Positions 1-64,000 of a stretch of 64,000 bases of DNA are shown here, piece by piece (within the stretch, counting starts at the first letter, position 1; every line of letters begins with the position of its first letter). The DNA is from an uncultured Chthonomonas sp. (GTDB lineage Bacteria > Armatimonadota > Chthonomonadetes > Chthonomonadales > Chthonomonadaceae), in NCBI GenBank assembly GCA_903859705.1, contig CAIONQ010000144.1, forward strand, positions 1 to 64,000, in the 5' to 3' direction. The notes below the pieces were generated by a model, which was given only the letters and a program-made list of their open reading frames with translations, made no database searches and was not told where the DNA came from. The position numbers were made by a program, and so were the translations under genes.

Positions 1-93
1 GTGGCCTAATTCTTCTGACTTTAAGCTATTGTGTGGCTTTGTTTGGGATTGCGAATTTGCTCTGGATACCTTCGCACCATGGCATCAGGTTAT

Positions 94-279
94 CTACGGT
101 CTTATCTTCCCATTTGAGGTTAGGCAGCATTTCAAAAAGGTGGCACGACTCAGATACCCACGAACCACGGATGGGCTGATCTGGCAGCTTTCGGCAATCT
201 CATAGGTGGATAAACCGGACACCCATCTCAAACGCAGAACCTCTCGAATAGTACGCACTGACAGTCTCCTTCTGGGCAT
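94..279 (-). pseudogene. istA: Truncated IS21-family transposase IstA (N-terminal fragment)
   Basis: Translation from the ATG at 279 begins MPRRRLSVRTIREVLRLRW, the characteristic opening of IS21 IstA proteins, followed by a helix-turn-helix (GLSTYEIAESCQISPSVVRG). IstA proteins are normally about 400-500 residues; here family resemblance ends near residue 46 (about position 142) and the frame closes at 94. The ATG is preceded by a strong AGGAGG at 285-290, which favours it over the GTG/ATG-like starts further upstream. With the catalytic DDE part missing the product cannot transpose. Confidence 0.7.
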
Positions 280-440
280 AGCGCCCTCCTTGCAGAGCCA
301 GCAATTCTGCACGGCTCAACGAGGAATAGCACAAGCCAAATCCAACTGTCTCTCACCACAATTCGAGACGCGCATTTTGAACCAGAAACGGTGCGCACTT
401 TCAAACAGAACCAGTGCGCTTTTTCAACCAGATTTTGCAC
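94..440 (-). mobile_element. IS21-like element remnant (left end)
   Basis: The stretch combines the first part of an IstA-type transposase with a run of three related ~22-bp repeats just outside it, the arrangement expected for the end of an IS21-family element read towards lower coordinates. The transposase similarity stops after about 46 residues and no istB is present, so only one end survives. The inner boundary near 94-142 is where IstA similarity is lost. The family assignment rests on the N-terminal protein sequence and the repeat arrangement, not on a matched terminal sequence. Confidence 0.6.
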
Positions 441-441
441 C
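374..441 (-). repeat. Three imperfect ~22-bp direct repeats at the IS end
   Basis: Three successive units start near 374, 398 and 420. Each has a TTT(T/C)-A-CAGA core followed by GTGCGC or a decayed form of it (GTGCGC at 391-396 and 414-419, TTGCACCC at 435-442). IS21-family elements carry such multiple internal repeats at their ends as transposase-binding sites. Orientation towards the istA fragment fits. Confidence 0.5.
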
Positions 442-687
442 CATTTGGCCTGATTGCTGTCAATAGCCGAAAACTATACCTCGCCGCCAAGTCCTCTGCC
501 GCGCCCTGGGGCCCATGCTCGCCCTGGGGCCCATGCTCGCCCGACGCGAGGAGGGATGAAGCTGTAGAGTAAGCAGCAAGGAGTCAAGGCGAGGTAACGA
601 CGGATAAAAAGCTGGTTCCACCCATTTGGCCTTATTGCTGACACGACGCACAAACCGTACCGTGCCGCCACGTCCTCTGCTGCGCCC
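438..687. repeat. Imperfect 69-bp direct repeat pair (438-506 and 619-687)
   Basis: The segments 438-506 and 619-687 align without gaps over 69 bp with about 14 mismatches (roughly 80% identity). Both begin CACCCATTTGGCCT and end GCGCCC. They lie directly beside the IS21-like remnant, one on each side of the short tandem duplication at 503-538. No gene is visible in either copy. Confidence 0.6.
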
Positions 688-1090
688 GAAGAATGAGGGA
701 TTCATAGGTAGAGCAGAGCGGCACGTAGTGTCGGAAAAGCTGCCGCCCGCGCCAAACCACTGCCAAACGGTACTTGGCCACATACGTCCCATCGGTCACA
801 TCGGTCCCAGGCTACTCAGCTTCACCCACCATCCGAAGGCGGCATCATGTTCCTCTCCACGCGAGGAACGAGCTAAGTGGAGAGGCAAGGAGAGGCCCAA
901 AAGTTACGAGTTAATAACACTTATCTACGCTAAATATCGCCTTAATGTCCGGTGTAGAGGCGGCGGCTTGTCCCCATGATGTCTCGACGACGTTCTCACC
1001 CACACCGGACATTCCGTCCTACTACCACCGTCAGGTAGCCGGCCATTCCTGACCGCATGGCATTCCGCAGGGCCTGTATCTTCTCTCACG
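441..1090. other. Gene-poor stretch with short repeats
   Basis: No reading frame here has a recognisable product or ribosome-binding site; the long open frames on both strands are GC-rich and look accidental. Besides the repeat pairs listed separately it holds a perfect 12-bp inverted repeat (AATGTCCGGTGT at 944-955 and its complement at 1002-1013) with a 46-base loop. It looks like a scar zone next to the broken insertion sequence. Confidence 0.5.
503..538. repeat. Perfect 18-bp tandem duplication
   Basis: The unit GCCCTGGGGCCCATGCTC occurs twice head to tail (503-520, 521-538) without mismatch, so it is probably recent replication slippage. It lies in non-coding sequence at the end of the first 69-bp repeat copy. 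Confidence 0.85.
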
Positions 1091-1657
1091 TCACTCGCCA
1101 TGCACGGATTTGAGTATGTAGATAGTTTTTGATTTTGCAGGTCTCTCAATCATATACGTAAGTTCCCGATTTGAGGTCAAGATAAGATCTTCAAGGCATC
1201 CATGGAAGCCGTAGTTATCCTTGCGGTACATAACACTACCATTCAGAGGGTAGGCAACCATGTAGCTTCCCCAGACATTGGTAACCAGCGCATCCACAGC
1301 CGAGGGAAAACCAATCCCCGTAAACTGTAACCCGAGCATTACTTCCCCGTTTTGGTTTTGGCTACACATCTCGTAATAGTTCATACCCTTTGGGCACACG
1401 GGCCTCACAATAAAAACACCATTGCGCCACGAGGTTTCAAACAGGCTCGTTGCCCCTGCCTTCGCGAGTATCTGCTTTGCCGCATCATCAACTTGTGAGT
1501 TTCTTAGATCAAGGGTAATAGGTTTATTGAGTTTATCGAGCCCTAAATAGATCGCGTCAACATCACTCTACTGGATCACGCGCCGGATTGCGTCAGGAAA
1601 CGGTACAGCTACACCTCCAGCCGCCCTGCGCACCCTGATACAGTGTAACCCGGTCGG
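1091..1657 (-). pseudogene. STN/secretin-like protein fragment with in-frame amber stop
   Basis: The minus-strand frame is open from 1657 to 1091 except for a TAG at 1568-1570. Reading through gives VPFPDAIRRVIQ-stop-SDVDAIYLGLDKL, then NKPITLDLRNSQVDDAAKQI. The LDLRN...DAAKQILAKAG pattern resembles the short beta-alpha STN/secretin N-terminal repeats of secretins and TonB-dependent receptors. The stop is one base from CAG (Gln). No start codon with a ribosome-binding site is visible upstream and the frame is closed again at 1658-1660, so the 5' end is also lost. It ends 59 codons short of nothing recognisable downstream. Resemblance is by pattern only; the family call is tentative, the disruption is seen directly. 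Confidence 0.5.
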
Positions 1658-1940
1658 TTACAAACTCGCAATCTCTGCCCGGCCTGCGTGCCACACCCAC
1701 TTTAAGCCCGGCGACTAAACTCGGTTACAAAGCGCGAAGTCGGACTGCGCCGACTGGGCGGCACCCGTGAGCGAAAACCGATAGGGCTGGAACGTTGCTC
1801 CATTCAGGCAACAGCCAAACACTTTATAGTTGCACCTGCACATATAGAAGGATACTAACCACACAGATGGGAATAAGACCGGGTGCGGGTGCCAACGTGG
1901 CCCGCCTGCTCGCCTCAGCTTGAACTGGATGATTAACAGA
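1658..1940. other. Intergenic region upstream of the first DUF4091 gene
   Basis: About 280 bases without a gene. It contains a 6-bp dyad GTAACC-N5-GGTTAC (1645-1661), whose right arm with its flank (CGGTTACAAA) recurs at 1722-1731, so it may be a decayed operator pair. A small hairpin (AGTCG...CGACT) lies near 1738-1757. TTGCAC at 830-835 of the second kilobase (1830-1835) with GATACT at 1851-1856 is a weak promoter candidate for the gene at 1941 (15-bp spacing). Confidence 0.35.
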
Positions 1941-4900
1941 ATGAACTCATATCGCGCAGCCGCCATTGCGGCGCTAATGCTTTTGCCCCTGCATGGGGCG
2001 CTTGCGGATGCTCCCAAAATCTCGCTTGCCTGGACCACCAGCGTGCACTCTATGATTGAAACCGCACCAACCGTTGCGGACCTGCTTGGCACGGGCACCA
2101 GCGAAGTAATAGCTGCGGCCCATGAAGAGCTGGTTGCGGTGGATGGCAGTGGCAAAGAGATGTGGCGATTCCGCACAAAGGCACGCTACATGACGTACCC
2201 GGCGGTGCTTGTGCGCCCCGGAAAGCCAGCATTAATCTATGCCGCCGATAACGGCGGATTGCTTTCCTGCGTGGATGGCAAGGGTGCCGAGGTATGGCAT
2301 GCAACGCTTAAGGCGGGTGCCAGTTGGAGTTCCGCAGTTGTATGCGATCTGCACCATGATGGCCAGTACGCGGTGCTTCAGGGTGATGAGAGCGGAACAC
2401 TTACAGCCTTCCGAGCGGAAGATGGCAAAGTACTCTGGAAAGCGCAGCTTAAGGGAGCGCTATGTAGCCCGGCCGTGGGAGATATGGATGCCGATGGCAA
2501 TCTTGAGATTGCGGTTACCACAAATGCCGGTGAGCTATCGCTGTTAGATGCTGGGGGGAATATCAAGTGGACCAGGGCATTCTCTGCCGCCTGCGATACC
2601 TGGCAAACATCCGCCCCTATCCTGCTTCAATCCTCTAAAGGGCCAAAAATCGCCGTGGGGGCCAGCGATGGACGCGTGAGCTGTTACTTGCCAGACGGCA
2701 AGCTCCAGTGGATGCATCGCACACACGGATACATCGCCTCCTCGCTAAGCGCCGGAGACATGGATGGTGACGGCAAAGCAGACATATTCGCCATCACCGG
2801 CACAGGCATGGTGTATCGTTTCGGTGAAGACGGTGATATCAGGTGGAAGCTGGATATGCAGGGCCGCACCATAGGCGCGGGTGCCCTGATAGATTTGGAT
2901 CATTCTGGCCACTTATCCTACATCCTGAGCACACAGTCTGGCCATATGCTTGCATTTGATAGCAATGCACATATTCTGTATGAGTATCAGTTTCCCGCCC
3001 GAACCATCAACATGACTCCTGCCTTCGCGCATTTGCAGCCCGGATCCAGCACTCTGGATATGGTTGTAACTGGCGGCGAAACCGGCAACGTGTACTGCTT
3101 CCACACCGATGCATCCGTAAATGGGCCCTGGCCAGCCTACCGTGGTGGCGCAACAAAAGCAGGGGCGTGGCTACCGAAATCCATCAAGCCTCGCGCTGCG
3201 GCACCCGCCATTACGGAAATTGAACAGCGCGCCACAGTTGTATCCGCAGTTCCGATGGCGGTATCTGGCGTAACACCTACCGGGCAGGTAGTTACAGGAT
3301 CCCCGGTGCGATTCAGCATCAACGCGCCCGCAGGCACCCCACTGCCAGTGAAACTGATTGCCATGTGCCAGCGGCCCGATGGCAGCCGACAGGACGCCAT
3401 GACCCCTGTTTACGGCCTGGATGGCGAACTTGAGCTGCCCGTAGAAGCACTCACCGCTGGTAAATACTGCCTTGAATGGTACGCGCAGGATGCATCCGGA
3501 AAACGCCTGAGCGAAGGCACAAGAACGATCACGGTCCGCCCATTTGAAGCCGACCGAGCGGTAACATCCGGCGCAATCCAGCGGGTAATGCAGGCAGAGA
3601 AACTATGCGAAAGTGTGCTGCCACTAACATCCTCAGCACTCACACACATACGTGAGGATCTTAGCAAACACGCTTCCGAAATCGAAATCCTGCGTGCAGA
3701 CGTGCCCGCTTCCGAAGCAAAGTTGTTTGCAGAAACCCCGGCCCTGATTAAGGAAGCAGAGCGCGCCCAGCGCCTTGCGATTGCCGCAGAGAGGGCAACC
3801 TCTGCTGGCCCCGGCACCAGCCTGATTGCCTTTGAAGCCAACACCTGGGAAAGCGGCGGAGTGGATGAGCTTGTGCCCACAAGCAATGGTGCGGGGCCTC
3901 TAAAACTCACGCGCCGCGTAGCGCAGGGCTGCACAGATGGCACATCCATCAAACTACTGAATATCACCAATCGCCCACTAACGGTTCAGGTATCCGTAGA
4001 GGCCAGTAAGAATGGCCCGGTATGCACGCTTTTGCATAGCCTGGCAACGCCCACCAAACAGGGCAGTATGGCGTATGATGCGCTGGTTAATGTGGACGAT
4101 TCTGGCACCATCACCATCCAACCTATGCAAACCGGCGAAGTTTGGCTGAGCACGCGCCTGCATAACTTGCAGGCAGGCAACTACTCCATCAAGGCGCACT
4201 TCGCTGCACTCAACGGGGCTGGCGTGCTGGATGGCCCAAGAAACTCCCTGGATGTTTCGCCCCCGGATACGGTTGCAGACATACAGTACACGGTGCTGCC
4301 GATCCAGCTGGCAAACTCCGGTGCCTTCCGCATGTGCTGCTGGGCAACATGCGGGCCAGCCGAAATTGCAGACTTGCTGGCGCATGGCAACAATGTGTTC
4401 ACGGTAATTGGCCCAACCCCGGTGTACAGCGCTGCTGGCGTGTTAACCGGTTTTGACTTTACAAAAATGGACCAGACGCTGGATGCCCTGCATGGGCAGG
4501 ATGTGATTGTGCTGGTGGAGGGGATACCCGCTTTAAAGCCGGCAGGCGGAACTGAGGCCTACCAGGCAGAGATTAAACTGTATACCGATGCGCTGAGAGC
4601 TCATATGAAAACGCAGGGGCTGGATACACAGCACTTTGCGTTGTACCCCTACGATGAACCCGGGGGAGCAGGCTGGACCGCCATCAATGGTTTGGCAGAT
4701 TTTGGCAGGGCCATTAAGGCAGCCGATCCGGCCATTCAGATCTACATCGATGGTGGTGGCGACCTGCCTATGTTCCAGAAAGTTGCGCCGTTCATAGACA
4801 TCTGGTGCCCACCAATTGGGCTGCCAGCCGATGGCTCGGCGGAGGCCGCGCTTATACGCGGCACCGGCAAAACCCTGTGGACCTATGAATGCGGCTACGG

Positions 4901-5369
4901 ATACACTTCGGCCATGGATGCCAACCTGAAAGTTACCAATAACTTCGCCGAGTACCGCACCGCAGCGCTGTTTGCCTTGCGCTGGGGAGCCACCGGCATC
5001 GGGTTCTGGAGTTACAACATTGGCCAAAACGCCTGGCAGCGTACCGCAACGGATTATCCGCTGGTGTACCCCGGTAGAACTGGCCCTATCACCAGTAGGC
5101 GGTGGGAAGCAGTGAGGCAGGGAATTGAAGAGGCACGCCTGCTTATGGCGGTTAAGGCAAGAGCTGCAGGGCCAGATGCTTCACCGGCCTTCAAGGCACG
5201 TGTTGCCGCTCTCACCGAGAAGGCGCTACCCGCACTGGTAGATCGTAGCCATCAGGAGGTTCTGGTTGGCCTGGGAAGATCTGCGTTCGGAAGGTCGCAG
5301 AACGAGCACAAGTACAATCTCTTTATGAAAGAGCTTCTGGATTGTGCTGAGGCTGCTACAGCAAAGTAG
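1941..5369 (+). CDS. Exported DUF4091 protein with N-terminal beta-propeller
   Basis: Predicted 1142-residue exported protein. An N-terminal signal peptide (MNSYRAAAIAALMLLPLHGA, cleavage after ALA) is followed by roughly 370 residues of PQQ/FG-GAP-like propeller repeats. Two repeats carry Ca-binding-like D-x-D-x-DG loops (GDMDADGNLEIAV, GDMDGDGKADIFA). A linker with beta-sandwich character follows. The C-terminal third matches DUF4091, a TIM-barrel-like glycan-associated domain, with YPYDEPGG, DIWCPPIG, LWTYECGYGY and WGATGIGFWSYN. The ATG at 1941 was chosen over 1920/1929 because it gives a normal signal peptide. Its neighbour on the other strand (5432-8770) has the same architecture. DUF4091 proteins are found among carbohydrate-active genes but their substrate is unknown. 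Confidence 0.8.
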   Translation: MNSYRAAAIAALMLLPLHGALADAPKISLAWTTSVHSMIETAPTVADLLGTGTSEVIAAAHEELVAVDGSGKEMWRFRTKARYMTYPAVLVRPGKPALIYAADNGGLLSCVDGKGAEVWHATLKAGASWSSAVVCDLHHDGQYAVLQGDESGTLTAFRAEDGKVLWKAQLKGALCSPAVGDMDADGNLEIAVTTNAGELSLLDAGGNIKWTRAFSAACDTWQTSAPILLQSSKGPKIAVGASDGRVSCYLPDGKLQWMHRTHGYIASSLSAGDMDGDGKADIFAITGTGMVYRFGEDGDIRWKLDMQGRTIGAGALIDLDHSGHLSYILSTQSGHMLAFDSNAHILYEYQFPARTINMTPAFAHLQPGSSTLDMVVTGGETGNVYCFHTDASVNGPWPAYRGGATKAGAWLPKSIKPRAAAPAITEIEQRATVVSAVPMAVSGVTPTGQVVTGSPVRFSINAPAGTPLPVKLIAMCQRPDGSRQDAMTPVYGLDGELELPVEALTAGKYCLEWYAQDASGKRLSEGTRTITVRPFEADRAVTSGAIQRVMQAEKLCESVLPLTSSALTHIREDLSKHASEIEILRADVPASEAKLFAETPALIKEAERAQRLAIAAERATSAGPGTSLIAFEANTWESGGVDELVPTSNGAGPLKLTRRVAQGCTDGTSIKLLNITNRPLTVQVSVEASKNGPVCTLLHSLATPTKQGSMAYDALVNVDDSGTITIQPMQTGEVWLSTRLHNLQAGNYSIKAHFAALNGAGVLDGPRNSLDVSPPDTVADIQYTVLPIQLANSGAFRMCCWATCGPAEIADLLAHGNNVFTVIGPTPVYSAAGVLTGFDFTKMDQTLDALHGQDVIVLVEGIPALKPAGGTEAYQAEIKLYTDALRAHMKTQGLDTQHFALYPYDEPGGAGWTAINGLADFGRAIKAADPAIQIYIDGGGDLPMFQKVAPFIDIWCPPIGLPADGSAEAALIRGTGKTLWTYECGYGYTSAMDANLKVTNNFAEYRTAALFALRWGATGIGFWSYNIGQNAWQRTATDYPLVYPGRTGPITSRRWEAVRQGIEEARLLMAVKARAAGPDASPAFKARVAALTEKALPALVDRSHQEVLVGLGRSAFGRSQNEHKYNLFMKELLDCAEAATAK

Positions 5370-5382
5370 ATACACACAAAAT

Positions 5383-5429
5383 AAAAGCCGCCGAGCACAG
5401 TTCTTCAACCGTGCCCGGCGGCTTTTTTT
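5383..5429. terminator. Bidirectional rho-independent terminator
   Basis: A 16-bp stem (5383-5398 with 5411-5426, a single mismatch that becomes G-U in minus-strand RNA) is followed by seven T on the plus side and preceded by an A-run. It sits between two convergent genes and can stop both. Confidence 0.85.
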
Positions 5430-5431
5430 AG

Positions 5432-8400
5432 TTATTTAAGTATTAACAGAGCATCTACGATCTTCTGTCGCCACTGCATCCACTGCCTGTAATCCGGGGC
5501 GAATGGTGCCGCCTGCCGGGTAATATCGGTGGCTGTATCCTGCCCTTCGGTTACACTATTTACTGCATCTGCAACCAGTTTCAGCGCAGCAGCACCCGAC
5601 TTGCCCCCCACACTCTCTCCCCGGGTTTTCAACATCCAGAGTAGCTCAAAATCCTGGATACCCTCCCTTGTGCCTTCAAAGCGGCGTGTATCCACGGGCC
5701 CATCCGGCGTCATGTAAACGGCACCATATTCGCCGCTTCGCTGTGGATCCTGCAGCCAATCGGACGCGCTGCTGTACACCCAGTAACCGCCACCCGTCAT
5801 CCCGTATCGGAATGAGGTCCAGGCCTGCATACGATAGAAGCCGAGTGGATCCAGGCTACGCTGATCGGCAGGCGCTTCATAGTGCCAGTACTCGCCATGG
5901 CTCTTGAACAGCTTCGAAAGCTCCTCTGGCTGAGTTTTCACCAGATGCATATCCGGGCACCAGATATCTACCTCGGTGGCGATGGGTGCCAGAACATCGG
6001 CATGTGCCCCACCGGCGGGGTTGCAGAAGATACGCATTTTGGGATCTGCAGCCTTAACGCGATGGATAGTGGATACGAAGTCGGCATAGGCTTTGTCTGC
6101 CCCACTCAGGGCCGGTTCATCCATTATGTACAGGGCGTAGTCTGCGTAGTCGCAGCCAAGGTCCTTCATGTGTGCGGAATACCAGTGTATGGCATTTACG
6201 AAGGCCAGGTCCTGTATCTGCTTGCTGATTGCAGCCCCGGCCGGAAATGTTACGCCCACTGTGCCATCTATCAGGAACTCTGCCCGGCCCTTAAGGCGCA
6301 TTATCATGGCATCATGCGCTGTGCTATCCCAGCTTTTGATAAGTCCAAGCTCATCTACCTGCACGCTACATGGCGGTGTATTGAACACATTGGTGCCGTG
6401 TTCCAGGGCATCAACGGTGGTTTTCTCTCGCACGGCAGGGTCTGCAATGGAGGCCAGGTACAGCCAGTTTACATGCCTGTAGGTCTGCTTTGCAGGCAAC
6501 GTTATGGGCAGAACTTTGATAGTCACCGGACAGGTTACTGGCGGCGCAGAAACAGCTGTATCTCCGAGCGCAATGTTAACCGTATGATCGCCTGCAGCCA
6601 TCCCCCGAGAGCAGAGAGTAAGCCATAGCTTGCCTGTTTCACCTGGCTGCAGCGTGATACTGCGGCCAGCATCCAACACTGGAAGCGGATCCTGTGTGGG
6701 TATGCCCGTTGCAGTCGGCACAATTGTTACGCACTCTCGCACCATCACGGCTCCGGCAGGCGTTGCTGTATCTTGCAGGACGCGTGCCGTTACCTTTGTG
6801 GGATTGGTGCTGAGATTTGTAACCGCAATGGCTTCGCTGCCGAAGGCGTTGCCCGGAAGTGTGGCAGCCACCCCGGGAGCGGTATGGGCCGAATCTCTAA
6901 GCAGCTCGTGTTCAGATTGGTTAGCCCAGGGGTTGGATAGCTGCCGAATTCGGAGCGATGGTACTGCCTGCAGTTTCAACTCCTGCATGGCAGCAATCTG
7001 TTCCAGGCAAGAAGCACTCTGCTCTACAGAACGCAGGCGGAGGGCATCGGCACTGTTACCTGCAGATTTTAAATCGGCGGCAAGTCTGCGGCCAAGCAAA
7101 TCCAGCAGATCTTTGCCGGGGCCACTCGCTCCTTCGGTGGTGGCTGAGATAAGCCTTTCCACATGCATTACACGCTCATGAGCCCGCTGTATGGCACCTT
7201 TGGTGTTTACCATAAACGGTATGCGGGCAATGTTGCCATCTGCATCGGCAAACACCACGCAACCTCGCTGCTCTCCCTTGCTGTTTAGCCACAGCTGCAT
7301 GCGCTGTATCGGCAGGGTGAGCGTTTTTTCTGTTGGGGCTGGCACAACTATTGCGTGGTTAAGCAGATCCGTTTCCAGGCTGAAACTGGCCCGAACTGGG
7401 TGTGCAATGGGGCAGTTAATGTGCTTACCGCCGGCATCCCGAAGAATTCCGGAGTCGTTGGCAACTGCGGGCGATGGTTGTGCAGCTGGTACCCGTATTT
7501 GCACGTAGCGTGGACCCGCAGAGCCGGTAGAGCCGGGCGAGGAAGGATCGTTTCGTAGTCCGCTCCAGACGATTCTGGCGGATGGGGCTTGCTTAATTTT
7601 GAAGCAGGAGATTTTGCCGCCCGTTATGGTGAGCAGCTTTACCTCTGCCTCACCCTTAAACCGCACCAGAACAGGGGCGCTGGCGCCGCCGCCGGGCAGT
7701 GGCAGGCTTTGCAGCAAGGCACCTCCCGAGCTGAGCACGTAGAGCGAACCACCAGTTGAGCCTTCCCCACGGACCTCAGAGAAGATGGTGGCTTCGCCAG
7801 TTCCGTTAAGATCCACAATGCCGGGTGTGAAGAATATGCCCTTGCCTTCGAGCTGGGTTTTCCAACGGAGATGCCCTGCCTTATCCAGGCAATACAGTCG
7901 CGTATGCTTATCTCCAAAGAGAATGGAAGGCTCCTCACCGCTTTTGAGGCTGGCATATGCCAGATTGTGGTAGCCCTGTGAAGCACAGGGCGCCTTCCAC
8001 AGCAGTTTGCCTGTTGCTGCATTTAATGCGCATAGGGCAGGTTCTCTATCCACGAATCCGCGCGGAATAAGTACCATCGGCTTTACGCCATTGATCAACA
8101 GAGGCAGCGACCTGCCGAAGCCACCCCCAATGTGGGTTGACCACAGCAGGTTACCCGCGGGGTCGATGCAATCAACATCGCCGGTTTCGGTACCAAAGAT
8201 GATGCCGACCAGCCCGGGCTTGACCTCCCCAACGGCTGGCGAACTCACCCTGTAATGGGATGCATTCACTTCCAGCCGCATAGCGCCGGTAGCATCGAAG
8301 GCTCTTACTGTGCCACGGCTATCCGAGAGTATCGCCTGCCTGGCTGCCGGTTCGCTGCCATACAGGGAAGCGGTTACTGGCACTCTAAAATCGCGGTATT

Positions 8401-8770
8401 TGCCAGTAAATGTACGCTTCCAAACACGGACCCCATCGAGGGAAAACCGGTAGATAGATCCCTGGCAATCAGCAGAAATAACACACAGGTTCCCATCCAT
8501 ATTTACTACCGTCGGAGGGCTATCGGTAGGCAGATCCATCCGAAATGTTGTGATGAGTTTGCCTGTGGGCGAGTACTTACCGATGGTGCCATCCGAGTGG
8601 GAGATAAGAAACTCTGTGCAGCCATTGTTGCCGCCAATGGGGATAGCCGTACAGACTGCCGGGCCAGAGTCGGCGGTCCATAAAGGTTCAGGTTGAACAA
8701 TCTGAGCGCGTGCAGGTGCTACGAGTGCAAGCAGAATTGAGGCAGCAAACGTAATATTAATTCGCTTCAC
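5432..8770 (-). CDS. Exported DUF4091 protein with N-terminal beta-propeller (paralogue)
   Basis: Predicted 1112-residue paralogue of the protein at 1941-5369. The N-terminus is a signal peptide (MKRINITFAASILLALVAPA, then RAQ). PQQ-like propeller repeats follow over about residues 30-400, then a proline/serine linker and a central helical segment. The C-terminal DUF4091 region shows YALYIMDEPALSG, VDIWCPDMHLV, HYEAPADQRS and YGMTGGGYWVYS, matching equivalent segments of the first protein. The GTG start at 8770 overlaps the TGA of the upstream gene (GTGA), indicating translational coupling. Probable secreted or cell-surface glycan-binding or glycan-cleaving protein; activity unknown. Confidence 0.8.
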   Translation of the reverse strand: MKRINITFAASILLALVAPARAQIVQPEPLWTADSGPAVCTAIPIGGNNGCTEFLISHSDGTIGKYSPTGKLITTFRMDLPTDSPPTVVNMDGNLCVISADCQGSIYRFSLDGVRVWKRTFTGKYRDFRVPVTASLYGSEPAARQAILSDSRGTVRAFDATGAMRLEVNASHYRVSSPAVGEVKPGLVGIIFGTETGDVDCIDPAGNLLWSTHIGGGFGRSLPLLINGVKPMVLIPRGFVDREPALCALNAATGKLLWKAPCASQGYHNLAYASLKSGEEPSILFGDKHTRLYCLDKAGHLRWKTQLEGKGIFFTPGIVDLNGTGEATIFSEVRGEGSTGGSLYVLSSGGALLQSLPLPGGGASAPVLVRFKGEAEVKLLTITGGKISCFKIKQAPSARIVWSGLRNDPSSPGSTGSAGPRYVQIRVPAAQPSPAVANDSGILRDAGGKHINCPIAHPVRASFSLETDLLNHAIVVPAPTEKTLTLPIQRMQLWLNSKGEQRGCVVFADADGNIARIPFMVNTKGAIQRAHERVMHVERLISATTEGASGPGKDLLDLLGRRLAADLKSAGNSADALRLRSVEQSASCLEQIAAMQELKLQAVPSLRIRQLSNPWANQSEHELLRDSAHTAPGVAATLPGNAFGSEAIAVTNLSTNPTKVTARVLQDTATPAGAVMVRECVTIVPTATGIPTQDPLPVLDAGRSITLQPGETGKLWLTLCSRGMAAGDHTVNIALGDTAVSAPPVTCPVTIKVLPITLPAKQTYRHVNWLYLASIADPAVREKTTVDALEHGTNVFNTPPCSVQVDELGLIKSWDSTAHDAMIMRLKGRAEFLIDGTVGVTFPAGAAISKQIQDLAFVNAIHWYSAHMKDLGCDYADYALYIMDEPALSGADKAYADFVSTIHRVKAADPKMRIFCNPAGGAHADVLAPIATEVDIWCPDMHLVKTQPEELSKLFKSHGEYWHYEAPADQRSLDPLGFYRMQAWTSFRYGMTGGGYWVYSSASDWLQDPQRSGEYGAVYMTPDGPVDTRRFEGTREGIQDFELLWMLKTRGESVGGKSGAAALKLVADAVNSVTEGQDTATDITRQAAPFAPDYRQWMQWRQKIVDALLILK

Positions 8771-10269
8771 CTTGCTGACTCCGATCGGGTCAGGGTAACG
8801 TGTACGCCATTGGCGCTTTTTTCTACAAGCGCGGTTACGCCATTTGCATCCACCGGGAACTGCACCTTAACACCGGGCCAAATGCCAATGGATGCCATCG
8901 CTTTGCCCCCACCCTGTTTGAAGGCACGGACTACGGCTTTTGAATCGGTTTTCAACCCAGACCAAACCAATTTGTTAGACTGTGCTGGCGGGACATCAAG
9001 GCAAATGGGAGTGCCCGTTTCGATCAGATCATGATACGGCGCCATCTCAGAATAGATAGTGGCGGCATCCTGCAGTTCATATACCGCCATCTTTTCGTAA
9101 TCTTTAAACCGTGGATTAAACACCTGCATGCCTTTAATGCCACGGAGCCACATGTGGCGAAGAAGTTCACGGTAGCGTTCCCGAGACATAACGGGTAAGT
9201 TGTACTCATCGTTCTCTGGCAGCCAGCGTGCCACCCAGGGAATTGCAGACTTCTCTGGCATCCACTTTAACCGGTTCGCTGTTTCGGTAGAGAGCTGCTC
9301 GATCATGGAGTGGAACCAGAACTGATCCACGTGCTCCTGATCCAGTTTGTAGCTCTTCTGCCATCGGTGCCAGTACTTTGTATCTCCATAGGCAGCGGTG
9401 TTTACGGCAGTAAAAAAGGAGGGCATAGAGGGATCAATTTTTTCAAAATCCCAATCGTTCAATGGATGTTCCGGCGTAGATACCATTGCATTCCAGTTGG
9501 TAACGGAGCATGCGGGAAACACCTCCAAAACCGGTGCGGCAAGGTAGGTACCGATTAGTTCTACAAATCTACGCCGACACCAGGCCTCAAACTGGGGTTT
9601 GGAAGCCAGCAAAGATGCCGGGAGTATGGAGCGGCAGCGCAAACAGTGGGTGGCCTGATCAAATCTATCCTTGCCGTAGAGAGGGTCACCTTCCCAGTCC
9701 ATCCAAACCGAATTAACGTTAACACCTGCTGCTTTGAACTTCTTAAGGGTATCGCGCACCTGCTCGGCACCGGCCACCCAGCCTGCCAGCAGAGAAGGGC
9801 ACGGGCGCACAGCTTCGGTAGGTTTGTAACTTGCATCAAATTGGTGAGCCCATAGCTCTGGCTTTCCGGCAAGTTCTGAAGGGAAGTTACCGCCAGCTCC
9901 CTGCATTAAAACTACGGGTGCGCCTGCATTTTGCAGGGCCAGCGCGGCCGGGATCATTGCAGCATCCATATGCAGATGAGGGGTTACGCCTCGTGCCAGC
10001 AGTGTTTTCACATCATCTGCACCTAACGGCTCATATCCAAAACCTTCCCAGGTAATCATGGGTGGAATTTGGCCAGGTTGCTGTTTGAGCGGACTGAGAA
10101 TGCTGGTAGCAACCTTCAGCCAGGAAAACGAAGGATCTGCGGCGGACTTTTCTGCTTTAAGTACAGCCTGCGCAGCAGCGGGAACGGATAGTGTGACGAG
10201 CAAGGTGCAGGCGAGCGATGCAACGCTGGCGGTGAAATTTCGGGTGCATAACCCGGCAAAACGAGGCAT
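8767..10269 (-). CDS. Exported TIM-barrel-like protein, putative glycoside hydrolase
   Basis: Predicted 500-residue exported protein. The ATG at 10269 is preferred over upstream starts: it has AGGAG about ten bases upstream and opens a signal peptide (TASVASLACTLLVTLSVPAA, cut at AAAQA). The mature part has a TIM-barrel-like flow of beta-strand/loop motifs: PMITWEGFGYEP, GVTPHLHMD, VNSVWMDWEGDPLYG, VLEVFPACSVTNW, and C-terminal RGIKGMQVFNPRF. The WMDWEGD loop holds acidic residues that could be catalytic. No named family is recognised with certainty. It is the first gene of a two-gene operon with the DUF4091 protein downstream (GTGA overlap), so it probably acts on the same glycan. Confidence 0.6.
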   Translation of the reverse strand: MPRFAGLCTRNFTASVASLACTLLVTLSVPAAAQAVLKAEKSAADPSFSWLKVATSILSPLKQQPGQIPPMITWEGFGYEPLGADDVKTLLARGVTPHLHMDAAMIPAALALQNAGAPVVLMQGAGGNFPSELAGKPELWAHQFDASYKPTEAVRPCPSLLAGWVAGAEQVRDTLKKFKAAGVNVNSVWMDWEGDPLYGKDRFDQATHCLRCRSILPASLLASKPQFEAWCRRRFVELIGTYLAAPVLEVFPACSVTNWNAMVSTPEHPLNDWDFEKIDPSMPSFFTAVNTAAYGDTKYWHRWQKSYKLDQEHVDQFWFHSMIEQLSTETANRLKWMPEKSAIPWVARWLPENDEYNLPVMSRERYRELLRHMWLRGIKGMQVFNPRFKDYEKMAVYELQDAATIYSEMAPYHDLIETGTPICLDVPPAQSNKLVWSGLKTDSKAVVRAFKQGGGKAMASIGIWPGVKVQFPVDANGVTALVEKSANGVHVTLTRSESAR

Positions 10270-10391
10270 TGGCGTACAATCTCCTGGATTGCGACAGTTG
10301 GTGTCGCACGGACTAATCTTCCAGAAGCGCGAAGCAGGAACCTGCCCGATTCTAAGATCAGTGCCGCTTACAGTGAGTGGCGGAATCAAAA

Positions 10392-10420
10392 ACACCGAAC
10401 CTCGATTGGAGGTCCGGTGT
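10392..10420 (-). terminator. Rho-independent terminator after the PEP-CTERM gene
   Basis: A 12-bp stem (ACACCGAACCTC / GAGGTCCGGTGT, one wobble position) with a 5-base loop. Read on the minus strand it is followed by TTTTTGA. It separates the PEP-CTERM transcript from the following operon. Confidence 0.8.
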
Positions 10421-10449
10421 AGATTTGAGTTGAGAGATAAGAGTGTTAT

Positions 10450-11733
10450 CTACTGCTGAGCGGATGCTTCCAAGTTGGCCACGCGCTTGCGACGCCGCCT
10501 GAGGAAGATGGCACCGGCGCCAAAAGCCGAAACCATCAGCGCTTCGGTTCCAGGCTCTGGTGTGCCTGCATCATTGAACGCGATAAAGTTGTTCTCGAAG
10601 GCCATGTACTTGGGTGCGTAGAGGCCTGAGTCTCCGCCAGTAAAAGTTGTCTGGTTAAATCCAGCAACAGATAGCGTAGACGCAGGGACCCCCGTTGTAA
10701 TGTCGTACTGGAAAATACCTGTAGTTGTGTTGTTGAAGTAATTTGGGTCGGGAGTAACGGCCGGAGTTGATGCGAACGGATATCCACTGCCGAATGCCGC
10801 TGCATAATACTTGCCATCTACACCAATCTCTGCATCTAACGAATTGGCAATTACCGCATTACTACCGCTTCCTGTACTAAGGCTTGCACTCGATTGAAAG
10901 GAGGCTGATGCGGCATTGATCGAACCATCGCCAAGGGTGACATCGAACACGAGCACAGCACCAGCATTCGCACCATTGTTCTGCTGAACGTAAAGCTTAC
11001 CGCCAGAGGCGCCGCCTGCATAGGCCAGCCCTGTCGGTGCTGCCAGATGCACGTTCGTGCCGTCAGAGGTTAAATAGGTCGATGACGGATCATTCGGATC
11101 AGGATTTGGGGATACGAGCTGTTTTGAAGTAGATAGATCACTCGTAAAGCGCACGATACCGGTGGAGCCGGACAAACCGGATGCAATCACACTGCCATCG
11201 GGTAAGACTGAAACATCATGTGCATTTGCCAGTGCGGCCTGAGCGACAATTTTCCCCGAATTGAGATCGATTTTGTCCAGCATACCCGCGCCAGTTTCTG
11301 CCACGAACAAATACTTGCCGTCGGCACTGGCTGCTGCATGGCCCGGATCAATCAGCGGATAGGCACCACCTGCCTGGTTTAGAATGGCCTGGGTTGTGCC
11401 AATCACATTTCCGCTAAAATCGTATCGCTTGATTCCGTCCTGGGTAACAAGAATGAGGTCGTTTCTGGTGCCTACAATACCAGCGGTGTTATTGCTTCCA
11501 AGATTGATAAACAGAGAACTGCTTGGATTGCCCGTATCTGTTCCAGCCGCCACGATAGACATGGGATTTGTACCATCCCAACTATACGCATATCGATCTA
11601 GAGACTGGTAACCGTTATCAGAAACGTACAGGTAGCCCTGTAAAGGCGGTGCTTGCTGCGCAAGAGCCGGAACGGATCCAAACAATATAACAACGGCAAG
11701 CGATGTATTTATCCCGTGCTTCAAACACGACAT
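10450..11733 (-). CDS. PEP-CTERM sorted surface beta-propeller protein
   Basis: Predicted 427-residue exported protein. The ATG at 11733 is favoured by GAGGGAGA at 11741-11748 and gives a signal peptide ending ALAQQ. The body has repeated YLYVSDNG / KYLFVAETGAGMLDKIDLNSG / SVLPDGSVIASG units typical of NHL/SMP-30-like propellers. The C-terminus carries a PEP-CTERM signal: TPEPGTEALM, a short hydrophobic segment (VSAFGAGAIFL) and an Arg cluster (RRRRKR). Such proteins are processed by an exosortase and delivered to the envelope or exopolysaccharide; no exosortase lies in this window. It has its own promoter (11799-11823) and terminator. Confidence 0.85.
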   Translation of the reverse strand: MSCLKHGINTSLAVVILFGSVPALAQQAPPLQGYLYVSDNGYQSLDRYAYSWDGTNPMSIVAAGTDTGNPSSSLFINLGSNNTAGIVGTRNDLILVTQDGIKRYDFSGNVIGTTQAILNQAGGAYPLIDPGHAAASADGKYLFVAETGAGMLDKIDLNSGKIVAQAALANAHDVSVLPDGSVIASGLSGSTGIVRFTSDLSTSKQLVSPNPDPNDPSSTYLTSDGTNVHLAAPTGLAYAGGASGGKLYVQQNNGANAGAVLVFDVTLGDGSINAASASFQSSASLSTGSGSNAVIANSLDAEIGVDGKYYAAAFGSGYPFASTPAVTPDPNYFNNTTTGIFQYDITTGVPASTLSVAGFNQTTFTGGDSGLYAPKYMAFENNFIAFNDAGTPEPGTEALMVSAFGAGAIFLRRRRKRVANLEASAQQ

Positions 11734-11798
11734 GCATCGATCTCCCTCGTAAAACTTGCAAACGAAGATCACTGACAGGTACGCGTCTGGGCGGCCAC

Positions 11799-11823
11799 GT
11801 GACTAAACGGTGACTTCATTATA
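11799..11823 (-). promoter_or_regulatory. Promoter of the PEP-CTERM gene with 11-bp-spaced direct repeat
   Basis: On the minus strand a perfect TATAAT (11818-11823) is followed by two AGTCAC boxes spaced 11 bp apart (plus-strand 11799-11804 and 11810-11815). One-turn direct repeats are typical of response-regulator or activator/repressor binding. The AGTCAC pair is conserved in the duplicated copy at 12225-12241, where the -10 has decayed to a TTAAT form. No good -35 is evident. Confidence 0.5.
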
Positions 11824-11925
11824 CCATGCATAGAATGAGACGACCAGTATTTGGGATTGTTCGCACGAATCTACTAAATACTTTGTGTTTTTGCCGCTCT
11901 TTATAGTACGCGTGTTGAGTTGCTT

Positions 11926-12157
11926 TCAGGGCTTGCTTGCCCCGGATTGGTGCAGGGGAATCTGGCATACGATGCTTTTCGAACACGGGAGCGCCTGTGC
12001 CGCAGCCTGAACTTCTGCCGCGCGAGGCCAGTGCCATCGCCTGGTTGCTGAGTTCAAGAGTCTCCAAGTAGCTGATTCTGCTATGCGGGAAGATGGGCAC
12101 GAGCCCAACAACCGATATGTGACAGCCGGTATTCCGACATAGTGGTTCAGATACATA
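11926..12157 (-). pseudogene. Degraded duplicate of the TPR protein C-terminus
   Basis: Minus-strand translation ends EVQAAAQALPCSKSIVCQIP then LHQSGASKP. The intact TPR protein next door ends GVPAAAQACLRLKSIIYHIP then LPQTGQTRP, a clear homologous tail. Upstream of this tail no TPR repeats remain; an ATG at 12157 with GGAGAG upstream opens a frame (MQYVSEPLCRNTGCH) unlike anything recognised. It is best read as a remnant left after tandem duplication and deletion. Confidence 0.6.
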
Positions 12158-12354
12158 TTGCATAGATCTCTCCAGCTTTAGCACCAGGCGAGCTGTGCAG
12201 AAGCTTGTGCTTCTGACAGGTAAGGTGACTAAATCGTGACTACATTAACTACATGCACCGGATGGGACGGACATTCGAAAAGGAATGTTCAAAAATTACC
12301 GAGAACAAATTTCAAAGATCAGACGGCTACTGCTATCGCTATAAATTATGGCAT

Positions 12355-13521
12355 TCAGGGCCTGGTTTGCCCGGTTTGAGGTAGGGGTATGTGGTAGATG
12401 ATGCTCTTAAGGCGCAGGCATGCCTGCGCAGCAGCTGGCACACCAACCATGGCTGGGCCCGGGCGTTGCGAGCACTTTCGAACATAGGCTTCATATGCAC
12501 TGAGCGCCCCGGGGTACTGCCCCAGAACCTCCAGTGCATGGGCAAGGTTGAAGTATGGGGCTGGCCTATCGGGATCTATTGCAATTTCTGCTCGAAACTC
12601 TCCTGCGGCCTCCATATGCCTACCACTACGAGCATAGGCCAGCGCAAGTGCGTCTCTTATTTCCGGATCCATTGGCGCATTGTGAGCAGCCTTTGTAAGG
12701 TTGGCAATACCCTGCTGCATATCTCCCTTAACGGTTTGTATGGTTCCGAGATGAGATAGCGCCCGCGGATATTCCGGGCTAATCTGCACTGCGTATTCAA
12801 ACTCGCGCTCTGCATCCTGTACTTTGTGCTGACGCTCCAGGGAGAGGCCGGTGAGCACAAATAGTTCGGGGTCTTTAGGTGTTATCCGCGTGGCTTCTCG
12901 ATAACACCTCTCTGCCTCCCGCGCATTATCCAGAAACATATGGCAACTCCCCAGTAACGTCCAGCCTGATGCGTCTGCGGTTTCCCCGGTGGTGGCAGCG
13001 CGTAAGTGCGGGAGAGCGTCGGCCGGCTTGCCACATTCTATGAGTGCCTGGGAAAGTCTAATTTGTGCGCGTGCAGAGTGCGGTGCCGCTGCCAGAGCCT
13101 GTTTGTACATGATGAGGGCCGCAGCTGGATCCTTTGTACGCATGGATGTTTCTGCTTTGTGCCAGAACCCGTAGACGCGCATGTCTCGGTATCCCAGAAC
13201 AACGCATACAGTTGCGCTAACCAGGCAGGCAACGCAGGCGTTTCGCCGGGCGGATGTCCAGCCGTTTGCAATTTTCCCGGTGTATGCCGATAACAGTGGG
13301 TCCATATCCGGCAATACCATATCGCCTTCTGTGTCTGAGAGGCCCGCAGATACCGCGGGCATCTCATACAGGTCTTTCTTGGGACGGCGAAGTGCACGGT
13401 ACGCCACGTACAGCGCAGTTATAAAGAGCAGCGCCGATAAGATGAACAACGCCTGCATCTTGAGTTGCCCTGGCTCCTGAAAGAATTTAGCCGCCGACTG
13501 GAAAATGTGCAGTTTACCCAT
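12355..13521 (-). CDS. Membrane-anchored TPR protein
   Basis: Predicted 388-residue protein. An N-terminal membrane helix (ALFILSALLFITALYVAY, about residues 24-41) and a second hydrophobic helix (ACVACLVSATVCVVLGY, near 95-112) precede about seven tetratricopeptide repeats to the C-terminus, with A-x-x-x-Y/F and P-x-x-x-x-A positions visible (AETSMRTKDPAAALIMYKQA, YREATRITPKDPELFVLTGL). TPR arrays mediate protein-protein contacts; a scaffold in envelope or polysaccharide assembly is an inference. The ATG at 13521 overlaps the stop of the upstream TPR gene (ATGGGTAA), so the two are co-translated. Confidence 0.8.
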   Translation of the reverse strand: MGKLHIFQSAAKFFQEPGQLKMQALFILSALLFITALYVAYRALRRPKKDLYEMPAVSAGLSDTEGDMVLPDMDPLLSAYTGKIANGWTSARRNACVACLVSATVCVVLGYRDMRVYGFWHKAETSMRTKDPAAALIMYKQALAAAPHSARAQIRLSQALIECGKPADALPHLRAATTGETADASGWTLLGSCHMFLDNAREAERCYREATRITPKDPELFVLTGLSLERQHKVQDAEREFEYAVQISPEYPRALSHLGTIQTVKGDMQQGIANLTKAAHNAPMDPEIRDALALAYARSGRHMEAAGEFRAEIAIDPDRPAPYFNLAHALEVLGQYPGALSAYEAYVRKCSQRPGPAMVGVPAAAQACLRLKSIIYHIPLPQTGQTRP

Positions 13522-14671
13522 TCTTCTCAAGCTCTTTCAGGCGGGAATTGGCATTTTTTTTGGCTTCAACATCGTTCGGTGATTGAGGATCTAATTGAGC
13601 GCACGTTTGAAACTCTTCCGTAGCCCGGCGCTTATCCCCCAAACGCATCATCGTAAGCCCGAGGTTGAAGTGTGCGAGCATATAATCAGGCTTAAGATCA
13701 ATAGAACGCCGGTACTCTGCAACGGCGCCGGCGGCAAATCCTACTCTGGCATAGGCAGTTGCCAGGTTGTAGTGAAAATGGGGGTTATTTGGATTAACCA
13801 TTAACGATTTCTTAAAGTGCGCAATGCCCTCTTCTGTGCGGTTGGCATTCATTAGCATTAGGCCATACTGCTGATGTGCGGGCAGGCACGTGCCATCAAC
13901 GCGCAATGCACTCAGGTACTCGGTTTCAGCTTCGCCAAGCCTACCCAACCTTTCAAGGCAATCTGCGGCACCTACATGGTACATGGCGACCGTAGCATCC
14001 ATGGTGATGGCCTTGCGATAGTATTTTAAAGCCTCAGGATTTCTGCCAGCGAAGCGGAGCGCGTCCCCCAGCACGGCATAGGGGTCGGCTTCTTCCATTT
14101 CATCTTTGGCGGCACGTTCTAGCTCTTTTATGCTGAGATTGATTTTGCCCGCTGCAAGCAGAGACTCACCAATTAGCAGATGTGTGCGGCGAAGATTTGG
14201 ATCTACCCGTAGAGCCTTCTTGTAAATGAGTACCGCGCCAATGTGATCCCCGAGGAACTCTCGTTGATCGCCATCCGCCCAATTCGAAAGAATAACGTAG
14301 TGGTGGAGGGACATAAGCGCAAGAACACCGGCGAGCAACATCGCTGCCGTGCGGCCACGGTGACGGCGCTTGAGCCACTGCAACACCCGTTTTCGTAGGG
14401 GAGTCTTCAGCTCTAAATCGCCTTCCCAGGTAACGTGAGCCTGCAGATGTTCCTCGAATGCCGCTGGCCCTACGCCGGACAGCGCAATATCTTGAGCGCG
14501 ACGCTGCTGTACTTGTTTCTGAAACCGGGATAAGATGGCGCTGACGGCGCAACAAATCAGACATAGCCCAACAAGGACTGCGTATACCTTAAGCTTAATC
14601 CAGTTTGGGTTGTGCAAAAACGCGAGAATATCCAACAGAGTCCACGGCAATCGCCCGGGCGGGCTCCACAA
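13514..14671 (-). CDS. Membrane-anchored TPR protein (first of a pair)
   Basis: Predicted 385 residues, beginning at a TTG; the exact start is uncertain because no strong ribosome-binding site is seen. A first membrane helix (KVYAVLVGLCLICCAVSAIL, near residues 28-47) is followed by a soluble stretch and a second helix (TAAMLLAGVLALMSL, near 108-122), then about seven TPR units up to HFNLGLTMMRLGDKRRATEE. Layout matches the next gene (two helices then TPRs), suggesting an old duplication and a paired complex at the membrane. The 8-base overlap with the downstream start supports an operon. Confidence 0.78.
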   Translation of the reverse strand: MWSPPGRLPWTLLDILAFLHNPNWIKLKVYAVLVGLCLICCAVSAILSRFQKQVQQRRAQDIALSGVGPAAFEEHLQAHVTWEGDLELKTPLRKRVLQWLKRRHRGRTAAMLLAGVLALMSLHHYVILSNWADGDQREFLGDHIGAVLIYKKALRVDPNLRRTHLLIGESLLAAGKINLSIKELERAAKDEMEEADPYAVLGDALRFAGRNPEALKYYRKAITMDATVAMYHVGAADCLERLGRLGEAETEYLSALRVDGTCLPAHQQYGLMLMNANRTEEGIAHFKKSLMVNPNNPHFHYNLATAYARVGFAAGAVAEYRRSIDLKPDYMLAHFNLGLTMMRLGDKRRATEEFQTCAQLDPQSPNDVEAKKNANSRLKELEKNG

Positions 14672-14916
14672 ACAAGAGATGATGACGCGTTTGTAAGCAT
14701 CGGCATGACACCAGATAATCTATTTTACGCTACGCGGGTATAGACGCGCAAGCTTGTGTGTGTGTTCATCAGATACTCCGTATATCAACGAAGCCAAATG
14801 TAACATGCAATCCAATGCGGTGCACAGGAATGGCATCGCAGGATGTTGCCCCTTGCGTGCCTAATTTGCAGAACAGCAGGCGCAGTAATTGCTGCGCCCC
14901 CCGGGGGAGGTTGGTT

Positions 14917-17328
14917 GTGTTCTTGAAAGCCAGTGTTTGCCTGGCTGCCGCAGGTTTTTCTGTGGCAGCAATCATCGGTTGCACCGGGGCACATGCCCAG
15001 GATGCGACAAACGGTACGGTTGATTGGAGCCACGCTGAAATCGTGGTTAAGCAAATCCCGCCCGCACATCCGCGTAATGCTGAAGAGGCAGCGCCCGGCG
15101 TGCTAGTGGAGGAGATTCAACGGCGTACCGGAATTACGCTTAAGCTAACTACGAAGTGGCCGGAATCGGGCCCTGCAATAGGGTTGATGGCGGGTTCTGG
15201 AAAGAGCCTACAGGGAGTTGCAGCACCTCTTGCCGACAAGAAGCCGAAGGCCGAGTCCTTTGTACTTTTTGCGGATACTTCCCATCGTGACCATGCCGTA
15301 CTTTGGATTAATGGCGCGGATGCCCGCGGTGAACTTTTTGGCACAGGGAAGTTGCTGAGAACGGCAACATTGCGTACCGGCCAGTTTACGACATCTGCGG
15401 ACCTATCCATTGAGTCTGCCCCGGAACAGCCCATTCGGGGGCATCAGCTTGGGTATCGCGCTACGGCGAACTCATACGATGCGTGGATGCCAGAGCAGTT
15501 CGACAGGTATATCCGCGAGCTGGCTTTATTCGGCACGAATGCCATAGAAGGCATTCCTATGCATGATGATAGGCCAACAGTTAGCGGTTTTCCTCGCGAC
15601 AAGATGAATGTTGAGATCAGTAAGATTTGCCAGAAGTATGGCCAGGATTACTGGATATGGGCACCTGCTGATTTTGACCTTACGAAGGCCGACCAGCGTG
15701 CCAAAGTACTTGCCGAGCATGAACAGATTTACAAAAGCTGCCCGGAGCTTACCGGTGTATTTCTGCCGGGTGGCGACCCAGGTGATAATCCGCCCTCACT
15801 CGTTATCCCGTTTATGCGAGATATGGCGAAGCTGCTTACGAAGTACCACCCGAAGGCCAGAGTTTGGCTCTCGCTTCAGGGGTTTAGCCTGGAGCATCAG
15901 GAGCAGGTGTATGCCTGGCTAGTAAGAGAACGCCCAAATTGGATTGGTGGAATTGCAGCCGGCCCCGGCAGCCCGCCACTTCAAGAATTGCGGAAGGCTG
16001 TTCCCAAGCAGTACATGATCAGGGACTACCCCGATATCACCCACTCGTGCCGATGCCAGTTCCCTGTACCATTCTGGGACCCTGCATTTGGGTTTACTCT
16101 TGGCCGCGAGTGCTATAATCCTCGCCCCATTTTCTACTCCCGTGTAATTCATGATAATGCCGGTTTCACCAACGGCTTTATCAGTTACTCGGATGGTGTG
16201 CACGATGATGTGAACAAGGTTCTGTGGAGCGCACTGGCGTGGAATTCTGCCCAGAGTGTGAACGATATCCTCAGCGAGTACGCGCGCCTCTTTTTTGGCC
16301 CGGACGTTGCAGAAACTGCAGCCAGTGGCCTCCTGGCTTTTGAAAAGGACTGGGAAGGGCCAGCAGCTACCAATGGCGGCATAGATGGCACTTATGCGCT
16401 ATGGACTGGCCTGGACGCAAAGCACCCGGAGTTGAAATCTAACTGGAGATGGCAGCTTACTCAGCTTAGAGCAAACTACGATTACTATGTACGCAAACGC
16501 CTGATCTACGAAACGGGTTTGGAGGAGAACGCCAACCGGGCTCTGTTAAATGCAGGCAAGCTTGGTTCAGATCCGGCGATTAGTTCGGCACTTACAGCCT
16601 ACAGCATGGCAGATACAGCACGTATTGAAACGGCAGTATCCGCTCGTATTGAAAAGCTGTGCGATGACCTGTTCCACTCGATTGGGCTACAGACAAGCGA
16701 GAAGAAGTATCAGGCCTCTGGCGCTGAGCGCGGCTGCGTTCTGGACTTCCTGTATTACCCACTAAACAACCGACTGTGGGTGGAAGACCAACTGAAACTG
16801 GCAAAGGCACTGCCTTCTGAAAAGGAGAAAGTAGCCCGCCTTGCCGAGCTTGCTACATGGGAAAACCCTGGGCCGGGCAGCTATTACGACAGCCTTGGAA
16901 ACGTTGCAAAGTCTCCGCATGAGGTGCGTAACGACAAGATTGCCGCCCCATTGCTGGATGTTGATAATATGAATCTGCCAACGCAGATGTTCTGGGTAGG
17001 CAATAGCCAGCAGGCGCGTTTGAGACATGCCCTGTTCACATACGAAGGCTGGCCGGTTGCCCTTAAGTATCCAAACATTGATCCCAAAGCAGACTATGTT
17101 ATCAGGACCAGTGGCGTGGGAGATTGCCTTCTGCGCGTAAACGGCACCCGTGTAGCCCCAACAGCTGGCAAAAATGGCCGTAACCTGGGAGATATCAAGG
17201 AGTTTGTTATTCCCCGACTGCTCTATCAGGATGGCCAGATGAACCTTACTTTTGATGCGACCTTTGAGCCCGAACTGAACTGGAGAGTTCAATCTCGCAT
17301 ATCAGAACTGTGGGTAATTAAGAAGTAA
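14917..17328 (+). CDS. Exported glycosidase-like protein with GH20/GH67-type N-terminal domain
   Basis: Predicted 803-residue exported protein. The GTG at 14917 sits six bases after GGGGGAGG and opens a compact signal peptide (MFLKASVCLAAAGFSVAAI); IIGC could be a lipobox, so it may be a lipoprotein. Residues about 30-155 match the alpha/beta domain that precedes GH20, GH67 and GH84 barrels (GVLVEEIQRRTGI ... GELFGTGKLLR). A barrel-like region follows (WIWAPADFDLT, GVFLPGGDPGDN, RVWLSLQGF, SYSDGVHDDVNKVLW). A C-terminal beta domain ends near RISELWVIKK. Catalytic residues are not assigned. The downstream gt9 starts in TAATG overlap. Upstream starts (from 14758) lack a signal peptide at the right place. 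Confidence 0.65.
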   Translation: MFLKASVCLAAAGFSVAAIIGCTGAHAQDATNGTVDWSHAEIVVKQIPPAHPRNAEEAAPGVLVEEIQRRTGITLKLTTKWPESGPAIGLMAGSGKSLQGVAAPLADKKPKAESFVLFADTSHRDHAVLWINGADARGELFGTGKLLRTATLRTGQFTTSADLSIESAPEQPIRGHQLGYRATANSYDAWMPEQFDRYIRELALFGTNAIEGIPMHDDRPTVSGFPRDKMNVEISKICQKYGQDYWIWAPADFDLTKADQRAKVLAEHEQIYKSCPELTGVFLPGGDPGDNPPSLVIPFMRDMAKLLTKYHPKARVWLSLQGFSLEHQEQVYAWLVRERPNWIGGIAAGPGSPPLQELRKAVPKQYMIRDYPDITHSCRCQFPVPFWDPAFGFTLGRECYNPRPIFYSRVIHDNAGFTNGFISYSDGVHDDVNKVLWSALAWNSAQSVNDILSEYARLFFGPDVAETAASGLLAFEKDWEGPAATNGGIDGTYALWTGLDAKHPELKSNWRWQLTQLRANYDYYVRKRLIYETGLEENANRALLNAGKLGSDPAISSALTAYSMADTARIETAVSARIEKLCDDLFHSIGLQTSEKKYQASGAERGCVLDFLYYPLNNRLWVEDQLKLAKALPSEKEKVARLAELATWENPGPGSYYDSLGNVAKSPHEVRNDKIAAPLLDVDNMNLPTQMFWVGNSQQARLRHALFTYEGWPVALKYPNIDPKADYVIRTSGVGDCLLRVNGTRVAPTAGKNGRNLGDIKEFVIPRLLYQDGQMNLTFDATFEPELNWRVQSRISELWVIKK

Positions 17329-18383
17329 TGTCTTCTGGAGCATCGAGAGAGACACAACAACCGGGCTCAATAATTGTACTGACCAGAGAGCACATCGGCG
17401 ATCTGGTTTGTACAACTCCTGCCCTGAGAAGCCTTCGGGAACTATTCCCGAAGGCTAAAATTGTTGTTGAGGTGGGTGAAAGGGCTGCCTGTGTACTGCA
17501 AGGCAACCCTCATGTAGATGAGGTGATAATCCGCAAAGATCATCAGGGGATTGCTGGCCGCATCGGATTTCTACGTGAATTACGCAGCCGGCACTTCGAC
17601 CTGGGAGTTGTTTTTGACGACAGCACAGACATGCCGCTAACCCTGTGGCTTGGTGGCGCAAGGCGCAGAGCTGGCCTTGATCGCAAATCCCGTTGGGTAC
17701 ACTTGCTTACAGATGTAGCCCACTACAACCCCAATACACATGAGATGGTGGACAACTTCCGATATGTTGCCGCGACCCTGGGCGCCGACATCACGAATGC
17801 AAAACCAGAGCTCTTTCCATCATCAAACGATATAGCTTTAGCTAACGACGTACTACGGGAGCACGATCTTCTGGATGGAAAGCCGATAATTGGGCTGAAC
17901 CCTGGAGCCTCGGCGCCATCAAACAGATGGCCACCCAACCGCTTTGCCGAGCTAATTGGCAAGTTGACAGCGCTTAAGGATTACCATATTGTGCTTATGG
18001 GGGGTCCTCAGGATTCAGCGGTTGCAGAGGACATCCGCGCCGCAACAACCACACCTATCCCAGTTTTAACGGGCCGCTTCACTGTTCTGGAGCTTACTGC
18101 TGCCCTCCAGCACTTTCGGCTGTTAGTTACCGGTGACACTGGCCCCATGCACATTGCCTGCGCTACGGGCACGCCTATTTTGGCGCTTTTTGGGCCAGCT
18201 CTTCCCAGCGAATCTGGCCCACTCTATGTACCGGGCAACCGGGTTATACGTAAGGTTGCGGGTTGCCCGGGTTGTACAAAGTACAACTGTACCCGGCAAC
18301 AAGAGTGTATGTTGGCAATCTCTGCAGATGAGGTGTACTCAGCCGCATGTGATATGCTGGCCAATAAGACTGAGGAAAGATGA
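17328..18383 (+). CDS. Glycosyltransferase family 9 (heptosyltransferase-like)
   Basis: Predicted 351-residue cytoplasmic glycosyltransferase of the GT9/RfaF type, which transfers heptose or related sugars from ADP-sugar to LPS core or other glycans. Typical motifs are IIVLTREHIGDLVCTTPALR at the N-terminus, LNPGASAPSNRWP for the nucleotide-sugar domain, and TGDTGPMHIACATGTPILAL followed by FGP. A C-terminal Cys cluster (GCPGCTKYNCT...ECM) is common in such proteins. It begins inside the stop of the upstream gene and ends inside the next start (ATGA). A heptose-activating enzyme homologue is encoded at 61629, supporting heptose-containing surface glycans. Confidence 0.88.
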   Translation: MSSGASRETQQPGSIIVLTREHIGDLVCTTPALRSLRELFPKAKIVVEVGERAACVLQGNPHVDEVIIRKDHQGIAGRIGFLRELRSRHFDLGVVFDDSTDMPLTLWLGGARRRAGLDRKSRWVHLLTDVAHYNPNTHEMVDNFRYVAATLGADITNAKPELFPSSNDIALANDVLREHDLLDGKPIIGLNPGASAPSNRWPPNRFAELIGKLTALKDYHIVLMGGPQDSAVAEDIRAATTTPIPVLTGRFTVLELTAALQHFRLLVTGDTGPMHIACATGTPILALFGPALPSESGPLYVPGNRVIRKVAGCPGCTKYNCTRQQECMLAISADEVYSAACDMLANKTEER

Positions 18384-18856
18384 CGGAAATCCGTATTATT
18401 GAGCAGGATCCCGCTTTGCCAGCTTGTTGTGAACTGGTGGAAGCACACTGGTTTGAAATGGGGGAACTCTACGGGGATACCGGCCCGTGCCTGTTTCGCC
18501 CATCGGATGTAAATGGTCCGGGGGCCGTGTTTCTTGCTGCCTATGAAGGATTGAATGCCATCGGATGTGGCGCTCTGCGGCAAATGGTACGAGACGATGT
18601 TCTGAGCCCCGGAGAGGCCGAAGTAAAGCGCGTTTACGTACGCCCCAGCCACAGAAACCGGGGTATAGCCCGGCAGATAATGAAAACTCTGGAAGCACTG
18701 GCCCCGAGCATGGGTTACAAGGTGCTTACGCTGGAAACTGGATCGCTTCAACCATTTGCTGTAAGGCTATACCGGAATATGGGCTACTCTGATTCGGATC
18801 CGTTCGGGGAGTATATCGATGACCCCCGGAGCGTATTCCTGAGCAAAACCCTTTAA
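18380..18856 (+). CDS. GNAT family N-acetyltransferase
   Basis: Predicted 158-residue single-domain acetyltransferase. The acetyl-CoA-binding motif A is clear: VKRVYVRPSHRNRGIARQI (R/Q-x-x-G-x-A). The ending LYRNMGY..SDPFGEY is the usual GNAT tail. Substrate is not predictable. It overlaps the GT9 stop by four bases, so it belongs to that operon and could modify a sugar or peptide of the same pathway. Confidence 0.85.
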   Translation: MTEIRIIEQDPALPACCELVEAHWFEMGELYGDTGPCLFRPSDVNGPGAVFLAAYEGLNAIGCGALRQMVRDDVLSPGEAEVKRVYVRPSHRNRGIARQIMKTLEALAPSMGYKVLTLETGSLQPFAVRLYRNMGYSDSDPFGEYIDDPRSVFLSKTL

Positions 18857-18892
18857 TTGCACTCGGGCAAAGCTTGTTGAGAAAGAGGAACC

Positions 18893-19312
18893 ATGGCTGC
18901 TGGCATACCCATAATCTACGAATGTGAACTGGAGGTCTGCGATGCAGATATTGATGGCCTGGGCCATGTGAACAATGTGGTGTATTTACAGTGGGTGCAG
19001 GTTGCCGCCACCGCACACTGGAACCATGCTGCTACGCAAGACCAGAAGGATCAGATTGCCTGGGTTGCTTTAAGGCACGAAATTGATTACCTGAAGCCCG
19101 CCTACCTGGGAGAAAAGATTATACTGCGAACCTATGTTGGCGAGGTAAGCGGCGTGCGCTTTGAGCGGTTTGTAGAGGTTCTGAAATATACAGAAAAAGG
19201 CGAGCAACCAATTGCTAGATCGAGGAGCCTATGGGCCGCAATCGATGTCATAACGATGCGGCCCAAACGTGTTCCTGCCTCACTGAATAATCAGTTTATG
19301 CGCTTTGAGTAG
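18893..19312 (+). CDS. YbgC/4HBT-type acyl-CoA thioesterase
   Basis: Predicted 139-residue hotdog-fold protein. The motif DIDGLGHVNNVVYLQWVQ is the YbgC/FadM signature, with the catalytic Asp region and GHVNN. Such enzymes hydrolyse acyl-CoA thioesters in the cytoplasm. AAAGAGGAACC lies before the ATG at 18893. The last 33 bases overlap the 3' end of the convergent GH42-like gene, so the two C-terminal tails share sequence on opposite strands. Confidence 0.85.
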   Translation: MAAGIPIIYECELEVCDADIDGLGHVNNVVYLQWVQVAATAHWNHAATQDQKDQIAWVALRHEIDYLKPAYLGEKIILRTYVGEVSGVRFERFVEVLKYTEKGEQPIARSRSLWAAIDVITMRPKRVPASLNNQFMRFE

Positions 19313-21994
19313 TGGAGATTGATGTTGCCGCTTCCATCCGCTTAGCCTCAGGATTCGCGTTTGCCCTTTCTTAACCGGTATCGACACCTCTGGCCCCATA
19401 CCAATTAATGCTCCCGTGAGGCCATCGGCAACAGCCCCAGATGTGTGCGTGTTTATCTTAAGCTGCCCATCTGCAATACCGTGAATAGATAGGTACGGGC
19501 CATTGCCATACACAATGCAATCAGAGCCAGTGTAGAGGCTTACACCTGCCATCTTTGCAGCAGCACGTAGCAGTTCTGAACTTAGCGCAGGAGCGCCACA
19601 AAAGATGGATACACCACTTGCCGTTTTGCGTACTGCAACCGCGGCCTCTCCGTTTGGGTACGCTGCGAGTACTTCCTCCGGCCGAGCATCTGCTGCCATA
19701 AAAAGTGGTGTAACCGCTCGATTTATTCCTATCTTCTTCTGTAAGCCAAGTTTCTTACCTGCCGATGTTGGTTCTGCAAGTGCGGTAGCGGATTTGGCAG
19801 GAAGTATTTTGAAACCGGTTAGCTGTTGCATGGCACCCGGGTTAAGGCGGCCACTATCAAACATGCCGGGAGCATAACACCACAATTTTGTTGCCTGACG
19901 GGTGCTCTTCAGAATATTTGCCCGCTGTGCTTCTGTAAGGCTCCAGGGGCTATTGAACACGTATAACTTGGCGTGTACGCGGCCCGCAGCAACATCATCA
20001 AGCAGATATTGACCGTATGGTGCCCCTGTTCTTCCAAACTCCGCGCGCGATTCATATACAAGAGGTCGAGATACCTCTGCCCCGCCCTCCGCCACCATGG
20101 TCATCGCTTCTGGATCTATAACATCTGCAATCTGAGGGCGAAAAGGCAACTGCAGGGCGAGAAGTTCAGAATCCATTGCATTCATGCGCTTCATTTCTGC
20201 CCACATTGCGGGATCATCAAACCACCCAGACGCTGGCAGATCCATCCACCATGTTGCGAAGTTGCGTGCGGCCTCCTGAGCTACATTTCGCACTAGCTCA
20301 CCATTCGTTTCATACACATTCTTAACCACATGCTGTGCGCCGGGAAAAGTGTCTTCATGTGTGAGGTGGGTTCGGGTATCGTCTTCGTTCAGCCACATTT
20401 TGCCAGCAAGAGCTACGCTTTCTGCGGCAGTCATGCAGGGAGCGCTCTCACCTGGTCCCCGATCGAAATAGGAGATAGGAGAACAGATAACATCAATATC
20501 TGGCGAATTCAGAAGCTTTCGCAGCGCGTAATGCCCGGCGCACGCCGGACCTGTGGGGATGGCGCCGAACTCATATACGTATCCAAAAAAGAAGGTACTT
20601 AACTTTCTGCCACCAGTGTGCGAGCGAACAACTTTTGCGAGGCTACATACCAGATCCGCCATGGAATCTTGCTGAAACTGGCTAAAATCCAGAATCGATT
20701 GTTCGCGAAGCGGATCGCGGAGAATTCCGGCAGGAGCAGCGTGCCTTGCCGCGGCCGAGGGGACGGTTATCGCATCATAAGCCGGAAAATCGGTGTGCCA
20801 GGCAGCGTTCAACCTTTCTACCATGGGGTACTTCCTGGATACCCACTTCTGAAACGCTGTGGCATCGCACGGGGCGTATCCGTTGAGCGGGTGCTCCCAG
20901 GAGTCAAAGTAAAACCATTCGCCCGTGTTCTGGCCATTTGGATGGTAGCCTGCGATGTGGTTTCCATACTTTGCCTCAATGTGATCTATTAATCGTGCGA
21001 GGCGTGCAGAAGATTCAGTTGCGAACACCGCCGATGCCACAGAGGCAATTCCGCCATGGTCGCCATTTTCCCAGGCCATCTTCTCGTCTTGATGTGTTTG
21101 TAACCACCATTGCGGGGCATAAATAGGTATACGTGGCAACATCAGCGCTTTTGGATTGGCAGCCAGTGTGGTATCCAGGACAGAATCAACACCCGTCCAA
21201 TCTTCTGCCTCGCCGGGCGCGGGCCAAGGCATGGGAATAGAGAAGCTTACGAAATCTACTCCGGCTCCGGCCGCGAGCTTTACCTGTGACTCATAGTGGC
21301 CAGGAGGCCCTCCAAGAAATTGATACGTGGTGCCAGGTTTGTAGAATGCCAGAGTTATTTGTCTTTCTTTATCTGAGCGTATCCAGGCCGAGACCCTGTA
21401 CCGATGCCCCTGAACAAATGTAAGGTTTGCTTCGTGGTAGATGTGAAAATCTGGCCAGTTACCATTGGGAGGTTTACGAATACTAACATGTAGTGCTGGG
21501 GCATTTGCTTCGCCTGTGCCGGACTCCATATTGTATTCGCCAACGTTGTTCTGTGCTCCAATCGGCCACGATTGCCAATCTGGCCCAAGATTGGGCCGAA
21601 TTGTGTTCAGATCGCCAGCAATTACCTGGTCTCCTGTGGAAACATCCATAATCTGGAGCCCACTGATATAGATGTTTCCCGGTATCTGGCCAAAGCGCCA
21701 GTGCATTGTGGCTGCGTGGTCAACACTTCGATCGGCAACAAATTCAAATGTATAGCGTTTACCTTCGGTTGTAGCTAGAAGCACGCCAGAAGCAGGCTGA
21801 CCATAAAAGAACCGTGCTCGGCGAGGTTTACCATTGACAGTAAGTCTTGGAGCTCCGGATCGGGCATCTACCCTTACAGTGAGAGGAGGAGTTTGTGCCG
21901 TTGAGGCGACCGGCACAACTGACAATGCCAGCGCACTCACAAGGCCAAATGCGAGGTAGATACTTGACTTTATAAACGGACTGCTGATATGCAT
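19280..21994 (-). CDS. Exported GH42-like beta-galactosidase family protein
   Basis: Predicted 904 residues. A signal peptide (SIYLAFGLVSALALSVVPVA, then STAQ) is followed by a beta-sandwich resembling a carbohydrate-binding domain (about residues 30-240), then a GH42-type barrel. NGQNTGEWFYFDSWE gives the likely acid/base Glu, KWVSRKYPMVERLNAAW is the classical GH42 spacer, and KMWLNEDDTRTH offers the nucleophile Glu. A trimerisation-like alpha/beta domain (AQRANILKSTRQATKLWCYA) and a beta tail follow. Members cleave beta-galactosides; an extracellular role on plant or microbial glycans is inferred. GGAG lies about ten bases before the ATG. Long for the family because of the extra N-terminal domain. 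Confidence 0.75.
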   Translation of the reverse strand: MHISSPFIKSSIYLAFGLVSALALSVVPVASTAQTPPLTVRVDARSGAPRLTVNGKPRRARFFYGQPASGVLLATTEGKRYTFEFVADRSVDHAATMHWRFGQIPGNIYISGLQIMDVSTGDQVIAGDLNTIRPNLGPDWQSWPIGAQNNVGEYNMESGTGEANAPALHVSIRKPPNGNWPDFHIYHEANLTFVQGHRYRVSAWIRSDKERQITLAFYKPGTTYQFLGGPPGHYESQVKLAAGAGVDFVSFSIPMPWPAPGEAEDWTGVDSVLDTTLAANPKALMLPRIPIYAPQWWLQTHQDEKMAWENGDHGGIASVASAVFATESSARLARLIDHIEAKYGNHIAGYHPNGQNTGEWFYFDSWEHPLNGYAPCDATAFQKWVSRKYPMVERLNAAWHTDFPAYDAITVPSAAARHAAPAGILRDPLREQSILDFSQFQQDSMADLVCSLAKVVRSHTGGRKLSTFFFGYVYEFGAIPTGPACAGHYALRKLLNSPDIDVICSPISYFDRGPGESAPCMTAAESVALAGKMWLNEDDTRTHLTHEDTFPGAQHVVKNVYETNGELVRNVAQEAARNFATWWMDLPASGWFDDPAMWAEMKRMNAMDSELLALQLPFRPQIADVIDPEAMTMVAEGGAEVSRPLVYESRAEFGRTGAPYGQYLLDDVAAGRVHAKLYVFNSPWSLTEAQRANILKSTRQATKLWCYAPGMFDSGRLNPGAMQQLTGFKILPAKSATALAEPTSAGKKLGLQKKIGINRAVTPLFMAADARPEEVLAAYPNGEAAVAVRKTASGVSIFCGAPALSSELLRAAAKMAGVSLYTGSDCIVYGNGPYLSIHGIADGQLKINTHTSGAVADGLTGALIGMGPEVSIPVKKGQTRILRLSGWKRQHQSPLLKAHKLIIQ

Positions 21995-22456
21995 TTGTTA
22001 CGACTCCATCACGATTCTGCCCAAGTGAATTCTGGTGAATTACACCAACCTCCACATGATATTGCAACAGTTCTCACAAACACTGGGGCATCCCTTCCTA
22101 ATCTTGATGCACGATGTGCATTACAATTTCCGATTATTTCCTATTGAAAGGAAGATAGCGAAAGAAACGGTAAGCATGCGAAAACAGGCAGTGCAACCTA
22201 TGCGCACAATCCCAAACAATAATCGGCCAAAAGGTGGATGGTGCGAGAATTCACAAAGTGTATACTTGCATCAGATGAAACGAAGAGACGCGCTGCAAAC
22301 ACAGTGATCAACCTGCTGAGCGCGCGGACTACAAAGTAGCGGTAGTAACCGGTAGTCTACACAGTTTATTTCGCTGCGGAACTTATATAGGACCGCACTC
22401 AATTTCAAAACCCTGGCCGGGAAACTTAGCCCGCCCGAACGCATTTGGAGACAAAA
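21995..22456. other. Divergent intergenic region before the cytochrome cluster
   Basis: About 460 bases between the divergent GH42-like gene and the Cys-rich exported protein. No gene is convincing. It contains a Rex-like site (22239-22256), a GGTAGT-N4-GGTAGT direct repeat (near 22340) and a possible -10 TATATA near 22384. No riboswitch pattern was recognised. Confidence 0.4.
22239..22256 (+). promoter_or_regulatory. Candidate Rex operator upstream of the cytochrome cluster
   Basis: TGGTGCGAGAATTCACAA fits the Rex consensus TTGTGAA-N4-TTCACAA in all seven positions of the right half and four of seven in the left. It lies 200 bp before the first gene of the cluster. The same right half-site occurs before rex and before the siroheme gene in this window. 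Confidence 0.35.
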
Positions 22457-23122
22457 ATGAAACGCAACATCAAAAGTGGCCTGATCGCAGTCGTACTCGC
22501 AGCCCTGTGCGCATCGGTAGCAGGAACTGTTCGCGCCGATGGCGCGGCACCTACTGGCAGCCTGTGGCAGATCGGCAAAGATGCTGGCAAGGTAGAGATT
22601 GTTCTCCCGGGCCAGGCAGCTCCGGTGGTTACTTCCGTAACCGACTCAACAATTTTCGCAGGCATTTGCCTGGACTGCATGCTCCCGCTGGAGTTCAAAC
22701 CGGCTCAGAGTGGTAAGAACTGTGCAGTTTGCGGTTGCGCAGTAAGCAACGCAGCTTGCATCGTAGGTAAGGCAGTTAAGGATGGTACATGGCAGTCGAT
22801 GCTGAAAATGCTGCCGCATGGCGTCGGCCTGGTACCAACCTATGTTGAAGCCGGAAAGCCTGAGAGCGGCCTCAAGAAGCTGGTAGTTAACCTCCGTGCA
22901 GTTGTTCTGCCGGTATCCGGACTGGATGGCCAAACGCCGGATCAGCTACTGGGCCTGGTTAAGGCAATTGGCGGAACCAAGACAGAGTTGCTTGACGGCG
23001 GCAAAGTACTGGCTATTGCACTGAAGGGCGACTACACCTTCGACAAGGCAACAAAGCTTGAGAAAGCAATTGTTGGTGCAAGCGGCAAGATCGGCGTACC
23101 AGAAGCCCCGAAAGCCCAGTAA
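22457..23122 (+). CDS. Exported protein with paired CxxC motifs, unknown function
   Basis: Predicted 221 residues. It has a signal peptide (GLIAVVLAALCASVAGTVRA), then a central zinc-ribbon or rubredoxin-like Cys cluster (CLDC ... CAVCGC ... AAC, about residues 72-105) and a C-terminal alpha/beta region (KGDYTFDKATKLEKAIVG) like a small metal- or redox-associated domain. No CxxCH heme motif is present. The ATG at 22457 follows TTGGAGACAAAA. I do not recognise a named family. It opens the same-strand run of cytochrome genes, so a periplasmic redox or metal-handling role in that system is an inference. Confidence 0.7.
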   Translation: MKRNIKSGLIAVVLAALCASVAGTVRADGAAPTGSLWQIGKDAGKVEIVLPGQAAPVVTSVTDSTIFAGICLDCMLPLEFKPAQSGKNCAVCGCAVSNAACIVGKAVKDGTWQSMLKMLPHGVGLVPTYVEAGKPESGLKKLVVNLRAVVLPVSGLDGQTPDQLLGLVKAIGGTKTELLDGGKVLAIALKGDYTFDKATKLEKAIVGASGKIGVPEAPKAQ

Positions 23123-23170
23123 GTAGATTTTAGACTGCTGAACAAGCAACATACCGGCAGAATAAATAAT

Positions 23171-23200
23171 TGCGGGAAGTGCAGTACTGCACTTCCCGCA
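23171..23200. terminator. Perfect 30-bp palindrome, possible terminator or attenuator
   Basis: The sequence is an uninterrupted 15+15 palindrome (TGCGGGAAGTGCAGT and its complement). It lies 48 bases after the Cys-rich protein gene. No T-run follows, so it may end or protect the upstream mRNA instead of being a classical rho-independent terminator. Confidence 0.5.
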
Positions 23201-23297
23201 TAACAACAGATACCCCACTCGGTCCGTTACTATTTAAGCCATTTAGAAATACTCAGCGCGTTTGCGGGCCATCAGCGAAGAAGTGTGGCGGTGCAGT

Positions 23298-24713
23298 ATG
23301 TTCACAGACCAGAAGCAAGATACCGGCCGTACAGATGGGCCGCACTACCCAGATTACTCTCAGTGTTGCAAACGCCGTGTGGCCCGCTTGCTAAAGCACC
23401 GCTCCGTAAGCGCACCAGCAGCCCTGTTGCTTACAGCTACTCTTGGGGGCGTCGCAGCCTGCTGGCATATGGCGGCCGGCCAGGTGATTTACGTAGATGA
23501 TGCGCGCACACAGTATATACAGGGAACTCCCCGAGACTCGGTAACACGGCTGCAGGCAGACCTTGAACGAGGAAAAGTACATCTCTCTTTCGATCCGAAA
23601 TTTGGCTATCTGCCCGCGATCTTAAAAGCACTCAAAGTTTCTCCAACCAGCCAGGTTGTGGTTTTTTCAAAAACCAGTGTCCAAAAGGACCTGATATCTC
23701 CAGAGAACCCACGATCGATCTATTTTAACGATGGCACCTACGTTGGATACGTTCCGGATGGCAAAGCGCTTGAGTTATGCACTACTGACCCCTACCTTGG
23801 TGCCGTGTATTACACATTGCTGCAACGCGAAGTTCCCAAACCAAAATTTTTCAGAACGATTGATGCCTGCCTAGAGTGCCATGCTGATAAGGCGTTGAAG
23901 CACCTGCCACGGCACCTTATGTTCTCAACGATATGCAATTCTGAAGGAGCTGTAGCAGAGGGAACACAGCCCTTTGATACTTCTGATGCAACTTCGCTCA
24001 GTAAACGGTTCGGTGGTTGGTTTGTAAGTGGAAGCACCAGTGGGCAGAAGCATATGGGCAATGCGTTTGCCACGCTCAAAGGCGCCGAAGTTACCCTTGA
24101 CAGAAAAGTGGCGGGAGATGTTAAGAACCTGGCCAGCCTTTACGATACGAAGCTAATGCTAACACCTTACAGCGATATTGCCGCCCTGATGACGATGACG
24201 CATCAGTACCACGTTCAGAATCAGATCAACGAGGTTACATATCGAGTGAACAGTGCTATGGCTTTTGAACGTCTATATCCACGCGCGGCGCCAATGAACG
24301 GGGCTACTGGCCATTCGGTATCAACTGACAAGACCGTAAAGGAAGTTTGCGACTTACTTTTGCGCGTGATGCTCTTTACCGACGAGGCAAAGATTCCAGC
24401 TCCGATTACCGGTACAAGTGGGTTCAGAGAAGCCTTCGAGAAGGCTGGCCCATTCGATAGCAAAGGCAGATCGCTGAGGCAACTGAATCTGAAAACCCGG
24501 TTGCTGAAATACCCCTTTAGCTTCCTGATCTACTCAGATAATTTCGACGCAATTCCGGTGCCGGCAAAGCGCTACTTTTACCGGCGATTGCACCGAGTTC
24601 TGGATGGTAAGGATCATGATCCCGCGTTTGGACGCCTCACTGCAGACGAGCGGGCGGCCATTCGGGAGATACTGCGGGCAACAAAGAAAGACTTCCGAAT
24701 TTTCGGGGGCTGA
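23298..24713 (+). CDS. Membrane-anchored single-heme cytochrome c family protein
   Basis: Predicted 471 residues. A basic N-terminal tail (KRRVARLLKHR) precedes a hydrophobic segment ending LGGVAACW, which could be a membrane anchor or a lipobox. One CxxCH motif is visible: DACLECHADKALKHLP. Around it are conserved-looking blocks (RSIYFNDGTYVGYVPDG, LYTLLQREVPKPKF-like, RFGGWFVSG, HMGNAF). I know similar single-heme proteins from planctomycete/verrucomicrobial-type genomes but no function. The start is uncertain: 23262 and 23298 are both possible, neither with a strong ribosome-binding site. It sits between the Cys-rich protein and the decaheme cytochrome. Confidence 0.65.
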   Translation: MFTDQKQDTGRTDGPHYPDYSQCCKRRVARLLKHRSVSAPAALLLTATLGGVAACWHMAAGQVIYVDDARTQYIQGTPRDSVTRLQADLERGKVHLSFDPKFGYLPAILKALKVSPTSQVVVFSKTSVQKDLISPENPRSIYFNDGTYVGYVPDGKALELCTTDPYLGAVYYTLLQREVPKPKFFRTIDACLECHADKALKHLPRHLMFSTICNSEGAVAEGTQPFDTSDATSLSKRFGGWFVSGSTSGQKHMGNAFATLKGAEVTLDRKVAGDVKNLASLYDTKLMLTPYSDIAALMTMTHQYHVQNQINEVTYRVNSAMAFERLYPRAAPMNGATGHSVSTDKTVKEVCDLLLRVMLFTDEAKIPAPITGTSGFREAFEKAGPFDSKGRSLRQLNLKTRLLKYPFSFLIYSDNFDAIPVPAKRYFYRRLHRVLDGKDHDPAFGRLTADERAAIREILRATKKDFRIFGG

Positions 24714-25039
24714 ATCGGAGTTACAAACGCTTGAGTGGAATTCGCAGGCAATGGATTTTTGTAAACATTATATTGTTTCAAGATCCGTAGAAAAGCGTAG
24801 CCAATCATAGCAGGAATTTCAGACACCTTAATACGAAAGCAAAGTTAAGTGCAACTGATAAGCAACGCAGTAAACAGGCCTGATTTACGCCTGTAAATAC
24901 AGCTTGCGAACAGCCATAATACTTGAAGAATGCACATGCTGGCGGCGGTAAGCGCTATTGCAATCCTCTGGCGAGGCAATGGTTTTGGGATTTGCCGGCA
25001 GGTGCACTCAGGCGGCGTAAAGGTACGCATGAGGTTATC
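24714..25039. other. Intergenic region before the decaheme cytochrome gene
   Basis: 326 bases with no convincing gene. It has a 6-bp inverted repeat (ACAGGC 24874-24879, GCCTGT 24889-24894) set in AT-rich sequence and an AT-rich near-dyad TGTAAAC...GTTTCA near 24760. A GEMM-type riboswitch was looked for and not found. A separate promoter for the conduit genes probably lies here. Confidence 0.35.
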
Positions 25040-26137
25040 ATGAAAAACACAGGATCCTACAGACGATTTTTCCTGTATTCAATCCCGGTTACATTACTGG
25101 CCGGCCTGATCGTTGCATCCGTATTTGCAACCCCGGCCCCGCCAAAAACCAACGGGAAAGATACAGAGGCGAAGACCGCAAAAGCGGCCAAGCCAGCTAA
25201 GTTTCCGCTGAGCCTCTGGGCAACAGCCGATGAAGGCGATTATTCTGGCGGAAAGAACTGCACTAACTGCCACAAAACCCAGACCGATTCGTACGAGCGG
25301 TCTCCACACACCGTGTACATGAAAGATCCACACAATACAGTGGATAAGACCGGTTGTGAAGGGTGCCATGGCCCCAGCAAGAACCACGTAGCTCACCGCA
25401 AGGAAGAGGAAGGCCTCTACCAGAATGTTGTTAGCTACACGCACAGCACTCCAGAACAGATTGCTGCTTCTTGCTTACGGTGCCATCAGGATACAGTTAC
25501 GCAGAACCACTGGAAACGAACAGAGCACTCTCATGCAGGCGTTAGCTGCACGAGTTGCCATCAGATGCACTGGGCGGATCGCCTGGGCAAAGATCGCATC
25601 CGCGTAGCGCCAGATCAGAAGAATGATGCGCTTACCAACACCGTTGGCAAAGCACAGGTTGCTTCAGTATTCACAAACGCAGCGGCCCCCAAAGCACTAC
25701 TCAAATCCAATGAGGCCAACCTCTGCGGTTCCTGCCACCGCAAAGTGGGCGCAGAATTCCGAAACAACTTCCACCACCCGGTTCCCGAGGGGCGGCTGGT
25801 ATGTTCGGACTGCCACTCAGCCCACCCGAATCGTGACGACCGCAAGCTGATGCGCACTGCGAAGCAGGCATGTATAACATGCCATGCGGATGTTGCTGGC
25901 CCGTTTGTTTACGAGCATGATCCGGCATCGGATCTCACCGGCACGGGATGCCTCGAATGCCATAACCCGCATGGCTCATCGAACCCTGCCATTCTTAACT
26001 CCTTCACTCGCGGGCTGTGTATCAAGTGCCACACGGATAAGTCTGTTAATCACAATCCAGGCAGAAACTGCTGGGATTCTGGCTGCCACTCTGCAATCCA
26101 TGGTTCGAACCATGATCCGAGGTTCCTGCAGCGTTAA
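25040..26137 (+). CDS. DmsE/MtrA-family decaheme c-type cytochrome
   Basis: Predicted 365-residue exported multiheme cytochrome. After a signal anchor (SIPVTLLAGLIVASVFATPA) and a Lys/Ala-rich linker come nine CxxCH motifs (CTNCH, CEGCH, CLRCH, CTSCH, CGSCH, CSDCH, CITCH, CLECH, CIKCH) and a final CX4CH (CWDSGCH), i.e. ten potential hemes, matching the decaheme DmsE/MtrA/PioA family. Spaced distal His residues are visible (HTVY, HSHAG, HHPVP). Such cytochromes sit in the periplasm inside an outer-membrane barrel and pass electrons across it. The ATG at 25040 has GAGG six bases upstream; an earlier start at 24923 lacks a signal peptide. MtrB-type barrel gene follows after 68 bases. Confidence 0.92.
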   Translation: MKNTGSYRRFFLYSIPVTLLAGLIVASVFATPAPPKTNGKDTEAKTAKAAKPAKFPLSLWATADEGDYSGGKNCTNCHKTQTDSYERSPHTVYMKDPHNTVDKTGCEGCHGPSKNHVAHRKEEEGLYQNVVSYTHSTPEQIAASCLRCHQDTVTQNHWKRTEHSHAGVSCTSCHQMHWADRLGKDRIRVAPDQKNDALTNTVGKAQVASVFTNAAAPKALLKSNEANLCGSCHRKVGAEFRNNFHHPVPEGRLVCSDCHSAHPNRDDRKLMRTAKQACITCHADVAGPFVYEHDPASDLTGTGCLECHNPHGSSNPAILNSFTRGLCIKCHTDKSVNHNPGRNCWDSGCHSAIHGSNHDPRFLQR

Positions 26138-26205
26138 CAGTAATCCGGCACTCAGATCACACACATCAGTGCACGATCTGAACCTGAGCACATGAGGTTA
26201 TTCGA

Positions 26206-27960
26206 GTGAAAAACACAGACAAAACTCAGACAGCCAGCAGGATGCAGAGCTTTACAAAGGTCTTTGCCATCGCAGCACTGGCAACCATGTATACGCCAAT
26301 CAGGGCAGCAGCACAGTCTCCCTTTGATACAGCAGGCACACTTGGCTCTATTGCAGGAGCCGGTGCGTTTACTGTAGCTCAGGACGATGCGCCAGAGCCC
26401 CCACGCGCCCAGCCTAAAAGCAAGCTAGACCCGGCTACCTACCTGGTAGCGGAGGTAGGCTACGCGGACTGGAACGTTTCTGGAAGCAGAAACAAGTTTC
26501 GCCAGTACGCTACCGTCCCGGGCGGGTTCTTCCTTAAGGAACTAACTTACGTTCCTAAAATGGAAGATCCCGGTCAGTACGTCTTTACCTCTCTTAAAGG
26601 TATTGGCGGTGTGGACTATCGGGGCGATCTGGGACTGGTATACAACTATGGCGGCACACGCATTTCGGGCTACTTCTCAAACAGCAGCTTCTTTGAAGAT
26701 ACCAATGCTCCGGTAGGCGCAAGCAGTCGGCATTCTGCCGGGTTTGACCTCCGCCAGAATGTTACAAAGAACTTCTCGTTGGCTTACCGCTTCAAGAGCG
26801 ATAGCCAGGTAAACCGATACGAATCGCCCAATGCCGGTGAAAACCAGCATACACAGTATCAGGACATCAGTGCTGCCGGCAAGGTTGGTCCTGGTTATCT
26901 CAAACTCTCCAGTGCAAACTTGAGGTTTGAGGACAATACGGGCACATGGGTAAATTCCGACGTACAGACATTCGCAGGTTCTTACCTGTGGAATGTGAAC
27001 GATGGAATCGATCTTCAGGCCGGCTACTCACGCGCTAACATCGGCCAAACAGGAATGAAGGGCAGCCATATCGAGTCCTTTGCCCTGAACGGTGATGTAG
27101 CTATCGGCTCCGGTACAGACGTAAACCTTGCGATGCAGAACCGCCGCCTTTCAATGCCGAACACGCTGAACGATTATGTTAAGCATCAGGGCATTGAATC
27201 GATAAGCCTTTCCCAGCGATACAAATCCTGGCGAGGTTCCATCTCCCTGCGCCTGCAGGATGATGAGCGGCTGAACTACAGCCAGACTTACGTAGACGTG
27301 CCGAAGTGGAGTACCGTAGAAGGCCGCCTATCTGGCCGCGTACCCGGCGGACTGCGACTTACCGTTCGCGGATATACCCAGGCACTGATTGAGCAGCCCG
27401 GGTTCAACACAAACGATCCATCCAATCTTTATTGGACCGCGCGTGACTTCGCCGAGGGGCGCCTGGAAGGCGGGCATGACGATCTGAGCTACTACGCGGT
27501 TTACACCTACCGCTCCGATCGCAATGCAGCGCGCGCAGCAGAGGTAACAACCGGGCAGTACACGCTCGGAGCTACCTATCAGGTATCCCCCACCCTCAAC
27601 ATGTTCGCAGAGTACCATCATGAACTCTGGTCTGGTAAGGCCGCCATCACGGGTTACCCGTCTATCGGCAACTACCTCCCAGATGTAACCACCGGTATTT
27701 TGCAGCTTACGTACAATCCGAACAAACGTGCCTATCTCTCGTTAACCTATACGGGATTTGGTACTCGGAACGACAACCCGCTTATGCTCCCAGATGGGAA
27801 CACCCGCGGAACGTTTGTTACTATCAACGGTCGCTACAAGTTTAACCGTGGCTATGAGCTTGGTTTTATGGTGGCGCCGTGGACCTATCGTGACAATGTA
27901 GTAAACGCCATGAACTACAACGCTACTGTGTTTATGCTCACAGGAAGCACCCGGTTTTAG
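26206..27960 (+). CDS. MtrB/PioB-family outer-membrane beta-barrel (cytochrome sheath)
   Basis: Predicted 584-residue exported barrel. A signal peptide (FAIAALATMYTPIRAAAQ) and a short linker with QPKSKLDP lead into about 26 alternating, aromatic-rich strands (YLVAEVGYADWNVSG, GDLGLVYNYGG, NFSLAYRFKSD, SSANLRFEDN, ISLRLQDDERLNYSQ) and a final ATVFMLTGSTRF with the terminal Phe of outer-membrane proteins. Size and strand pattern fit MtrB/PioB, which ensheathe a decaheme cytochrome. The N-terminal CxxC of some MtrB proteins is absent. The GTG at 26206 has GAGGTTAT upstream, and the first bases repeat the leader of the decaheme gene. Confidence 0.88.
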   Translation: MKNTDKTQTASRMQSFTKVFAIAALATMYTPIRAAAQSPFDTAGTLGSIAGAGAFTVAQDDAPEPPRAQPKSKLDPATYLVAEVGYADWNVSGSRNKFRQYATVPGGFFLKELTYVPKMEDPGQYVFTSLKGIGGVDYRGDLGLVYNYGGTRISGYFSNSSFFEDTNAPVGASSRHSAGFDLRQNVTKNFSLAYRFKSDSQVNRYESPNAGENQHTQYQDISAAGKVGPGYLKLSSANLRFEDNTGTWVNSDVQTFAGSYLWNVNDGIDLQAGYSRANIGQTGMKGSHIESFALNGDVAIGSGTDVNLAMQNRRLSMPNTLNDYVKHQGIESISLSQRYKSWRGSISLRLQDDERLNYSQTYVDVPKWSTVEGRLSGRVPGGLRLTVRGYTQALIEQPGFNTNDPSNLYWTARDFAEGRLEGGHDDLSYYAVYTYRSDRNAARAAEVTTGQYTLGATYQVSPTLNMFAEYHHELWSGKAAITGYPSIGNYLPDVTTGILQLTYNPNKRAYLSLTYTGFGTRNDNPLMLPDGNTRGTFVTINGRYKFNRGYELGFMVAPWTYRDNVVNAMNYNATVFMLTGSTRF

Positions 27961-28014
27961 GTAACGGTTGGAAACCCTTCGACTAACCTATAACTAATTG
28001 AAAGGCGAAAGCAA

Positions 28015-29484
28015 ATGCTAAAGAAAAGCGGTTTGATGCTCACGTGCGCCGGCGCCCTCGTTTTCGTGGGTGTGCTCGTCGCCGCGGGCTGCGGAGGCGG
28101 CGGTCCGAATACCCCGCCCGTCTCAGCCCTGTCCACAGCGGCTCAGTTTGCAGCGCTCCTTCCTTCTCCCCAGAAGGCAGCAACAAAAGTTGGAGCAACA
28201 GCCTGTAAACCGTGCCATGCCACGGACTGTACCTCCCAGGCGCTAACGCGCCACTCTCAGGTATCGGTCGATTGCGAATCCTGCCATGGTCCAGGAAGCG
28301 TGCATGCGGCCAAGCCGGCACTTACAAATATCCTGCGCGGCATAGACTCCACAAATCCGATTGTGTGTGCTCAGTGCCATTCAGACGTAGTCAACGACTT
28401 CAAAAAGTCGATGCATGCACAGGTTGTTACCAGCGCCATCAGCAGTTCCAGCGCAACCTGTATGCGATGCCACAGCGATCCGTTCCGGACGTTGAATGTA
28501 GAGTCTCCTCTGGCCCATGGCCAGACGCCGGCTCAGGTGGATGCAGCCATAGTAGCTATCCCTGCCGCCACATTGCAGACATACCCGCCTGCAACCCATG
28601 CATCCGTTGCATGTGCAGGCTGCCACGATCCGCACCAGAACACTGCCAACCTTACCTCTGATAAGGAACAGTTCTACCTGCGTGCAGCAACATCAAGCAC
28701 GGACCTGAGCAGCGACCCGCCAGCAGCTACACCGGCACAGTACACAACCATCAACCACATCTGCGGTTCCTGCCACAACAACCGTGGTGGAGATCCATCA
28801 GACCAGGGCCTCGGTACCGGTACTTCCCGCCCGGCAGTGCACGAAGGTCCTGAGTACAACTTCCTGAACGGCAACGGCGGCGCAGAGGGTATCACTACCA
28901 CCGGCGGCTCCATCTATGCCTCTGGAACCACTGCACCAGCCCAGCGCACCAGTGCGCACGTGGCCGTACCCGACCAGTGCGTTACCTGCCATATGCCGAA
29001 CTCCCGCCACACGTTCACGGTTAGCCTGGATACCAGTTGCGCACCGTGCCACACGGCTACGGATGCAGCGGCCCGCGAGAATACCATTCAAACGCAGATT
29101 CAGAACGGCATGGCCGCTCTCCGCGCCAGAATGGCAAATTGGGCAGCTACCGTCGGCGCTGGCGGATTTAAGGACAGCACGGGAATAGCATGGGAATACT
29201 CCGGTAACATCCCGGCTACCGTTGTGGTACCGAAAACTCCGACATGGCAGTCTCAGATTCCGATCGAGATCAAGCGCGCTCGCCACAACTACTATCTGCT
29301 TCTGCTGGACCGCAGCTACGGCGTACACAACTTTGTATATGCTCAGTACCTGCTTAACCAGTCTAACGTTGGCCTCGACAAGTACGTTTCTCGCTCTGTC
29401 TCCATTCCGTCCAGCCGGGCGGCGGTGAAGGCGCAGCTAGCTGCGGATTACGAGAAAGCCAAAATGAGCCACGCAACCGAATAA
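28015..29484 (+). CDS. Octaheme c-type cytochrome lipoprotein (MtrC/OmcA-like position)
   Basis: Predicted 489 residues with a clear lipobox (LVAAGC, Cys26) followed by a Gly run. Eight CxxCH motifs are present: CKPCH, CESCH, CAQCH, CMRCH, CAGCH, CGSCH, CVTCH, CAPCH. The C-terminal helix region (RARHNYYLLLLDRSYGVHN then FVYAQYLL) resembles the tail of several multiheme reductases and storage cytochromes. Placed directly after the decaheme cytochrome and barrel, it occupies the position of the surface-exposed terminal cytochrome of Mtr-type conduits. Its sequence is not obviously MtrC or OmcA; that role is inferred from lipoprotein signal, heme number and context. GAAAGGCG precedes the ATG. 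Terminator follows at 29524. Confidence 0.85.
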   Translation: MLKKSGLMLTCAGALVFVGVLVAAGCGGGGPNTPPVSALSTAAQFAALLPSPQKAATKVGATACKPCHATDCTSQALTRHSQVSVDCESCHGPGSVHAAKPALTNILRGIDSTNPIVCAQCHSDVVNDFKKSMHAQVVTSAISSSSATCMRCHSDPFRTLNVESPLAHGQTPAQVDAAIVAIPAATLQTYPPATHASVACAGCHDPHQNTANLTSDKEQFYLRAATSSTDLSSDPPAATPAQYTTINHICGSCHNNRGGDPSDQGLGTGTSRPAVHEGPEYNFLNGNGGAEGITTTGGSIYASGTTAPAQRTSAHVAVPDQCVTCHMPNSRHTFTVSLDTSCAPCHTATDAAARENTIQTQIQNGMAALRARMANWAATVGAGGFKDSTGIAWEYSGNIPATVVVPKTPTWQSQIPIEIKRARHNYYLLLLDRSYGVHNFVYAQYLLNQSNVGLDKYVSRSVSIPSSRAAVKAQLAADYEKAKMSHATE

Positions 29485-29523
29485 CCATCGGTTGAAGTTG
29501 AGTTCAGAGAGCTGAACATTGTG

Positions 29524-29559
29524 GGCTCCTGAAGCATTTGCTTCAGGAGCCTATTTTTG
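29524..29559 (+). terminator. Rho-independent terminator of the cytochrome cluster
   Basis: Perfect 13-bp stem (GGCTCCTGAAGCA / TGCTTCAGGAGCC) with a 2-base loop, followed by TATTTTTG. Confidence 0.92.
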
Positions 29560-29728
29560 TAAGTGTACGATCAGGCTTCGCATGTACGGCAATAATGCGC
29601 CAGTGCCAAAAATTGTAATGCAAAAGTATGGCCCACATAGATCCAGAAGCTGGTTTGCTGCATCCTGAGTACAGTGAAACGGTATAATCTACTGGGTCTC
29701 AAATCCACCTATTGGAGAATCGTAACAA

Positions 29729-30811
29729 ATGGCAGACAAACTCCGCATTGGCATTGTTGGCTGCGGCGGCATCGCTAATGGTAAACATATGCCCAGCCTT
29801 TCACGGCTGGACACGGTTGAGCTCGTGGCATTCTGCGATATTGTAGAAGATAAAGCAGAAAAGGCTCGCGCCGAATATGGCGTAGAAGGTGCCAGCGTTT
29901 ATACTGATTATGAGAAGCTACTGGCAGACACATCTATTGATGTAGTGCATGTTTGCACTCCAAACGATTCTCATGCAGCTGTAGCCATCGCCTCCCTTGA
30001 AGCCGGCAAACATGTAATGAGCGAGAAGCCCATGGCCAAGCGCGCAACAGATGCCCGCAGAATGGCCGAAACTGCAGCTAAGACTGGCAAGAAGCTGACA
30101 GTTGGTTACCAGAGCCGACACAGACCAGACAGCCAGTATCTGAAGCAGGCTGTAGTGCGGGGCGATCTGGGCGAAATTTACTACGCCAAGGCACATGCTA
30201 TTCGCCGCAGAGCAGTACCAACCTGGGGTGTCTTCCTGGATGAAGAAAAACAGGGCGGCGGTCCGCTAATAGATATTGGCACCCATGCTCTGGATTTAAC
30301 ACTGTGGCTGATGGACAACTACGAGCCGAAGCTGGTTGTAGGAACGACCTACCACAAGCTTTCTCAGCGCGAGAATGCCGCCAATGCCTGGGGGCCATGG
30401 GATCCCAAGAAGTTTACCGTTGAGGATTCTGCCTTCGGCTTCATTACCATGAAGAACGGCGCAACCATCACGCTGGAAGCAAGCTGGGCGTTAAATACTC
30501 TGCAGGTGGACGAGGCAAAAACCACACTCTGCGGCACCGAAGGCGGCGCAGACATGTTTGGTGGCCTGCGATTTAATGGCGAGAACTTCAGCAGACTATA
30601 TGACTCAAAGATCGACCTCAACGCCGGTGGAGCTGCCTTCTATGAGGGCAAAACCGAGAGCGATTCCGACCGGGAAGCTCGCCTGTGGATTGAGGCCATT
30701 ATCAATGATACCGATCCTGTGGTACTTCCACGGCAAGCGCTGGTTGTGTCTGAAATTCTTGAGGCAATCTACACTTCTGCTGAAACTGGTAAGGCTGTAT
30801 CGTTCGAGTAG
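29729..30811 (+). CDS. Gfo/Idh/MocA family oxidoreductase
   Basis: Predicted 360-residue NAD(P)-dependent dehydrogenase. The Rossmann fingerprint is KLRIGIVGCGGIANGKHMP and the family motif is MSEKPMAKRATDA (EKP). The C-terminal alpha/beta domain includes GGGPLIDIGTHALDLTLWLM with the active-site GxHxxD-like Asp/His. Members oxidise sugars, inositols or related polyols. It is a monocistronic gene between two terminators; substrate unknown. A second, more distant member lies at 47190-48197. Confidence 0.9.
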   Translation: MADKLRIGIVGCGGIANGKHMPSLSRLDTVELVAFCDIVEDKAEKARAEYGVEGASVYTDYEKLLADTSIDVVHVCTPNDSHAAVAIASLEAGKHVMSEKPMAKRATDARRMAETAAKTGKKLTVGYQSRHRPDSQYLKQAVVRGDLGEIYYAKAHAIRRRAVPTWGVFLDEEKQGGGPLIDIGTHALDLTLWLMDNYEPKLVVGTTYHKLSQRENAANAWGPWDPKKFTVEDSAFGFITMKNGATITLEASWALNTLQVDEAKTTLCGTEGGADMFGGLRFNGENFSRLYDSKIDLNAGGAAFYEGKTESDSDREARLWIEAIINDTDPVVLPRQALVVSEILEAIYTSAETGKAVSFE

Positions 30812-30844
30812 CCAGTTACACGTTTACAACTGAGTAAACCCTAT

Positions 30845-30873
30845 GGGCCCTTCTGCATATTTGCAAAGGGCCC
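30845..30873 (+). terminator. Hairpin after the oxidoreductase gene
   Basis: GGGCCCTTCTGCA pairs with TGCAAAGGGCCC (one bulged C). Only a weak T-rich tail follows, so termination may be partial. Confidence 0.6.
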
Positions 30874-30879
30874 TAAAAT

Positions 30880-30921
30880 CTGTTATTAATTGGATAACAG
30901 GATCTATTTATCCTGTATACT
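30880..30921 (+). promoter_or_regulatory. Promoter of the Fe-S repair gene with two adjoining dyads
   Basis: Two perfect 7-bp inverted repeats abut: CTGTTAT-N7-ATAACAG (30880-30900) and ACAGGAT-N6-ATCCTGT (30897-30916), sharing ACAG. A TATACT at 30916-30921 is the likely -10. Dyads lying over the -35/spacer region suggest control by a dimeric regulator; the regulator is not identified, and the sites do not match FNR or Rex consensus. Confidence 0.5.
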
Positions 30922-30956
30922 ATATTTGTACATATTTATGAAGGAGAGTTACAGTT

Positions 30957-31727
30957 ATGAACACTTCGATTTTGCTGGATGCGCCAGTTGGCGCTCTTGT
31001 TGCGGAACGCCCTTCCCGCTCTTTGATATTCGAAGCTGCTGGAATTGATTACTGCTGTGCAGGCTCATCCACGCTAAGGGCAGCGTGCGCTGTGAAGGGG
31101 CTTGACGCAGAGGTGATGGCCGCAAAGATTATTGATTTTGATAGCGTAACTTCCGAGCCCGAAGTAAGCTGGGTAACTGAGCCGCTAACGGCAATCTGCA
31201 ACCATATAGAGGCAACTCATCATGCGTTTCTGAAAGCTTCGCTGCCGCGGCTTCTTGGCCTTACCGAGAAGGTAAAACGGGCACATGGCACCGATGATCC
31301 TCGGCTTGTGACTCTGAATGCACTGTTTCAAAGATTTCACGATGAACTGACTGAGCACATGAACAAGGAAGAGTATGTACTCTTTCCTATGTGCCGTGCG
31401 CTGGATATGCAAGCAGTGCCATTGGTAGGCTCCGACAATGGCAACAGCCTGCCTTCAGGCAGCCCCGGCCCCGTGGATTTGCAGTGTTGCAGCATTCGCA
31501 CTCCCATCCGGGTGATGATGGAAGAGCATGATGATGCTGGAGCGGCTCTCGCCGAGATGCGGGCTCTAACAGATGGGTTCCGAGTTCCACTGCACGCGTG
31601 CCCCACCTACCGGGCAATGCTGCACGGTCTTTCTGAACTTGAACAGGATATGCATACTCATGTCCACCTTGAGAACAGTGTGTTATTCCCAAGAGCGTCA
31701 GAGAAGGCAGACACTACTGGCAGCTGA
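30957..31727 (+). CDS. ric: Iron-sulfur cluster repair di-iron protein (Ric/YtfE/ScdA)
   Basis: Predicted 256 residues. The N-terminal ScdA_N domain has the family's GIDYCCAGSSTLRAAC (usually YCCGG), and the C-terminal hemerythrin-like domain has ICNHIEATHHAFLKASLPRL, DELTEHMNKEEYVLFP, RVMMEEHDDAGAAL and DMHTHVHLENSVLFP, giving the His/Glu ligands for two irons. These proteins repair Fe-S clusters damaged by nitric oxide or oxidants in the cytoplasm. AAGGAG precedes the ATG. Monocistronic, with a dyad-rich promoter that suggests stress-inducible expression. Its neighbourhood with cytochrome genes fits anaerobic or NO-exposed metabolism. Confidence 0.92.
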   Translation: MNTSILLDAPVGALVAERPSRSLIFEAAGIDYCCAGSSTLRAACAVKGLDAEVMAAKIIDFDSVTSEPEVSWVTEPLTAICNHIEATHHAFLKASLPRLLGLTEKVKRAHGTDDPRLVTLNALFQRFHDELTEHMNKEEYVLFPMCRALDMQAVPLVGSDNGNSLPSGSPGPVDLQCCSIRTPIRVMMEEHDDAGAALAEMRALTDGFRVPLHACPTYRAMLHGLSELEQDMHTHVHLENSVLFPRASEKADTTGS

Positions 31728-31761
31728 TCCCACATAAGAAAAACCATCAGAAGTGCGTTCA

Positions 31762-32709
31762 TTATTCCGTTGAAAATGGTGAATCCGGTTTAGAGCCAAC
31801 CGCCAGCACGGATTCAAAAAATGGTGGCTCTGCCGCACGGTCTACTGTGGAAGCCTCGCGCATTGCAAACCCTGCGATGCGCAGCATTTCCATCAGTTCT
31901 GCAAGCGAGAAACCGGGCCACAGATCGGCGTAAAGATCCCGCACCTCATCGATATCATGTTTTAACAGATCAAGAATTATTAGCCTGCCTCCAGGCTTCA
32001 ACACCCGGTACGATTCGCGTAGTGCTGTTTGTGGGTGAATGGCGTGGTGCAGTGCCTGATGGATGAGCACGAGATCGACACTGGACTCAGCAATCGGTAA
32101 ATCTTCCATGTCCCCCTGACGATATTCAAGGTTCTCGATGCCATTACGGCGGGCGAGCCCCACGCCATACTCAACCATTTTGGGTGAAGCATCTACTGCA
32201 ATCACTTTTTTAGCTCGCTGTGCAAGCATTAATGAGAGCGTGCCCTCCCCTGCTCCTAAATCTGCTATTACCAATGGCGGCAAAAGCTTTAGTAGCGCCT
32301 CTGAAAGTGCCTTCCAACTACGCCCGGGCACATAGCTGCGCCCAAACTTGCCAGCCAGCTCATCAAAGTAGCCGCGAAGGTGGTCTTTACGGCGGCTCAA
32401 AATCAGGTTGAGCGCCAGATCATCCTGAACGGACTCTGGCATCTCAGCTGCAGTACGCTCAATAGCATCAGCAACAATTGATTCCTCTTTTGCAGCGGGT
32501 GTAAGGTGATAAAGGCTGCGTTGCCCCTGCTTGCGCACCTCCACAAAGCCTGCACTCCGCAGCTGCGATAGCTGCATCGAGATCCGGCTCTGGCCCATTC
32601 CCAGAATCTCTTGCAGATCTGCAACACTTAGTTCTTCACGCGCAAGCAAACGCAGCAGTCGCAGCCTACCTGCATCGCTTAGAATTCTCAGAGACGTTAA
32701 TAGATCCAT
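31762..32709 (-). CDS. ArsR-family regulator fused to SAM methyltransferase domain (SahR-like)
   Basis: Predicted 315 residues. The N-terminal winged helix (residues 1-85) has LRLLRLLAREELSVADLQEI and RISMQLSQLRSAGFVEVRKQ. Residues about 140-300 form a class I methyltransferase fold: IADLGAGEGTLSLMLAQ (motif I), KVIAVDASPKM (motif II), DLVLIHQALHHAIHPQTALR, LKPGGRLIILDLL. The same fusion, known as SahR, controls the S-adenosylmethionine/S-adenosylhomocysteine cycle in Proteobacteria, where SAH binding to the methyltransferase-like domain changes DNA binding. Here it is divergent from ahcY, the gene that hydrolyses SAH, which supports the same role. No catalytic function need be assumed. Confidence 0.85.
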   Translation of the reverse strand: MDLLTSLRILSDAGRLRLLRLLAREELSVADLQEILGMGQSRISMQLSQLRSAGFVEVRKQGQRSLYHLTPAAKEESIVADAIERTAAEMPESVQDDLALNLILSRRKDHLRGYFDELAGKFGRSYVPGRSWKALSEALLKLLPPLVIADLGAGEGTLSLMLAQRAKKVIAVDASPKMVEYGVGLARRNGIENLEYRQGDMEDLPIAESSVDLVLIHQALHHAIHPQTALRESYRVLKPGGRLIILDLLKHDIDEVRDLYADLWPGFSLAELMEMLRIAGFAMREASTVDRAAEPPFFESVLAVGSKPDSPFSTE

Positions 32710-32732
32710 AGCCCTATTATGGCATCCTTGAG

Positions 32733-32776
32733 ATGATATATCAACCTATCATGATTTGTTGATGATATGGTACAAT
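32733..32776 (+). promoter_or_regulatory. Shared regulator/ahcY promoter with overlapping dyads
   Basis: The 87-bp divergent gap holds ATCAAC (32740-32745) and GTTGAT (32758-32763) as inverted repeats around a central ATCATGAT palindrome, plus ATGATA...TATCAT. TACAAT (32771-32776) is the probable ahcY -10, so a bound regulator would cover the promoter. ArsR-type SAH regulators bind AT-rich dyads of this general kind; the precise operator is inferred. Confidence 0.5.
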
Positions 32777-32796
32777 AAGTTTGGAGGTACACCTAC

Positions 32797-34224
32797 ATGA
32801 CTGCAGTTGCTAATGAAACCCTGCCCTACAAAGTCGCTGATATGGCTCTGGCGAGCTGGGGCCGCAAAGAGATAACCATTGCCGAGCAGGAGATGCCCGG
32901 CTTGATGTCGATCCGAAAGAAATATGCAGCCACCCGCCCCCTGGATGGCGTGCGTATTACTGGATCGCTACATATGACTATTCAGACCGCAGTTCTGATT
33001 GAAACTCTGGTAGACCTTGGCGCAATTGTGCGCTGGGCAAGCTGCAACATCTTCTCCACCCAGGATCATGCCGCGGCGGCCATTGCTGCCACTGGCGTGC
33101 CGGTATTTGCCTGGAAGGGCGAAACTCTGGAAGAGTACTGGTGGTGTACAGATCAGGCGCTCTCCTTCCCGGGCGGCAAGGGCCCGCAGCTGATCGTAGA
33201 CGACGGCGGCGATGCCACCCTGCTGATCCACAAGGGCTACGAGCTTGAGAACGGTAACGAGACCTGGGTGAATAGCCCATCTGGAAGCCACGAAGAATCG
33301 GTTATTAAAGCGCTGCTTAAGAGCGTTTATGCCGAAACTCCAAAACGGTGGAACGGTGTTGTTGCAGATTGGCGTGGAGTTTCAGAAGAAACAACCACCG
33401 GTGTGCACCGTTTATACAAAATGCAGGAGAACGGTGAGCTGCTGGTACCTGCCATCAATGTTAACGATTCCGTTACCAAATCTAAATTTGATAACCTTTA
33501 TGGCTGCCGCGAATCGCTTGCCGATGGAATTAAGCGAGCCACCGATGTGATGCTCGCTGGTAAAGTAGCTGTTGTTTGCGGTTATGGCGATGTTGGCAAG
33601 GGCTCTGCCCAGAGCCTGCGTGGCCTCGGCGCCCGCGTAATCGTTACCGAGATCGACCCCATCAATGCCCTGCAGGCAGCGATGGAAGGCTACGAAGTAA
33701 CCACTGTTGAGGATACCCTTGGCACTGGTGACATCTACGTAACCTGCACCGGCAACGTGGATATCCTTACTTACGAGCACCTCTCCGCAATGAAGGATCA
33801 GGCCATTGTGTGTAACATTGGCCACTTCGACAACGAGATACAGGTTGATCGGCTGAACACCGCAGAAGGCGTGGTAAAGCTGAACATTAAGCCACAGGTA
33901 GATCAGTACACCTTCCCCAATGGCAGCAGTATATTCCTGCTTGCCGAAGGCCGCCTGGTAAACCTTGGTTGCGCAACTGGCCACCCGAGCTTCGTTATGT
34001 CTAACAGCTTCTCTAACCAGACTCTGGCGCAGATTGATCTCTGGGCCAACCGAGACAGGTATGAGGTGGGAGTTTATACGCTTCCGAAGCGACTGGACGA
34101 AGAAGTTGCACGCCTTCATCTGGAGAAGATCGGCGTAAAGCTTACCCGCCTCTCTGAAAAGCAGGCATCGTACATTGGCGTGGAGCAGGACGGACCTTAT
34201 AAGCCAGACACCTACAGATACTAA
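32797..34224 (+). CDS. ahcY: S-adenosylhomocysteinase
   Basis: Predicted 475-residue cytoplasmic NAD-dependent enzyme that splits S-adenosylhomocysteine into adenosine and homocysteine. Visible signatures: [20 protein letters not shown] near the N-terminus, the NAD-binding [31 protein letters not shown], and the conserved C-terminus KPDTYRY that reaches the neighbouring subunit. Length is normal for the family. GGAGG lies ten bases before the ATG. It is single-gene, divergent from the SahR-like regulator, and ends in a strong terminator. Confidence 0.97.
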
Positions 34225-34261
34225 TCTCAGTATGTAAGTGATCTATACTTACTGAATTGCG

Positions 34262-34290
34262 AAAATGGACACCATCCGGTGTCCATTTTT
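34262..34290 (+). terminator. Rho-independent terminator of ahcY
   Basis: Perfect 12-bp stem (AAAATGGACACC / GGTGTCCATTTT), 4-base loop, then TT. Confidence 0.92.
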
Positions 34291-34346
34291 GTGTTATCAC
34301 AGGGCACAATGTTTCCAACTTCTTGCTTCTTCCTGGAGGTAAACGT

Positions 34347-35101
34347 ATGGCGGAATTCGGTATTGATCAGGCAGTTGCTTGTTTTGCGGGCGGCTTTGCA
34401 GCGGTGCGCAACTTTCTACGGCCGTGCGAAGTGACATTGTTGGCTGACCAAATGTGGATGGTGCGAGACAGCATTGACCCCAACAGCAAGAAGAAGCAAG
34501 AGCCCAGAGTAACTGAGATATATCCACTTGGCCTTGCGGCAGATTATGTTCTTGCCACTGCTTTGAAAATCCACGAAAAAACTTATATCTGCGCAGTAGT
34601 GCCTGATGGTGACATACCTGCCAGTACGGTTAACGAGTACAAAGCCTGCGGCTGCCGTTACCTGCGGAGTGAAGGGCTGTACTGCGTTGAAGCGAAATCA
34701 GCGCTTCTTAATTACCTATTCGGCGGGTTACCACCACTGTAGATGCCGACAAGATAAATTCAGGTGCAGGCGCACGACAGATCTTTGCGGGGCACCTCAC
34801 TATCGCGGACAGCGTATGTCGCCTGTATGCTGCTTTTGACGGCGAATCACCCGTTGGTTGGGTGCGCAGCATTAGAACTGGGCCAGAAACTGCTTACGTA
34901 TCCAACCTGTATGTACTGGAACCCTACCGGAGGCGCGGTATCGGCCGAGCCCTGATGAGCGCAATGCTTAACGAAGACATTAAGTATGGAATTCAGTATA
35001 GCTCGCTGGCCGCCAGCACGGCAGGCTCGATGTTATATCCACATCTGGGATACCAGCGAATAGGTACCTTACTGCTTTTTGCGCCACCAAAGCCAAAGTG
35101 A
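34347..35101 (+). pseudogene. Frameshifted GNAT acetyltransferase
   Basis: Two adjoining frames make up one protein of a known layout. From the ATG at 34347 (GGAGG upstream) the frame gives MAEFGIDQAVACFAGGFAAV ... GCRYLRSEGLYCVEAK and stops at 34740-34742. The other frame, open from 34712, continues GARQIFAGHLTIAD ... FDGESPVGWVRS, the GNAT motif YVLEPYRRRGIGRALM, and LYPHLGYQRIGTLLLF to 35101. In the intact family these parts form one ~240-250 residue polypeptide. The second frame has no proper start codon before GTG 34862, which already lies inside the GNAT fold. A one-base indel or sequencing error near 34715-34740 explains it; no slippery sequence for programmed frameshifting is apparent. 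Confidence 0.72.
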
Positions 35102-35135
35102 CGCTGGATCCCAGCAATTGTACTTATAAACAAAA

Positions 35136-35174
35136 ACTGGCCGTAGTACCACCGATTATGGTGCTACGGCCAGT
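35136..35174 (-). terminator. Rho-independent terminator of the diheme cytochrome gene
   Basis: A 16-bp stem (35136-35151 with 35159-35174, one wobble). On the minus strand it is followed by TTTTTGTTT. Confidence 0.88.
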
Positions 35175-35204
35175 AGTTAGCGGCGCACTGTAAGCCGCGA
35201 GATG

Positions 35205-35639
35205 CTACTTAACTTCCGGCGCATGTGTTTCTGGCTCGGGATGGCCGTGGTGGCACATAAAACAGGTAGCCTGCTTATCAACAGCCTTAAAGCTCTTGTT
35301 AAGCTTACCAGTCATCAGTATCATTTCCCTGGCCTGGTTTTTCACCTTGTTGGTATCTTTTTCGTAACCTGTACGTTTGCCATCCGGGCCAACCGTAGTA
35401 TCGTGGCAGAAGCTACACTTCACATTTAGCGCAGTGTTGTACTCATGCATTACAGGTATTAACTTATCTGCAGGCAAGTCTTTTAGGACTTTGATATTCT
35501 TGAACTTCTTACCAGAGAGCTCAACGGATTTCGCCGGCTCCTGCGCATTACTGCTGTGTGCAACGCACACAGCCCCCAAAAGCCCCGCTGCCAGCGCTCC
35601 TAATACTGCAACTCGTACAGAGCGTACTTCCATTCCCAT
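35205..35639 (-). CDS. Diheme cytochrome related to photosynthetic reaction-centre cytochrome c subunit
   Basis: Predicted 144-residue exported protein. A signal peptide (RVAVLGALAAGLLGAVCVAH, cut before QEPA) is followed by FKNIKVLKDLPADKLIPVM, the first heme site VKCSFCHD, KNQAREMILMTGKLNKSF and the second heme site TCFMCHHGHPEPE. This is the pattern of the CytoC_RC family, much shorter than true four-heme reaction-centre subunits and common in non-phototrophs, where its role is unknown. GAGGAAGG lies upstream of the ATG at 35639 (35633 is an alternative). Single gene with its own terminator. A small periplasmic electron carrier is a reasonable inference. Confidence 0.8.
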   Translation of the reverse strand: MGMEVRSVRVAVLGALAAGLLGAVCVAHSSNAQEPAKSVELSGKKFKNIKVLKDLPADKLIPVMHEYNTALNVKCSFCHDTTVGPDGKRTGYEKDTNKVKNQAREMILMTGKLNKSFKAVDKQATCFMCHHGHPEPETHAPEVK

Positions 35640-35735
35640 TGTGCACTTTCCTTCCTCAGTTATCCGGTTACAACTCCAAAGCAACTTGCTTTGTTGCTAA
35701 CAGGTTGCATATTACCCGCTACGGGCACAAATGGA

Positions 35736-38063
35736 CTACCGTGGAACTGCATGCACATCAATCTCCAACCTATCACCGGTAACCAACACCAGCGGCGCGG
35801 CAAATTCTATTACTAAAGTGCCATCCTGTGTTAGTTGCACGGATGCACCCAGAGTGTTTGGCCCCAGACTAACATGCGCCTCTACTGTACCTACCGGAAG
35901 TGGCATCCCTTTTGCATCGATCTTAAGTGGTGGGCCGGCCACACGTATTCTCTTAAGCACCAATTGGGGGTTTCCTGAAGGGCCAATACGCCTACTTAGG
36001 CTGCGAAGCGGGTTCACAATAATGGTTCTATCGATGCGAAGCGACGTAGTGCCACCGTGCGCATTTGGCCGATACTGAACAGTGCCTACAAATGTTGGCG
36101 CGAACAGAGGCGCGTTTAATGAGCGCATTGTTGGTGGAATGGGCGTTGTTAGTTGTAGCTCTGATTCTTGCAGATCCAGACCAAACCCCTCAATACCGAG
36201 CAGTTGATCCCAGACTCTTGCGGGTGCAATGTCTGCAGAGAGAGGTGCACTGGCCGCAACGGTTACAGGTTGTGCCGCAGGAAGTTTCCGACTGGCATCA
36301 ATTGTGTCTGCCGCTGTGTTGCACCGGCCAGAAAGTCTGCGCATACGAGCTGCAAGTTCAAGGCCAGCAATGGCACTGGCGGCGGGAGATCCTACGGACT
36401 TAAGCCATTCATAGCCGTGCTTTTCTCCGATATCTGCAAGCCTCGCCGCTGCCCGCAACGCCAGCGCAAATCTGTTTCGTAATGGCGATGGCATTATCTC
36501 TGCCCGATTTGGCTCTGAAAGCCACGGTTCCAGACAGCGCCCGATTAGCGGAAGAAAGTTTTTAAGATAAATCAAATTATCTGTTTGCTTAACCACCCTA
36601 TATGCGTTCAGTATGAGTTCAGAGAGGCCTTCAATCCGGTGCTGCTGATCTGGCTCGGTAAATGCCGGTTGCGAATTTGGCACCATATTCTCGGGCACAT
36701 CAAGCGGTTGCCCCGAGTTAGGTTCTGATGGTGTTTCGGGGACACGTGCGGCTCCCAATCGGGTCCACCAATCGTGCCTTTCCCAGGGGATTGCGCCAGA
36801 TTTTAACTGCTGGCTGGCGAGTTGCATTAGCTCCTGACTTGCCAACTGAGGATAAAACGAAAGTAGAAGTCCCAACATGTCAGAACGGGCATGCAAGTAC
36901 TCGCTATCCGGATAGTCCGAAGCGGCCGGAAGTGCCGTAAACCGGCCGTCACCAGTTAGCAAAGTAGAAGTAATCAGTGGAGCAGCCCCAGCTATGAGCT
37001 CCTGAGATACATCCGCTGGCAGATTGGAGTTAACAATACGTTTTTGCCACTCTTCTGTTAGAGTTAGCGTGCTAGCCCAGTTATCCAATAGCCACCTGGC
37101 AGTTTCTACAGCAGAGGTGGTTCGGCGCTCCCACAGGTGCCCATAATCCCGATCATCAATCGAGACAGAACCTGGCCCAGGTGCAACAAGAGGACCACTG
37201 TTCCAGGCTGCACAGAATGGCAGGTTTATGCTCTCCCGCGGCTTTAGGCTAACCTGTGCGGCTGTAACCGCAGCCACCCTGCCTGCGTTTTCAGCCCCAG
37301 CTACACCAACCACAACTCCATCGCGAGCAAAGCCGGACCACCAAGCTGGAAGCATAGTGGTGGCATCCCAGGTGGCGGTTGTTACCAGCGCCCGACCATT
37401 TTCTGGCCTCGCCAAAAGTGCTTGGTGAACCGCCCCTTTTGATTCCGACAGTTTTACACCAAAGAATCCCTGTTGAGCCGGAATAGCCTCTGCGAGTACA
37501 TTGGTTTTTCCCGGATTAGCGCTGGCGAACTCCCAGCTAAGCGCTGCCGAGGCAGATACCTGAACATTGGACTGGTTTTCGAACCGTACGATGCAGGCGG
37601 CGGCTGGGACACATGACTGGCTGATATCTCCCGGAATGAGGGGCGAAAACCAGCGAACTGTCACTCTAACTTTCATGGCATCCAGTGCCGCGGAATGCAC
37701 AACAAAAACTGCTTCGGGAAACTGTGGAGTAAAATCGAGAAAATCGGCAGTGTGCATCCTGTACTCGGAACGTGTTTGAACTGCAAGCGCCTCAGAACTG
37801 CTCCCAGAGTGTACAGAGATTGCTGCAAAGCTGCCTGGAGCTTCGGCAACAGGGTGTTGCCAGTTATTCTGCAGTACAAGGTTTTGCACCCTGCCATCGG
37901 ATGCAATACGAAAATAGCCGGCACCAATGCCACCGAGTGGCACCGAATAACGCGGCTGAGGCTGTGCAAATGAGGAGATCTTAGCAAAAGCCACTGGCAT
38001 AATCGCCAGCACTACGGTTAGCCAGCGCTGCCAGTAACCGGTGCGAGATAGAGTACGGCCCAA
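35736..38063 (-). CDS. Exported GH116-like glucosylceramidase/beta-glucosidase family protein
   Basis: Predicted 775 residues. TTG at 38063 is chosen because GAGGAGG lies seven bases upstream and the start gives a signal peptide (LTVVLAIMPVAFAKISSFAQ). The opening YSVPLGGIGAGYFRIASDGR is the classic GH116 N-terminal motif; a large beta-sandwich (VTVRWFSPLIPGD) and an alpha/alpha-barrel-like helical part follow. Helices near YLKNFLPLIGRCLEPWLSEP and ARLADIGEKHGYEWLKSVGS fit the GH116 catalytic domain, but the usual catalytic Glu/Asp motifs are not seen and the region is short, so it may be inactive or divergent. The 5' end overlaps the upstream GNAT gene by 46 bases. Confidence 0.6.
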   Translation of the reverse strand: MGRTLSRTGYWQRWLTVVLAIMPVAFAKISSFAQPQPRYSVPLGGIGAGYFRIASDGRVQNLVLQNNWQHPVAEAPGSFAAISVHSGSSSEALAVQTRSEYRMHTADFLDFTPQFPEAVFVVHSAALDAMKVRVTVRWFSPLIPGDISQSCVPAAACIVRFENQSNVQVSASAALSWEFASANPGKTNVLAEAIPAQQGFFGVKLSESKGAVHQALLARPENGRALVTTATWDATTMLPAWWSGFARDGVVVGVAGAENAGRVAAVTAAQVSLKPRESINLPFCAAWNSGPLVAPGPGSVSIDDRDYGHLWERRTTSAVETARWLLDNWASTLTLTEEWQKRIVNSNLPADVSQELIAGAAPLITSTLLTGDGRFTALPAASDYPDSEYLHARSDMLGLLLSFYPQLASQELMQLASQQLKSGAIPWERHDWWTRLGAARVPETPSEPNSGQPLDVPENMVPNSQPAFTEPDQQHRIEGLSELILNAYRVVKQTDNLIYLKNFLPLIGRCLEPWLSEPNRAEIMPSPLRNRFALALRAAARLADIGEKHGYEWLKSVGSPAASAIAGLELAARMRRLSGRCNTAADTIDASRKLPAAQPVTVAASAPLSADIAPARVWDQLLGIEGFGLDLQESELQLTTPIPPTMRSLNAPLFAPTFVGTVQYRPNAHGGTTSLRIDRTIIVNPLRSLSRRIGPSGNPQLVLKRIRVAGPPLKIDAKGMPLPVGTVEAHVSLGPNTLGASVQLTQDGTLVIEFAAPLVLVTGDRLEIDVHAVPR

Positions 38064-38881
38064 CGTCCAACCTCCTCAAAACCAAGCCTACGATATACCC
38101 TGCCAGCAACCGGGTTTTCGTAAAACAGCACAGGAACTTTGTTCTGTGCCTGAAGGTGCAAACTTAACAGCGAAACAATAGCCGCTGCGTATCCCCTACC
38201 ACGCACTATAGGCAGGGTAAATACTCCACCAATGAGCCCTGCATCCGGTCCATCCGGACTGAGCATACCGGCAGAGACGATGCGCGCTGCTCGTTTACCC
38301 AGCGCTTGCTCCTCGACTACCGCAACGGTGGTAGTTGCCAACTTTTCTGCAACATTAGCCCTACTACGGTACATTGAGCCTGCATCCGCATACATTGCAG
38401 ATAGCAACTCAATATCTTGTGGTACCGCCAGCCTTGCAATCGTTAGCAGTTCTGCCGGGCAATCTGGGCGGCCTGTGAGCCGCATATAGAAACTATCTTC
38501 CCACGCGACCGAGCGATAGTTACGCACTCCCGCCTGGATACCACTGACCACATCCGCCGTACCACGTACCCCGGCAATGTGTGTCTCTCCGTCTATTAGA
38601 CGTACAAACGCCGCAGAACATCGCCCATCCACGTCGGCTGCAATTATTGTGTTATTCAGGCGGAACAACAGTCCACACATTTCGTCGGTAGTGCTAGAAA
38701 ATGCGCCCCAGGCATGAAGGGATGGACTGTCTAAACCATAATGATCGATATTGAGGCGCGGAGTGAGAAACCGCTGTGGGTCTGTTTTGCACAACCCAGT
38801 TATCAGGTGGCGGTCCTCCGGATGCAGTTGCCGGAGAACAACATTAGAATTACTTTCTGAGTGAAACGGAATGTCTGACAT
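38018..38881 (-). CDS. GNAT family N-acetyltransferase
   Basis: Predicted 287 residues with an N-terminal half lacking clear signatures and a C-terminal GNAT domain: GGVFTLPIVRGRGYAAAIVS (acetyl-CoA loop RGRGYA) and YENPVAGRVYRRLGFEEV. It resembles FR47-type acetyltransferases with a diverged first half. Substrate unknown. It overlaps the GH116-like gene downstream by 46 bases, so the two are transcribed together. GGAG is present but 14 bases from the ATG at 38881, a weak start. Confidence 0.82.
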   Translation of the reverse strand: MSDIPFHSESNSNVVLRQLHPEDRHLITGLCKTDPQRFLTPRLNIDHYGLDSPSLHAWGAFSSTTDEMCGLLFRLNNTIIAADVDGRCSAAFVRLIDGETHIAGVRGTADVVSGIQAGVRNYRSVAWEDSFYMRLTGRPDCPAELLTIARLAVPQDIELLSAMYADAGSMYRSRANVAEKLATTTVAVVEEQALGKRAARIVSAGMLSPDGPDAGLIGGVFTLPIVRGRGYAAAIVSLLSLHLQAQNKVPVLFYENPVAGRVYRRLGFEEVGRWAVLYLAPVTGSAG

Positions 38882-38923
38882 CGCGTACCGGGATTTACTC
38901 CTGTGGGCAGAAACTCCTGCCCA

Positions 38924-40867
38924 TTATTGAACTGGTATTAGATTAACCTGTTTAAGATTGATGGGTTTCCATTCGGCCGGATTGGCTGAGCGGATGCTTA
39001 GAATAAACTCCCCGGCTTGTTCAACTGTGAGTATACCGCCCGTAACCTCTTGATATTTGGCCCAATCGCCTGTGTTAACAGATTTGAAAGTAACTTTTGA
39101 GCCACCCAGGGAGGCAACAATTGCAGTATCCGTACTGAATGATGCCAGGTTGAGGCTCACCTGGTACTTGCCCGGTGACGGTATTCTGACTCGCCACTCC
39201 GCGTAGTCAACTCCTTTATCCCAGAAACCAATATTGCTATTGCCATCACGGGATTCTGTACGGATCTGCGTGCCATGAAGCTCCGCGGTATCGGCCAAAA
39301 GTTGGAATTTCCCAGCAACATCTGCGCTGGCGACTGGCACTACAACTGGCACCGGAGCCGGCTGCAGCGAGGAACCTTGAATTCTGAGGCCACAGGTATA
39401 CCGGGATACCGGGGATACCGGCAGAGTCACTTCAAGGCCGGCCTCAGTTTGCTTCCATGTAACAGGTAGTTTACTTCCCAAGAGCGAAACACTCTTTATG
39501 CTGTTACCATTTTTGCCAGCAGGTTTTGCAAGGCTACGGATTAGGAGACGACCATCGGCTGGCCAGCCAAGCGCTACAGCGTAGAGGTTGCCGCCGCGGG
39601 TTGTGAAGCGAATATCTTTTGACGAGTAAGTGTAATCCTCGTTAAAGCTTCCGCCCTTTGCCCGAACAGTTCCCTCTCCGTACACCTTCCAGGGACGGCT
39701 GCCATAAATTGCCTCGCCATGCACAGCGTTCCATGTTGCGAGCTCTGTTAGCATGGTTTCCACTTCAGGATCTAGCGAGCCATCTGGCCGCTGCACCACA
39801 TTTAGCAGCAGGTTACCGTTCTTACTAACATTGTCTACCAGTGTGTGTATAACCCAATTTACTGGCCTGAACTTCCAATTACGGTTGTAGAACCAGTCTC
39901 CAATTGAGGTATCTGTTTGCCATGGATTGGGATCGATACCGCCCATTATGCCGCGCTCAAGATCTTCTACCCACCGGCCTTCAGAAGCCTGTTTACAATT
40001 GTAGACAACCTGCGGCCTGCCAGAGTGCACTGCCGCACTCTGATTGTAGTAGTGAGCAATCATGCTGCGGCCAACTTCATTGCTAAAGGGCACACCACTA
40101 TCGCTGTATAACAGATCAGGGTGGTAGTTATCTACCAATTCTCTAATTTCCTGGTACCACTGCTGCTGCCACTTGGGATTGTTGCTATTCCAGCCTGTAT
40201 CCCCTGGTTCTGCAGGAAAGTGGTACAGATCCTGGTATGCCGGGTTGGCACCATCATAAGGTACTCCAGCTTTCGGCCCGGTTTTATCAGCCCCATGGCT
40301 GCCCTGAAACCAGGTGAAGCTTGCGGCAAGATGCTCTGAAACACCGAACTTGAGGCCATATTTCCTTGCCGCCTTCTGCCAGTCTCCAACCACATCTCGG
40401 TGAGGCCCCATCTCAACCGCATTCCATTTATGGAGCTGAGATTTCCACAGAAAGAAGTTGTCATGATGTGTTCCCATGCTTACGAAGTATCTGGCACCGG
40501 CCTTTTTGTAGAGCTGCATCAACCTATCAGGATCCCACTTTTCAGCTTTCCAAAGTGGAATTATGTCCTTATAGCCAAACACCGAGGGATGGCCATAATT
40601 GGCAACGTGGTAGTTGTAGTGGCCACTGCCCTGTTCGTACATTCCTCGTGCATACCAGTCGCCATCCATCGGTACAGATTGCGGCCCCCAGTGTGCCCAG
40701 ATGCCGAATTTAGCGTCTCTAAACCAGTCTGGAGCCCGATACTGCTTGAGGCTATCCATTGTGGGTTCATAGCGCCCCTCTGCTATGGGTGGCTGCAACT
40801 GTGCACGCGATGCCGTTGCGATACCTGAAAGGGCCACTACGCCAATTGTTGCCAGAATACGGTTCAT
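38924..40867 (-). CDS. Exported alpha-L-fucosidase, GH29
   Basis: Predicted 647 residues. A signal peptide (ATIGVVALSGIATASRAQ) precedes the GH29 barrel: WFRDAKFGIWAHWGPQSVP, ARYFVSMGTHHDNFFLWKS, PDLLYSDSG with the likely nucleophile Asp near residue 254, and GNLLLNVVQRPDGSLD. A C-terminal beta domain and an extra carbohydrate-binding-like module (DWAKYQEVTGGILTVEQAGE) follow. The enzyme releases L-fucose from glycans outside the cytoplasm. The ATG at 40867 has AGAGGTG seven bases upstream; ATG 40873 is too close to it. Fits the cluster of exported glycosidases here. Confidence 0.92.
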   Translation of the reverse strand: MNRILATIGVVALSGIATASRAQLQPPIAEGRYEPTMDSLKQYRAPDWFRDAKFGIWAHWGPQSVPMDGDWYARGMYEQGSGHYNYHVANYGHPSVFGYKDIIPLWKAEKWDPDRLMQLYKKAGARYFVSMGTHHDNFFLWKSQLHKWNAVEMGPHRDVVGDWQKAARKYGLKFGVSEHLAASFTWFQGSHGADKTGPKAGVPYDGANPAYQDLYHFPAEPGDTGWNSNNPKWQQQWYQEIRELVDNYHPDLLYSDSGVPFSNEVGRSMIAHYYNQSAAVHSGRPQVVYNCKQASEGRWVEDLERGIMGGIDPNPWQTDTSIGDWFYNRNWKFRPVNWVIHTLVDNVSKNGNLLLNVVQRPDGSLDPEVETMLTELATWNAVHGEAIYGSRPWKVYGEGTVRAKGGSFNEDYTYSSKDIRFTTRGGNLYAVALGWPADGRLLIRSLAKPAGKNGNSIKSVSLLGSKLPVTWKQTEAGLEVTLPVSPVSRYTCGLRIQGSSLQPAPVPVVVPVASADVAGKFQLLADTAELHGTQIRTESRDGNSNIGFWDKGVDYAEWRVRIPSPGKYQVSLNLASFSTDTAIVASLGGSKVTFKSVNTGDWAKYQEVTGGILTVEQAGEFILSIRSANPAEWKPINLKQVNLIPVQ

Positions 40868-41101
40868 TTTCATCACCTCTAACCGGGCAAAAATCATGAT
40901 TCCTAGCTACTTAACTCCAATGGAGCATGGAAAACATGTTGACCCATTAGTGTTTGCTATGTGCACTTTCACCGTTAATAGGCCATCGCCCTGCTAATCG
41001 GCTTCCCTGCCTCGATTTGAATTGACAAACGGTAGCCGATGTGCTTTACTGCATCGATGCGGCACCAGGCGTACTTGCCCCCATTTCTGGAGAGAGTTGC
41101 G

Positions 41102-41926
41102 TTGAAAAACGGCCAGGATCCGGCTCTGACAGTTGTTGGAGAAACCGTTCAAATCCATATACGTGGATCGAAGGTAGCGGAAGCGAGCCGCACGGGTAGT
41201 TATGCTTCGCCTCATGGCATAGCTACTCTACTCGCCCCGTGGTGCAGGCTAACGGGAGTTCAGGACGATGGTACACCGGCAATATCTGTGTTTAATGGTA
41301 AGCTGTGGCCACAATTCTCGATGGCTGAATCAGACTTCGTGGCCCGCAGGGGCTCACTATCGGTAGGTTTTCGACATGGAACGGTTTGGAAGGATGAAGC
41401 CGGGTCGCAATCGCTCATAACATCTTTAACGCTGCGCGCAACGGCTGGGCCAAGCGAAGGCGCTGTATTAGACCTTACGGCGCGAATTGCGAATGTATCG
41501 CCTACCACAGTGTTCCTTGCTTCCAATGTTCCTATGCTAAGAGTAGTGTTTGCCCGGGCTCTAACAATGCAGGGCGGTGGCATGGTTAGAACTTGCGCTT
41601 TGAGCGGACAAACTACTGAGGCAGAAACACCGTTGCCGGCTCGCACTCCCATACTTAGCGCCACGGGTGTGATTGAAACAGGCACTACCGGGTTAACTAT
41701 TCTGGATCACCCGATAAATCCTGGGTACCCGGTGCACTGGCAAAACTGCAGAACCGGGGACTCGGCAATTATGTGCGCCACATGGGCCAGCGATGCAGAA
41801 CTGGGCATACTGCCAATGGATACATTAGTATTACAGGTACGTATTCAAACGTACTGCGGGTATGTGGATGATGGCTGGCTGCACGCACGCGCCGCCGATT
41901 TTGCACACACGGGTGTGCGTAACTAA
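41102..41926 (+). CDS. DUF6807 (PmoA-like) family protein, unknown function
   Basis: Predicted 274 residues; start TTG at 41102 chosen for GGAGAGAG six bases upstream, though an ATG at 41039 is possible. No signal peptide. Visible segments are a beta-rich body (LSVGFRHGTVWKDEAG) and GLTILDHPINPGYPVHW, which resembles the conserved DHP.NP..P motif of DUF6807/PmoA-like proteins found near sugar-catabolism genes. The family's function is not established. The ABC ATPase gene follows after 28 bases, so they may be cotranscribed. Confidence 0.5.
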   Translation: MKNGQDPALTVVGETVQIHIRGSKVAEASRTGSYASPHGIATLLAPWCRLTGVQDDGTPAISVFNGKLWPQFSMAESDFVARRGSLSVGFRHGTVWKDEAGSQSLITSLTLRATAGPSEGAVLDLTARIANVSPTTVFLASNVPMLRVVFARALTMQGGGMVRTCALSGQTTEAETPLPARTPILSATGVIETGTTGLTILDHPINPGYPVHWQNCRTGDSAIMCATWASDAELGILPMDTLVLQVRIQTYCGYVDDGWLHARAADFAHTGVRN

Positions 41927-41954
41927 TCGAGATGTTTGAGCACCAGGAGGAAAT

Positions 41955-42938
41955 GTGTCTGCGCCACTGTTGAAAGTTACCAACCTTCAGACCGAGTTTA
42001 AAACCCCTGGAGGTATTGTGCGCGCCGTGCGCGGACTCTCGTTTCAGGTTGAACGAGGCGAAACCGTTGGCATTGTAGGCGAATCCGGCTCAGGAAAGAG
42101 CGTAACAGCGCTTTCGTTAATGGGCCTGATACCAGATCCGCCCGGTAAAGTTAGCGGAGGCTCAATACAACTGGATGGCCAGGAGCTTGTGGGCCTACCT
42201 CAAAAAGAGCTTAACTCCCTGCGTGGCAGCAAGATTGCCATGGTATTTCAGGACCCCTTTTCTTCGCTCAACCCCACCATGACACTTGGAGAACAGGTGG
42301 CAGAGCCAATTAGGCTGCACACAGGAGTCTCACGCGCCGAGGCCAAAGACAGAGCCATTCAGTTGTTTCAGGCTGTACGTATTCCAGAGCCAGAAACAAG
42401 ATATCGACAGTACCCTCATCAAGTATCTGGAGGGCAGCGGCAGCGAGTGATGATTGCCATCGCCTTTGCATGTAATCCTCAGCTGTTGATAGCCGATGAG
42501 CCCACCACGGCATTGGATGTTACCGTTCAGGCTCAGGTGCTAACCCTGATGCATGAAATGCAACAGAAGAATAATTGTGGAGTACTCATAATCACACATG
42601 ATTTTGGAGTGGTTGCCGAAATCTGCAACAGGGTGCTGGTTATGTATGCTGGAGCGGTAGTAGAAAGTGGCCCCGTTCGGGAGATATTCCACAATGCGCA
42701 GCACCCCTATACTCGTGGCCTGCTGGAATCGTTGCCAAGAGTAGAAGCAGAGCGCACTCGACGCCTGCCGAGCATCCCCGGCCAGCCGCCGGACCTTTCA
42801 AGGCTCGGTGTGGGCTGCCCCTTTATGCCTCGATGCAAGAACGCCATGCCCGGTGTTTGCGATGCTTCAGAGCCGCCGGTAACCGCTGTAAACGAAAACC
42901 ATACCGTACGTTGCTACCTTCATAAGCCTGCAGAATAA
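41955..42938 (+). CDS. Oligopeptide/dipeptide ABC transporter ATP-binding protein (OppD-like)
   Basis: Predicted 327-residue ATPase. Walker A GESGSGKS, Q-loop VFQDPFSSLNPTM, signature VSGGQRQRVMIAIA, Walker B LLIADEPTTALDVT, H-loop ITHDFGVV, and the OppD/DppD C-terminal extension with Cys residues (VGCPFMPRCKNAMPGVC). It would power peptide uptake through membrane permeases that are not in this window. GTG start with AGGAGGAAAT upstream. It is followed after 20 bases by a dipeptide epimerase, so peptide import and processing may be coupled. Confidence 0.92.
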   Translation: MSAPLLKVTNLQTEFKTPGGIVRAVRGLSFQVERGETVGIVGESGSGKSVTALSLMGLIPDPPGKVSGGSIQLDGQELVGLPQKELNSLRGSKIAMVFQDPFSSLNPTMTLGEQVAEPIRLHTGVSRAEAKDRAIQLFQAVRIPEPETRYRQYPHQVSGGQRQRVMIAIAFACNPQLLIADEPTTALDVTVQAQVLTLMHEMQQKNNCGVLIITHDFGVVAEICNRVLVMYAGAVVESGPVREIFHNAQHPYTRGLLESLPRVEAERTRRLPSIPGQPPDLSRLGVGCPFMPRCKNAMPGVCDASEPPVTAVNENHTVRCYLHKPAE

Positions 42939-42958
42939 TTGTGTGAAATATTACGACT

Positions 42959-44032
42959 ATGAAACTGGTTACAGAACGATTTTCAGTTGCAAAACGGCAT
43001 GCTCTTACCATTAGCCGGGGCACCAGCACAGGCTCAGAGAACCTGCTTGTTACCATCGAGCATCAGGGTATTACTGGCTATGGCGAGATGGCACCAACAT
43101 CTGGAGGAGCCGTTGCCGAAACTGCAGAAATGGCAGCTTCAGCTCTAGAGCGGTGGCGGCCATCAATAGAGTGTGCCACTCCCTGGGAGTGGCAGCGCAT
43201 TAATGCAGAAATTTGCAAAATAGACTCTATGTACATATGCCCCGCCGCCCGTGCAGGCCTGAACATGGCTGTGTGGGATTGGATGGGGAAGGCCACCAGC
43301 CGGCCAGTGTACTGCCTACTGGGGCTGGATTTGGATAGGATTGTACATACATCCGTTACCGTGGGAATAAACCCGCCAGCAGTGGTGGAAGAGCGTGTGG
43401 CAGATATTCTGCTGCGTACTGGTGCACGCAGGCTAAAGGTGAAGCTCGGCAGCCCGGATGGGTTGGATACAGATAAGCGGATACTTGCGGCTGCTCTGAA
43501 TGCGGCTGAATGTGTGTATGAAGAGATTGGGTATAGGCCCGCCTTCCGGGTAGATGCCAATGGGGGGTGGGATGTGCCGGGTACTCTGGCTATGGCCGAT
43601 TGGCTGGCAGAGCGTGGTGTGGAGTATATTGAACAACCAATTGCCCGTGGCAAAGAGGCCTTATATTCCCAGCTAACAGGCAAGTGTGCCCTGCCGGTTT
43701 ACTCCGATGAAAGCATCTGCATCGCTGCGGATATTCCACCACTGGCACCCTACATTGCGGGCATAAACATTAAGCTGATGAAGTGTGGCGGCATCTCTGA
43801 GGCGCTGAACATGATTGGCACAGCACGGGCTCATGGCCTGCGCATAATGTATGGTTGTATGTCTGAAACGTCTCTATCCATCACCGCCGCGGCCCAGATC
43901 TCCCCACTTGCAGATGAACTGGATCTGGATAGCCACCTCAATCTCAACCCCGACCCATGGACAGGTGCGCAGTGGCAAGATGGCCGCGTAGTTCCAAACA
44001 ACACTCCTGGCCTTGGAGTGGCCCGCCGATAG
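42959..44032 (+). CDS. Enolase-superfamily dipeptide epimerase (L-Ala-D/L-Glu epimerase or DgcA-like)
   Basis: Predicted 357 residues. Catalytic pieces of the muconate-lactonising subgroup are in order: LKVKLGSPDG (KxK), FRVDANGGWD (metal Asp), EYIEQPI (metal Glu), VYSDESIC (metal Asp), INIKLMKCGGISEA (second Lys). The N-terminal capping domain has GITGYGEMAPTSGG. Family members epimerise Ala-Glu dipeptides from murein; the related DgcA acts in D-glutamate breakdown with a DUF1611 partner. Because a DUF1611 gene follows 13 bases downstream, the DgcA-type role is a real alternative. Confidence 0.85.
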   Translation: MKLVTERFSVAKRHALTISRGTSTGSENLLVTIEHQGITGYGEMAPTSGGAVAETAEMAASALERWRPSIECATPWEWQRINAEICKIDSMYICPAARAGLNMAVWDWMGKATSRPVYCLLGLDLDRIVHTSVTVGINPPAVVEERVADILLRTGARRLKVKLGSPDGLDTDKRILAAALNAAECVYEEIGYRPAFRVDANGGWDVPGTLAMADWLAERGVEYIEQPIARGKEALYSQLTGKCALPVYSDESICIAADIPPLAPYIAGINIKLMKCGGISEALNMIGTARAHGLRIMYGCMSETSLSITAAAQISPLADELDLDSHLNLNPDPWTGAQWQDGRVVPNNTPGLGVARR

Positions 44033-44045
44033 AGAGGATCGTTTG

Positions 44046-45116
44046 ATGACCGCATCCACCGTTCGACCTGGCATAACGCCGGATAGCCGATTGGCGCTAT
44101 TGATGCACGATAATCTCGCCGATGGCTGGGGGAAAATGGGTACTGGCCTGCTGCGCTATAGCCGGGCTGACATAGCTGCTGTGGTGGATAGATCCACTGC
44201 AGGCGGCAACTTAAAGCAGATAACTGGCATTGACAGAGATGTGCCCATCGTAGCAACCATGCGTGAGGCGGTTGCACTGGGTGCAGACACGCTGGTACCT
44301 GGCGTTGCAATGCCAAACGGCGTGCTACCTGACGATTGGTGGGAGGAAATAAAAGAAGCCCTGGCTGCGGGCCTCAACCTGGTTAATGGCCTTCATGCGC
44401 CACTTTCGGAAAGGGCAGACCTGTGCGCGCTACTACAACCTGACCGCTTTATATGGGATGTTCGTAAAGAGCCAGCAAATGTTCAAAACGGGCTTGGGCG
44501 CGCAGCAGCAGTGCCTGCCCTGCGAGTTCTGACAGTGGGAACCGATATGGCCATTGGTAAAATGACGGCATCGCTGGAATTGGACCGCTCTGCAAGGGAT
44601 CGTGGCCTAAAGAGCCGCTTCCTGGCCTCGGGGCAAATAGGCATCTGCATTGCGGGCGACGGTGTTGCGTTAGATGCCGTCAGGGTAGATTTTGCCACCG
44701 GAGCTGTAGAATCGATGATGCTGGAGCACGGGCACAACCACGACATCCTCTTTCTTGAAGGCCAGGGGTCTATGCTTCATCCCGCATCAACGGCCTGGAT
44801 GGCTTTAATTAGAGGCGGATGCCCTACGCATATGATTCTGGTGCACAAAGCAGGGCAGGCGGCCATAGCCCGCGCTCCACAGGTAAAAATTCCGCCCCTA
44901 AAAGAGGTGGTGGCCCTGTATGAAGCCGTGGCTTCTGCGGGTGGGGCTATGCCACCCAGCCGTGTTGCAGGCGTGGCACTGAACTGCCACGGGCTTACGG
45001 ACGAAGAAGCGCGGCGTGCCGTTGAAGAAACCGAAAACGAATGCGGCTTGCCAACGCAGGATGTGGTGCGATTTGGCGCCCAAAAGCTCCTGGATGCGAT
45101 TCTTGAGGTAAATTAA
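44046..45116 (+). CDS. DUF1611 protein (DgcN-like N-acetyltransferase)
   Basis: Predicted 356 residues. The ATG at 44046 has GAGAGGA eight bases upstream. The N-terminal Rossmann-like domain (LADGWGKMGTGLLRYS, IVATMREAVALGADTLV) is followed by a P-loop-like C-terminal domain with LTVGTDMAIGKMTASLELDR and FLEGQGSMLHPAS. In marine bacteria a DUF1611 protein, DgcN, acetylates D-glutamate and its DgcA partner eliminates the product. The adjacency here to the epimerase gene matches that gene pair. Specificity is inferred. Confidence 0.75.
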   Translation: MTASTVRPGITPDSRLALLMHDNLADGWGKMGTGLLRYSRADIAAVVDRSTAGGNLKQITGIDRDVPIVATMREAVALGADTLVPGVAMPNGVLPDDWWEEIKEALAAGLNLVNGLHAPLSERADLCALLQPDRFIWDVRKEPANVQNGLGRAAAVPALRVLTVGTDMAIGKMTASLELDRSARDRGLKSRFLASGQIGICIAGDGVALDAVRVDFATGAVESMMLEHGHNHDILFLEGQGSMLHPASTAWMALIRGGCPTHMILVHKAGQAAIARAPQVKIPPLKEVVALYEAVASAGGAMPPSRVAGVALNCHGLTDEEARRAVEETENECGLPTQDVVRFGAQKLLDAILEVN

Positions 45117-45134
45117 GAACAATCAAACGCTTTG

Positions 45135-45250
45135 CTGGAAAGTGCAACTGGCGTTCACAGGGATACCCTGGGGGAGCGCTTTCCAGAGGAAATGTCGCAC
45201 GCCTGGGCGCAATGCCGATCTCAATACGGATCTGCGTTACCGCCCGGGCG
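45135..45250 (+). promoter_or_regulatory. ZTP (pfl) riboswitch upstream of purH
   Basis: Perfect 8-bp P1 stem (CTGGAAAG 45135-45142, CTTTCCAG 45179-45186). It encloses AACTGGCG, a short CAGGG-ATA-CCCTG hairpin (45158-45170) and GGGGGAGCG, the hallmark 5' domain. The 3' domain follows as CGCCTGGGCG (45200-45209), matching the conserved CCGCCUGGGC of pfl RNAs. That same segment can pair along ten bases with CGCCCGGGCG (45241-45250), giving an alternative fold that ligand binding would disturb. ZTP derives from ZMP (AICAR), the substrate of PurH, so the context is exact. The first gene controlled is purH at 45294. Confidence 0.85.
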
Positions 45251-45293
45251 TTTGCTTTGACCGGTTTATATCATCAGAACAGAGGAGTTTTTA

Positions 45294-46904
45294 ATGGCGA
45301 ACCAGCGAAAAAAGCGCGCACTCATCAGCGTATCGGACAAAACCGGGCTGATAGAATTTGCCACTGGCCTTCATGAGCTTGGGTATGAGATTGTTTCCAC
45401 TGGCGGAACGCAATCTGCTATTGCAAAGGCGGGCATCCCCACCCTCAATATCAGCGAGGTAACAGGTTTCCCGGAAATGCTGGAGGGGCGTGTCAAAACA
45501 CTTCATCCAAAAGTGCACGGGGGCCTATTGGCTCGCCGGGACGTTGAAGAGCACCTGCAGACCATTGCCGAACACGGCATTGAGTTGATAGACCTGGTTT
45601 GCGTAAACCTGTACCCGTTTGTTGCCACTGTTCTCAAGCCTGATGTTACTCTGGAAGATGCCATTGAGAATATAGACATCGGTGGGCCGGCAATGATCCG
45701 ATCGGCAGCAAAAAATCATCTCGGGGTTATAGTGGTGGTGCATGCCTCGGACTATGCAGATATTCTTACGGAGATCCAGGCAACCGAGGGTGATGTTTCT
45801 TTAACAACACGCAGGCGGCTCGCAGCAAAAGCATACGCGCATACTGGCCAGTATGATGCCTCTATCAGCCAGTGGCTCTCGGCACGCTTTGCCTCAGATG
45901 GAGACGACAAGCTGGTGTTCCCGCAGGAAGTGGCCTTTGGTTACCGTAAAGCGCAGGATTGCCGGTATGGCGAAAACCCACATCAGTTGGCGGCCTTCTA
46001 TGTGCAAAACGGAGTAACCGAGCCGTGTGTGGCCAATGCAGTTCAGATCCATGGCAAAGAACTTTCGTTCAATAACTTCTACGACCTTAACGGGGCACTC
46101 GAAACAGTTAAAGAGTTCAGCGATGACGACCGGGCTGCAGCCGTGATCATCAAGCACACCAACCCGTGTGGGGCGGCCCTGGGAGATACTCTTGCTGAGG
46201 CATTCCTCAAAGCGCGCCTTGGAGACCCAATCTCTGCATTCGGTGGCATTCTGGCAGTCACTCGTCCGTTAGATGTTGCTACTGCCGAAGAGATCACTGG
46301 GAAGAACACATTCTTTGAGGCGATAATTGCACCATCGTTTGATGAAGAAGCCATCCCTATTTTAACGGAACGCAAGAAGTGGGGAGTCAACCTGCGCTTA
46401 CTTAAAGTGGGAGACCTTAAGGGCTGGCAGGCAAAGGCCGGGGCGACCGGCATGGACTTGAAACGTGTGGTTGGCGGCATGCTTGTGCAGCAACCAGATC
46501 ACCTCGTAATTACTCGAGACAACCTCAAAGTGGTTACTGATCGGCAGCCGACAGAGGCTGAGCTGGATGAACTACTTTTTGCATGGAAAGTAGTTCGCCA
46601 TGTTAAGAGCAACGCCATTGTGTTTACAAAAAACCGGCAGGTAGTGGGAGTGGGAGCTGGCCAGATGAACCGCGTGCGTTCCGTGCGTCTGGCAGTTGAG
46701 CAGGCTGGAGAGCTGGCAAAGGGGGCAGTTATGGCATCTGATGCGTTCTTCCCCTTCCCAGATGGCCCGGAAGCTGCAGCAGCGGCTGGCATTACCGCAA
46801 TCATCCAACCCGGTGGTTCTGTTAAAGATGCAGATACTATCGAAGTGGCCAACAAGAACGGCATTGCCATGGTATTTACGGGAGTACGCCACTTCCTGCA
46901 CTAA
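45294..46904 (+). CDS. purH: Bifunctional AICAR transformylase/IMP cyclohydrolase
   Basis: Predicted 536-residue enzyme for the last two steps of IMP synthesis. The N-terminal cyclohydrolase half begins RALISVSDKTGLIEFA and has YEIVSTGGTQSAI, FPEMLEGRVKTLHPKVHGGL and IDIGGPAMIRSAAKNH. The C-terminal transformylase half has DCRYGENPHQLAAFY, IIKHTNPCGAALG (catalytic Lys/His), SAFGGILAVTRPLD, and ends FTGVRHFLH. Length is typical. GAGGAG precedes the ATG. Controlled by the ZTP riboswitch immediately upstream; ends in a terminator. Confidence 0.97.
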   Translation: MANQRKKRALISVSDKTGLIEFATGLHELGYEIVSTGGTQSAIAKAGIPTLNISEVTGFPEMLEGRVKTLHPKVHGGLLARRDVEEHLQTIAEHGIELIDLVCVNLYPFVATVLKPDVTLEDAIENIDIGGPAMIRSAAKNHLGVIVVVHASDYADILTEIQATEGDVSLTTRRRLAAKAYAHTGQYDASISQWLSARFASDGDDKLVFPQEVAFGYRKAQDCRYGENPHQLAAFYVQNGVTEPCVANAVQIHGKELSFNNFYDLNGALETVKEFSDDDRAAAVIIKHTNPCGAALGDTLAEAFLKARLGDPISAFGGILAVTRPLDVATAEEITGKNTFFEAIIAPSFDEEAIPILTERKKWGVNLRLLKVGDLKGWQAKAGATGMDLKRVVGGMLVQQPDHLVITRDNLKVVTDRQPTEAELDELLFAWKVVRHVKSNAIVFTKNRQVVGVGAGQMNRVRSVRLAVEQAGELAKGAVMASDAFFPFPDGPEAAAAAGITAIIQPGGSVKDADTIEVANKNGIAMVFTGVRHFLH

Positions 46905-46927
46905 TCGGCTAGCGAGGGCAATCTTGA

Positions 46928-46965
46928 AAAGGGGTGCTGCCTCCATGTGGAGACAGCACCCCTTT
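46928..46965 (+). terminator. Rho-independent terminator of purH
   Basis: 12-bp stem (AAAGGGGTGCTG / CAGCACCCCTTT) with a 14-base loop; the downstream arm ends in T but the tail is short, so efficiency is uncertain. Confidence 0.75.
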
Positions 46966-47093
46966 GACTTTCAGTGCGTTCAGCTGGTTCGGTCCACAAC
47001 ATATCCCAGCGAAGTTCTTGCTTAGCTGAGTTCACGCAATAGAAACCATGCCGCTTATCGGCACCACAATGCTTGTTACCAATAACAAAATAA

Positions 47094-47138
47094 GCGCGCG
47101 GTATTTCCAGAGATACATTCTCTGTAAACGCCGCGCGC
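47094..47138 (-). terminator. Terminator of the Gfo/Idh/MocA gene
   Basis: GCGCGCG and CGCGCGC arms (47094-47100, 47132-47138) enclose an inner CAGAGA/TCTCTG stem. On the minus strand the structure is followed by TTATTTTGTTATT. Confidence 0.75.
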
Positions 47139-47189
47139 CCAACGTAGTTTTAAACCAGATAAGCTGGCACTCCGATTCCGTTCAACAGG

Positions 47190-48197
47190 CTACAGTGTTA
47201 CTGCTTTACCAGTTTGGATAGACTCGATGGCTGCAAGAGCAATGCGCACTGCCTCTTTGCCATCCTGCGGGAGGATAGATGGTGTTGCGCCTCTCTCCAG
47301 ACAATCCAGAAAGTGTGCGAGTTCCAGCTGATAGGGATTATTACCAGTGGGGCTTTCGGGCACGGCAACGCCAGCTCTTGGCCCACTGCCAGCCTGTAGA
47401 GCTGCTTTGAACGGTGCACCCGTAGGCTGATTTGCGTTGAACTCCAGCAGGCCACCGTCGCCGGCTATTTCTACGGTTACCTTGAAACCGCCAGGATCGG
47501 CCCATGTGCCTTCTACATGGCCGATGGTGCCGTTCTTAAAGCGGAGTGTAACAAGTGCGTAATCGAACGATGGGAGTTGGGATGTACCAGTGCCGCGCGC
47601 GTAAACGCGTTCAACTTCACCAAAAGTCCAACGTAGCCAATCGAAGTCATGAATAATGAGGTCCAACACGGCGCCTCCACTTCGATCAAAATCGGCATAC
47701 CAGTCGTCCCAGGCACGTGGCATTGGTCCACCACGGCGTGTGCGAACGGAGGCAGGGCGGCCAACATTGCCAGCCTCTACTTCTCGCTTTGCAAGCGAAA
47801 ACTCGGGGAAAAAGCGGACTACATGTGCAACAAATAGCGGGAGCCCGGCCTTTTCACAAGCTGCGATCATCCGATCACAATCGGCCAGGGTGCGAGCCAT
47901 AGGCTTTTCGGTAGAGATACCTTTAATACCCAGCTCAGATGCCCGTTCAGCAGCCCTCACGACATAATCTACGTGCCATGGTGTAGGACAGCAAACATCC
48001 ACAACGTCAGGCCGAATCTCGGCGAGCATTGTATCAAAGTCCGTGTAGGGCTTTGCGCCGTACTTGCCGGCGAGCGCTTCTGCCGCTTCCGGGCGGATAT
48101 CCAGCACACCCGCCAGTTCCGCATTTTCGATGGCGTCATAACAGCCAGCATGCACGCTCGCCATACCACCAGCACCCACCAGCGCAACTCGCATCAT
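47190..48197 (-). CDS. Gfo/Idh/MocA family oxidoreductase
   Basis: Predicted 335-residue NAD(P)-dependent oxidoreductase. Rossmann opening MRVALVGAGGMASVHAGCYD, EKP motif (STEKPMARTLADCD), and AVLDLIIHDFDWLRWTFGE in the substrate domain with the active-site His/Asp. Substrate is probably a sugar or cyclitol. It is transcribed alone, away from rex. GGAGG lies ten bases before the ATGATG start. It is only distantly related to the member at 29729. Confidence 0.88.
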   Translation of the reverse strand: MMRVALVGAGGMASVHAGCYDAIENAELAGVLDIRPEAAEALAGKYGAKPYTDFDTMLAEIRPDVVDVCCPTPWHVDYVVRAAERASELGIKGISTEKPMARTLADCDRMIAACEKAGLPLFVAHVVRFFPEFSLAKREVEAGNVGRPASVRTRRGGPMPRAWDDWYADFDRSGGAVLDLIIHDFDWLRWTFGEVERVYARGTGTSQLPSFDYALVTLRFKNGTIGHVEGTWADPGGFKVTVEIAGDGGLLEFNANQPTGAPFKAALQAGSGPRAGVAVPESPTGNNPYQLELAHFLDCLERGATPSILPQDGKEAVRIALAAIESIQTGKAVTL

Positions 48198-48290
48198 CGC
48201 TCAAGACCTCCAGGTAATTCCTTCAAAACAGTTATCTCCATATGCCCTGTTTTCCTTCCTGTTTTGGCAGGATGGCCGAGATGCAAGAGA

Positions 48291-48342
48291 TTGCAAACAA
48301 TTTCACAAATGCTTGACGATGATTCGGGGGCAAAGGTATACT
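48291..48342 (+). promoter_or_regulatory. rex promoter with candidate Rex operator
   Basis: TTGCAAACAATTTCACAA (48291-48308) matches the Rex consensus in all seven right-half positions and five of seven in the left. Immediately downstream lies a good sigma-70 promoter: TTGACG (48313-48318), 18-bp spacer, TATACT (48337-48342). The placement just upstream of -35 suggests autoregulation by Rex. Confidence 0.6.
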
Positions 48343-48398
48343 TCGAGCAGACAGGTGTATCGGTAGTGCTGTGAGGCTATGGCCAAGAGGTTCCGCAG

Positions 48399-49145
48399 TT
48401 GACCGCAAGCAATAACGCCAAGGTACCCGTTCCTACTCTGGAACGGCTGGCAACCTATCTACGGTTTTTGATTGATCTTGATCAATCAAACATTGAAACC
48501 ATCTCTTCTGCAGAGGTTGAGCGGCAAACTGGCATCAATGCGGCACAGTTTCGCAAAGACCTATCGTATTTCTTTGCCTCGTTTGGAGAGTTTGGCAAGC
48601 CCGGCGTTGGCTACAACGTGAAGGATTTGCAGAACCGAATAGCACGTATACTCAAGATTGACAATGAGCAACGTGTTGTGCTGGTAGGTGCTGGCAACCT
48701 GGGCTCTGCTCTGGTTGGTTACCCTGGCCTTAAAGAGCACAGGCTGAACCTGGTTGCCGTGTTTGACAATAACTACGGTAAGATTGGCCGGCCACTATGG
48801 AACCTGGAGATTCAGGACGTAATGCGGCTTAAAGAGGCCAATCAGCGTCTGGGCGCTCGTATTGCCATACTGGCAGTGCCGGCGATTGCCGCACAGCAGG
48901 TAACAGATCTATTGGTGGATGCGGGCATTCATGCCATACTAAATTTCGCACCACTTATGCTGCGGGTTCCATCCCATGTGTTTGTTCGGAACGTATCTTT
49001 TCTTCAAGAACTGGCGGTACTCTCTTACCATCTATCCGCAGAGGAGCCTTCTCAACTCCCTCTGGATCAGATTCCTCTTCCCGGTTTAGAGCCGGTTATT
49101 GATGCAGAATCCGCAGTTGGTGATACCCCTGCCGCAGATGCCTGA
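48399..49145 (+). CDS. rex: Redox-sensing transcriptional repressor Rex
   Basis: Predicted 248 residues. The winged-helix domain (residues 10-80) has TLERLATYLRFLIDLDQSN and AAQFRKDLSYFFASFGEFGK, then GVGYNVKDL. The Rossmann NADH-sensing domain begins RVVLVGAGNLGSALVGYPGL. The C-terminal swapped helix (VSFLQELAVLSYHL) is followed by about 30 extra acidic/proline residues not present in typical ~210-residue Rex proteins. Rex leaves its operators when NADH/NAD+ rises and so controls respiratory and fermentative genes. TTG start with AGAGG eight bases upstream. It heads the siroheme/heme/cytochrome-assembly operon, a known Rex-hemA arrangement in Actinobacteria. Confidence 0.95.
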   Translation: MTASNNAKVPVPTLERLATYLRFLIDLDQSNIETISSAEVERQTGINAAQFRKDLSYFFASFGEFGKPGVGYNVKDLQNRIARILKIDNEQRVVLVGAGNLGSALVGYPGLKEHRLNLVAVFDNNYGKIGRPLWNLEIQDVMRLKEANQRLGARIAILAVPAIAAQQVTDLLVDAGIHAILNFAPLMLRVPSHVFVRNVSFLQELAVLSYHLSAEEPSQLPLDQIPLPGLEPVIDAESAVGDTPAADA

Positions 49146-49163
49146 TCGATAAACATTTCACAA
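49146..49163 (+). promoter_or_regulatory. Candidate second Rex operator in the rex-siroheme gap
   Basis: TCGATAAACATTTCACAA matches the Rex right half perfectly (7/7) and the left half at four of seven positions. It begins at the rex stop and lies 31 bases before the next gene, where it could tune an internal promoter or be fortuitous. Confidence 0.3.
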
Positions 49164-49193
49164 TCCGTAAATAAAGGGACGTGTACGTCTAAT

Positions 49194-49844
49194 ATGTCGC
49201 GGTACTATCCAGTTATGCTTCGGATAGAAAATCGCTCGTGCCTGATAGTGGGCGGCGGAGCGGTTGGGGTTCGCAAGGCGGAAGCGCTATTGCTGGCCGG
49301 AGCGGAGGTAACGGTGGTTTCCATCGATGCCAGCCATGAGCTGGCAGACCTGGAAGCGACTGGCAAGATCCGGGTTATGCACGAGCCATACCACGCAAAT
49401 ATGCTGGACGGTATGGACCTGGTTTTTGCCGCCACAAACAATACGGCAGTCAACGCGCAGATAACACAGGAAGCACAGGCCGCTGGCCTGCTCGTAAACA
49501 GTGCAGATGCACCAGATACAGGAAGCTTTATTGTGCCAGCCACGGTTAGGCGTGGTGATCTGTGCCTATCTATATCTACGGGCAGCGCCAGTCCCAAGCT
49601 GGCGGCGCGCATTCGGCGAGAGTTGGAAGCGCGATTTCCCGAAAACTACGCACTGTATATAGAGGTGCTTGCCACTATGCGCAACGCCGTAAAGCAGATG
49701 ACAGAAAGCCCCGAACAGCGTGGTCGAGCTCTGGAAGCGCTGTTGGATCACGAGGCAGATATCCGCATCGCCATCGAGGCTGATGGTGCGGAAGCCGCCC
49801 TGGAAAAGGCACGAAGCATCGCAGTGCGTGCAATGGAGCAGTAA
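49194..49844 (+). CDS. Precorrin-2 dehydrogenase/sirohydrochlorin ferrochelatase (CysG N-terminal/Met8 type)
   Basis: Predicted 216 residues. The NAD fold starts RYYPVMLRIENRSCLIVGGG then AVGVRKAEALLLAGAEVTVV; DLVFAATNNTAVNAQITQ and FIVPATVRRGDLCLSISTG are conserved family segments, SPKLAARIRRELEARFP leads into the dimerisation domain. It converts precorrin-2 to siroheme in the cytoplasm, feeding sulfite/nitrite reductases or alternative heme synthesis. It lies between rex and hemA with short gaps. Ribosome-binding site is weak. Confidence 0.93.
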   Translation: MSRYYPVMLRIENRSCLIVGGGAVGVRKAEALLLAGAEVTVVSIDASHELADLEATGKIRVMHEPYHANMLDGMDLVFAATNNTAVNAQITQEAQAAGLLVNSADAPDTGSFIVPATVRRGDLCLSISTGSASPKLAARIRRELEARFPENYALYIEVLATMRNAVKQMTESPEQRGRALEALLDHEADIRIAIEADGAEAALEKARSIAVRAMEQ

Positions 49845-49846
49845 TT

Positions 49847-51172
49847 TTGCACCTTGTACTTGTTGGATTAAGCCATCATGCCGCACCTATATCTGTGCGA
49901 GAACGCATCAGCTGCGCCGAACATCGGCTTCCAGATGCGCTTTCGCATGCAGCCCAGGTGCCAGGCGTGCGCGAAATCCTGATACTTTCAACATGTAACC
50001 GTATGGAAGTTTATGGAGTGGTAGAAGGGCCCGATCTGGGTTACGCCTACTCAGCAATTGCACGCCACCTCTCCGCTTTCCATAACGTGCCAGAAGCTCA
50101 GTTTGATGCCTACCTTTACCGTAAAGCAGAGCACGAGGCAATTTCGCACCTGATGCGTGTGGCATCTGGCCTGGATTCCTTAGTGCTTGGCGAAGCTCAG
50201 ATATTGGGGCAGGTGCGCACCGCTCTACGCAATGCTCAGGAATCAGGAGTGGTTGGCGGCGTACTTTCTCACCTGTTTCAGCATGCGTTAAACAGTGGCA
50301 AACGCGTTCAGCAAGAAACCGGGCTGGGTAAGGGCGCATTTTCTATTGGCCATGCGGCGGTAGACCTCGCAGCGCGAATCTTTTCCTTACCCGAAGCAAC
50401 CGTACTGCTACTTGGCGCCGGGAAAATGAGCCTACTTACCGCACGGCATTTAGCAGCAAATGGCGTAAACCTTATAGTTGTGGCAAACCGCACACATGAA
50501 AAGGCCGAGAAGATGGCCTCAAATCTGGGTGGCAAAGCGATACGTTATGAAGATTTCCCAGACATGCTTGCGCGCACCGATATCGTAATTGCATCTACTT
50601 CCGCCCCTCACCCAATTATTCGCAGAGAGATGCTGCAGCCGGTACTTAAGAAACGACGCGGGAAGCCCCTGTTTTTGATCGATATTGCGGTGCCTCGCGA
50701 CATTGATGCCGACGTTGCAGATATGGACAACGTCTTTCTGTATAACATCGATCACCTGCAAGAGGTTGTTGCTCACAGAGTGCGTGGGCGCGCGGTAGAA
50801 GCGCGGCAAGCCGAAGTGATTGCTACATCTGAAACTCAGGAGTTCTTGAACTGGTACCGGGCACGAGAAGCTGCGCCCGTAATTAAGCAACTGCGCGGCC
50901 GCCTTGACGACTATGCCCGCAAGCGCCTGGAGATATTGAGATCTAATCTGAGCCCGCAAAGCGATAAGGATTGGGCACAAATTGAGTTACAAATTCACTC
51001 CCTTATGGATGAAGTTGCACGCGAGCCAATATTGAGAATGAAACGCGCCAGCAAAGAAGCTGCTGCTCCCGCGGGCGCAGCGCCTACTCGGTATGACCTG
51101 CTTTCAGCAGCCCGCGAAATATTTGGCCTGGGTGTTGACGATATTGCACCAGCAAGAGAGGAGACACTGTGA
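49847..51172 (+). CDS. hemA: Glutamyl-tRNA reductase
   Basis: Predicted 441-residue enzyme that makes glutamate-1-semialdehyde from Glu-tRNA, the first committed step of tetrapyrrole synthesis. Family signatures: MHLVLVGLSHHAAPISVRER, catalytic ILSTCNRMEVYG (Cys near residue 50), SGLDSLVLGEAQILGQVR, NADPH-fold VLLLGAGKMSLLTARHL, and RGKPLFLIDIAVPRDID. TTG start two bases after the upstream stop with GGAG in the preceding gene's end. The downstream ccsA-like gene overlaps by four bases (GTGA). This places heme supply and cytochrome c assembly in one operon. Confidence 0.97.
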   Translation: MHLVLVGLSHHAAPISVRERISCAEHRLPDALSHAAQVPGVREILILSTCNRMEVYGVVEGPDLGYAYSAIARHLSAFHNVPEAQFDAYLYRKAEHEAISHLMRVASGLDSLVLGEAQILGQVRTALRNAQESGVVGGVLSHLFQHALNSGKRVQQETGLGKGAFSIGHAAVDLAARIFSLPEATVLLLGAGKMSLLTARHLAANGVNLIVVANRTHEKAEKMASNLGGKAIRYEDFPDMLARTDIVIASTSAPHPIIRREMLQPVLKKRRGKPLFLIDIAVPRDIDADVADMDNVFLYNIDHLQEVVAHRVRGRAVEARQAEVIATSETQEFLNWYRAREAAPVIKQLRGRLDDYARKRLEILRSNLSPQSDKDWAQIELQIHSLMDEVAREPILRMKRASKEAAAPAGAAPTRYDLLSAAREIFGLGVDDIAPAREETL

Positions 51173-52023
51173 CAACTCTGCTTACCGCCCTTGCTCTGGC
51201 GCTCTTTCTTGGCTCAGCAGTTTGCTACAGCGCCGTGCTGTTCCTGGATGCCCCATCGGCTCCGGCGCCACTGGGGCCATTAACGGCATCTTCGCGGCCA
51301 TCCCGTTACTCTCGAGTTCTGCTGTATGCTGGTCTGTTAACGCTCTTTGCCAGCATTGGAGCAAACTGCATTGCTTCGGGTCACTCTCCATTTGCCAGTG
51401 AATACGGCACCATGCTTGTAGGTGCTTTTGGCACGGCTGCAGTGTTTGCCGTGTGGGATCGAAAAACGCGCATGCCTGCAGTTGGTGGAGTTGCCATGCT
51501 CATGTCGTGCCTGGCGCTAACTGGAGCGCTGCTGCGCACACACTCTCACGTTGCAAAAGATCCACTGATTAGAAACCCGCTTGTAACCGTTCATGTGCTT
51601 GCCATTGTTGCCGCGTATGGGCTGATTCTTGTGGCCGCCGCAAGCGCTGGCATGTATCTGATGCAAGACAGGCAGCTTAAATCTCGCTCCGGGGCGCCGT
51701 TCTTGCGCCTGCTGCCCCCATTAACACGCCTGGACACGATCGTATTTCAATGCGTTTCTTACGCATTTCCATTGTTAACACTTAGTTTGGTGGTTATCCC
51801 CATGATCTTCCGTGGAGATATGAAAGAGCCTGCCAGTGCCTGGTTTGTAGATTCAAGGTTCGTATCAACGGCAATTCTGTGGTTTCTGTTCAGCACATAT
51901 CTGGGTGGAAGGCTGATTATTGGCTGGCGTGGAGTGAGGCTCCAGGTAATACTACTGATAGGTATTGCCATTGCTTTTGCGGCCTATGCCCTCCCAACGG
52001 CCTCTGCGCATCGGTTTAATTGA
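51169..52023 (+). CDS. CcsA/HemX-family cytochrome c assembly membrane protein
   Basis: Predicted 284-residue integral membrane protein with about eight helices (e.g. LLTALALALFLGSAVCYSAV, LLYAGLLTLFASIGANCIAS, VTVHVLAIVAAYGLILVAAA). The block NPLVTVHVLAIVAAYG with GMYLMQDRQLKSR and the helix after LTRLDTIVFQ match HemX/CcsA. Related proteins handle heme for cytochrome c synthesis or stabilise GluTR (HemX). The classical WWD motif is not clear, so HemX-type function is as likely as CcsA. GTG start overlaps the hemA stop. Confidence 0.85.
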   Translation: MTTLLTALALALFLGSAVCYSAVLFLDAPSAPAPLGPLTASSRPSRYSRVLLYAGLLTLFASIGANCIASGHSPFASEYGTMLVGAFGTAAVFAVWDRKTRMPAVGGVAMLMSCLALTGALLRTHSHVAKDPLIRNPLVTVHVLAIVAAYGLILVAAASAGMYLMQDRQLKSRSGAPFLRLLPPLTRLDTIVFQCVSYAFPLLTLSLVVIPMIFRGDMKEPASAWFVDSRFVSTAILWFLFSTYLGGRLIIGWRGVRLQVILLIGIAIAFAAYALPTASAHRFN

Positions 52024-52060
52024 CAGTCCAATTACTTATAAAGTAAACTTGATCGATTGT

Positions 52061-52097
52061 CGGCAGGCATGGCGGCAGCGTTTGTCTATGCCTGCCG
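52061..52097 (+). terminator. Hairpin after the heme operon
   Basis: Perfect 10-bp arms CGGCAGGCAT / ATGCCTGCCG around a 17-base loop, without a T-run. It could end transcription with Rho or protect the upstream RNA. Confidence 0.45.
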
Positions 52098-52133
52098 GGT
52101 AGAATACTGCCCGGATTAGGGGGATGTGTGGCA

Positions 52134-53015
52134 ATGCAGCTCTCGGCCATTACCGATGAGATTTCACAGGATTTTGAGCATGCGCTTGACGTGCTGTTGG
52201 AGTATGGCGCCAAAGGTGCCGAACTTCGCGGCCTGTGGGGCACCAACATAGCAGACCTCTCAAAAGAGCAGGTAACCCGTGCACAGACGGCGCTCAAAGT
52301 GCGGGGCATGTATGTAGTTGGCCTGGCCACCCCATTTTACAAGTGCGACCTTACCGCGGGGGTTAATGCCACTTCTGGAGCCATGCACCTGGCCTCTGAA
52401 CGGGATATTACGGACCAATCGGAGCTATTGGAGCGCTGCTTTAGGCTCGCGGATTCCTTCGATACCAATCTCATTCGTGTATTCACCTTCTGGCGGAAAG
52501 AAGAGTACACAGCTGAGATAGAGGCACGGATTATAGAATCTTTTGCGGCACCGGTGGCTGCTGCAGAGCGTGCCGGAATGATACTTGGGCTTGAGAACGA
52601 GCACGCTTGCTTTGTGGGCACTGGTGCCGAGGCCGCCCGAGTAGCAGCAGCGGTTAACTCCCCAAATCTGAAAATCGTATGGGACCCAGGCAATGCGTTT
52701 TTTGCCGATGAGGTGCCTTTCCCCGGTGGGTATGAAGCAGTACGCCCCTGGGTTACACACGTGCACATCAAAGATGGCAGGATGATCGAAACACCTGATC
52801 AAGGCAGAAGGCCACAGTGGTGTATTGTTGGGCAGGGCGAGATCGATTACGTCGGTCAGTTTGCTGCCCTTAAGCGAGATGGGTACGCTGGTGCAATCTC
52901 GCTTGAAACGCACTACGTTCCCACAACAGGGACTGGCGAAGGTGGCAAAGGAATTCCAGAAGATGGATCTCGACCCTGCCTTGCCGCTCTGCGTGAACTG
53001 ATTGACCGACCTTAA
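52134..53015 (+). CDS. Xylose isomerase-like TIM-barrel protein (sugar phosphate isomerase/epimerase family)
   Basis: Predicted 293 residues. Typical AP-endonuclease-2/xylose isomerase-like barrel elements: LSAITDEISQDFEHALDVL, FRLADSFDTNLIRVFTFW, ERAGMILGLENEHACFVG (metal Glu), IVWDPGNAFFADE (metal Asp), WVTHVHIKDGR (His), GAISLETHYVP (Glu). Such proteins isomerise or epimerise sugars or cyclitols. The exact substrate is unknown. ATG at 52134 is preferred to GTG 52128 because AGGGGGA lies nine bases before it. Confidence 0.85.
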   Translation: MQLSAITDEISQDFEHALDVLLEYGAKGAELRGLWGTNIADLSKEQVTRAQTALKVRGMYVVGLATPFYKCDLTAGVNATSGAMHLASERDITDQSELLERCFRLADSFDTNLIRVFTFWRKEEYTAEIEARIIESFAAPVAAAERAGMILGLENEHACFVGTGAEAARVAAAVNSPNLKIVWDPGNAFFADEVPFPGGYEAVRPWVTHVHIKDGRMIETPDQGRRPQWCIVGQGEIDYVGQFAALKRDGYAGAISLETHYVPTTGTGEGGKGIPEDGSRPCLAALRELIDRP

Positions 53016-53028
53016 CGAAATAACACCG

Positions 53029-53130
53029 ATGGATCTGGCAGCGGTGGCCAGAGCTATTCGGTCCGGCAGCCTGCAAATCGGCGGCCAACAAATCGTATAC
53101 ACGATCGATAAAGGGACTCGACCGATATGA
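53029..53130 (+). CDS. Possible 33-residue peptide coupled to the PPIase-like gene
   Basis: A short frame (MDLAAVARAIRSGSLQIGGQ...TRPI) whose TGA overlaps the ATG of the next gene (ATGA). It begins 13 bases after the upstream stop. There is no strong ribosome-binding site and nothing is recognised; it could be an accidental frame, a leader peptide, or a real micropeptide. Confidence 0.25.
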   Translation: MDLAAVARAIRSGSLQIGGQQIVYTIDKGTRPI

Positions 53131-54950
53131 ACTTCACGTCTATCACATGGTGGCGCACGGTATACCAGAAGGGTGGCCGCGTGTTTGCCATTGGCTGCGC
53201 AATAGTTTTTGCACTGCCGCTTGTGCTGCAGGCAGGTTTCAATATGCGTAATAGCAGCAAAAACCCTGCAGAGGTGGCCCTGAGCGGCTCGCTATGCACG
53301 GTAAACGGCGACGCCATTACACAGAAGGACCTTGCAACAATTCCCGCAGAGAGCCTTGGCGGCACACCGGGAAGAACACATGCCTCTCAATTTGGCGGAG
53401 CCATCTACTCGCTGGTGGTGCATAAGATAATTGAGCAGAAGATCAAGAAGCTCAACATTCATGCGACGGATATCGACATCGACAGGCTAGTTGCCAAGCA
53501 GCGCGAAGCGCTAGTTGGTGCGAAGGCTACCGATGCGGACTGGGAAAATTACCTATCTGACAGGCGCCACGTAACTCCGGCGGAGTTCCGCGAGCAGCTC
53601 ACCAGCCAGGCGGACGTGCAGGCGATGCTGGATCGTTACAAGGCTGAAGAAAAGGTAACACCAGATGAGGTAAAAGCTCAGAATGGCGAAGTACAATCGG
53701 CGGTTGTATATATAGCTGCTGGCCCATCGCCAATGAACCCCAAAGCGCCGCCCGTGAGCGATGCAGATGCCCTGAAGAAGGCCAATGACCTGCACGCTAA
53801 AGCAGTTGCGGGTGCCGATATCAAGGCAATAATTAGCAGCCTTGGAACGGACCCCTCTACTAAGGGCGCCATCAAGGCCATGACTGAATGGCGACCAGAG
53901 TATCAGAAGGGCGGCCAGGAAACTCCCTTTGGTGTATTCTTCTACGGCCCAGACTTCGACAAGGCCATGCAGAAAACTGCAAAAGGCCAGGTTAGTGATG
54001 TTGTTAAGTCCTCAGGCTTTCAGCAGGGTTATGTATTCGGCAAAGTGCTGGATCGCCGTGTGAACGCTCCAAAGGACTTCGATGAGAAAAAGGCCATTGT
54101 TGCCCTTCAGGAACAGCGCGCTTACAAGAAACTGGACGCCGAGATAAAAGCTGCTGTGAAGGCAGCCAAGGTAGAGTTCCCTGCAGACCAGGCAGACAAG
54201 AAGGCCTATTACGACTATGCCCGCCTTGATGTAATGCAAGGCGAACTGCGTAACAGCTTCGGCGCTCCCACGCCTGACGGACCAACACAGGCAGAGTTCA
54301 AAACGCTTCAGGAAGTAATAGATGCAGACTTCGAGGCGGCTCTCAAAAAGCATCCAGAAGATACTACCGCAGCGCTGATGGTGGCGGCCTCCCTGCAGGG
54401 CAAACAGTTCAATGCAAAGCCGGAAGAGCAAGGTGCTATTAGAGATAGGCTGATCGGCCTGTACGAATCTGCATTCAAATCCTTCGAAGATACAGACCTG
54501 CGATTCACGCTTGCCGATCTCTACCGTGATAAGCATGACGACAAATCGACATTCGGACAGTATCAGAAGGTAGCTAAACTGCTGAATAGCGATCCACCTT
54601 ACGACTTGCAAACCCGCCAGAAGCAACTGGCCACGCGTAAGCGGTTAGCATCTGGCCTGAAAGGCTTGCCTGCCGCAACCGTTCCGGAAGCTGCGACCCT
54701 GGCCACTGAGCAGGATACAAAGATCGCTGATCTGAACATCCGGATACTTCAGGATCAGGCCAAGCAAGCGGAAGAGCAGAAGAAGCAAGCAGCGTTGCAG
54801 AAAGCAGCTGATGCTGCTGCAAAAGCCAAGCCCGGCGCAGGTTCGCCAGTAAACGGTACTTCACCGCTTGATGCAGGTGCGCTAAACCCGCCAACGGATG
54901 GTGGAAAAGCACCACTTTCCTCTGGCGGCGCCCCGGCTAAGAAACCATAG
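53127..54950 (+). CDS. SurA/PrsA-like membrane-anchored foldase (peptidyl-prolyl isomerase family)
   Basis: Predicted 607 residues. A single N-terminal membrane helix (RVFAIGCAIVFALPLVLQA, about 18-36) is followed by a SurA_N-like helical domain starting TVNGDAITQKDLATIPAES, with VVHKIIEQKIKKLNIHATD and PAEFREQLTSQADVQAMLD. A parvulin-like middle part (ADALKKANDLHAKAVAGADI, GTDPSTKGAIKAM, FDKAMQKTAKGQVSDVVKSS) follows. The last third is helical and Lys/Ala/Gln-rich with a Pro/Ala-rich tail. It would help fold exported proteins. The PPIase active site is degenerate, so chaperone activity is the safer inference. Confidence 0.72.
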   Translation: MNFTSITWWRTVYQKGGRVFAIGCAIVFALPLVLQAGFNMRNSSKNPAEVALSGSLCTVNGDAITQKDLATIPAESLGGTPGRTHASQFGGAIYSLVVHKIIEQKIKKLNIHATDIDIDRLVAKQREALVGAKATDADWENYLSDRRHVTPAEFREQLTSQADVQAMLDRYKAEEKVTPDEVKAQNGEVQSAVVYIAAGPSPMNPKAPPVSDADALKKANDLHAKAVAGADIKAIISSLGTDPSTKGAIKAMTEWRPEYQKGGQETPFGVFFYGPDFDKAMQKTAKGQVSDVVKSSGFQQGYVFGKVLDRRVNAPKDFDEKKAIVALQEQRAYKKLDAEIKAAVKAAKVEFPADQADKKAYYDYARLDVMQGELRNSFGAPTPDGPTQAEFKTLQEVIDADFEAALKKHPEDTTAALMVAASLQGKQFNAKPEEQGAIRDRLIGLYESAFKSFEDTDLRFTLADLYRDKHDDKSTFGQYQKVAKLLNSDPPYDLQTRQKQLATRKRLASGLKGLPAATVPEAATLATEQDTKIADLNIRILQDQAKQAEEQKKQAALQKAADAAAKAKPGAGSPVNGTSPLDAGALNPPTDGGKAPLSSGGAPAKKP

Positions 54951-54965
54951 CGCGGAGTCGGAACC

Positions 54966-55706
54966 TTGCGCGATAACGAAACACAAACTGAATGCCCAGT
55001 GCATGCTGCCCCTGTGGGGCAGCATGCACTGGGCGAACTATTTGTGGTTTCGCTGCCGATAGGTAATCCAGAGGATATCACACTTCGGGCTCTACGCATT
55101 CTGAGATCTGTATCCGCAATATGCTGTGAAGACACGCGAGTATCGCAGCCACAGCTTAACGACTACAGTATCCAAACACCGCTCCTATCACTGCAAGTTC
55201 GGGCCGAGTACGTTACACTCCAGACTGTTACAGAGAAAATAACAAGCGGACTAAACGTGGCTGTTATTTCAGATTGCGGCACTCCGTTGATAGCCGACCC
55301 AGGTTTAAGAGTAATTCAAACGGTATTAAGTGCTGGCGGTAATGTAACAGCAGTACCCGGACCTTCAGCCGTGCTGGCCGCACTAGCGGCAAGCGGGTTT
55401 AGAACAGCCCCATTCTACTTCGCTGGTTTCCCACCGCGGGGCGTTGCAGATAGGCCCGAGTTCTTTAAATCTCTATGTTTGCAATCTGGGCACATTGTTC
55501 TGTTTGAGGGCCAGCCATACTTACGTGACTCTTTGCGGAATCTTGTTAATGAACTTGGTGCAGATCGACCAGCCGCGTTGGCGCAGCACCTTACCACCGT
55601 GCGCGAAATTTGGATTCGTGGCACACTGGGTTCAATACTGGCGCAAACCGGCAACAAAGTCCGCAGATCATGCCCATGTACGCTAGTTATATCTGCACCA
55701 ATTTAG
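54966..55706 (+). CDS. rsmI: 16S rRNA (cytidine-1402-2'-O)-methyltransferase RsmI, diverged
   Basis: Predicted 246 residues; the family is usually ~270-290. Matches include LFVVSLPIGNPEDITLRAL, ISDCGTPLIADPGLRVIQ, VTAVPGPSAVLAALAASGF, YFAGFPPRG and LRNLVNELGADRPAALA. It methylates the ribose of C1402 of 16S rRNA using SAM. The TTG start at 54966 is uncertain: the RsmI-like part starts near residue 26, and the first 26 codons hold an unusually strong hairpin (54994-55034). The C-terminal half is less conserved than in typical RsmI. Confidence 0.85.
   Translation: MRDNETQTECPVHAAPVGQHALGELFVVSLPIGNPEDITLRALRILRSVSAICCEDTRVSQPQLNDYSIQTPLLSLQVRAEYVTLQTVTEKITSGLNVAVISDCGTPLIADPGLRVIQTVLSAGGNVTAVPGPSAVLAALAASGFRTAPFYFAGFPPRGVADRPEFFKSLCLQSGHIVLFEGQPYLRDSLRNLVNELGADRPAALAQHLTTVREIWIRGTLGSILAQTGNKVRRSCPCTLVISAPI
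54994..55034. repeat. Perfect 19-bp inverted repeat with 3-base loop inside rsmI 5' end
   Basis: GCCCAGTGCATGCTGCCCC (54994-55012), loop TGT, exact complement 55016-55034. It lies within the first 25 codons of rsmI as annotated, directly before the conserved part. No T-run follows. Such a stable structure is unusual inside a coding sequence. Confidence 0.9.
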
Positions 55707-56225
55707 AAAATCTGCTAAATTGTGGAGCCGAATAGGTTAGCGGAAGCAGATTATTCAGTTATAATTATAGGTGCGATGTGACAGATTGCGATGAGTAACG
55801 TGACTATATTCTGCCCTGAATATAGACATGGCGCGTAACTGGTGCACCTTTTCATACTCGTCAACCGCTAATCCCGGTTGCAATCCGTTTGAATTTGGTG
55901 AACAAGTTTCGAAAACTTGTCGTCTGTAGTTTCGGATGTGATCCCTACCCGCGCGACGCGGCGCACCAATGGACTCAATGTCGGCAGCCCTGCTGGCAAC
56001 AACGCAATGTCGCTCAGATTAAACTGGCCAGAAGTCACCCTCATCGGACGCTGAGCTGGTAAGTGCCCCAACAACACAGGGTTGGGAATCTGAACGAAGA
56101 TACCCTCATAGACGGTCTCTCCTTCGTTACAGAACGGTTGATCGTAAGCGATTGGGTTGAGCGCAAGGTCTTACGCTCCGGGATTTACTACGCCCGGGCC
56201 TTGGTGATGAAAGAAAATACACCCG
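55707..56225. other. 519-base intergenic region with no convincing gene
   Basis: Frames on both strands are open but unsupported. On the minus strand a frame from about 56160 down to 55868 (LPAQRPMRVTSGQFNLSDIA) reads protein-like but lacks a usual start. On the plus strand a frame from GTG 56063 overlaps the following gene by 26 bases. Weak hairpins occur at 55709-55752 and near 55912-55930. I cannot assign either frame. Confidence 0.4.
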
Positions 56226-57059
56226 ATGGCAATACACCGCAAAAACAGTGATTCATTTAGTGGCGCTGTTCAAGAATTGAGCGGCACAGCTGTTTGTTCG
56301 CCAAGCAGCACAATATCTGGCGCGGTTCATTCCGGGGATACCGCACAGATCAATCCTACAGATAAAGAGAAATCTGCTGTCGTGTCTACTTCGATAACCG
56401 AAAGTCCTGAACGATTCCGTGCAGACTTCATCGATCCTCTTATCCCGGTTCAGCCTGTTCCGTATGCGGCAGCAAAGAGGCTGTTTGACATACTGTTCAG
56501 TAGCCTGCTGATGCTGGGATTATCGCCTGTTTACATTGGCCTCGTGCTGGGCGTTAAGTTAACATCAAAGGGGCCAGTATTCTTCAAACAAGTTCGTGTG
56601 GGTAAGGGCGGGAGATACTTTTACTGCCTCAAGTTTCGCTCAATGTGCGTTGATGCAGAGGCCAGGAAGAAAGAGTTGGAGCACCTGAACGAGGCCACTG
56701 GCCCTGTATTCAAGATGAAGCGTGACCCGCGTATCACACGTTTTGGCATGTTTATGCGCAAATTTAGCCTGGATGAGCTGCCGCAGTTTATCAATGTACT
56801 ATGCGGGCACATGTCTGTAGTTGGCCCACGTCCCCCAATTCCCGCTGAAGTGGCGCAATATTCCGAGCGTGATCGCAAGCGCCTTGCAGTAGTGCCAGGT
56901 ATAACCTGTTACTGGCAGATTAGCGGGCGTAGCAATCTTACATTTGAGGAATGGGTGGATCTGGACCTTAAGTACATCGAAACGATGTCATTCGGTAACG
57001 ATTTGATGATCGTTCTAAAAACTGTTCCGGCAGTTATAACTGGCTCCGGTGCCCATTAG
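56226..57059 (+). CDS. Initiating sugar-phosphate transferase (bacterial sugar transferase family, WcaJ/PglC type)
   Basis: Predicted 277 residues. About 80 weakly conserved N-terminal residues precede the core: AAKRLFDILFSSLLMLGLSP with its single membrane segment, SKGPVFFKQVRVGKGGRYF, FYCLKFRSMCVDAE, PRITRFGMFMRKFSLDELPQ, SVVGPRPPIPAEV, PGITCYWQISGRSNLTF. Members transfer a hexose-1-phosphate from UDP-sugar to undecaprenyl phosphate, starting an O-antigen or exopolysaccharide. It is the short-form core; the long multi-helix N-terminus of WcaJ is absent. It is the first gene of the polysaccharide cluster. Confidence 0.9.
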   Translation: MAIHRKNSDSFSGAVQELSGTAVCSPSSTISGAVHSGDTAQINPTDKEKSAVVSTSITESPERFRADFIDPLIPVQPVPYAAAKRLFDILFSSLLMLGLSPVYIGLVLGVKLTSKGPVFFKQVRVGKGGRYFYCLKFRSMCVDAEARKKELEHLNEATGPVFKMKRDPRITRFGMFMRKFSLDELPQFINVLCGHMSVVGPRPPIPAEVAQYSERDRKRLAVVPGITCYWQISGRSNLTFEEWVDLDLKYIETMSFGNDLMIVLKTVPAVITGSGAH

Positions 57060-57139
57060 CGCGTAATGCCGCCGCTGTATGTCCTTTGTGAGCTGCAGTA
57101 CGGCTGATATGTAAATCCCGATCGCTTTTGGCTTCATTT

Positions 57140-57184
57140 CGGCCTGTGCGCTCCAAACGCGTACAGGCCGTTTGAGCGTATAAT
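57140..57184 (+). promoter_or_regulatory. Hairpin and possible -10 upstream of galE
   Basis: CGGCCTGT (57140-57147) pairs with ACAGGCCG (57163-57170). TATAAT lies at 57179-57184. No acceptable -35 is seen at the right distance, so the promoter is only suggested; the hairpin may end the transferase transcript. Confidence 0.4.
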
Positions 57185-57231
57185 GATCGGTAAGAAGAGC
57201 ATTTTACCAACTGAAATTTTGGAGACGGGTT

Positions 57232-58206
57232 ATGATACTGGTTACGGGCGGAGCCGGGTATATCGGCAGTCACTATGTGCAGCAGAGTGTGGCCGATGGC
57301 GCAGAGATTGTAGTACTTGATAATCTAGCTTACGGGCACCGGGAAGCGGTTCCTGAGGGCGTGGATCTTATTGTTGGCGACATGGCCGATAGAGGGCTGC
57401 TTGAAGAGCTATTCACGAGCCATAAGATTGATGCCGTTGTGCACTTTGCCGCTTTTGCATACGTTGGCGAATCTGTTACCGCGCCCCGTAAGTATTACGG
57501 CAATAACACTGTTGCCACCCTCAACCTGCTGAATACGATGGTGGACTACGATGTTAAGAAGTTTGTATTCTCTTCAACATGCGCAACGTACGGTAACCCT
57601 GAATACACTCCCATGGATGAAAGCCACCCACAATCGCCCATCAATCCGTATGGCGAAAGCAAGTGGTTTGTAGAAAAAATTCTCTGGGCATATAGTCAGG
57701 CGTATGGCCTGCAATCCGCAGCCCTGCGCTACTTCAATGCAGCGGGCTGTGATCCTGAAGGCCGCATTGGAGAGAGCCATGATCCTGAAACTCACCTGAT
57801 TCCGCTTATTCTTCAGGCCGCCCAGGGCAAGCGCGATAGCATTGGTATTTTCGGTACTGATTACGACACTCCGGATGGCACCTGCATCCGAGATTATATT
57901 CATGTATTGGATCTGGCCCGTGCTCACAACCTGGCCCTAAACTACCTTGCTGCCGGTGGCGAGAGCAATGTTTTCAACCTTGGCACTGGTACAGGCAACT
58001 CGGTACGTGAAGTAATAGAATCCTGCAAGCAAGTTACGGGCCTTCCCATCAATGTTGTGGAGCATCCGCGCAGGGCTGGTGATCCGCCAAGGCTGATTGC
58101 AAGCGCTGCAAAAGCAAAGTCAGTGCTTGGATGGGAGCCGGAATATACCGATATCAACAAGATTATCACAACGGCCTGGAATTGGGAAACCAACAGGACC
58201 TACTGA
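57232..58206 (+). CDS. galE: UDP-glucose 4-epimerase
   Basis: Predicted 324 residues of the SDR family. NAD motif ILVTGGAGYIGSHYVQQ, catalytic SSTCATYGN (Ser/Thr) and PYGESKWFVE (Tyr-x-x-x-Lys), and RYFNAAGCDPEGRIGE in the UDP-sugar site. It interconverts UDP-glucose and UDP-galactose in the cytoplasm. TTGGAG lies before the ATG. It is followed closely by rfbA, so both may supply sugars for one surface glycan. Confidence 0.95.
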   Translation: MILVTGGAGYIGSHYVQQSVADGAEIVVLDNLAYGHREAVPEGVDLIVGDMADRGLLEELFTSHKIDAVVHFAAFAYVGESVTAPRKYYGNNTVATLNLLNTMVDYDVKKFVFSSTCATYGNPEYTPMDESHPQSPINPYGESKWFVEKILWAYSQAYGLQSAALRYFNAAGCDPEGRIGESHDPETHLIPLILQAAQGKRDSIGIFGTDYDTPDGTCIRDYIHVLDLARAHNLALNYLAAGGESNVFNLGTGTGNSVREVIESCKQVTGLPINVVEHPRRAGDPPRLIASAAKAKSVLGWEPEYTDINKIITTAWNWETNRTY

Positions 58207-58227
58207 TCGGGAGAGATAGGTTAACCA

Positions 58228-59109
58228 ATGAAGGGCATCGTTCTTGCCGGCGGCAGCGGCACCAGGCTGTATCCTGCCACGCACGTCGTATCCAAGCAAC
58301 TGCTTCCGGTGTACGACAAGCCAATGGTATACCACCCCATTTCCACGCTTATGCTCTCTGGCCTGCGGGAGATTCTGCTCATCTCTACACCGCAGGATTT
58401 GCCACTGTTTGAGCGCCTGCTGGGCGATGGTTCACAATTTGGCATCAGCCTCAACTATGCAGTACAGCCGCGCCCGGAGGGCCTCGCTCAGGCATTCCAT
58501 ATTGGCAAAGAATTTATCGGTGGCGGGCCGGCCAGCCTGGTTCTGGGAGATAACATCTTCTACGGCCACGGTATGCCAGAACGCCTGCGCGCGGCGGCAC
58601 AGCGCACAGACGGTGCAACAGTTTTTGGATACCGCGTAAGCGACCCTGAGCGGTATGGCGTGATGGAGTTTGATGCAGATAATCGCGTAATTTCGCTGGA
58701 AGAGAAGCCCGAAAAGCCCAGAAGCCACTACGCCGTTGTTGGCCTGTACTTTTACGATAACCAGATCACTGAGATAGCAGCTGGTATAAAGCCCAGTGCA
58801 CGCGGTGAGTTGGAGATTACAGATGTAAACAAGGCATATCTTGAGCGAGGGCAGCTGCATGCAGAGTTGCTTGGCAGGGGAACAGCCTGGTTGGATACAG
58901 GAACCCACGATTCTTTGCTGCAGGCTGCGAACTATATTGAAACCCTGCAGAACAGGCAGGGGCTTAAGGTTGCTTGTCTGGAAGAGATTGCATACCAATT
59001 GGGATACATCACGGCAGAGCAGGTTTTGGAGCGAGCAGCAATGCTCGGCAAAAATGAGTATGGGAGCTACCTTAAGAGGCTGGTAACCGAGGATCCAGTT
59101 CGCACGTGA
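58228..59109 (+). CDS. rfbA: Glucose-1-phosphate thymidylyltransferase
   Basis: Predicted 293 residues. [20 protein letters not shown] is the nucleotidyltransferase signature; [49 protein letters not shown] and [20 protein letters not shown] complete the RmlA pattern. It makes dTDP-glucose, first step of dTDP-L-rhamnose synthesis. Length is typical. It precedes the remaining dTDP-sugar genes on the same strand. Confidence 0.97.
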
Positions 59110-59143
59110 TTGCGGCACAACAAAGGCAGCGAAGGATAGATCG

Positions 59144-59998
59144 ATGAGTGCATCTGAGGGGAATTTCACTGTCCGAACCATGGTTCGGGAGGACTTGTAT
59201 AAGGCCTATGAGTGGTCGATTGAAGAAGGCTGGAACATCGGGAAATACGATCACGATGTTTTCTTCGCCACCGACCCAACCGGCTTTTTTATTGGTGAGC
59301 TTAACGGCGAACCCATTGGAAGCGTAAGTGGGGTGGCATATGACCCCCACTTTGGATTTGTGGGCATCTATATTCTGCGCCCACAGTATCGTGGCTTGGG
59401 ATACGGCATTCAGATTTTTAATGCTGCCATGCAGTACCTTGGGGACCGCACAGTTGGGCTGGACGGCGTGATTGCGCAGCAGGATAACTACAGGCGCTCC
59501 GGCTTTGAGTTCTGCTATCGTAACATCCGTAACGAATATATACCTCCCAGCGGTACAGCGGACTTTACTGGCATCGTTAGTGCGTCTGATGTACCGTTTG
59601 AGCAGCTACTTGCTTACGACACAGCGCACTTTCCCGCAAATAGACCTGTTTTTTTGAAAGGGCTTATTGCTGAGCCCGAATCTACCGCACTCGTGTCTCT
59701 CAAAGATGGCGAGATCGATGGTTTTGGGGTTATTCGCGCATTCAGCCATGGCTGGAGCGTGGGGCCGCTGTTTGCCGAAACAGAAGCAACAGCCAACAAG
59801 CTATTCGCCGCGCTTAGCTCCGGGCATGTTGGCGAGCCAGTTTATCTTGATACACCGGAGCCTAACAATGGAGCAAAAGCTCTTGTAGCTCGTTTTGGTA
59901 TGTCTCCCGTATTTGAAACCGCGCGCATGTATCGCGGTGCCATTCCCCAGATCCCTATACAGTCAATGTACGGGGTCACTACCTACGAATTAGGGTAG
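59144..59998 (+). CDS. GNAT acetyltransferase, two-domain
   Basis: Predicted 284 residues. The N-terminal GNAT domain has FFIGELNGEPIGSVSG and IYILRPQYRGLGYGIQIFNA, with the R-G-x-G-x-G-like CoA loop. The second half is a GNAT_C-type domain (KGLIAEPESTALVSLKDGEI, FGMSPVFETARMYRG). It resembles YitI/Bacillus-type acetyltransferases of unknown substrate. It lies between rfbA and the rfbC-like gene, so sugar acetylation is possible but not shown. Confidence 0.83.
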   Translation: MSASEGNFTVRTMVREDLYKAYEWSIEEGWNIGKYDHDVFFATDPTGFFIGELNGEPIGSVSGVAYDPHFGFVGIYILRPQYRGLGYGIQIFNAAMQYLGDRTVGLDGVIAQQDNYRRSGFEFCYRNIRNEYIPPSGTADFTGIVSASDVPFEQLLAYDTAHFPANRPVFLKGLIAEPESTALVSLKDGEIDGFGVIRAFSHGWSVGPLFAETEATANKLFAALSSGHVGEPVYLDTPEPNNGAKALVARFGMSPVFETARMYRGAIPQIPIQSMYGVTTYELG

Positions 59999-60053
59999 AA
60001 TCAACCGGCCAGACAGCCGATATTCTCCGATTGAAAGTGAGTTTTTACGCCAG

Positions 60054-60527
60054 ATGAGCCTCTCTCCAGAAGAAATCGAAGCAGCAATTCCCGGTGTCAT
60101 CACAAAGTCTCTGAAGAAATTCACGGATCCGCGCGGTTGGCTAATAGAGCTGTTTCGCGACGATGAGCTTCCGGCCGGCTTTGAGCCAACCATGGGTTAT
60201 ATCTCCCTCACGCATCCCGGTGTGGCACGTGGCCCGCATGAGCATCGCGATCAGAGCGATGGCTTCATATTTATTTCCGGCACATTCGAAGTCACTCTGT
60301 GGGAAAACCGCCCGGATAAAGCGCACGCTAAGGTGGTTATACTGGCTGGCGAAAATAACCCGCTGTTTATGGTTGTGCCGCCCGGCGTAGTGCACGCATA
60401 CCGCAATGTTGGTGAGCATGATGCTACCGTACTTAACTTCCCAGATAAATTGTATGCTGGCTGGGGCAAGAAAGAGCCAGTAGATGAAATCCGCCATGAA
60501 GAGATCGATTCGGAGTTCAAGCTGTGA
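60054..60527 (+). CDS. dTDP-4-dehydrorhamnose 3,5-epimerase-like cupin protein
   Basis: Predicted 157 residues, shorter than typical RmlC (~180). TDPRGWLIELFRDDEL, YISLTHPGVARGPHEHRDQS (His pair) and FMVVPPGVVHAYRNVGEHDA follow the RmlC/cupin pattern. It would epimerise the keto sugar made by rfbB. The motif around PHEH differs from the classical RGLH of RmlC, so it could act on a different dTDP-keto sugar. Its stop overlaps the next start (GTGA). Confidence 0.75.
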   Translation: MSLSPEEIEAAIPGVITKSLKKFTDPRGWLIELFRDDELPAGFEPTMGYISLTHPGVARGPHEHRDQSDGFIFISGTFEVTLWENRPDKAHAKVVILAGENNPLFMVVPPGVVHAYRNVGEHDATVLNFPDKLYAGWGKKEPVDEIRHEEIDSEFKL

Positions 60528-61570
60528 GCAAAGGTAAAACAATTCTTGTAACGGGTGGTGCCGGGTTTATAGGCAGCAACTATTGCCGCTATGTGCTGGA
60601 AAACCACCCGGATTATCGTGTAGTAGTGTTGGATGCTCTTACCTATGCAGGCAACCTCTCTACACTGGTAGACATACAGCAGAAATATGCCGGTAGATTT
60701 CAATTCTATCCCGGCAAAATCCAGGATGAAACAGTTGTTTGTGGCATTATTCGGGCCGAAAAGGTTAACTACGTAGTTAACTTTGCTGCAGAATCTCATA
60801 ACGATCGATCTATCCTGGATCCCGGCAGCTTTATTCAAACCGATGTTTACGGTGTGTTTACCTTGCTGGATGCTGTTAAGCGGTTTGATGTTGAGCGCCT
60901 GGTGCACATTTCCACCGATGAGGTTTACGGCACGATAGATAGCGGTAGTTTTACAGAACAGAGCCCAATTGAGCCGAATACACCGTACTCCTCAAGCAAA
61001 GCGGGCGGAGAGTTGCAGGCCCGGGCACACCGCATCACGTATGGCACCCCCACCCTGGTTACCCGCTGCGGCAATAACTTCGGGCCGTTTCAGTACCCCG
61101 AAAAGTTGATACCATTCTTCGTGTCTCGCCTTATTGATGATAAAAAGGTGCCTATTTATGGATCTGGCCAGCAAGTGCGAGACTGGGTGTTTGTGATGGA
61201 TCACTGCTCCGGTATCGACTTTGTGCTACACAATGGCGCACTGGGAGAGGCTTACAACATCGGCTCTGATGGTGAACTCACCAATATGGAGATTACCCAC
61301 CGCCTGCTGAAGCTTCTGGATAAACCAGAGTCCCTTATCAAGCATATCGGCGATCCGCGCGGAGGCGCACACGATAAGAGATACAGTATCGATGCCTCAC
61401 GCCTGAAAGGATTGGGTTGGAAGCCTGCGTACGAGTTTGAAGAAGCGCTGGAGCGCACCGTCAAATGGTATGTAGACAATCAGGGCTGGTGGCGCGATAT
61501 CGTTGCATCACCGGATTATCAGGCATTTGTGGCACGCTTCTACGGCAAGTATCTGGGCGAGGATCTTTGA
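60524..61570 (+). CDS. rfbB: dTDP-glucose 4,6-dehydratase
   Basis: Predicted 348 residues. ILVTGGAGFIGSNYCRYVLE, VVVLDALTYAGNLSTL, NFAAESHNDRSI, VHISTDEVYGTI, PYSSSKAGGELQARA and VTRCGNNFGPFQYPEKLIPF are classical for RmlB. It converts dTDP-glucose to the 4-keto-6-deoxy sugar. GTG start overlaps the upstream stop; the 3' end is 58 bases from the next real start. Confidence 0.96.
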   Translation: MSKGKTILVTGGAGFIGSNYCRYVLENHPDYRVVVLDALTYAGNLSTLVDIQQKYAGRFQFYPGKIQDETVVCGIIRAEKVNYVVNFAAESHNDRSILDPGSFIQTDVYGVFTLLDAVKRFDVERLVHISTDEVYGTIDSGSFTEQSPIEPNTPYSSSKAGGELQARAHRITYGTPTLVTRCGNNFGPFQYPEKLIPFFVSRLIDDKKVPIYGSGQQVRDWVFVMDHCSGIDFVLHNGALGEAYNIGSDGELTNMEITHRLLKLLDKPESLIKHIGDPRGGAHDKRYSIDASRLKGLGWKPAYEFEEALERTVKWYVDNQGWWRDIVASPDYQAFVARFYGKYLGEDL

Positions 61571-61628
61571 TCTTAAACGCACAGTTTGGGAAGCATTGCC
61601 ATATGTCGAAGTCAATGGAGGTTCGCCA

Positions 61629-62129
61629 ATGGGTGAAGTAATTAGAGATTATGCCGAGCTAACGAACCGGCTGAACTGGCATCGCAGCCATGGTGAGCGC
61701 ATCGTCTCCACAAACGGAGTTTTTGATGTGCTACATGTTGGCCATGTGCGGTACCTGCAGCAGGCACGTAAGCTTGGCGACCGCCTAGTTGTAGCTATTA
61801 ACTCAGACGCCAGCACTTCACGCTTGAAGGGCCCTAACCGGCCGTTTGTTTGCGAGGATGAGCGTGCCGAACTCCTTGCTGCGCTTGCCTGTGTAGACTA
61901 CGTAACCATATTTGAAGAGTCCACTCCGGAAGCCATCCTTGAGCTGATTCGCCCTAGCATACATACCAAGGGTGGTGACTACGATGTTGAAGCAATGCCA
62001 GAGACACGCATCGTGAGAGCCCATGGTGGCCAGGTAGTTACCCTGCAATTTACCCAGGGGCGCTCTACCACAGAACTAACGACGAGGATACTGGAATCGT
62101 CTGGAACTCCCGTAAGTGACACCCGCTGA
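61629..62129 (+). CDS. D-glycero-beta-D-manno-heptose-1-phosphate adenylyltransferase-like (RfaE2/HldE C-terminal type)
   Basis: Predicted 166-residue nucleotidyltransferase. STNGVFDVLHVGHVRYLQQA carries the HxGH motif, LVVAINSDASTSRLKG and HTKGGDYDVEAMPETRIV complete the family pattern. It would make ADP-heptose for surface glycans; a GT9 transferase at 17328 could use it. No kinase or isomerase for heptose lies in the window. The ATG at 61629 has GGAGG eight bases upstream; the frame opens earlier at 61503 inside rfbB. Its TGA overlaps the next ATG. Confidence 0.88.
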   Translation: MGEVIRDYAELTNRLNWHRSHGERIVSTNGVFDVLHVGHVRYLQQARKLGDRLVVAINSDASTSRLKGPNRPFVCEDERAELLAALACVDYVTIFEESTPEAILELIRPSIHTKGGDYDVEAMPETRIVRAHGGQVVTLQFTQGRSTTELTTRILESSGTPVSDTR

Positions 62130-63052
62130 TGAAGCCGTTTTCAAAGCGTATCGCCGCACTAATTAAGGGGTTGCGCCCAAAGCAAGCCGCTAAGAACCTC
62201 TTTGTTTACGCGGCGCTGGTTTTTGCCAACCAGTTTACAAACCCCGCTGCCGTATTACGAGCCACCATAGGGTTTCTCCTGTTTTCACTTGCATCCGGGA
62301 GTGTGTACCTGCTAAACGACATTATGGATGTTGAGCAGGATAGGCTACACCCGCGCAAGAAACTCCGGCCCATTGCCAGCGGCGATCTGCCTGTTGCCCT
62401 GGCAAAGGTTGCCATGGTTGTACTTTCAGTAGGCAGTGTCGTAGCAGGCACCATCTTTAACCGCTTATTTGGTGCAACGCTTGCCGCCTACCTCATACTA
62501 AACATCGCCTATTGCATCCGGCTAAAGCACCAGGTGTTGTTGGATGTGTTTTCCATTGCGATGGGTTTTGTTCTGCGCACCATTGGCGGCGGATTTATCA
62601 TAGGTGCCAGTATCTCTCACTGGCTACTGCTCTGCACGCTTCAACTGGCACTGTTTCTGGGCTTTCTTAAACGCCGGCAGGAGCTTGTGGAGTTGGGAGA
62701 GAATGCAGAGAAGACACGCGCCATACTGGAGGAGTACAGCCTCCCATTTTTAGACCAGATGATAACGCTGGTTGCGGGTGTTTCTGTTGTGTGCTACTCC
62801 GTTTACTCGGTAGAATCAGAAACGGCGCACTTGCATCCACACCTGTGGTTTACTGTGCCATTTGTTATATTCGGCATCTGCCGATATCTGTATCTGGTAT
62901 ACCAGAAGGGAATGGGCGGAGCGCCCGAAGAGGTATTACGAACCGATAGAAGTATGCAGGTAACTGTAATTCTGTGGTTTGTTGTAAGCGCACTGCTTCT
63001 AAAGTTCGATATTGCCGGGCATCCGATTTTCGGATGGCTCTACAACAAATAG
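62129..63052 (+). CDS. UbiA-family decaprenyl-phosphate phosphoribosyltransferase-like protein
   Basis: Predicted 307-residue membrane protein with about nine helices. First Asp-rich motif: NDIMDVEQDRLHPRKKLRPI followed by ASGDL; second: YCIRLKHQVLLDV. KGLRPKQAAKNLFVYAALVF at the N-terminus is typical of the DPPR-synthase group, which in actinobacteria joins phosphoribose to decaprenyl phosphate for arabinose donors. Its presence among dTDP-sugar genes suggests a polyprenyl-linked pentose in the envelope. Substrate is inferred. ATGA-type overlap with the upstream gene. Confidence 0.88.
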   Translation: MKPFSKRIAALIKGLRPKQAAKNLFVYAALVFANQFTNPAAVLRATIGFLLFSLASGSVYLLNDIMDVEQDRLHPRKKLRPIASGDLPVALAKVAMVVLSVGSVVAGTIFNRLFGATLAAYLILNIAYCIRLKHQVLLDVFSIAMGFVLRTIGGGFIIGASISHWLLLCTLQLALFLGFLKRRQELVELGENAEKTRAILEEYSLPFLDQMITLVAGVSVVCYSVYSVESETAHLHPHLWFTVPFVIFGICRYLYLVYQKGMGGAPEEVLRTDRSMQVTVILWFVVSALLLKFDIAGHPIFGWLYNK

Positions 63053-63069
63053 TATTGGGAGGTGGCAAA

Positions 63070-63954
63070 ATGAGAGTGCTTGTTACAGGCGCTAACGGAA
63101 TGCTTGGTATCGACCTGTGTGCGGCCCTTGAAGCCGCCGGATGCCATGTAATTCGCACCGATGTGGGTGTGCGCGAGGGGGCCGTTGTGCCGCCGTGGGA
63201 GCCCATGAATATCACAGATATGCAATCCGTTGCCTCTGTGGTTCTGAAGCATCAGCCCGATGCCATTGTGCACTCAGCTGCCTATACAGATGTTGATGGC
63301 TGCACCAGAGATCCGGATCTCGCCTACAGAATTAACGCACTAGGAACCTGGAACGTGGCAGCCGTTTGCGGCGCACACAACATCATCATGGCCTACATCA
63401 GCACAGATTTTGTGTTCGATGGCACCAAGAATGCACCTTATACTGAATTTGATACGGTAAACCCGCTAAGCCCTTATGGCGCATCAAAACTGGCTGGTGA
63501 GAAGGTAACGGCCCAGTTGTGCCGCAAGCACTTCATCATCCGCACGTCATGGCTATTCGGTGTGCACGGCAAGAGCTTCCCCGGCACCATGATCAATCTG
63601 GCAAAAACTCGATCCGAGTTAAACATTGTGTGCGATCAAACCGGCAGCCCAACGCACACGGTAGATCTGGCAAATACGGTAACACATCTCATTACATCGC
63701 CGCTCTATGGAACGTACCACGTAACCAACTCCGGGCACTGCACATGGTTTGATCTTGCAAAACGCACTCTGGAGCTTGCAGGGGTTACCACAACCGAAGT
63801 AAAGCCAATTCCGGCTTCTACCTGGCCTTCTCCCACTGTGCGCCCAACCTACAGCGTACTGAGGCATTTTTCACTGGAGCTTCAGGGAAAAGATAACCTC
63901 GCACCCTGGGAAGTGGCTCTGGAGCACTACATTACGCTTAGAGGTACAGAATAG
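63070..63954 (+). CDS. rfbD: dTDP-4-dehydrorhamnose reductase
   Basis: Predicted 294 residues. RVLVTGANGMLGIDLCAAL, HSAAYTDVDGCTRDPDLAYR, NALGTWNVA, YISTDFVFDGTK and PYGASKLAGEK (Tyr-x-x-x-Lys) are the RmlD pattern. It completes dTDP-L-rhamnose using NAD(P)H. The ATG at 63070 has GGGAGGTGG upstream; an earlier frame start inside the previous gene is unlikely. With rfbA, rfbB and the rfbC-like gene it completes a rhamnose pathway. Confidence 0.95.
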   Translation: MRVLVTGANGMLGIDLCAALEAAGCHVIRTDVGVREGAVVPPWEPMNITDMQSVASVVLKHQPDAIVHSAAYTDVDGCTRDPDLAYRINALGTWNVAAVCGAHNIIMAYISTDFVFDGTKNAPYTEFDTVNPLSPYGASKLAGEKVTAQLCRKHFIIRTSWLFGVHGKSFPGTMINLAKTRSELNIVCDQTGSPTHTVDLANTVTHLITSPLYGTYHVTNSGHCTWFDLAKRTLELAGVTTTEVKPIPASTWPSPTVRPTYSVLRHFSLELQGKDNLAPWEVALEHYITLRGTE

Positions 63955-63973
63955 CGCCCTATACAAATGTCAG

Positions 63974-64000
63974 AGACTGAGAGATGCACTCTCTCAGTCT
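63974..64000 (+). terminator. Hairpin after rfbD at the window edge
   Basis: Perfect 11-bp stem AGACTGAGAGA / TCTCTCAGTCT with a 5-base loop. Any T-run would lie beyond the window. Confidence 0.75.

Follow-up and report, generated by a model that had tools for sequence, protein, structure and literature searches.

A conserved gene trio in Armatimonadota resembling a porin-cytochrome conduit: an MtrA-like cytochrome, an MtrB-fold barrel and an octaheme lipoprotein

Described conduits and the composition of the trio

MtrCAB of Shewanella (PDB entry 6R2Q) shares with the three consecutive genes studied here a decaheme MtrA homologue, a 26-strand barrel of the same fold (predicted in our case) and an adjacent gene for a multiheme outer-membrane lipoprotein. 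However, the porin of the trio does not score against PF11854, its terminal cytochrome has eight hemes and an OcwA/OmhA-like predicted fold while MtrC is a decaheme protein, the last heme site of its MtrA homologue is of the CX4CH type, and its gene order is A-B-C. PioAB of Rhodopseudomonas and MtoAB of Sideroxydans have the core of an MtrA-type decaheme cytochrome and a 26-strand barrel in common with the trio. Their porins belong to a different sequence family, however, and their operons lack a surface multiheme cytochrome, whereas the third gene of the trio encodes an octaheme lipoprotein.

The closest folds to this lipoprotein, including the NrfA-family C-terminal helix bundle, are those of OcwA of Thermincola potens (6I5B) and of the undecaheme cytochrome of Carboxydothermus ferrireducens (6QVM), which we take to be OmhA. 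The three proteins differ in heme number (nine in OcwA, eleven in OmhA, eight here), and OcwA and OmhA belong to monoderm cells without porin partners, whereas the protein described here is predicted to be lipid-anchored and proposed as partner of an outer-membrane conduit. The Pcc conduit of Geobacter (OmbB-OmaB-OmcB) also unites a porin, a periplasmic and an outer-membrane cytochrome in one cluster. However, its periplasmic and surface cytochromes carry eight and 12 hemes, compared to ten and eight in the trio, which moreover contains an MtrA homologue; Pcc has been reported to lack sequence homology to MtrAB (PMC5566968).

The trio lies on the + strand of the window, by which we mean the whole stretch of 64,000 nucleotides analyzed; its source assembly comprises 6.24 Mb in 179 contigs and is 95.7% complete. 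Arranged head to tail are the genes for P0001 (25040-26137, 365 aa), an MtrA-like decaheme c-type cytochrome and the proposed periplasmic or trans-barrel wire, P0002 (26206-27960, 584 aa), a predicted 26-strand outer-membrane barrel that might sheathe this cytochrome, and P0003 (28015-29484, 489 aa), an octaheme lipoprotein and putative OcwA/OmhA-like terminal cytochrome. The intergenic gaps amount to 68 bp and 54 bp, respectively. Since gene order and heme sites are kept in dozens of genomes, this arrangement is not due to chance. We consider it very probable that the trio is a real and conserved porin-cytochrome conduit of distinct composition, which works like MtrCAB. This reading is based on gene content, gene order, conservation and predicted folds, all of which we could establish. 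No experiment has been performed and the formation of a complex is inferred; the structures were predicted as single chains only, without a model of the complex.

Properties of the three proteins

P0001 contains nine CXXCH motifs and, as its last heme site, one CX4CH motif (CWDSGCH, 26069-26089, + strand), which aligns with the CLNCH of the last MtrA heme in the PDB sequence match. All 40 homologues of alignment A1 share the CX4CH form of this site, with C344, C349 and H350 invariant. The ten motif histidines are likewise invariant, and at least ten further histidines are conserved (11 counted, ten of them fully invariant), being possible distal ligands. Judged from the alignment, the conserved histidines would be enough for ten bis-His hemes, the ligation itself being inferred. 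All 40 homologues match the DmsE/MtrA model TIGR03508. P0001 itself reaches 180.4 bits (E 4.5e-53) and stays just below the curated cut-off of 192.2 bits, while several trio homologues exceed it when the matching stretches are joined (202 bits in G061, for example). The top PDB sequence match of P0001 is MtrA, chain A of 6R2Q (E 6.5e-30); the molecule name given for this match, cystathionine beta-synthase, is presumably a mislabel. In 6R2Q, heme A10 of MtrA meets heme C5 of MtrC (PMC7198977). The CX4CH motif aligns with A10, and the unusual site is therefore located at the presumed docking position of the terminal cytochrome; that it matters for docking is an inference.

The gene for P0002 starts with GTG, preceded by GAGG at a distance of about 10 bp, and the protein possesses a signal-like stretch at the N-terminus and a terminal phenylalanine. 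Searched alone, the P0002 sequence had no match in Pfam, NCBIfam or the PDB, and the profile of its family gave only a weak match to an unrelated porin. PF11854 (MtrB/PioB) matched neither P0002 nor any of 50 homologues at E ≤ 1, while the positive controls, MtrB from Photobacterium (locus L171) and a porin from another Armatimonadota locus (L081), scored 511 and 345 bits. Profile comparison by hhalign gave no significant relation to the same Photobacterium MtrB (probability 6%) and a weak one, confined to one segment, to Bryobacterales porins adjoining MtrA (59%). The AlphaFold2 model (alignment A2, mean pLDDT 87), on the other hand, has exactly 26 strands. MtrB (6r2q_B) was the first match both in Foldseek (TM 0.69 by query, next ≤ 0.50) and in VIA (Z 26.3, rmsd 2.6 over 494 residues, next Z 17.1). 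Two traits reported for MtrB (PMC7198977) recur in the model, namely that strands 2-4 are short and that strand 1 is separated from strand 2 by a small helix. Porins of this type are encoded beside an MtrA homologue in nearly all loci that we read. Because of the 26 modeled strands and the best fold match, and in the absence of any PF11854 score, P0002 is, as far as a predicted structure allows, MtrB-like by fold and position, while its sequence places it outside the MtrB/PioB family.

P0003 possesses eight CXXCH motifs, and in 37 homologues the eight motif histidines are accompanied by eight further conserved histidines. A lipobox (AAGC, 28081-28092, + strand) predicts acylation of Cys26, which is invariant in the 37 homologues and followed at the +2 position by glycine in P0003 and by glycine or alanine, never by aspartate, in the whole set. 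The sorting rule for aspartate at +2 comes from E. coli. By this rule alone, the lipobox fits a sorting to the outer membrane; the leaflet, and with it the exposure of the octaheme protein at the surface, is inferred.

The model of P0003 is of moderate confidence (pLDDT 77) and was built without hemes. Its C-terminal helices (residues 348-454, 29056-29376, + strand; individually 348-379, 409-432 and 440-454) are predicted to form a helix bundle of the NrfA/OcwA type with a GVHN motif. The best fold matches were 6QVM (Z 16.8) and OcwA (Z 16.4, rmsd 2.7 over 288 residues), ONR and NrfA reaching at most 13.6. The family profile also matched 6QVM (70 bits) and 6I5B (66 bits) above MccA, an IhOCC-type protein and NrfA, and this alignment covers the heme-free C-terminal segment (YYFI-RDGSYGVHN) outside the heme motifs. 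According to model and profile, the closest solved relatives of P0003 are OmhA and OcwA of the NrfA/octaheme superfamily, ahead of ONR and NrfA. Both come from metal reducers (PMC6703420, PMC7829351). OcwA has been described as a terminal reductase at the cell surface that belongs to the NrfA family instead of being a shortened MtrC (PMC6703420); for OmhA, a role as terminal reductase at the surface is presumed (PMC7829351). The number of heme sites in P0003 is not that of MtrC or OmcA (eight versus ten or eleven), nor does P0003 have the features of the nitrite reductase NrfA, as a CXXCK heme is missing and there are eight hemes instead of five. Chains of the MtrC type are absent among the Foldseek and VIA matches listed for P0003, by which an MtrC fold is not excluded. 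PF22113 does not match P0003 at E ≤ 0.01; it matches 15 of the 37 homologues, possibly via the heme motifs.

In the mechanism that we propose, the decaheme P0001 would be a heme wire seated within the P0002 barrel, and homology with MtrA would place its last heme, the CX4CH site, at the outer end. From this exit heme, electrons would pass to the octaheme lipoprotein anchored at the outer membrane, which would exchange them with an external partner. The outward direction appears likeliest, namely the extracellular reduction of a mineral, a humic substance, another cell or a small oxidant.

The original prediction, made from the DNA sequence of the window, had described a complete three-gene conduit of a ten-heme DmsE/MtrA-type cytochrome, an MtrB/PioB-type barrel and an eight-heme lipoprotein not recognizable as MtrC or OmcA. 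The three-gene composition, with its order kept in dozens of genomes, is borne out. The same applies to the first gene, its score below the TIGR03508 cut-off notwithstanding, and to the third, which has the eight motifs and the lipobox and whose closest folds are OmhA and OcwA. For the barrel only the fold holds, whereas membership in the PF11854 family does not. Two outcomes had been named in advance as refuting the idea, a P0002 that does not fold as a barrel of about 26 strands or cannot take up the decaheme cytochrome, and a lipoprotein predicted to stay in the inner membrane; neither of them occurred, although the fit of the cytochrome inside the barrel is only inferred, without a model.

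Distribution and ancestry of the trio

Armatimonadota are mostly uncultured bacteria. Homologues of the P0002 porin were detected in 63 of 291 Armatimonadota genomes and the octaheme family in 61 (E ≤ 1e-40). Both occur together in 56 genomes, the porin alone in seven, the octaheme family alone in five and neither in 223 (Fisher p 6e-46, uncorrected for relatedness), and all five octaheme-only genomes have, in the same order, an MtrA homologue and a porin that has diverged (54-140 bits against alignment A2). The order MtrA-porin-octaheme is found nearly throughout the loci read. With the octaheme gene following the porin in nearly all of them, the trio is not a two-component system of the PioAB/MtoAB type. 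There are MtrA-porin pairs without a nearby octaheme gene in two genomes (G039 and G172), a porin without either partner, on a short contig, in G040, an additional MtrA-porin pair in G041 and a second octaheme gene in between in family f19. The trio is also present in the single-contig genomes G125, G134 and G135 and in CP054189.1.

Among the matches listed, the closest named relatives of P0001 are MAGs of Armatimonadota, Chthonomonadaceae and Fimbriimonadaceae among them. In a tree built from 53 MtrA sequences, for which no root was inferred, the trio proteins form one side of a branch with an SH-aLRT support of 99, and the window groups with its own genus and family. This placement is as expected of vertical descent, with the reservation that the support inside the clade is uneven. 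The porin profile found no match in 297 Acidobacteriota genomes at 1e-10, without a positive control within this phylum. CX4CH last hemes also occur in genomes labelled as UBP7 and Planctomycetales, with other porins, and the Planctomycetota-labelled matches were rejected as members of the trio family because their porins differ. Two of these UBP7- and Planctomycetales-labelled MAGs (loci L118 and L133) encode enlarged MtrA homologues with 12 CXXCH motifs and a final CX4CH, adjoining unrelated barrels without a Pfam match. It is likely, albeit not proven, that the conduit is restricted to Armatimonadota, since a scan of 85,000 species could be judged only among the matches listed.

A locus from another Armatimonadota family (L081, G217:C1, 5751-8943, - strand) resembles the trio in that an MtrA homologue lies beside a barrel in the same phylum. 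However, this MtrA is a classical one with ten CXXCH motifs, its porin is a true PF11854 member (345 bits) and there is no relative of P0002 or P0003 alongside; two kinds of conduit thus exist in the phylum.

On balance we favor, without regarding it as settled, the view that the trio represents a separate conduit lineage that is old within Armatimonadota and consists of an MtrA-like wire, a barrel of MtrB fold unrelated in sequence, a CX4CH exit heme and, in place of MtrC, a cytochrome of the NrfA/OcwA line at the surface. If true, the OcwA/OmhA systems of Gram-positives would have their counterpart in a diderm lineage, and surface terminal reductases of the NrfA/octaheme superfamily would also serve porin conduits. 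The original prediction had considered an Armatimonadota-like window with a possibly separate lineage, and had suggested a phylogeny of the MtrA homologues and a search across Armatimonadota genomes as checks. The named relatives of P0001 agree with the assignment to the phylum. Both checks were carried out, and the single MtrA clade together with the 56 genomes supports a distinct lineage, which is, however, widespread in the phylum and not peculiar to this genome.

In the open literature (subscription papers and preprints were outside the scope) we found no earlier description of the trio. The only related statements are the annotation of an MtoA in a single Armatimonadota MAG from the Katase hot spring (PMC9671151) and a mention of multiheme cytochromes, not further specified, in a second one (PMC11788075). 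A survey of MtrCAB from 2022 (PMC8805035) and other conduit surveys, including PMC5566968, list no Armatimonadota. The original prediction had known of no described conduit in this phylum, which holds to this extent and needs to be qualified by the MtoA annotation. Current annotation overlooks the conduit, because its porin does not score against PF11854 and its third protein is not MtrC. If our reading is correct, a whole phylum of mostly uncultured bacteria from soil, freshwater, hot springs and wastewater would be able to exchange electrons with the outside, and two worlds of surface cytochromes would be joined, MtrCAB of Gram-negatives and OcwA/OmhA of Gram-positives. The porin, the octaheme family and the CX4CH exit heme can serve as search profiles for metagenomes.

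Direction of electron flow and genomic surroundings

The direction of transfer, the substrate and the delivery of electrons by the quinone pool are all inferred. A fusion of a multiheme cytochrome c and a cytochrome b561 is encoded near the trio in nine loci of the Fimbriimonadaceae type, and has the architecture of CbcL, a quinol oxidoreductase of Geobacter (PMC9129911). Genes for cytochrome maturation of the CcmF type are found near the trio in 23 loci, mostly of the same type, and a gene of the NapC/NirT type in one (L043 of G141). In the genome of the window, no quinol dehydrogenase of the NapC/NirT type was found over the cut-off, the cytochrome inventory being partial. Judged from sequence features, locus L168 of this genome holds a gene cluster for alternative complex III, next to which lie genes for the assembly of a heme-copper oxidase; alternative complex III is no more than a candidate for the inner-membrane partner of the conduit. 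A large chain of RuBisCO was not found in this genome. From this absence and from the resemblance to known systems, we infer that electrons are probably transferred outward.

The window comes from an assembly of 179 contigs, and one could suspect an artefact of binning or assembly, or an isolated case of horizontal transfer from Proteobacteria or Acidobacteria. This is extremely improbable in view of the many genomes with the trio, among them the single-contig chromosomes, of the well-supported MtrA clade with the window nearest to its own genus and family, and of the porin not being found in the Acidobacteriota genomes at the threshold used. It is also conceivable that the octaheme protein is an outer-membrane lipoprotein facing the periplasm and feeding the MtrA homologue from inside, so that the conduit would end at MtrA as in PioAB. 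The lipobox predicts outer-membrane sorting and is silent on the leaflet. However, the two closest structural relatives of P0003 are cell-surface cytochromes and the gene set fits the three-part logic of MtrCAB, which makes this arrangement quite doubtful.

An outward-facing P0003 might also be an enzyme that reduces a small oxidant such as nitrite or hydroxylamine via the conduit, similar to DmsEFAB, which reduces DMSO outside the cell. Its fold belongs to the NrfA/ONR/octaheme superfamily, and OcwA slowly reduces nitrite and hydroxylamine and has two open hemes despite enough histidines (PMC6703420). All eight hemes of P0003 are bound by CXXCH, though, without a catalytic CXXCK site, and the eight further conserved histidines could ligate all of them, which would leave no open heme; we regard such an enzyme as possible but unlikely. 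The same holds for a reversed flow, in which electrons from Fe(II), minerals or partner cells would be taken up as in PioAB and MtoAB and passed on to carriers in the periplasm and to an oxidase. In nature, both directions occur among MtrA homologues, as PioA and MtoA show in comparison to MtrA (PMC9671151), the pairs without a nearby third gene in G039 and G172 recall PioAB and MtoAB, and aerobic respiration is suggested by the genes for heme-copper oxidase assembly that adjoin alternative complex III. Against an uptake of electrons speak the missing RuBisCO large chain in this genome, the resemblance of P0003 to surface reductases and the CbcL-like module of the inner membrane that relatives encode close to the trio.

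Several genes were rejected as additional parts of the conduit. Other multiheme proteins of this genome (C36, C54, C17 and C105) are c554-like or carry seven hemes, lie away from the trio and do not belong to the octaheme family. Upstream of the trio, the genes at 22445-23122 and 23262-24713 were not included either, the latter because its position is kept only in the same genus (G043:C431), whereas it lies elsewhere in other genomes. It is located on the + strand and encodes a single-heme protein of 483 aa without a Pfam or NCBIfam match, whose relatives share 37-56% identity across the order and the phylum, several genomes having two copies.

Two genes downstream of the trio, a di-iron Fe-S cluster repair protein is encoded (30957-31727, + strand; RIC/ScdA, over the cut-off). 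It is followed by the gene for an ArsR-type regulator fused to a methyltransferase (31762-32709, - strand) and, divergently, by an S-adenosylhomocysteine hydrolase-like gene (32797-34224, + strand); this pair is perhaps involved in the control of the SAM cycle. A small protein with two hemes, related to the photosynthetic reaction-centre cytochrome, is encoded at 35205-35684 (- strand; NCBIfam c_type_nonphoto, over the cut-off). At 45134-45215 (+ strand), directly upstream of a purH-like gene at 45294, there is a ZMP/ZTP riboswitch (Rfam RF01750, 48.5 bits). The same contig also carries heme supply genes (48399-52023, + strand), which encode in a row a Rex-type regulator, a siroheme-type dehydrogenase, glutamyl-tRNA reductase and a cytochrome c assembly protein similar to CcsA/HemX.
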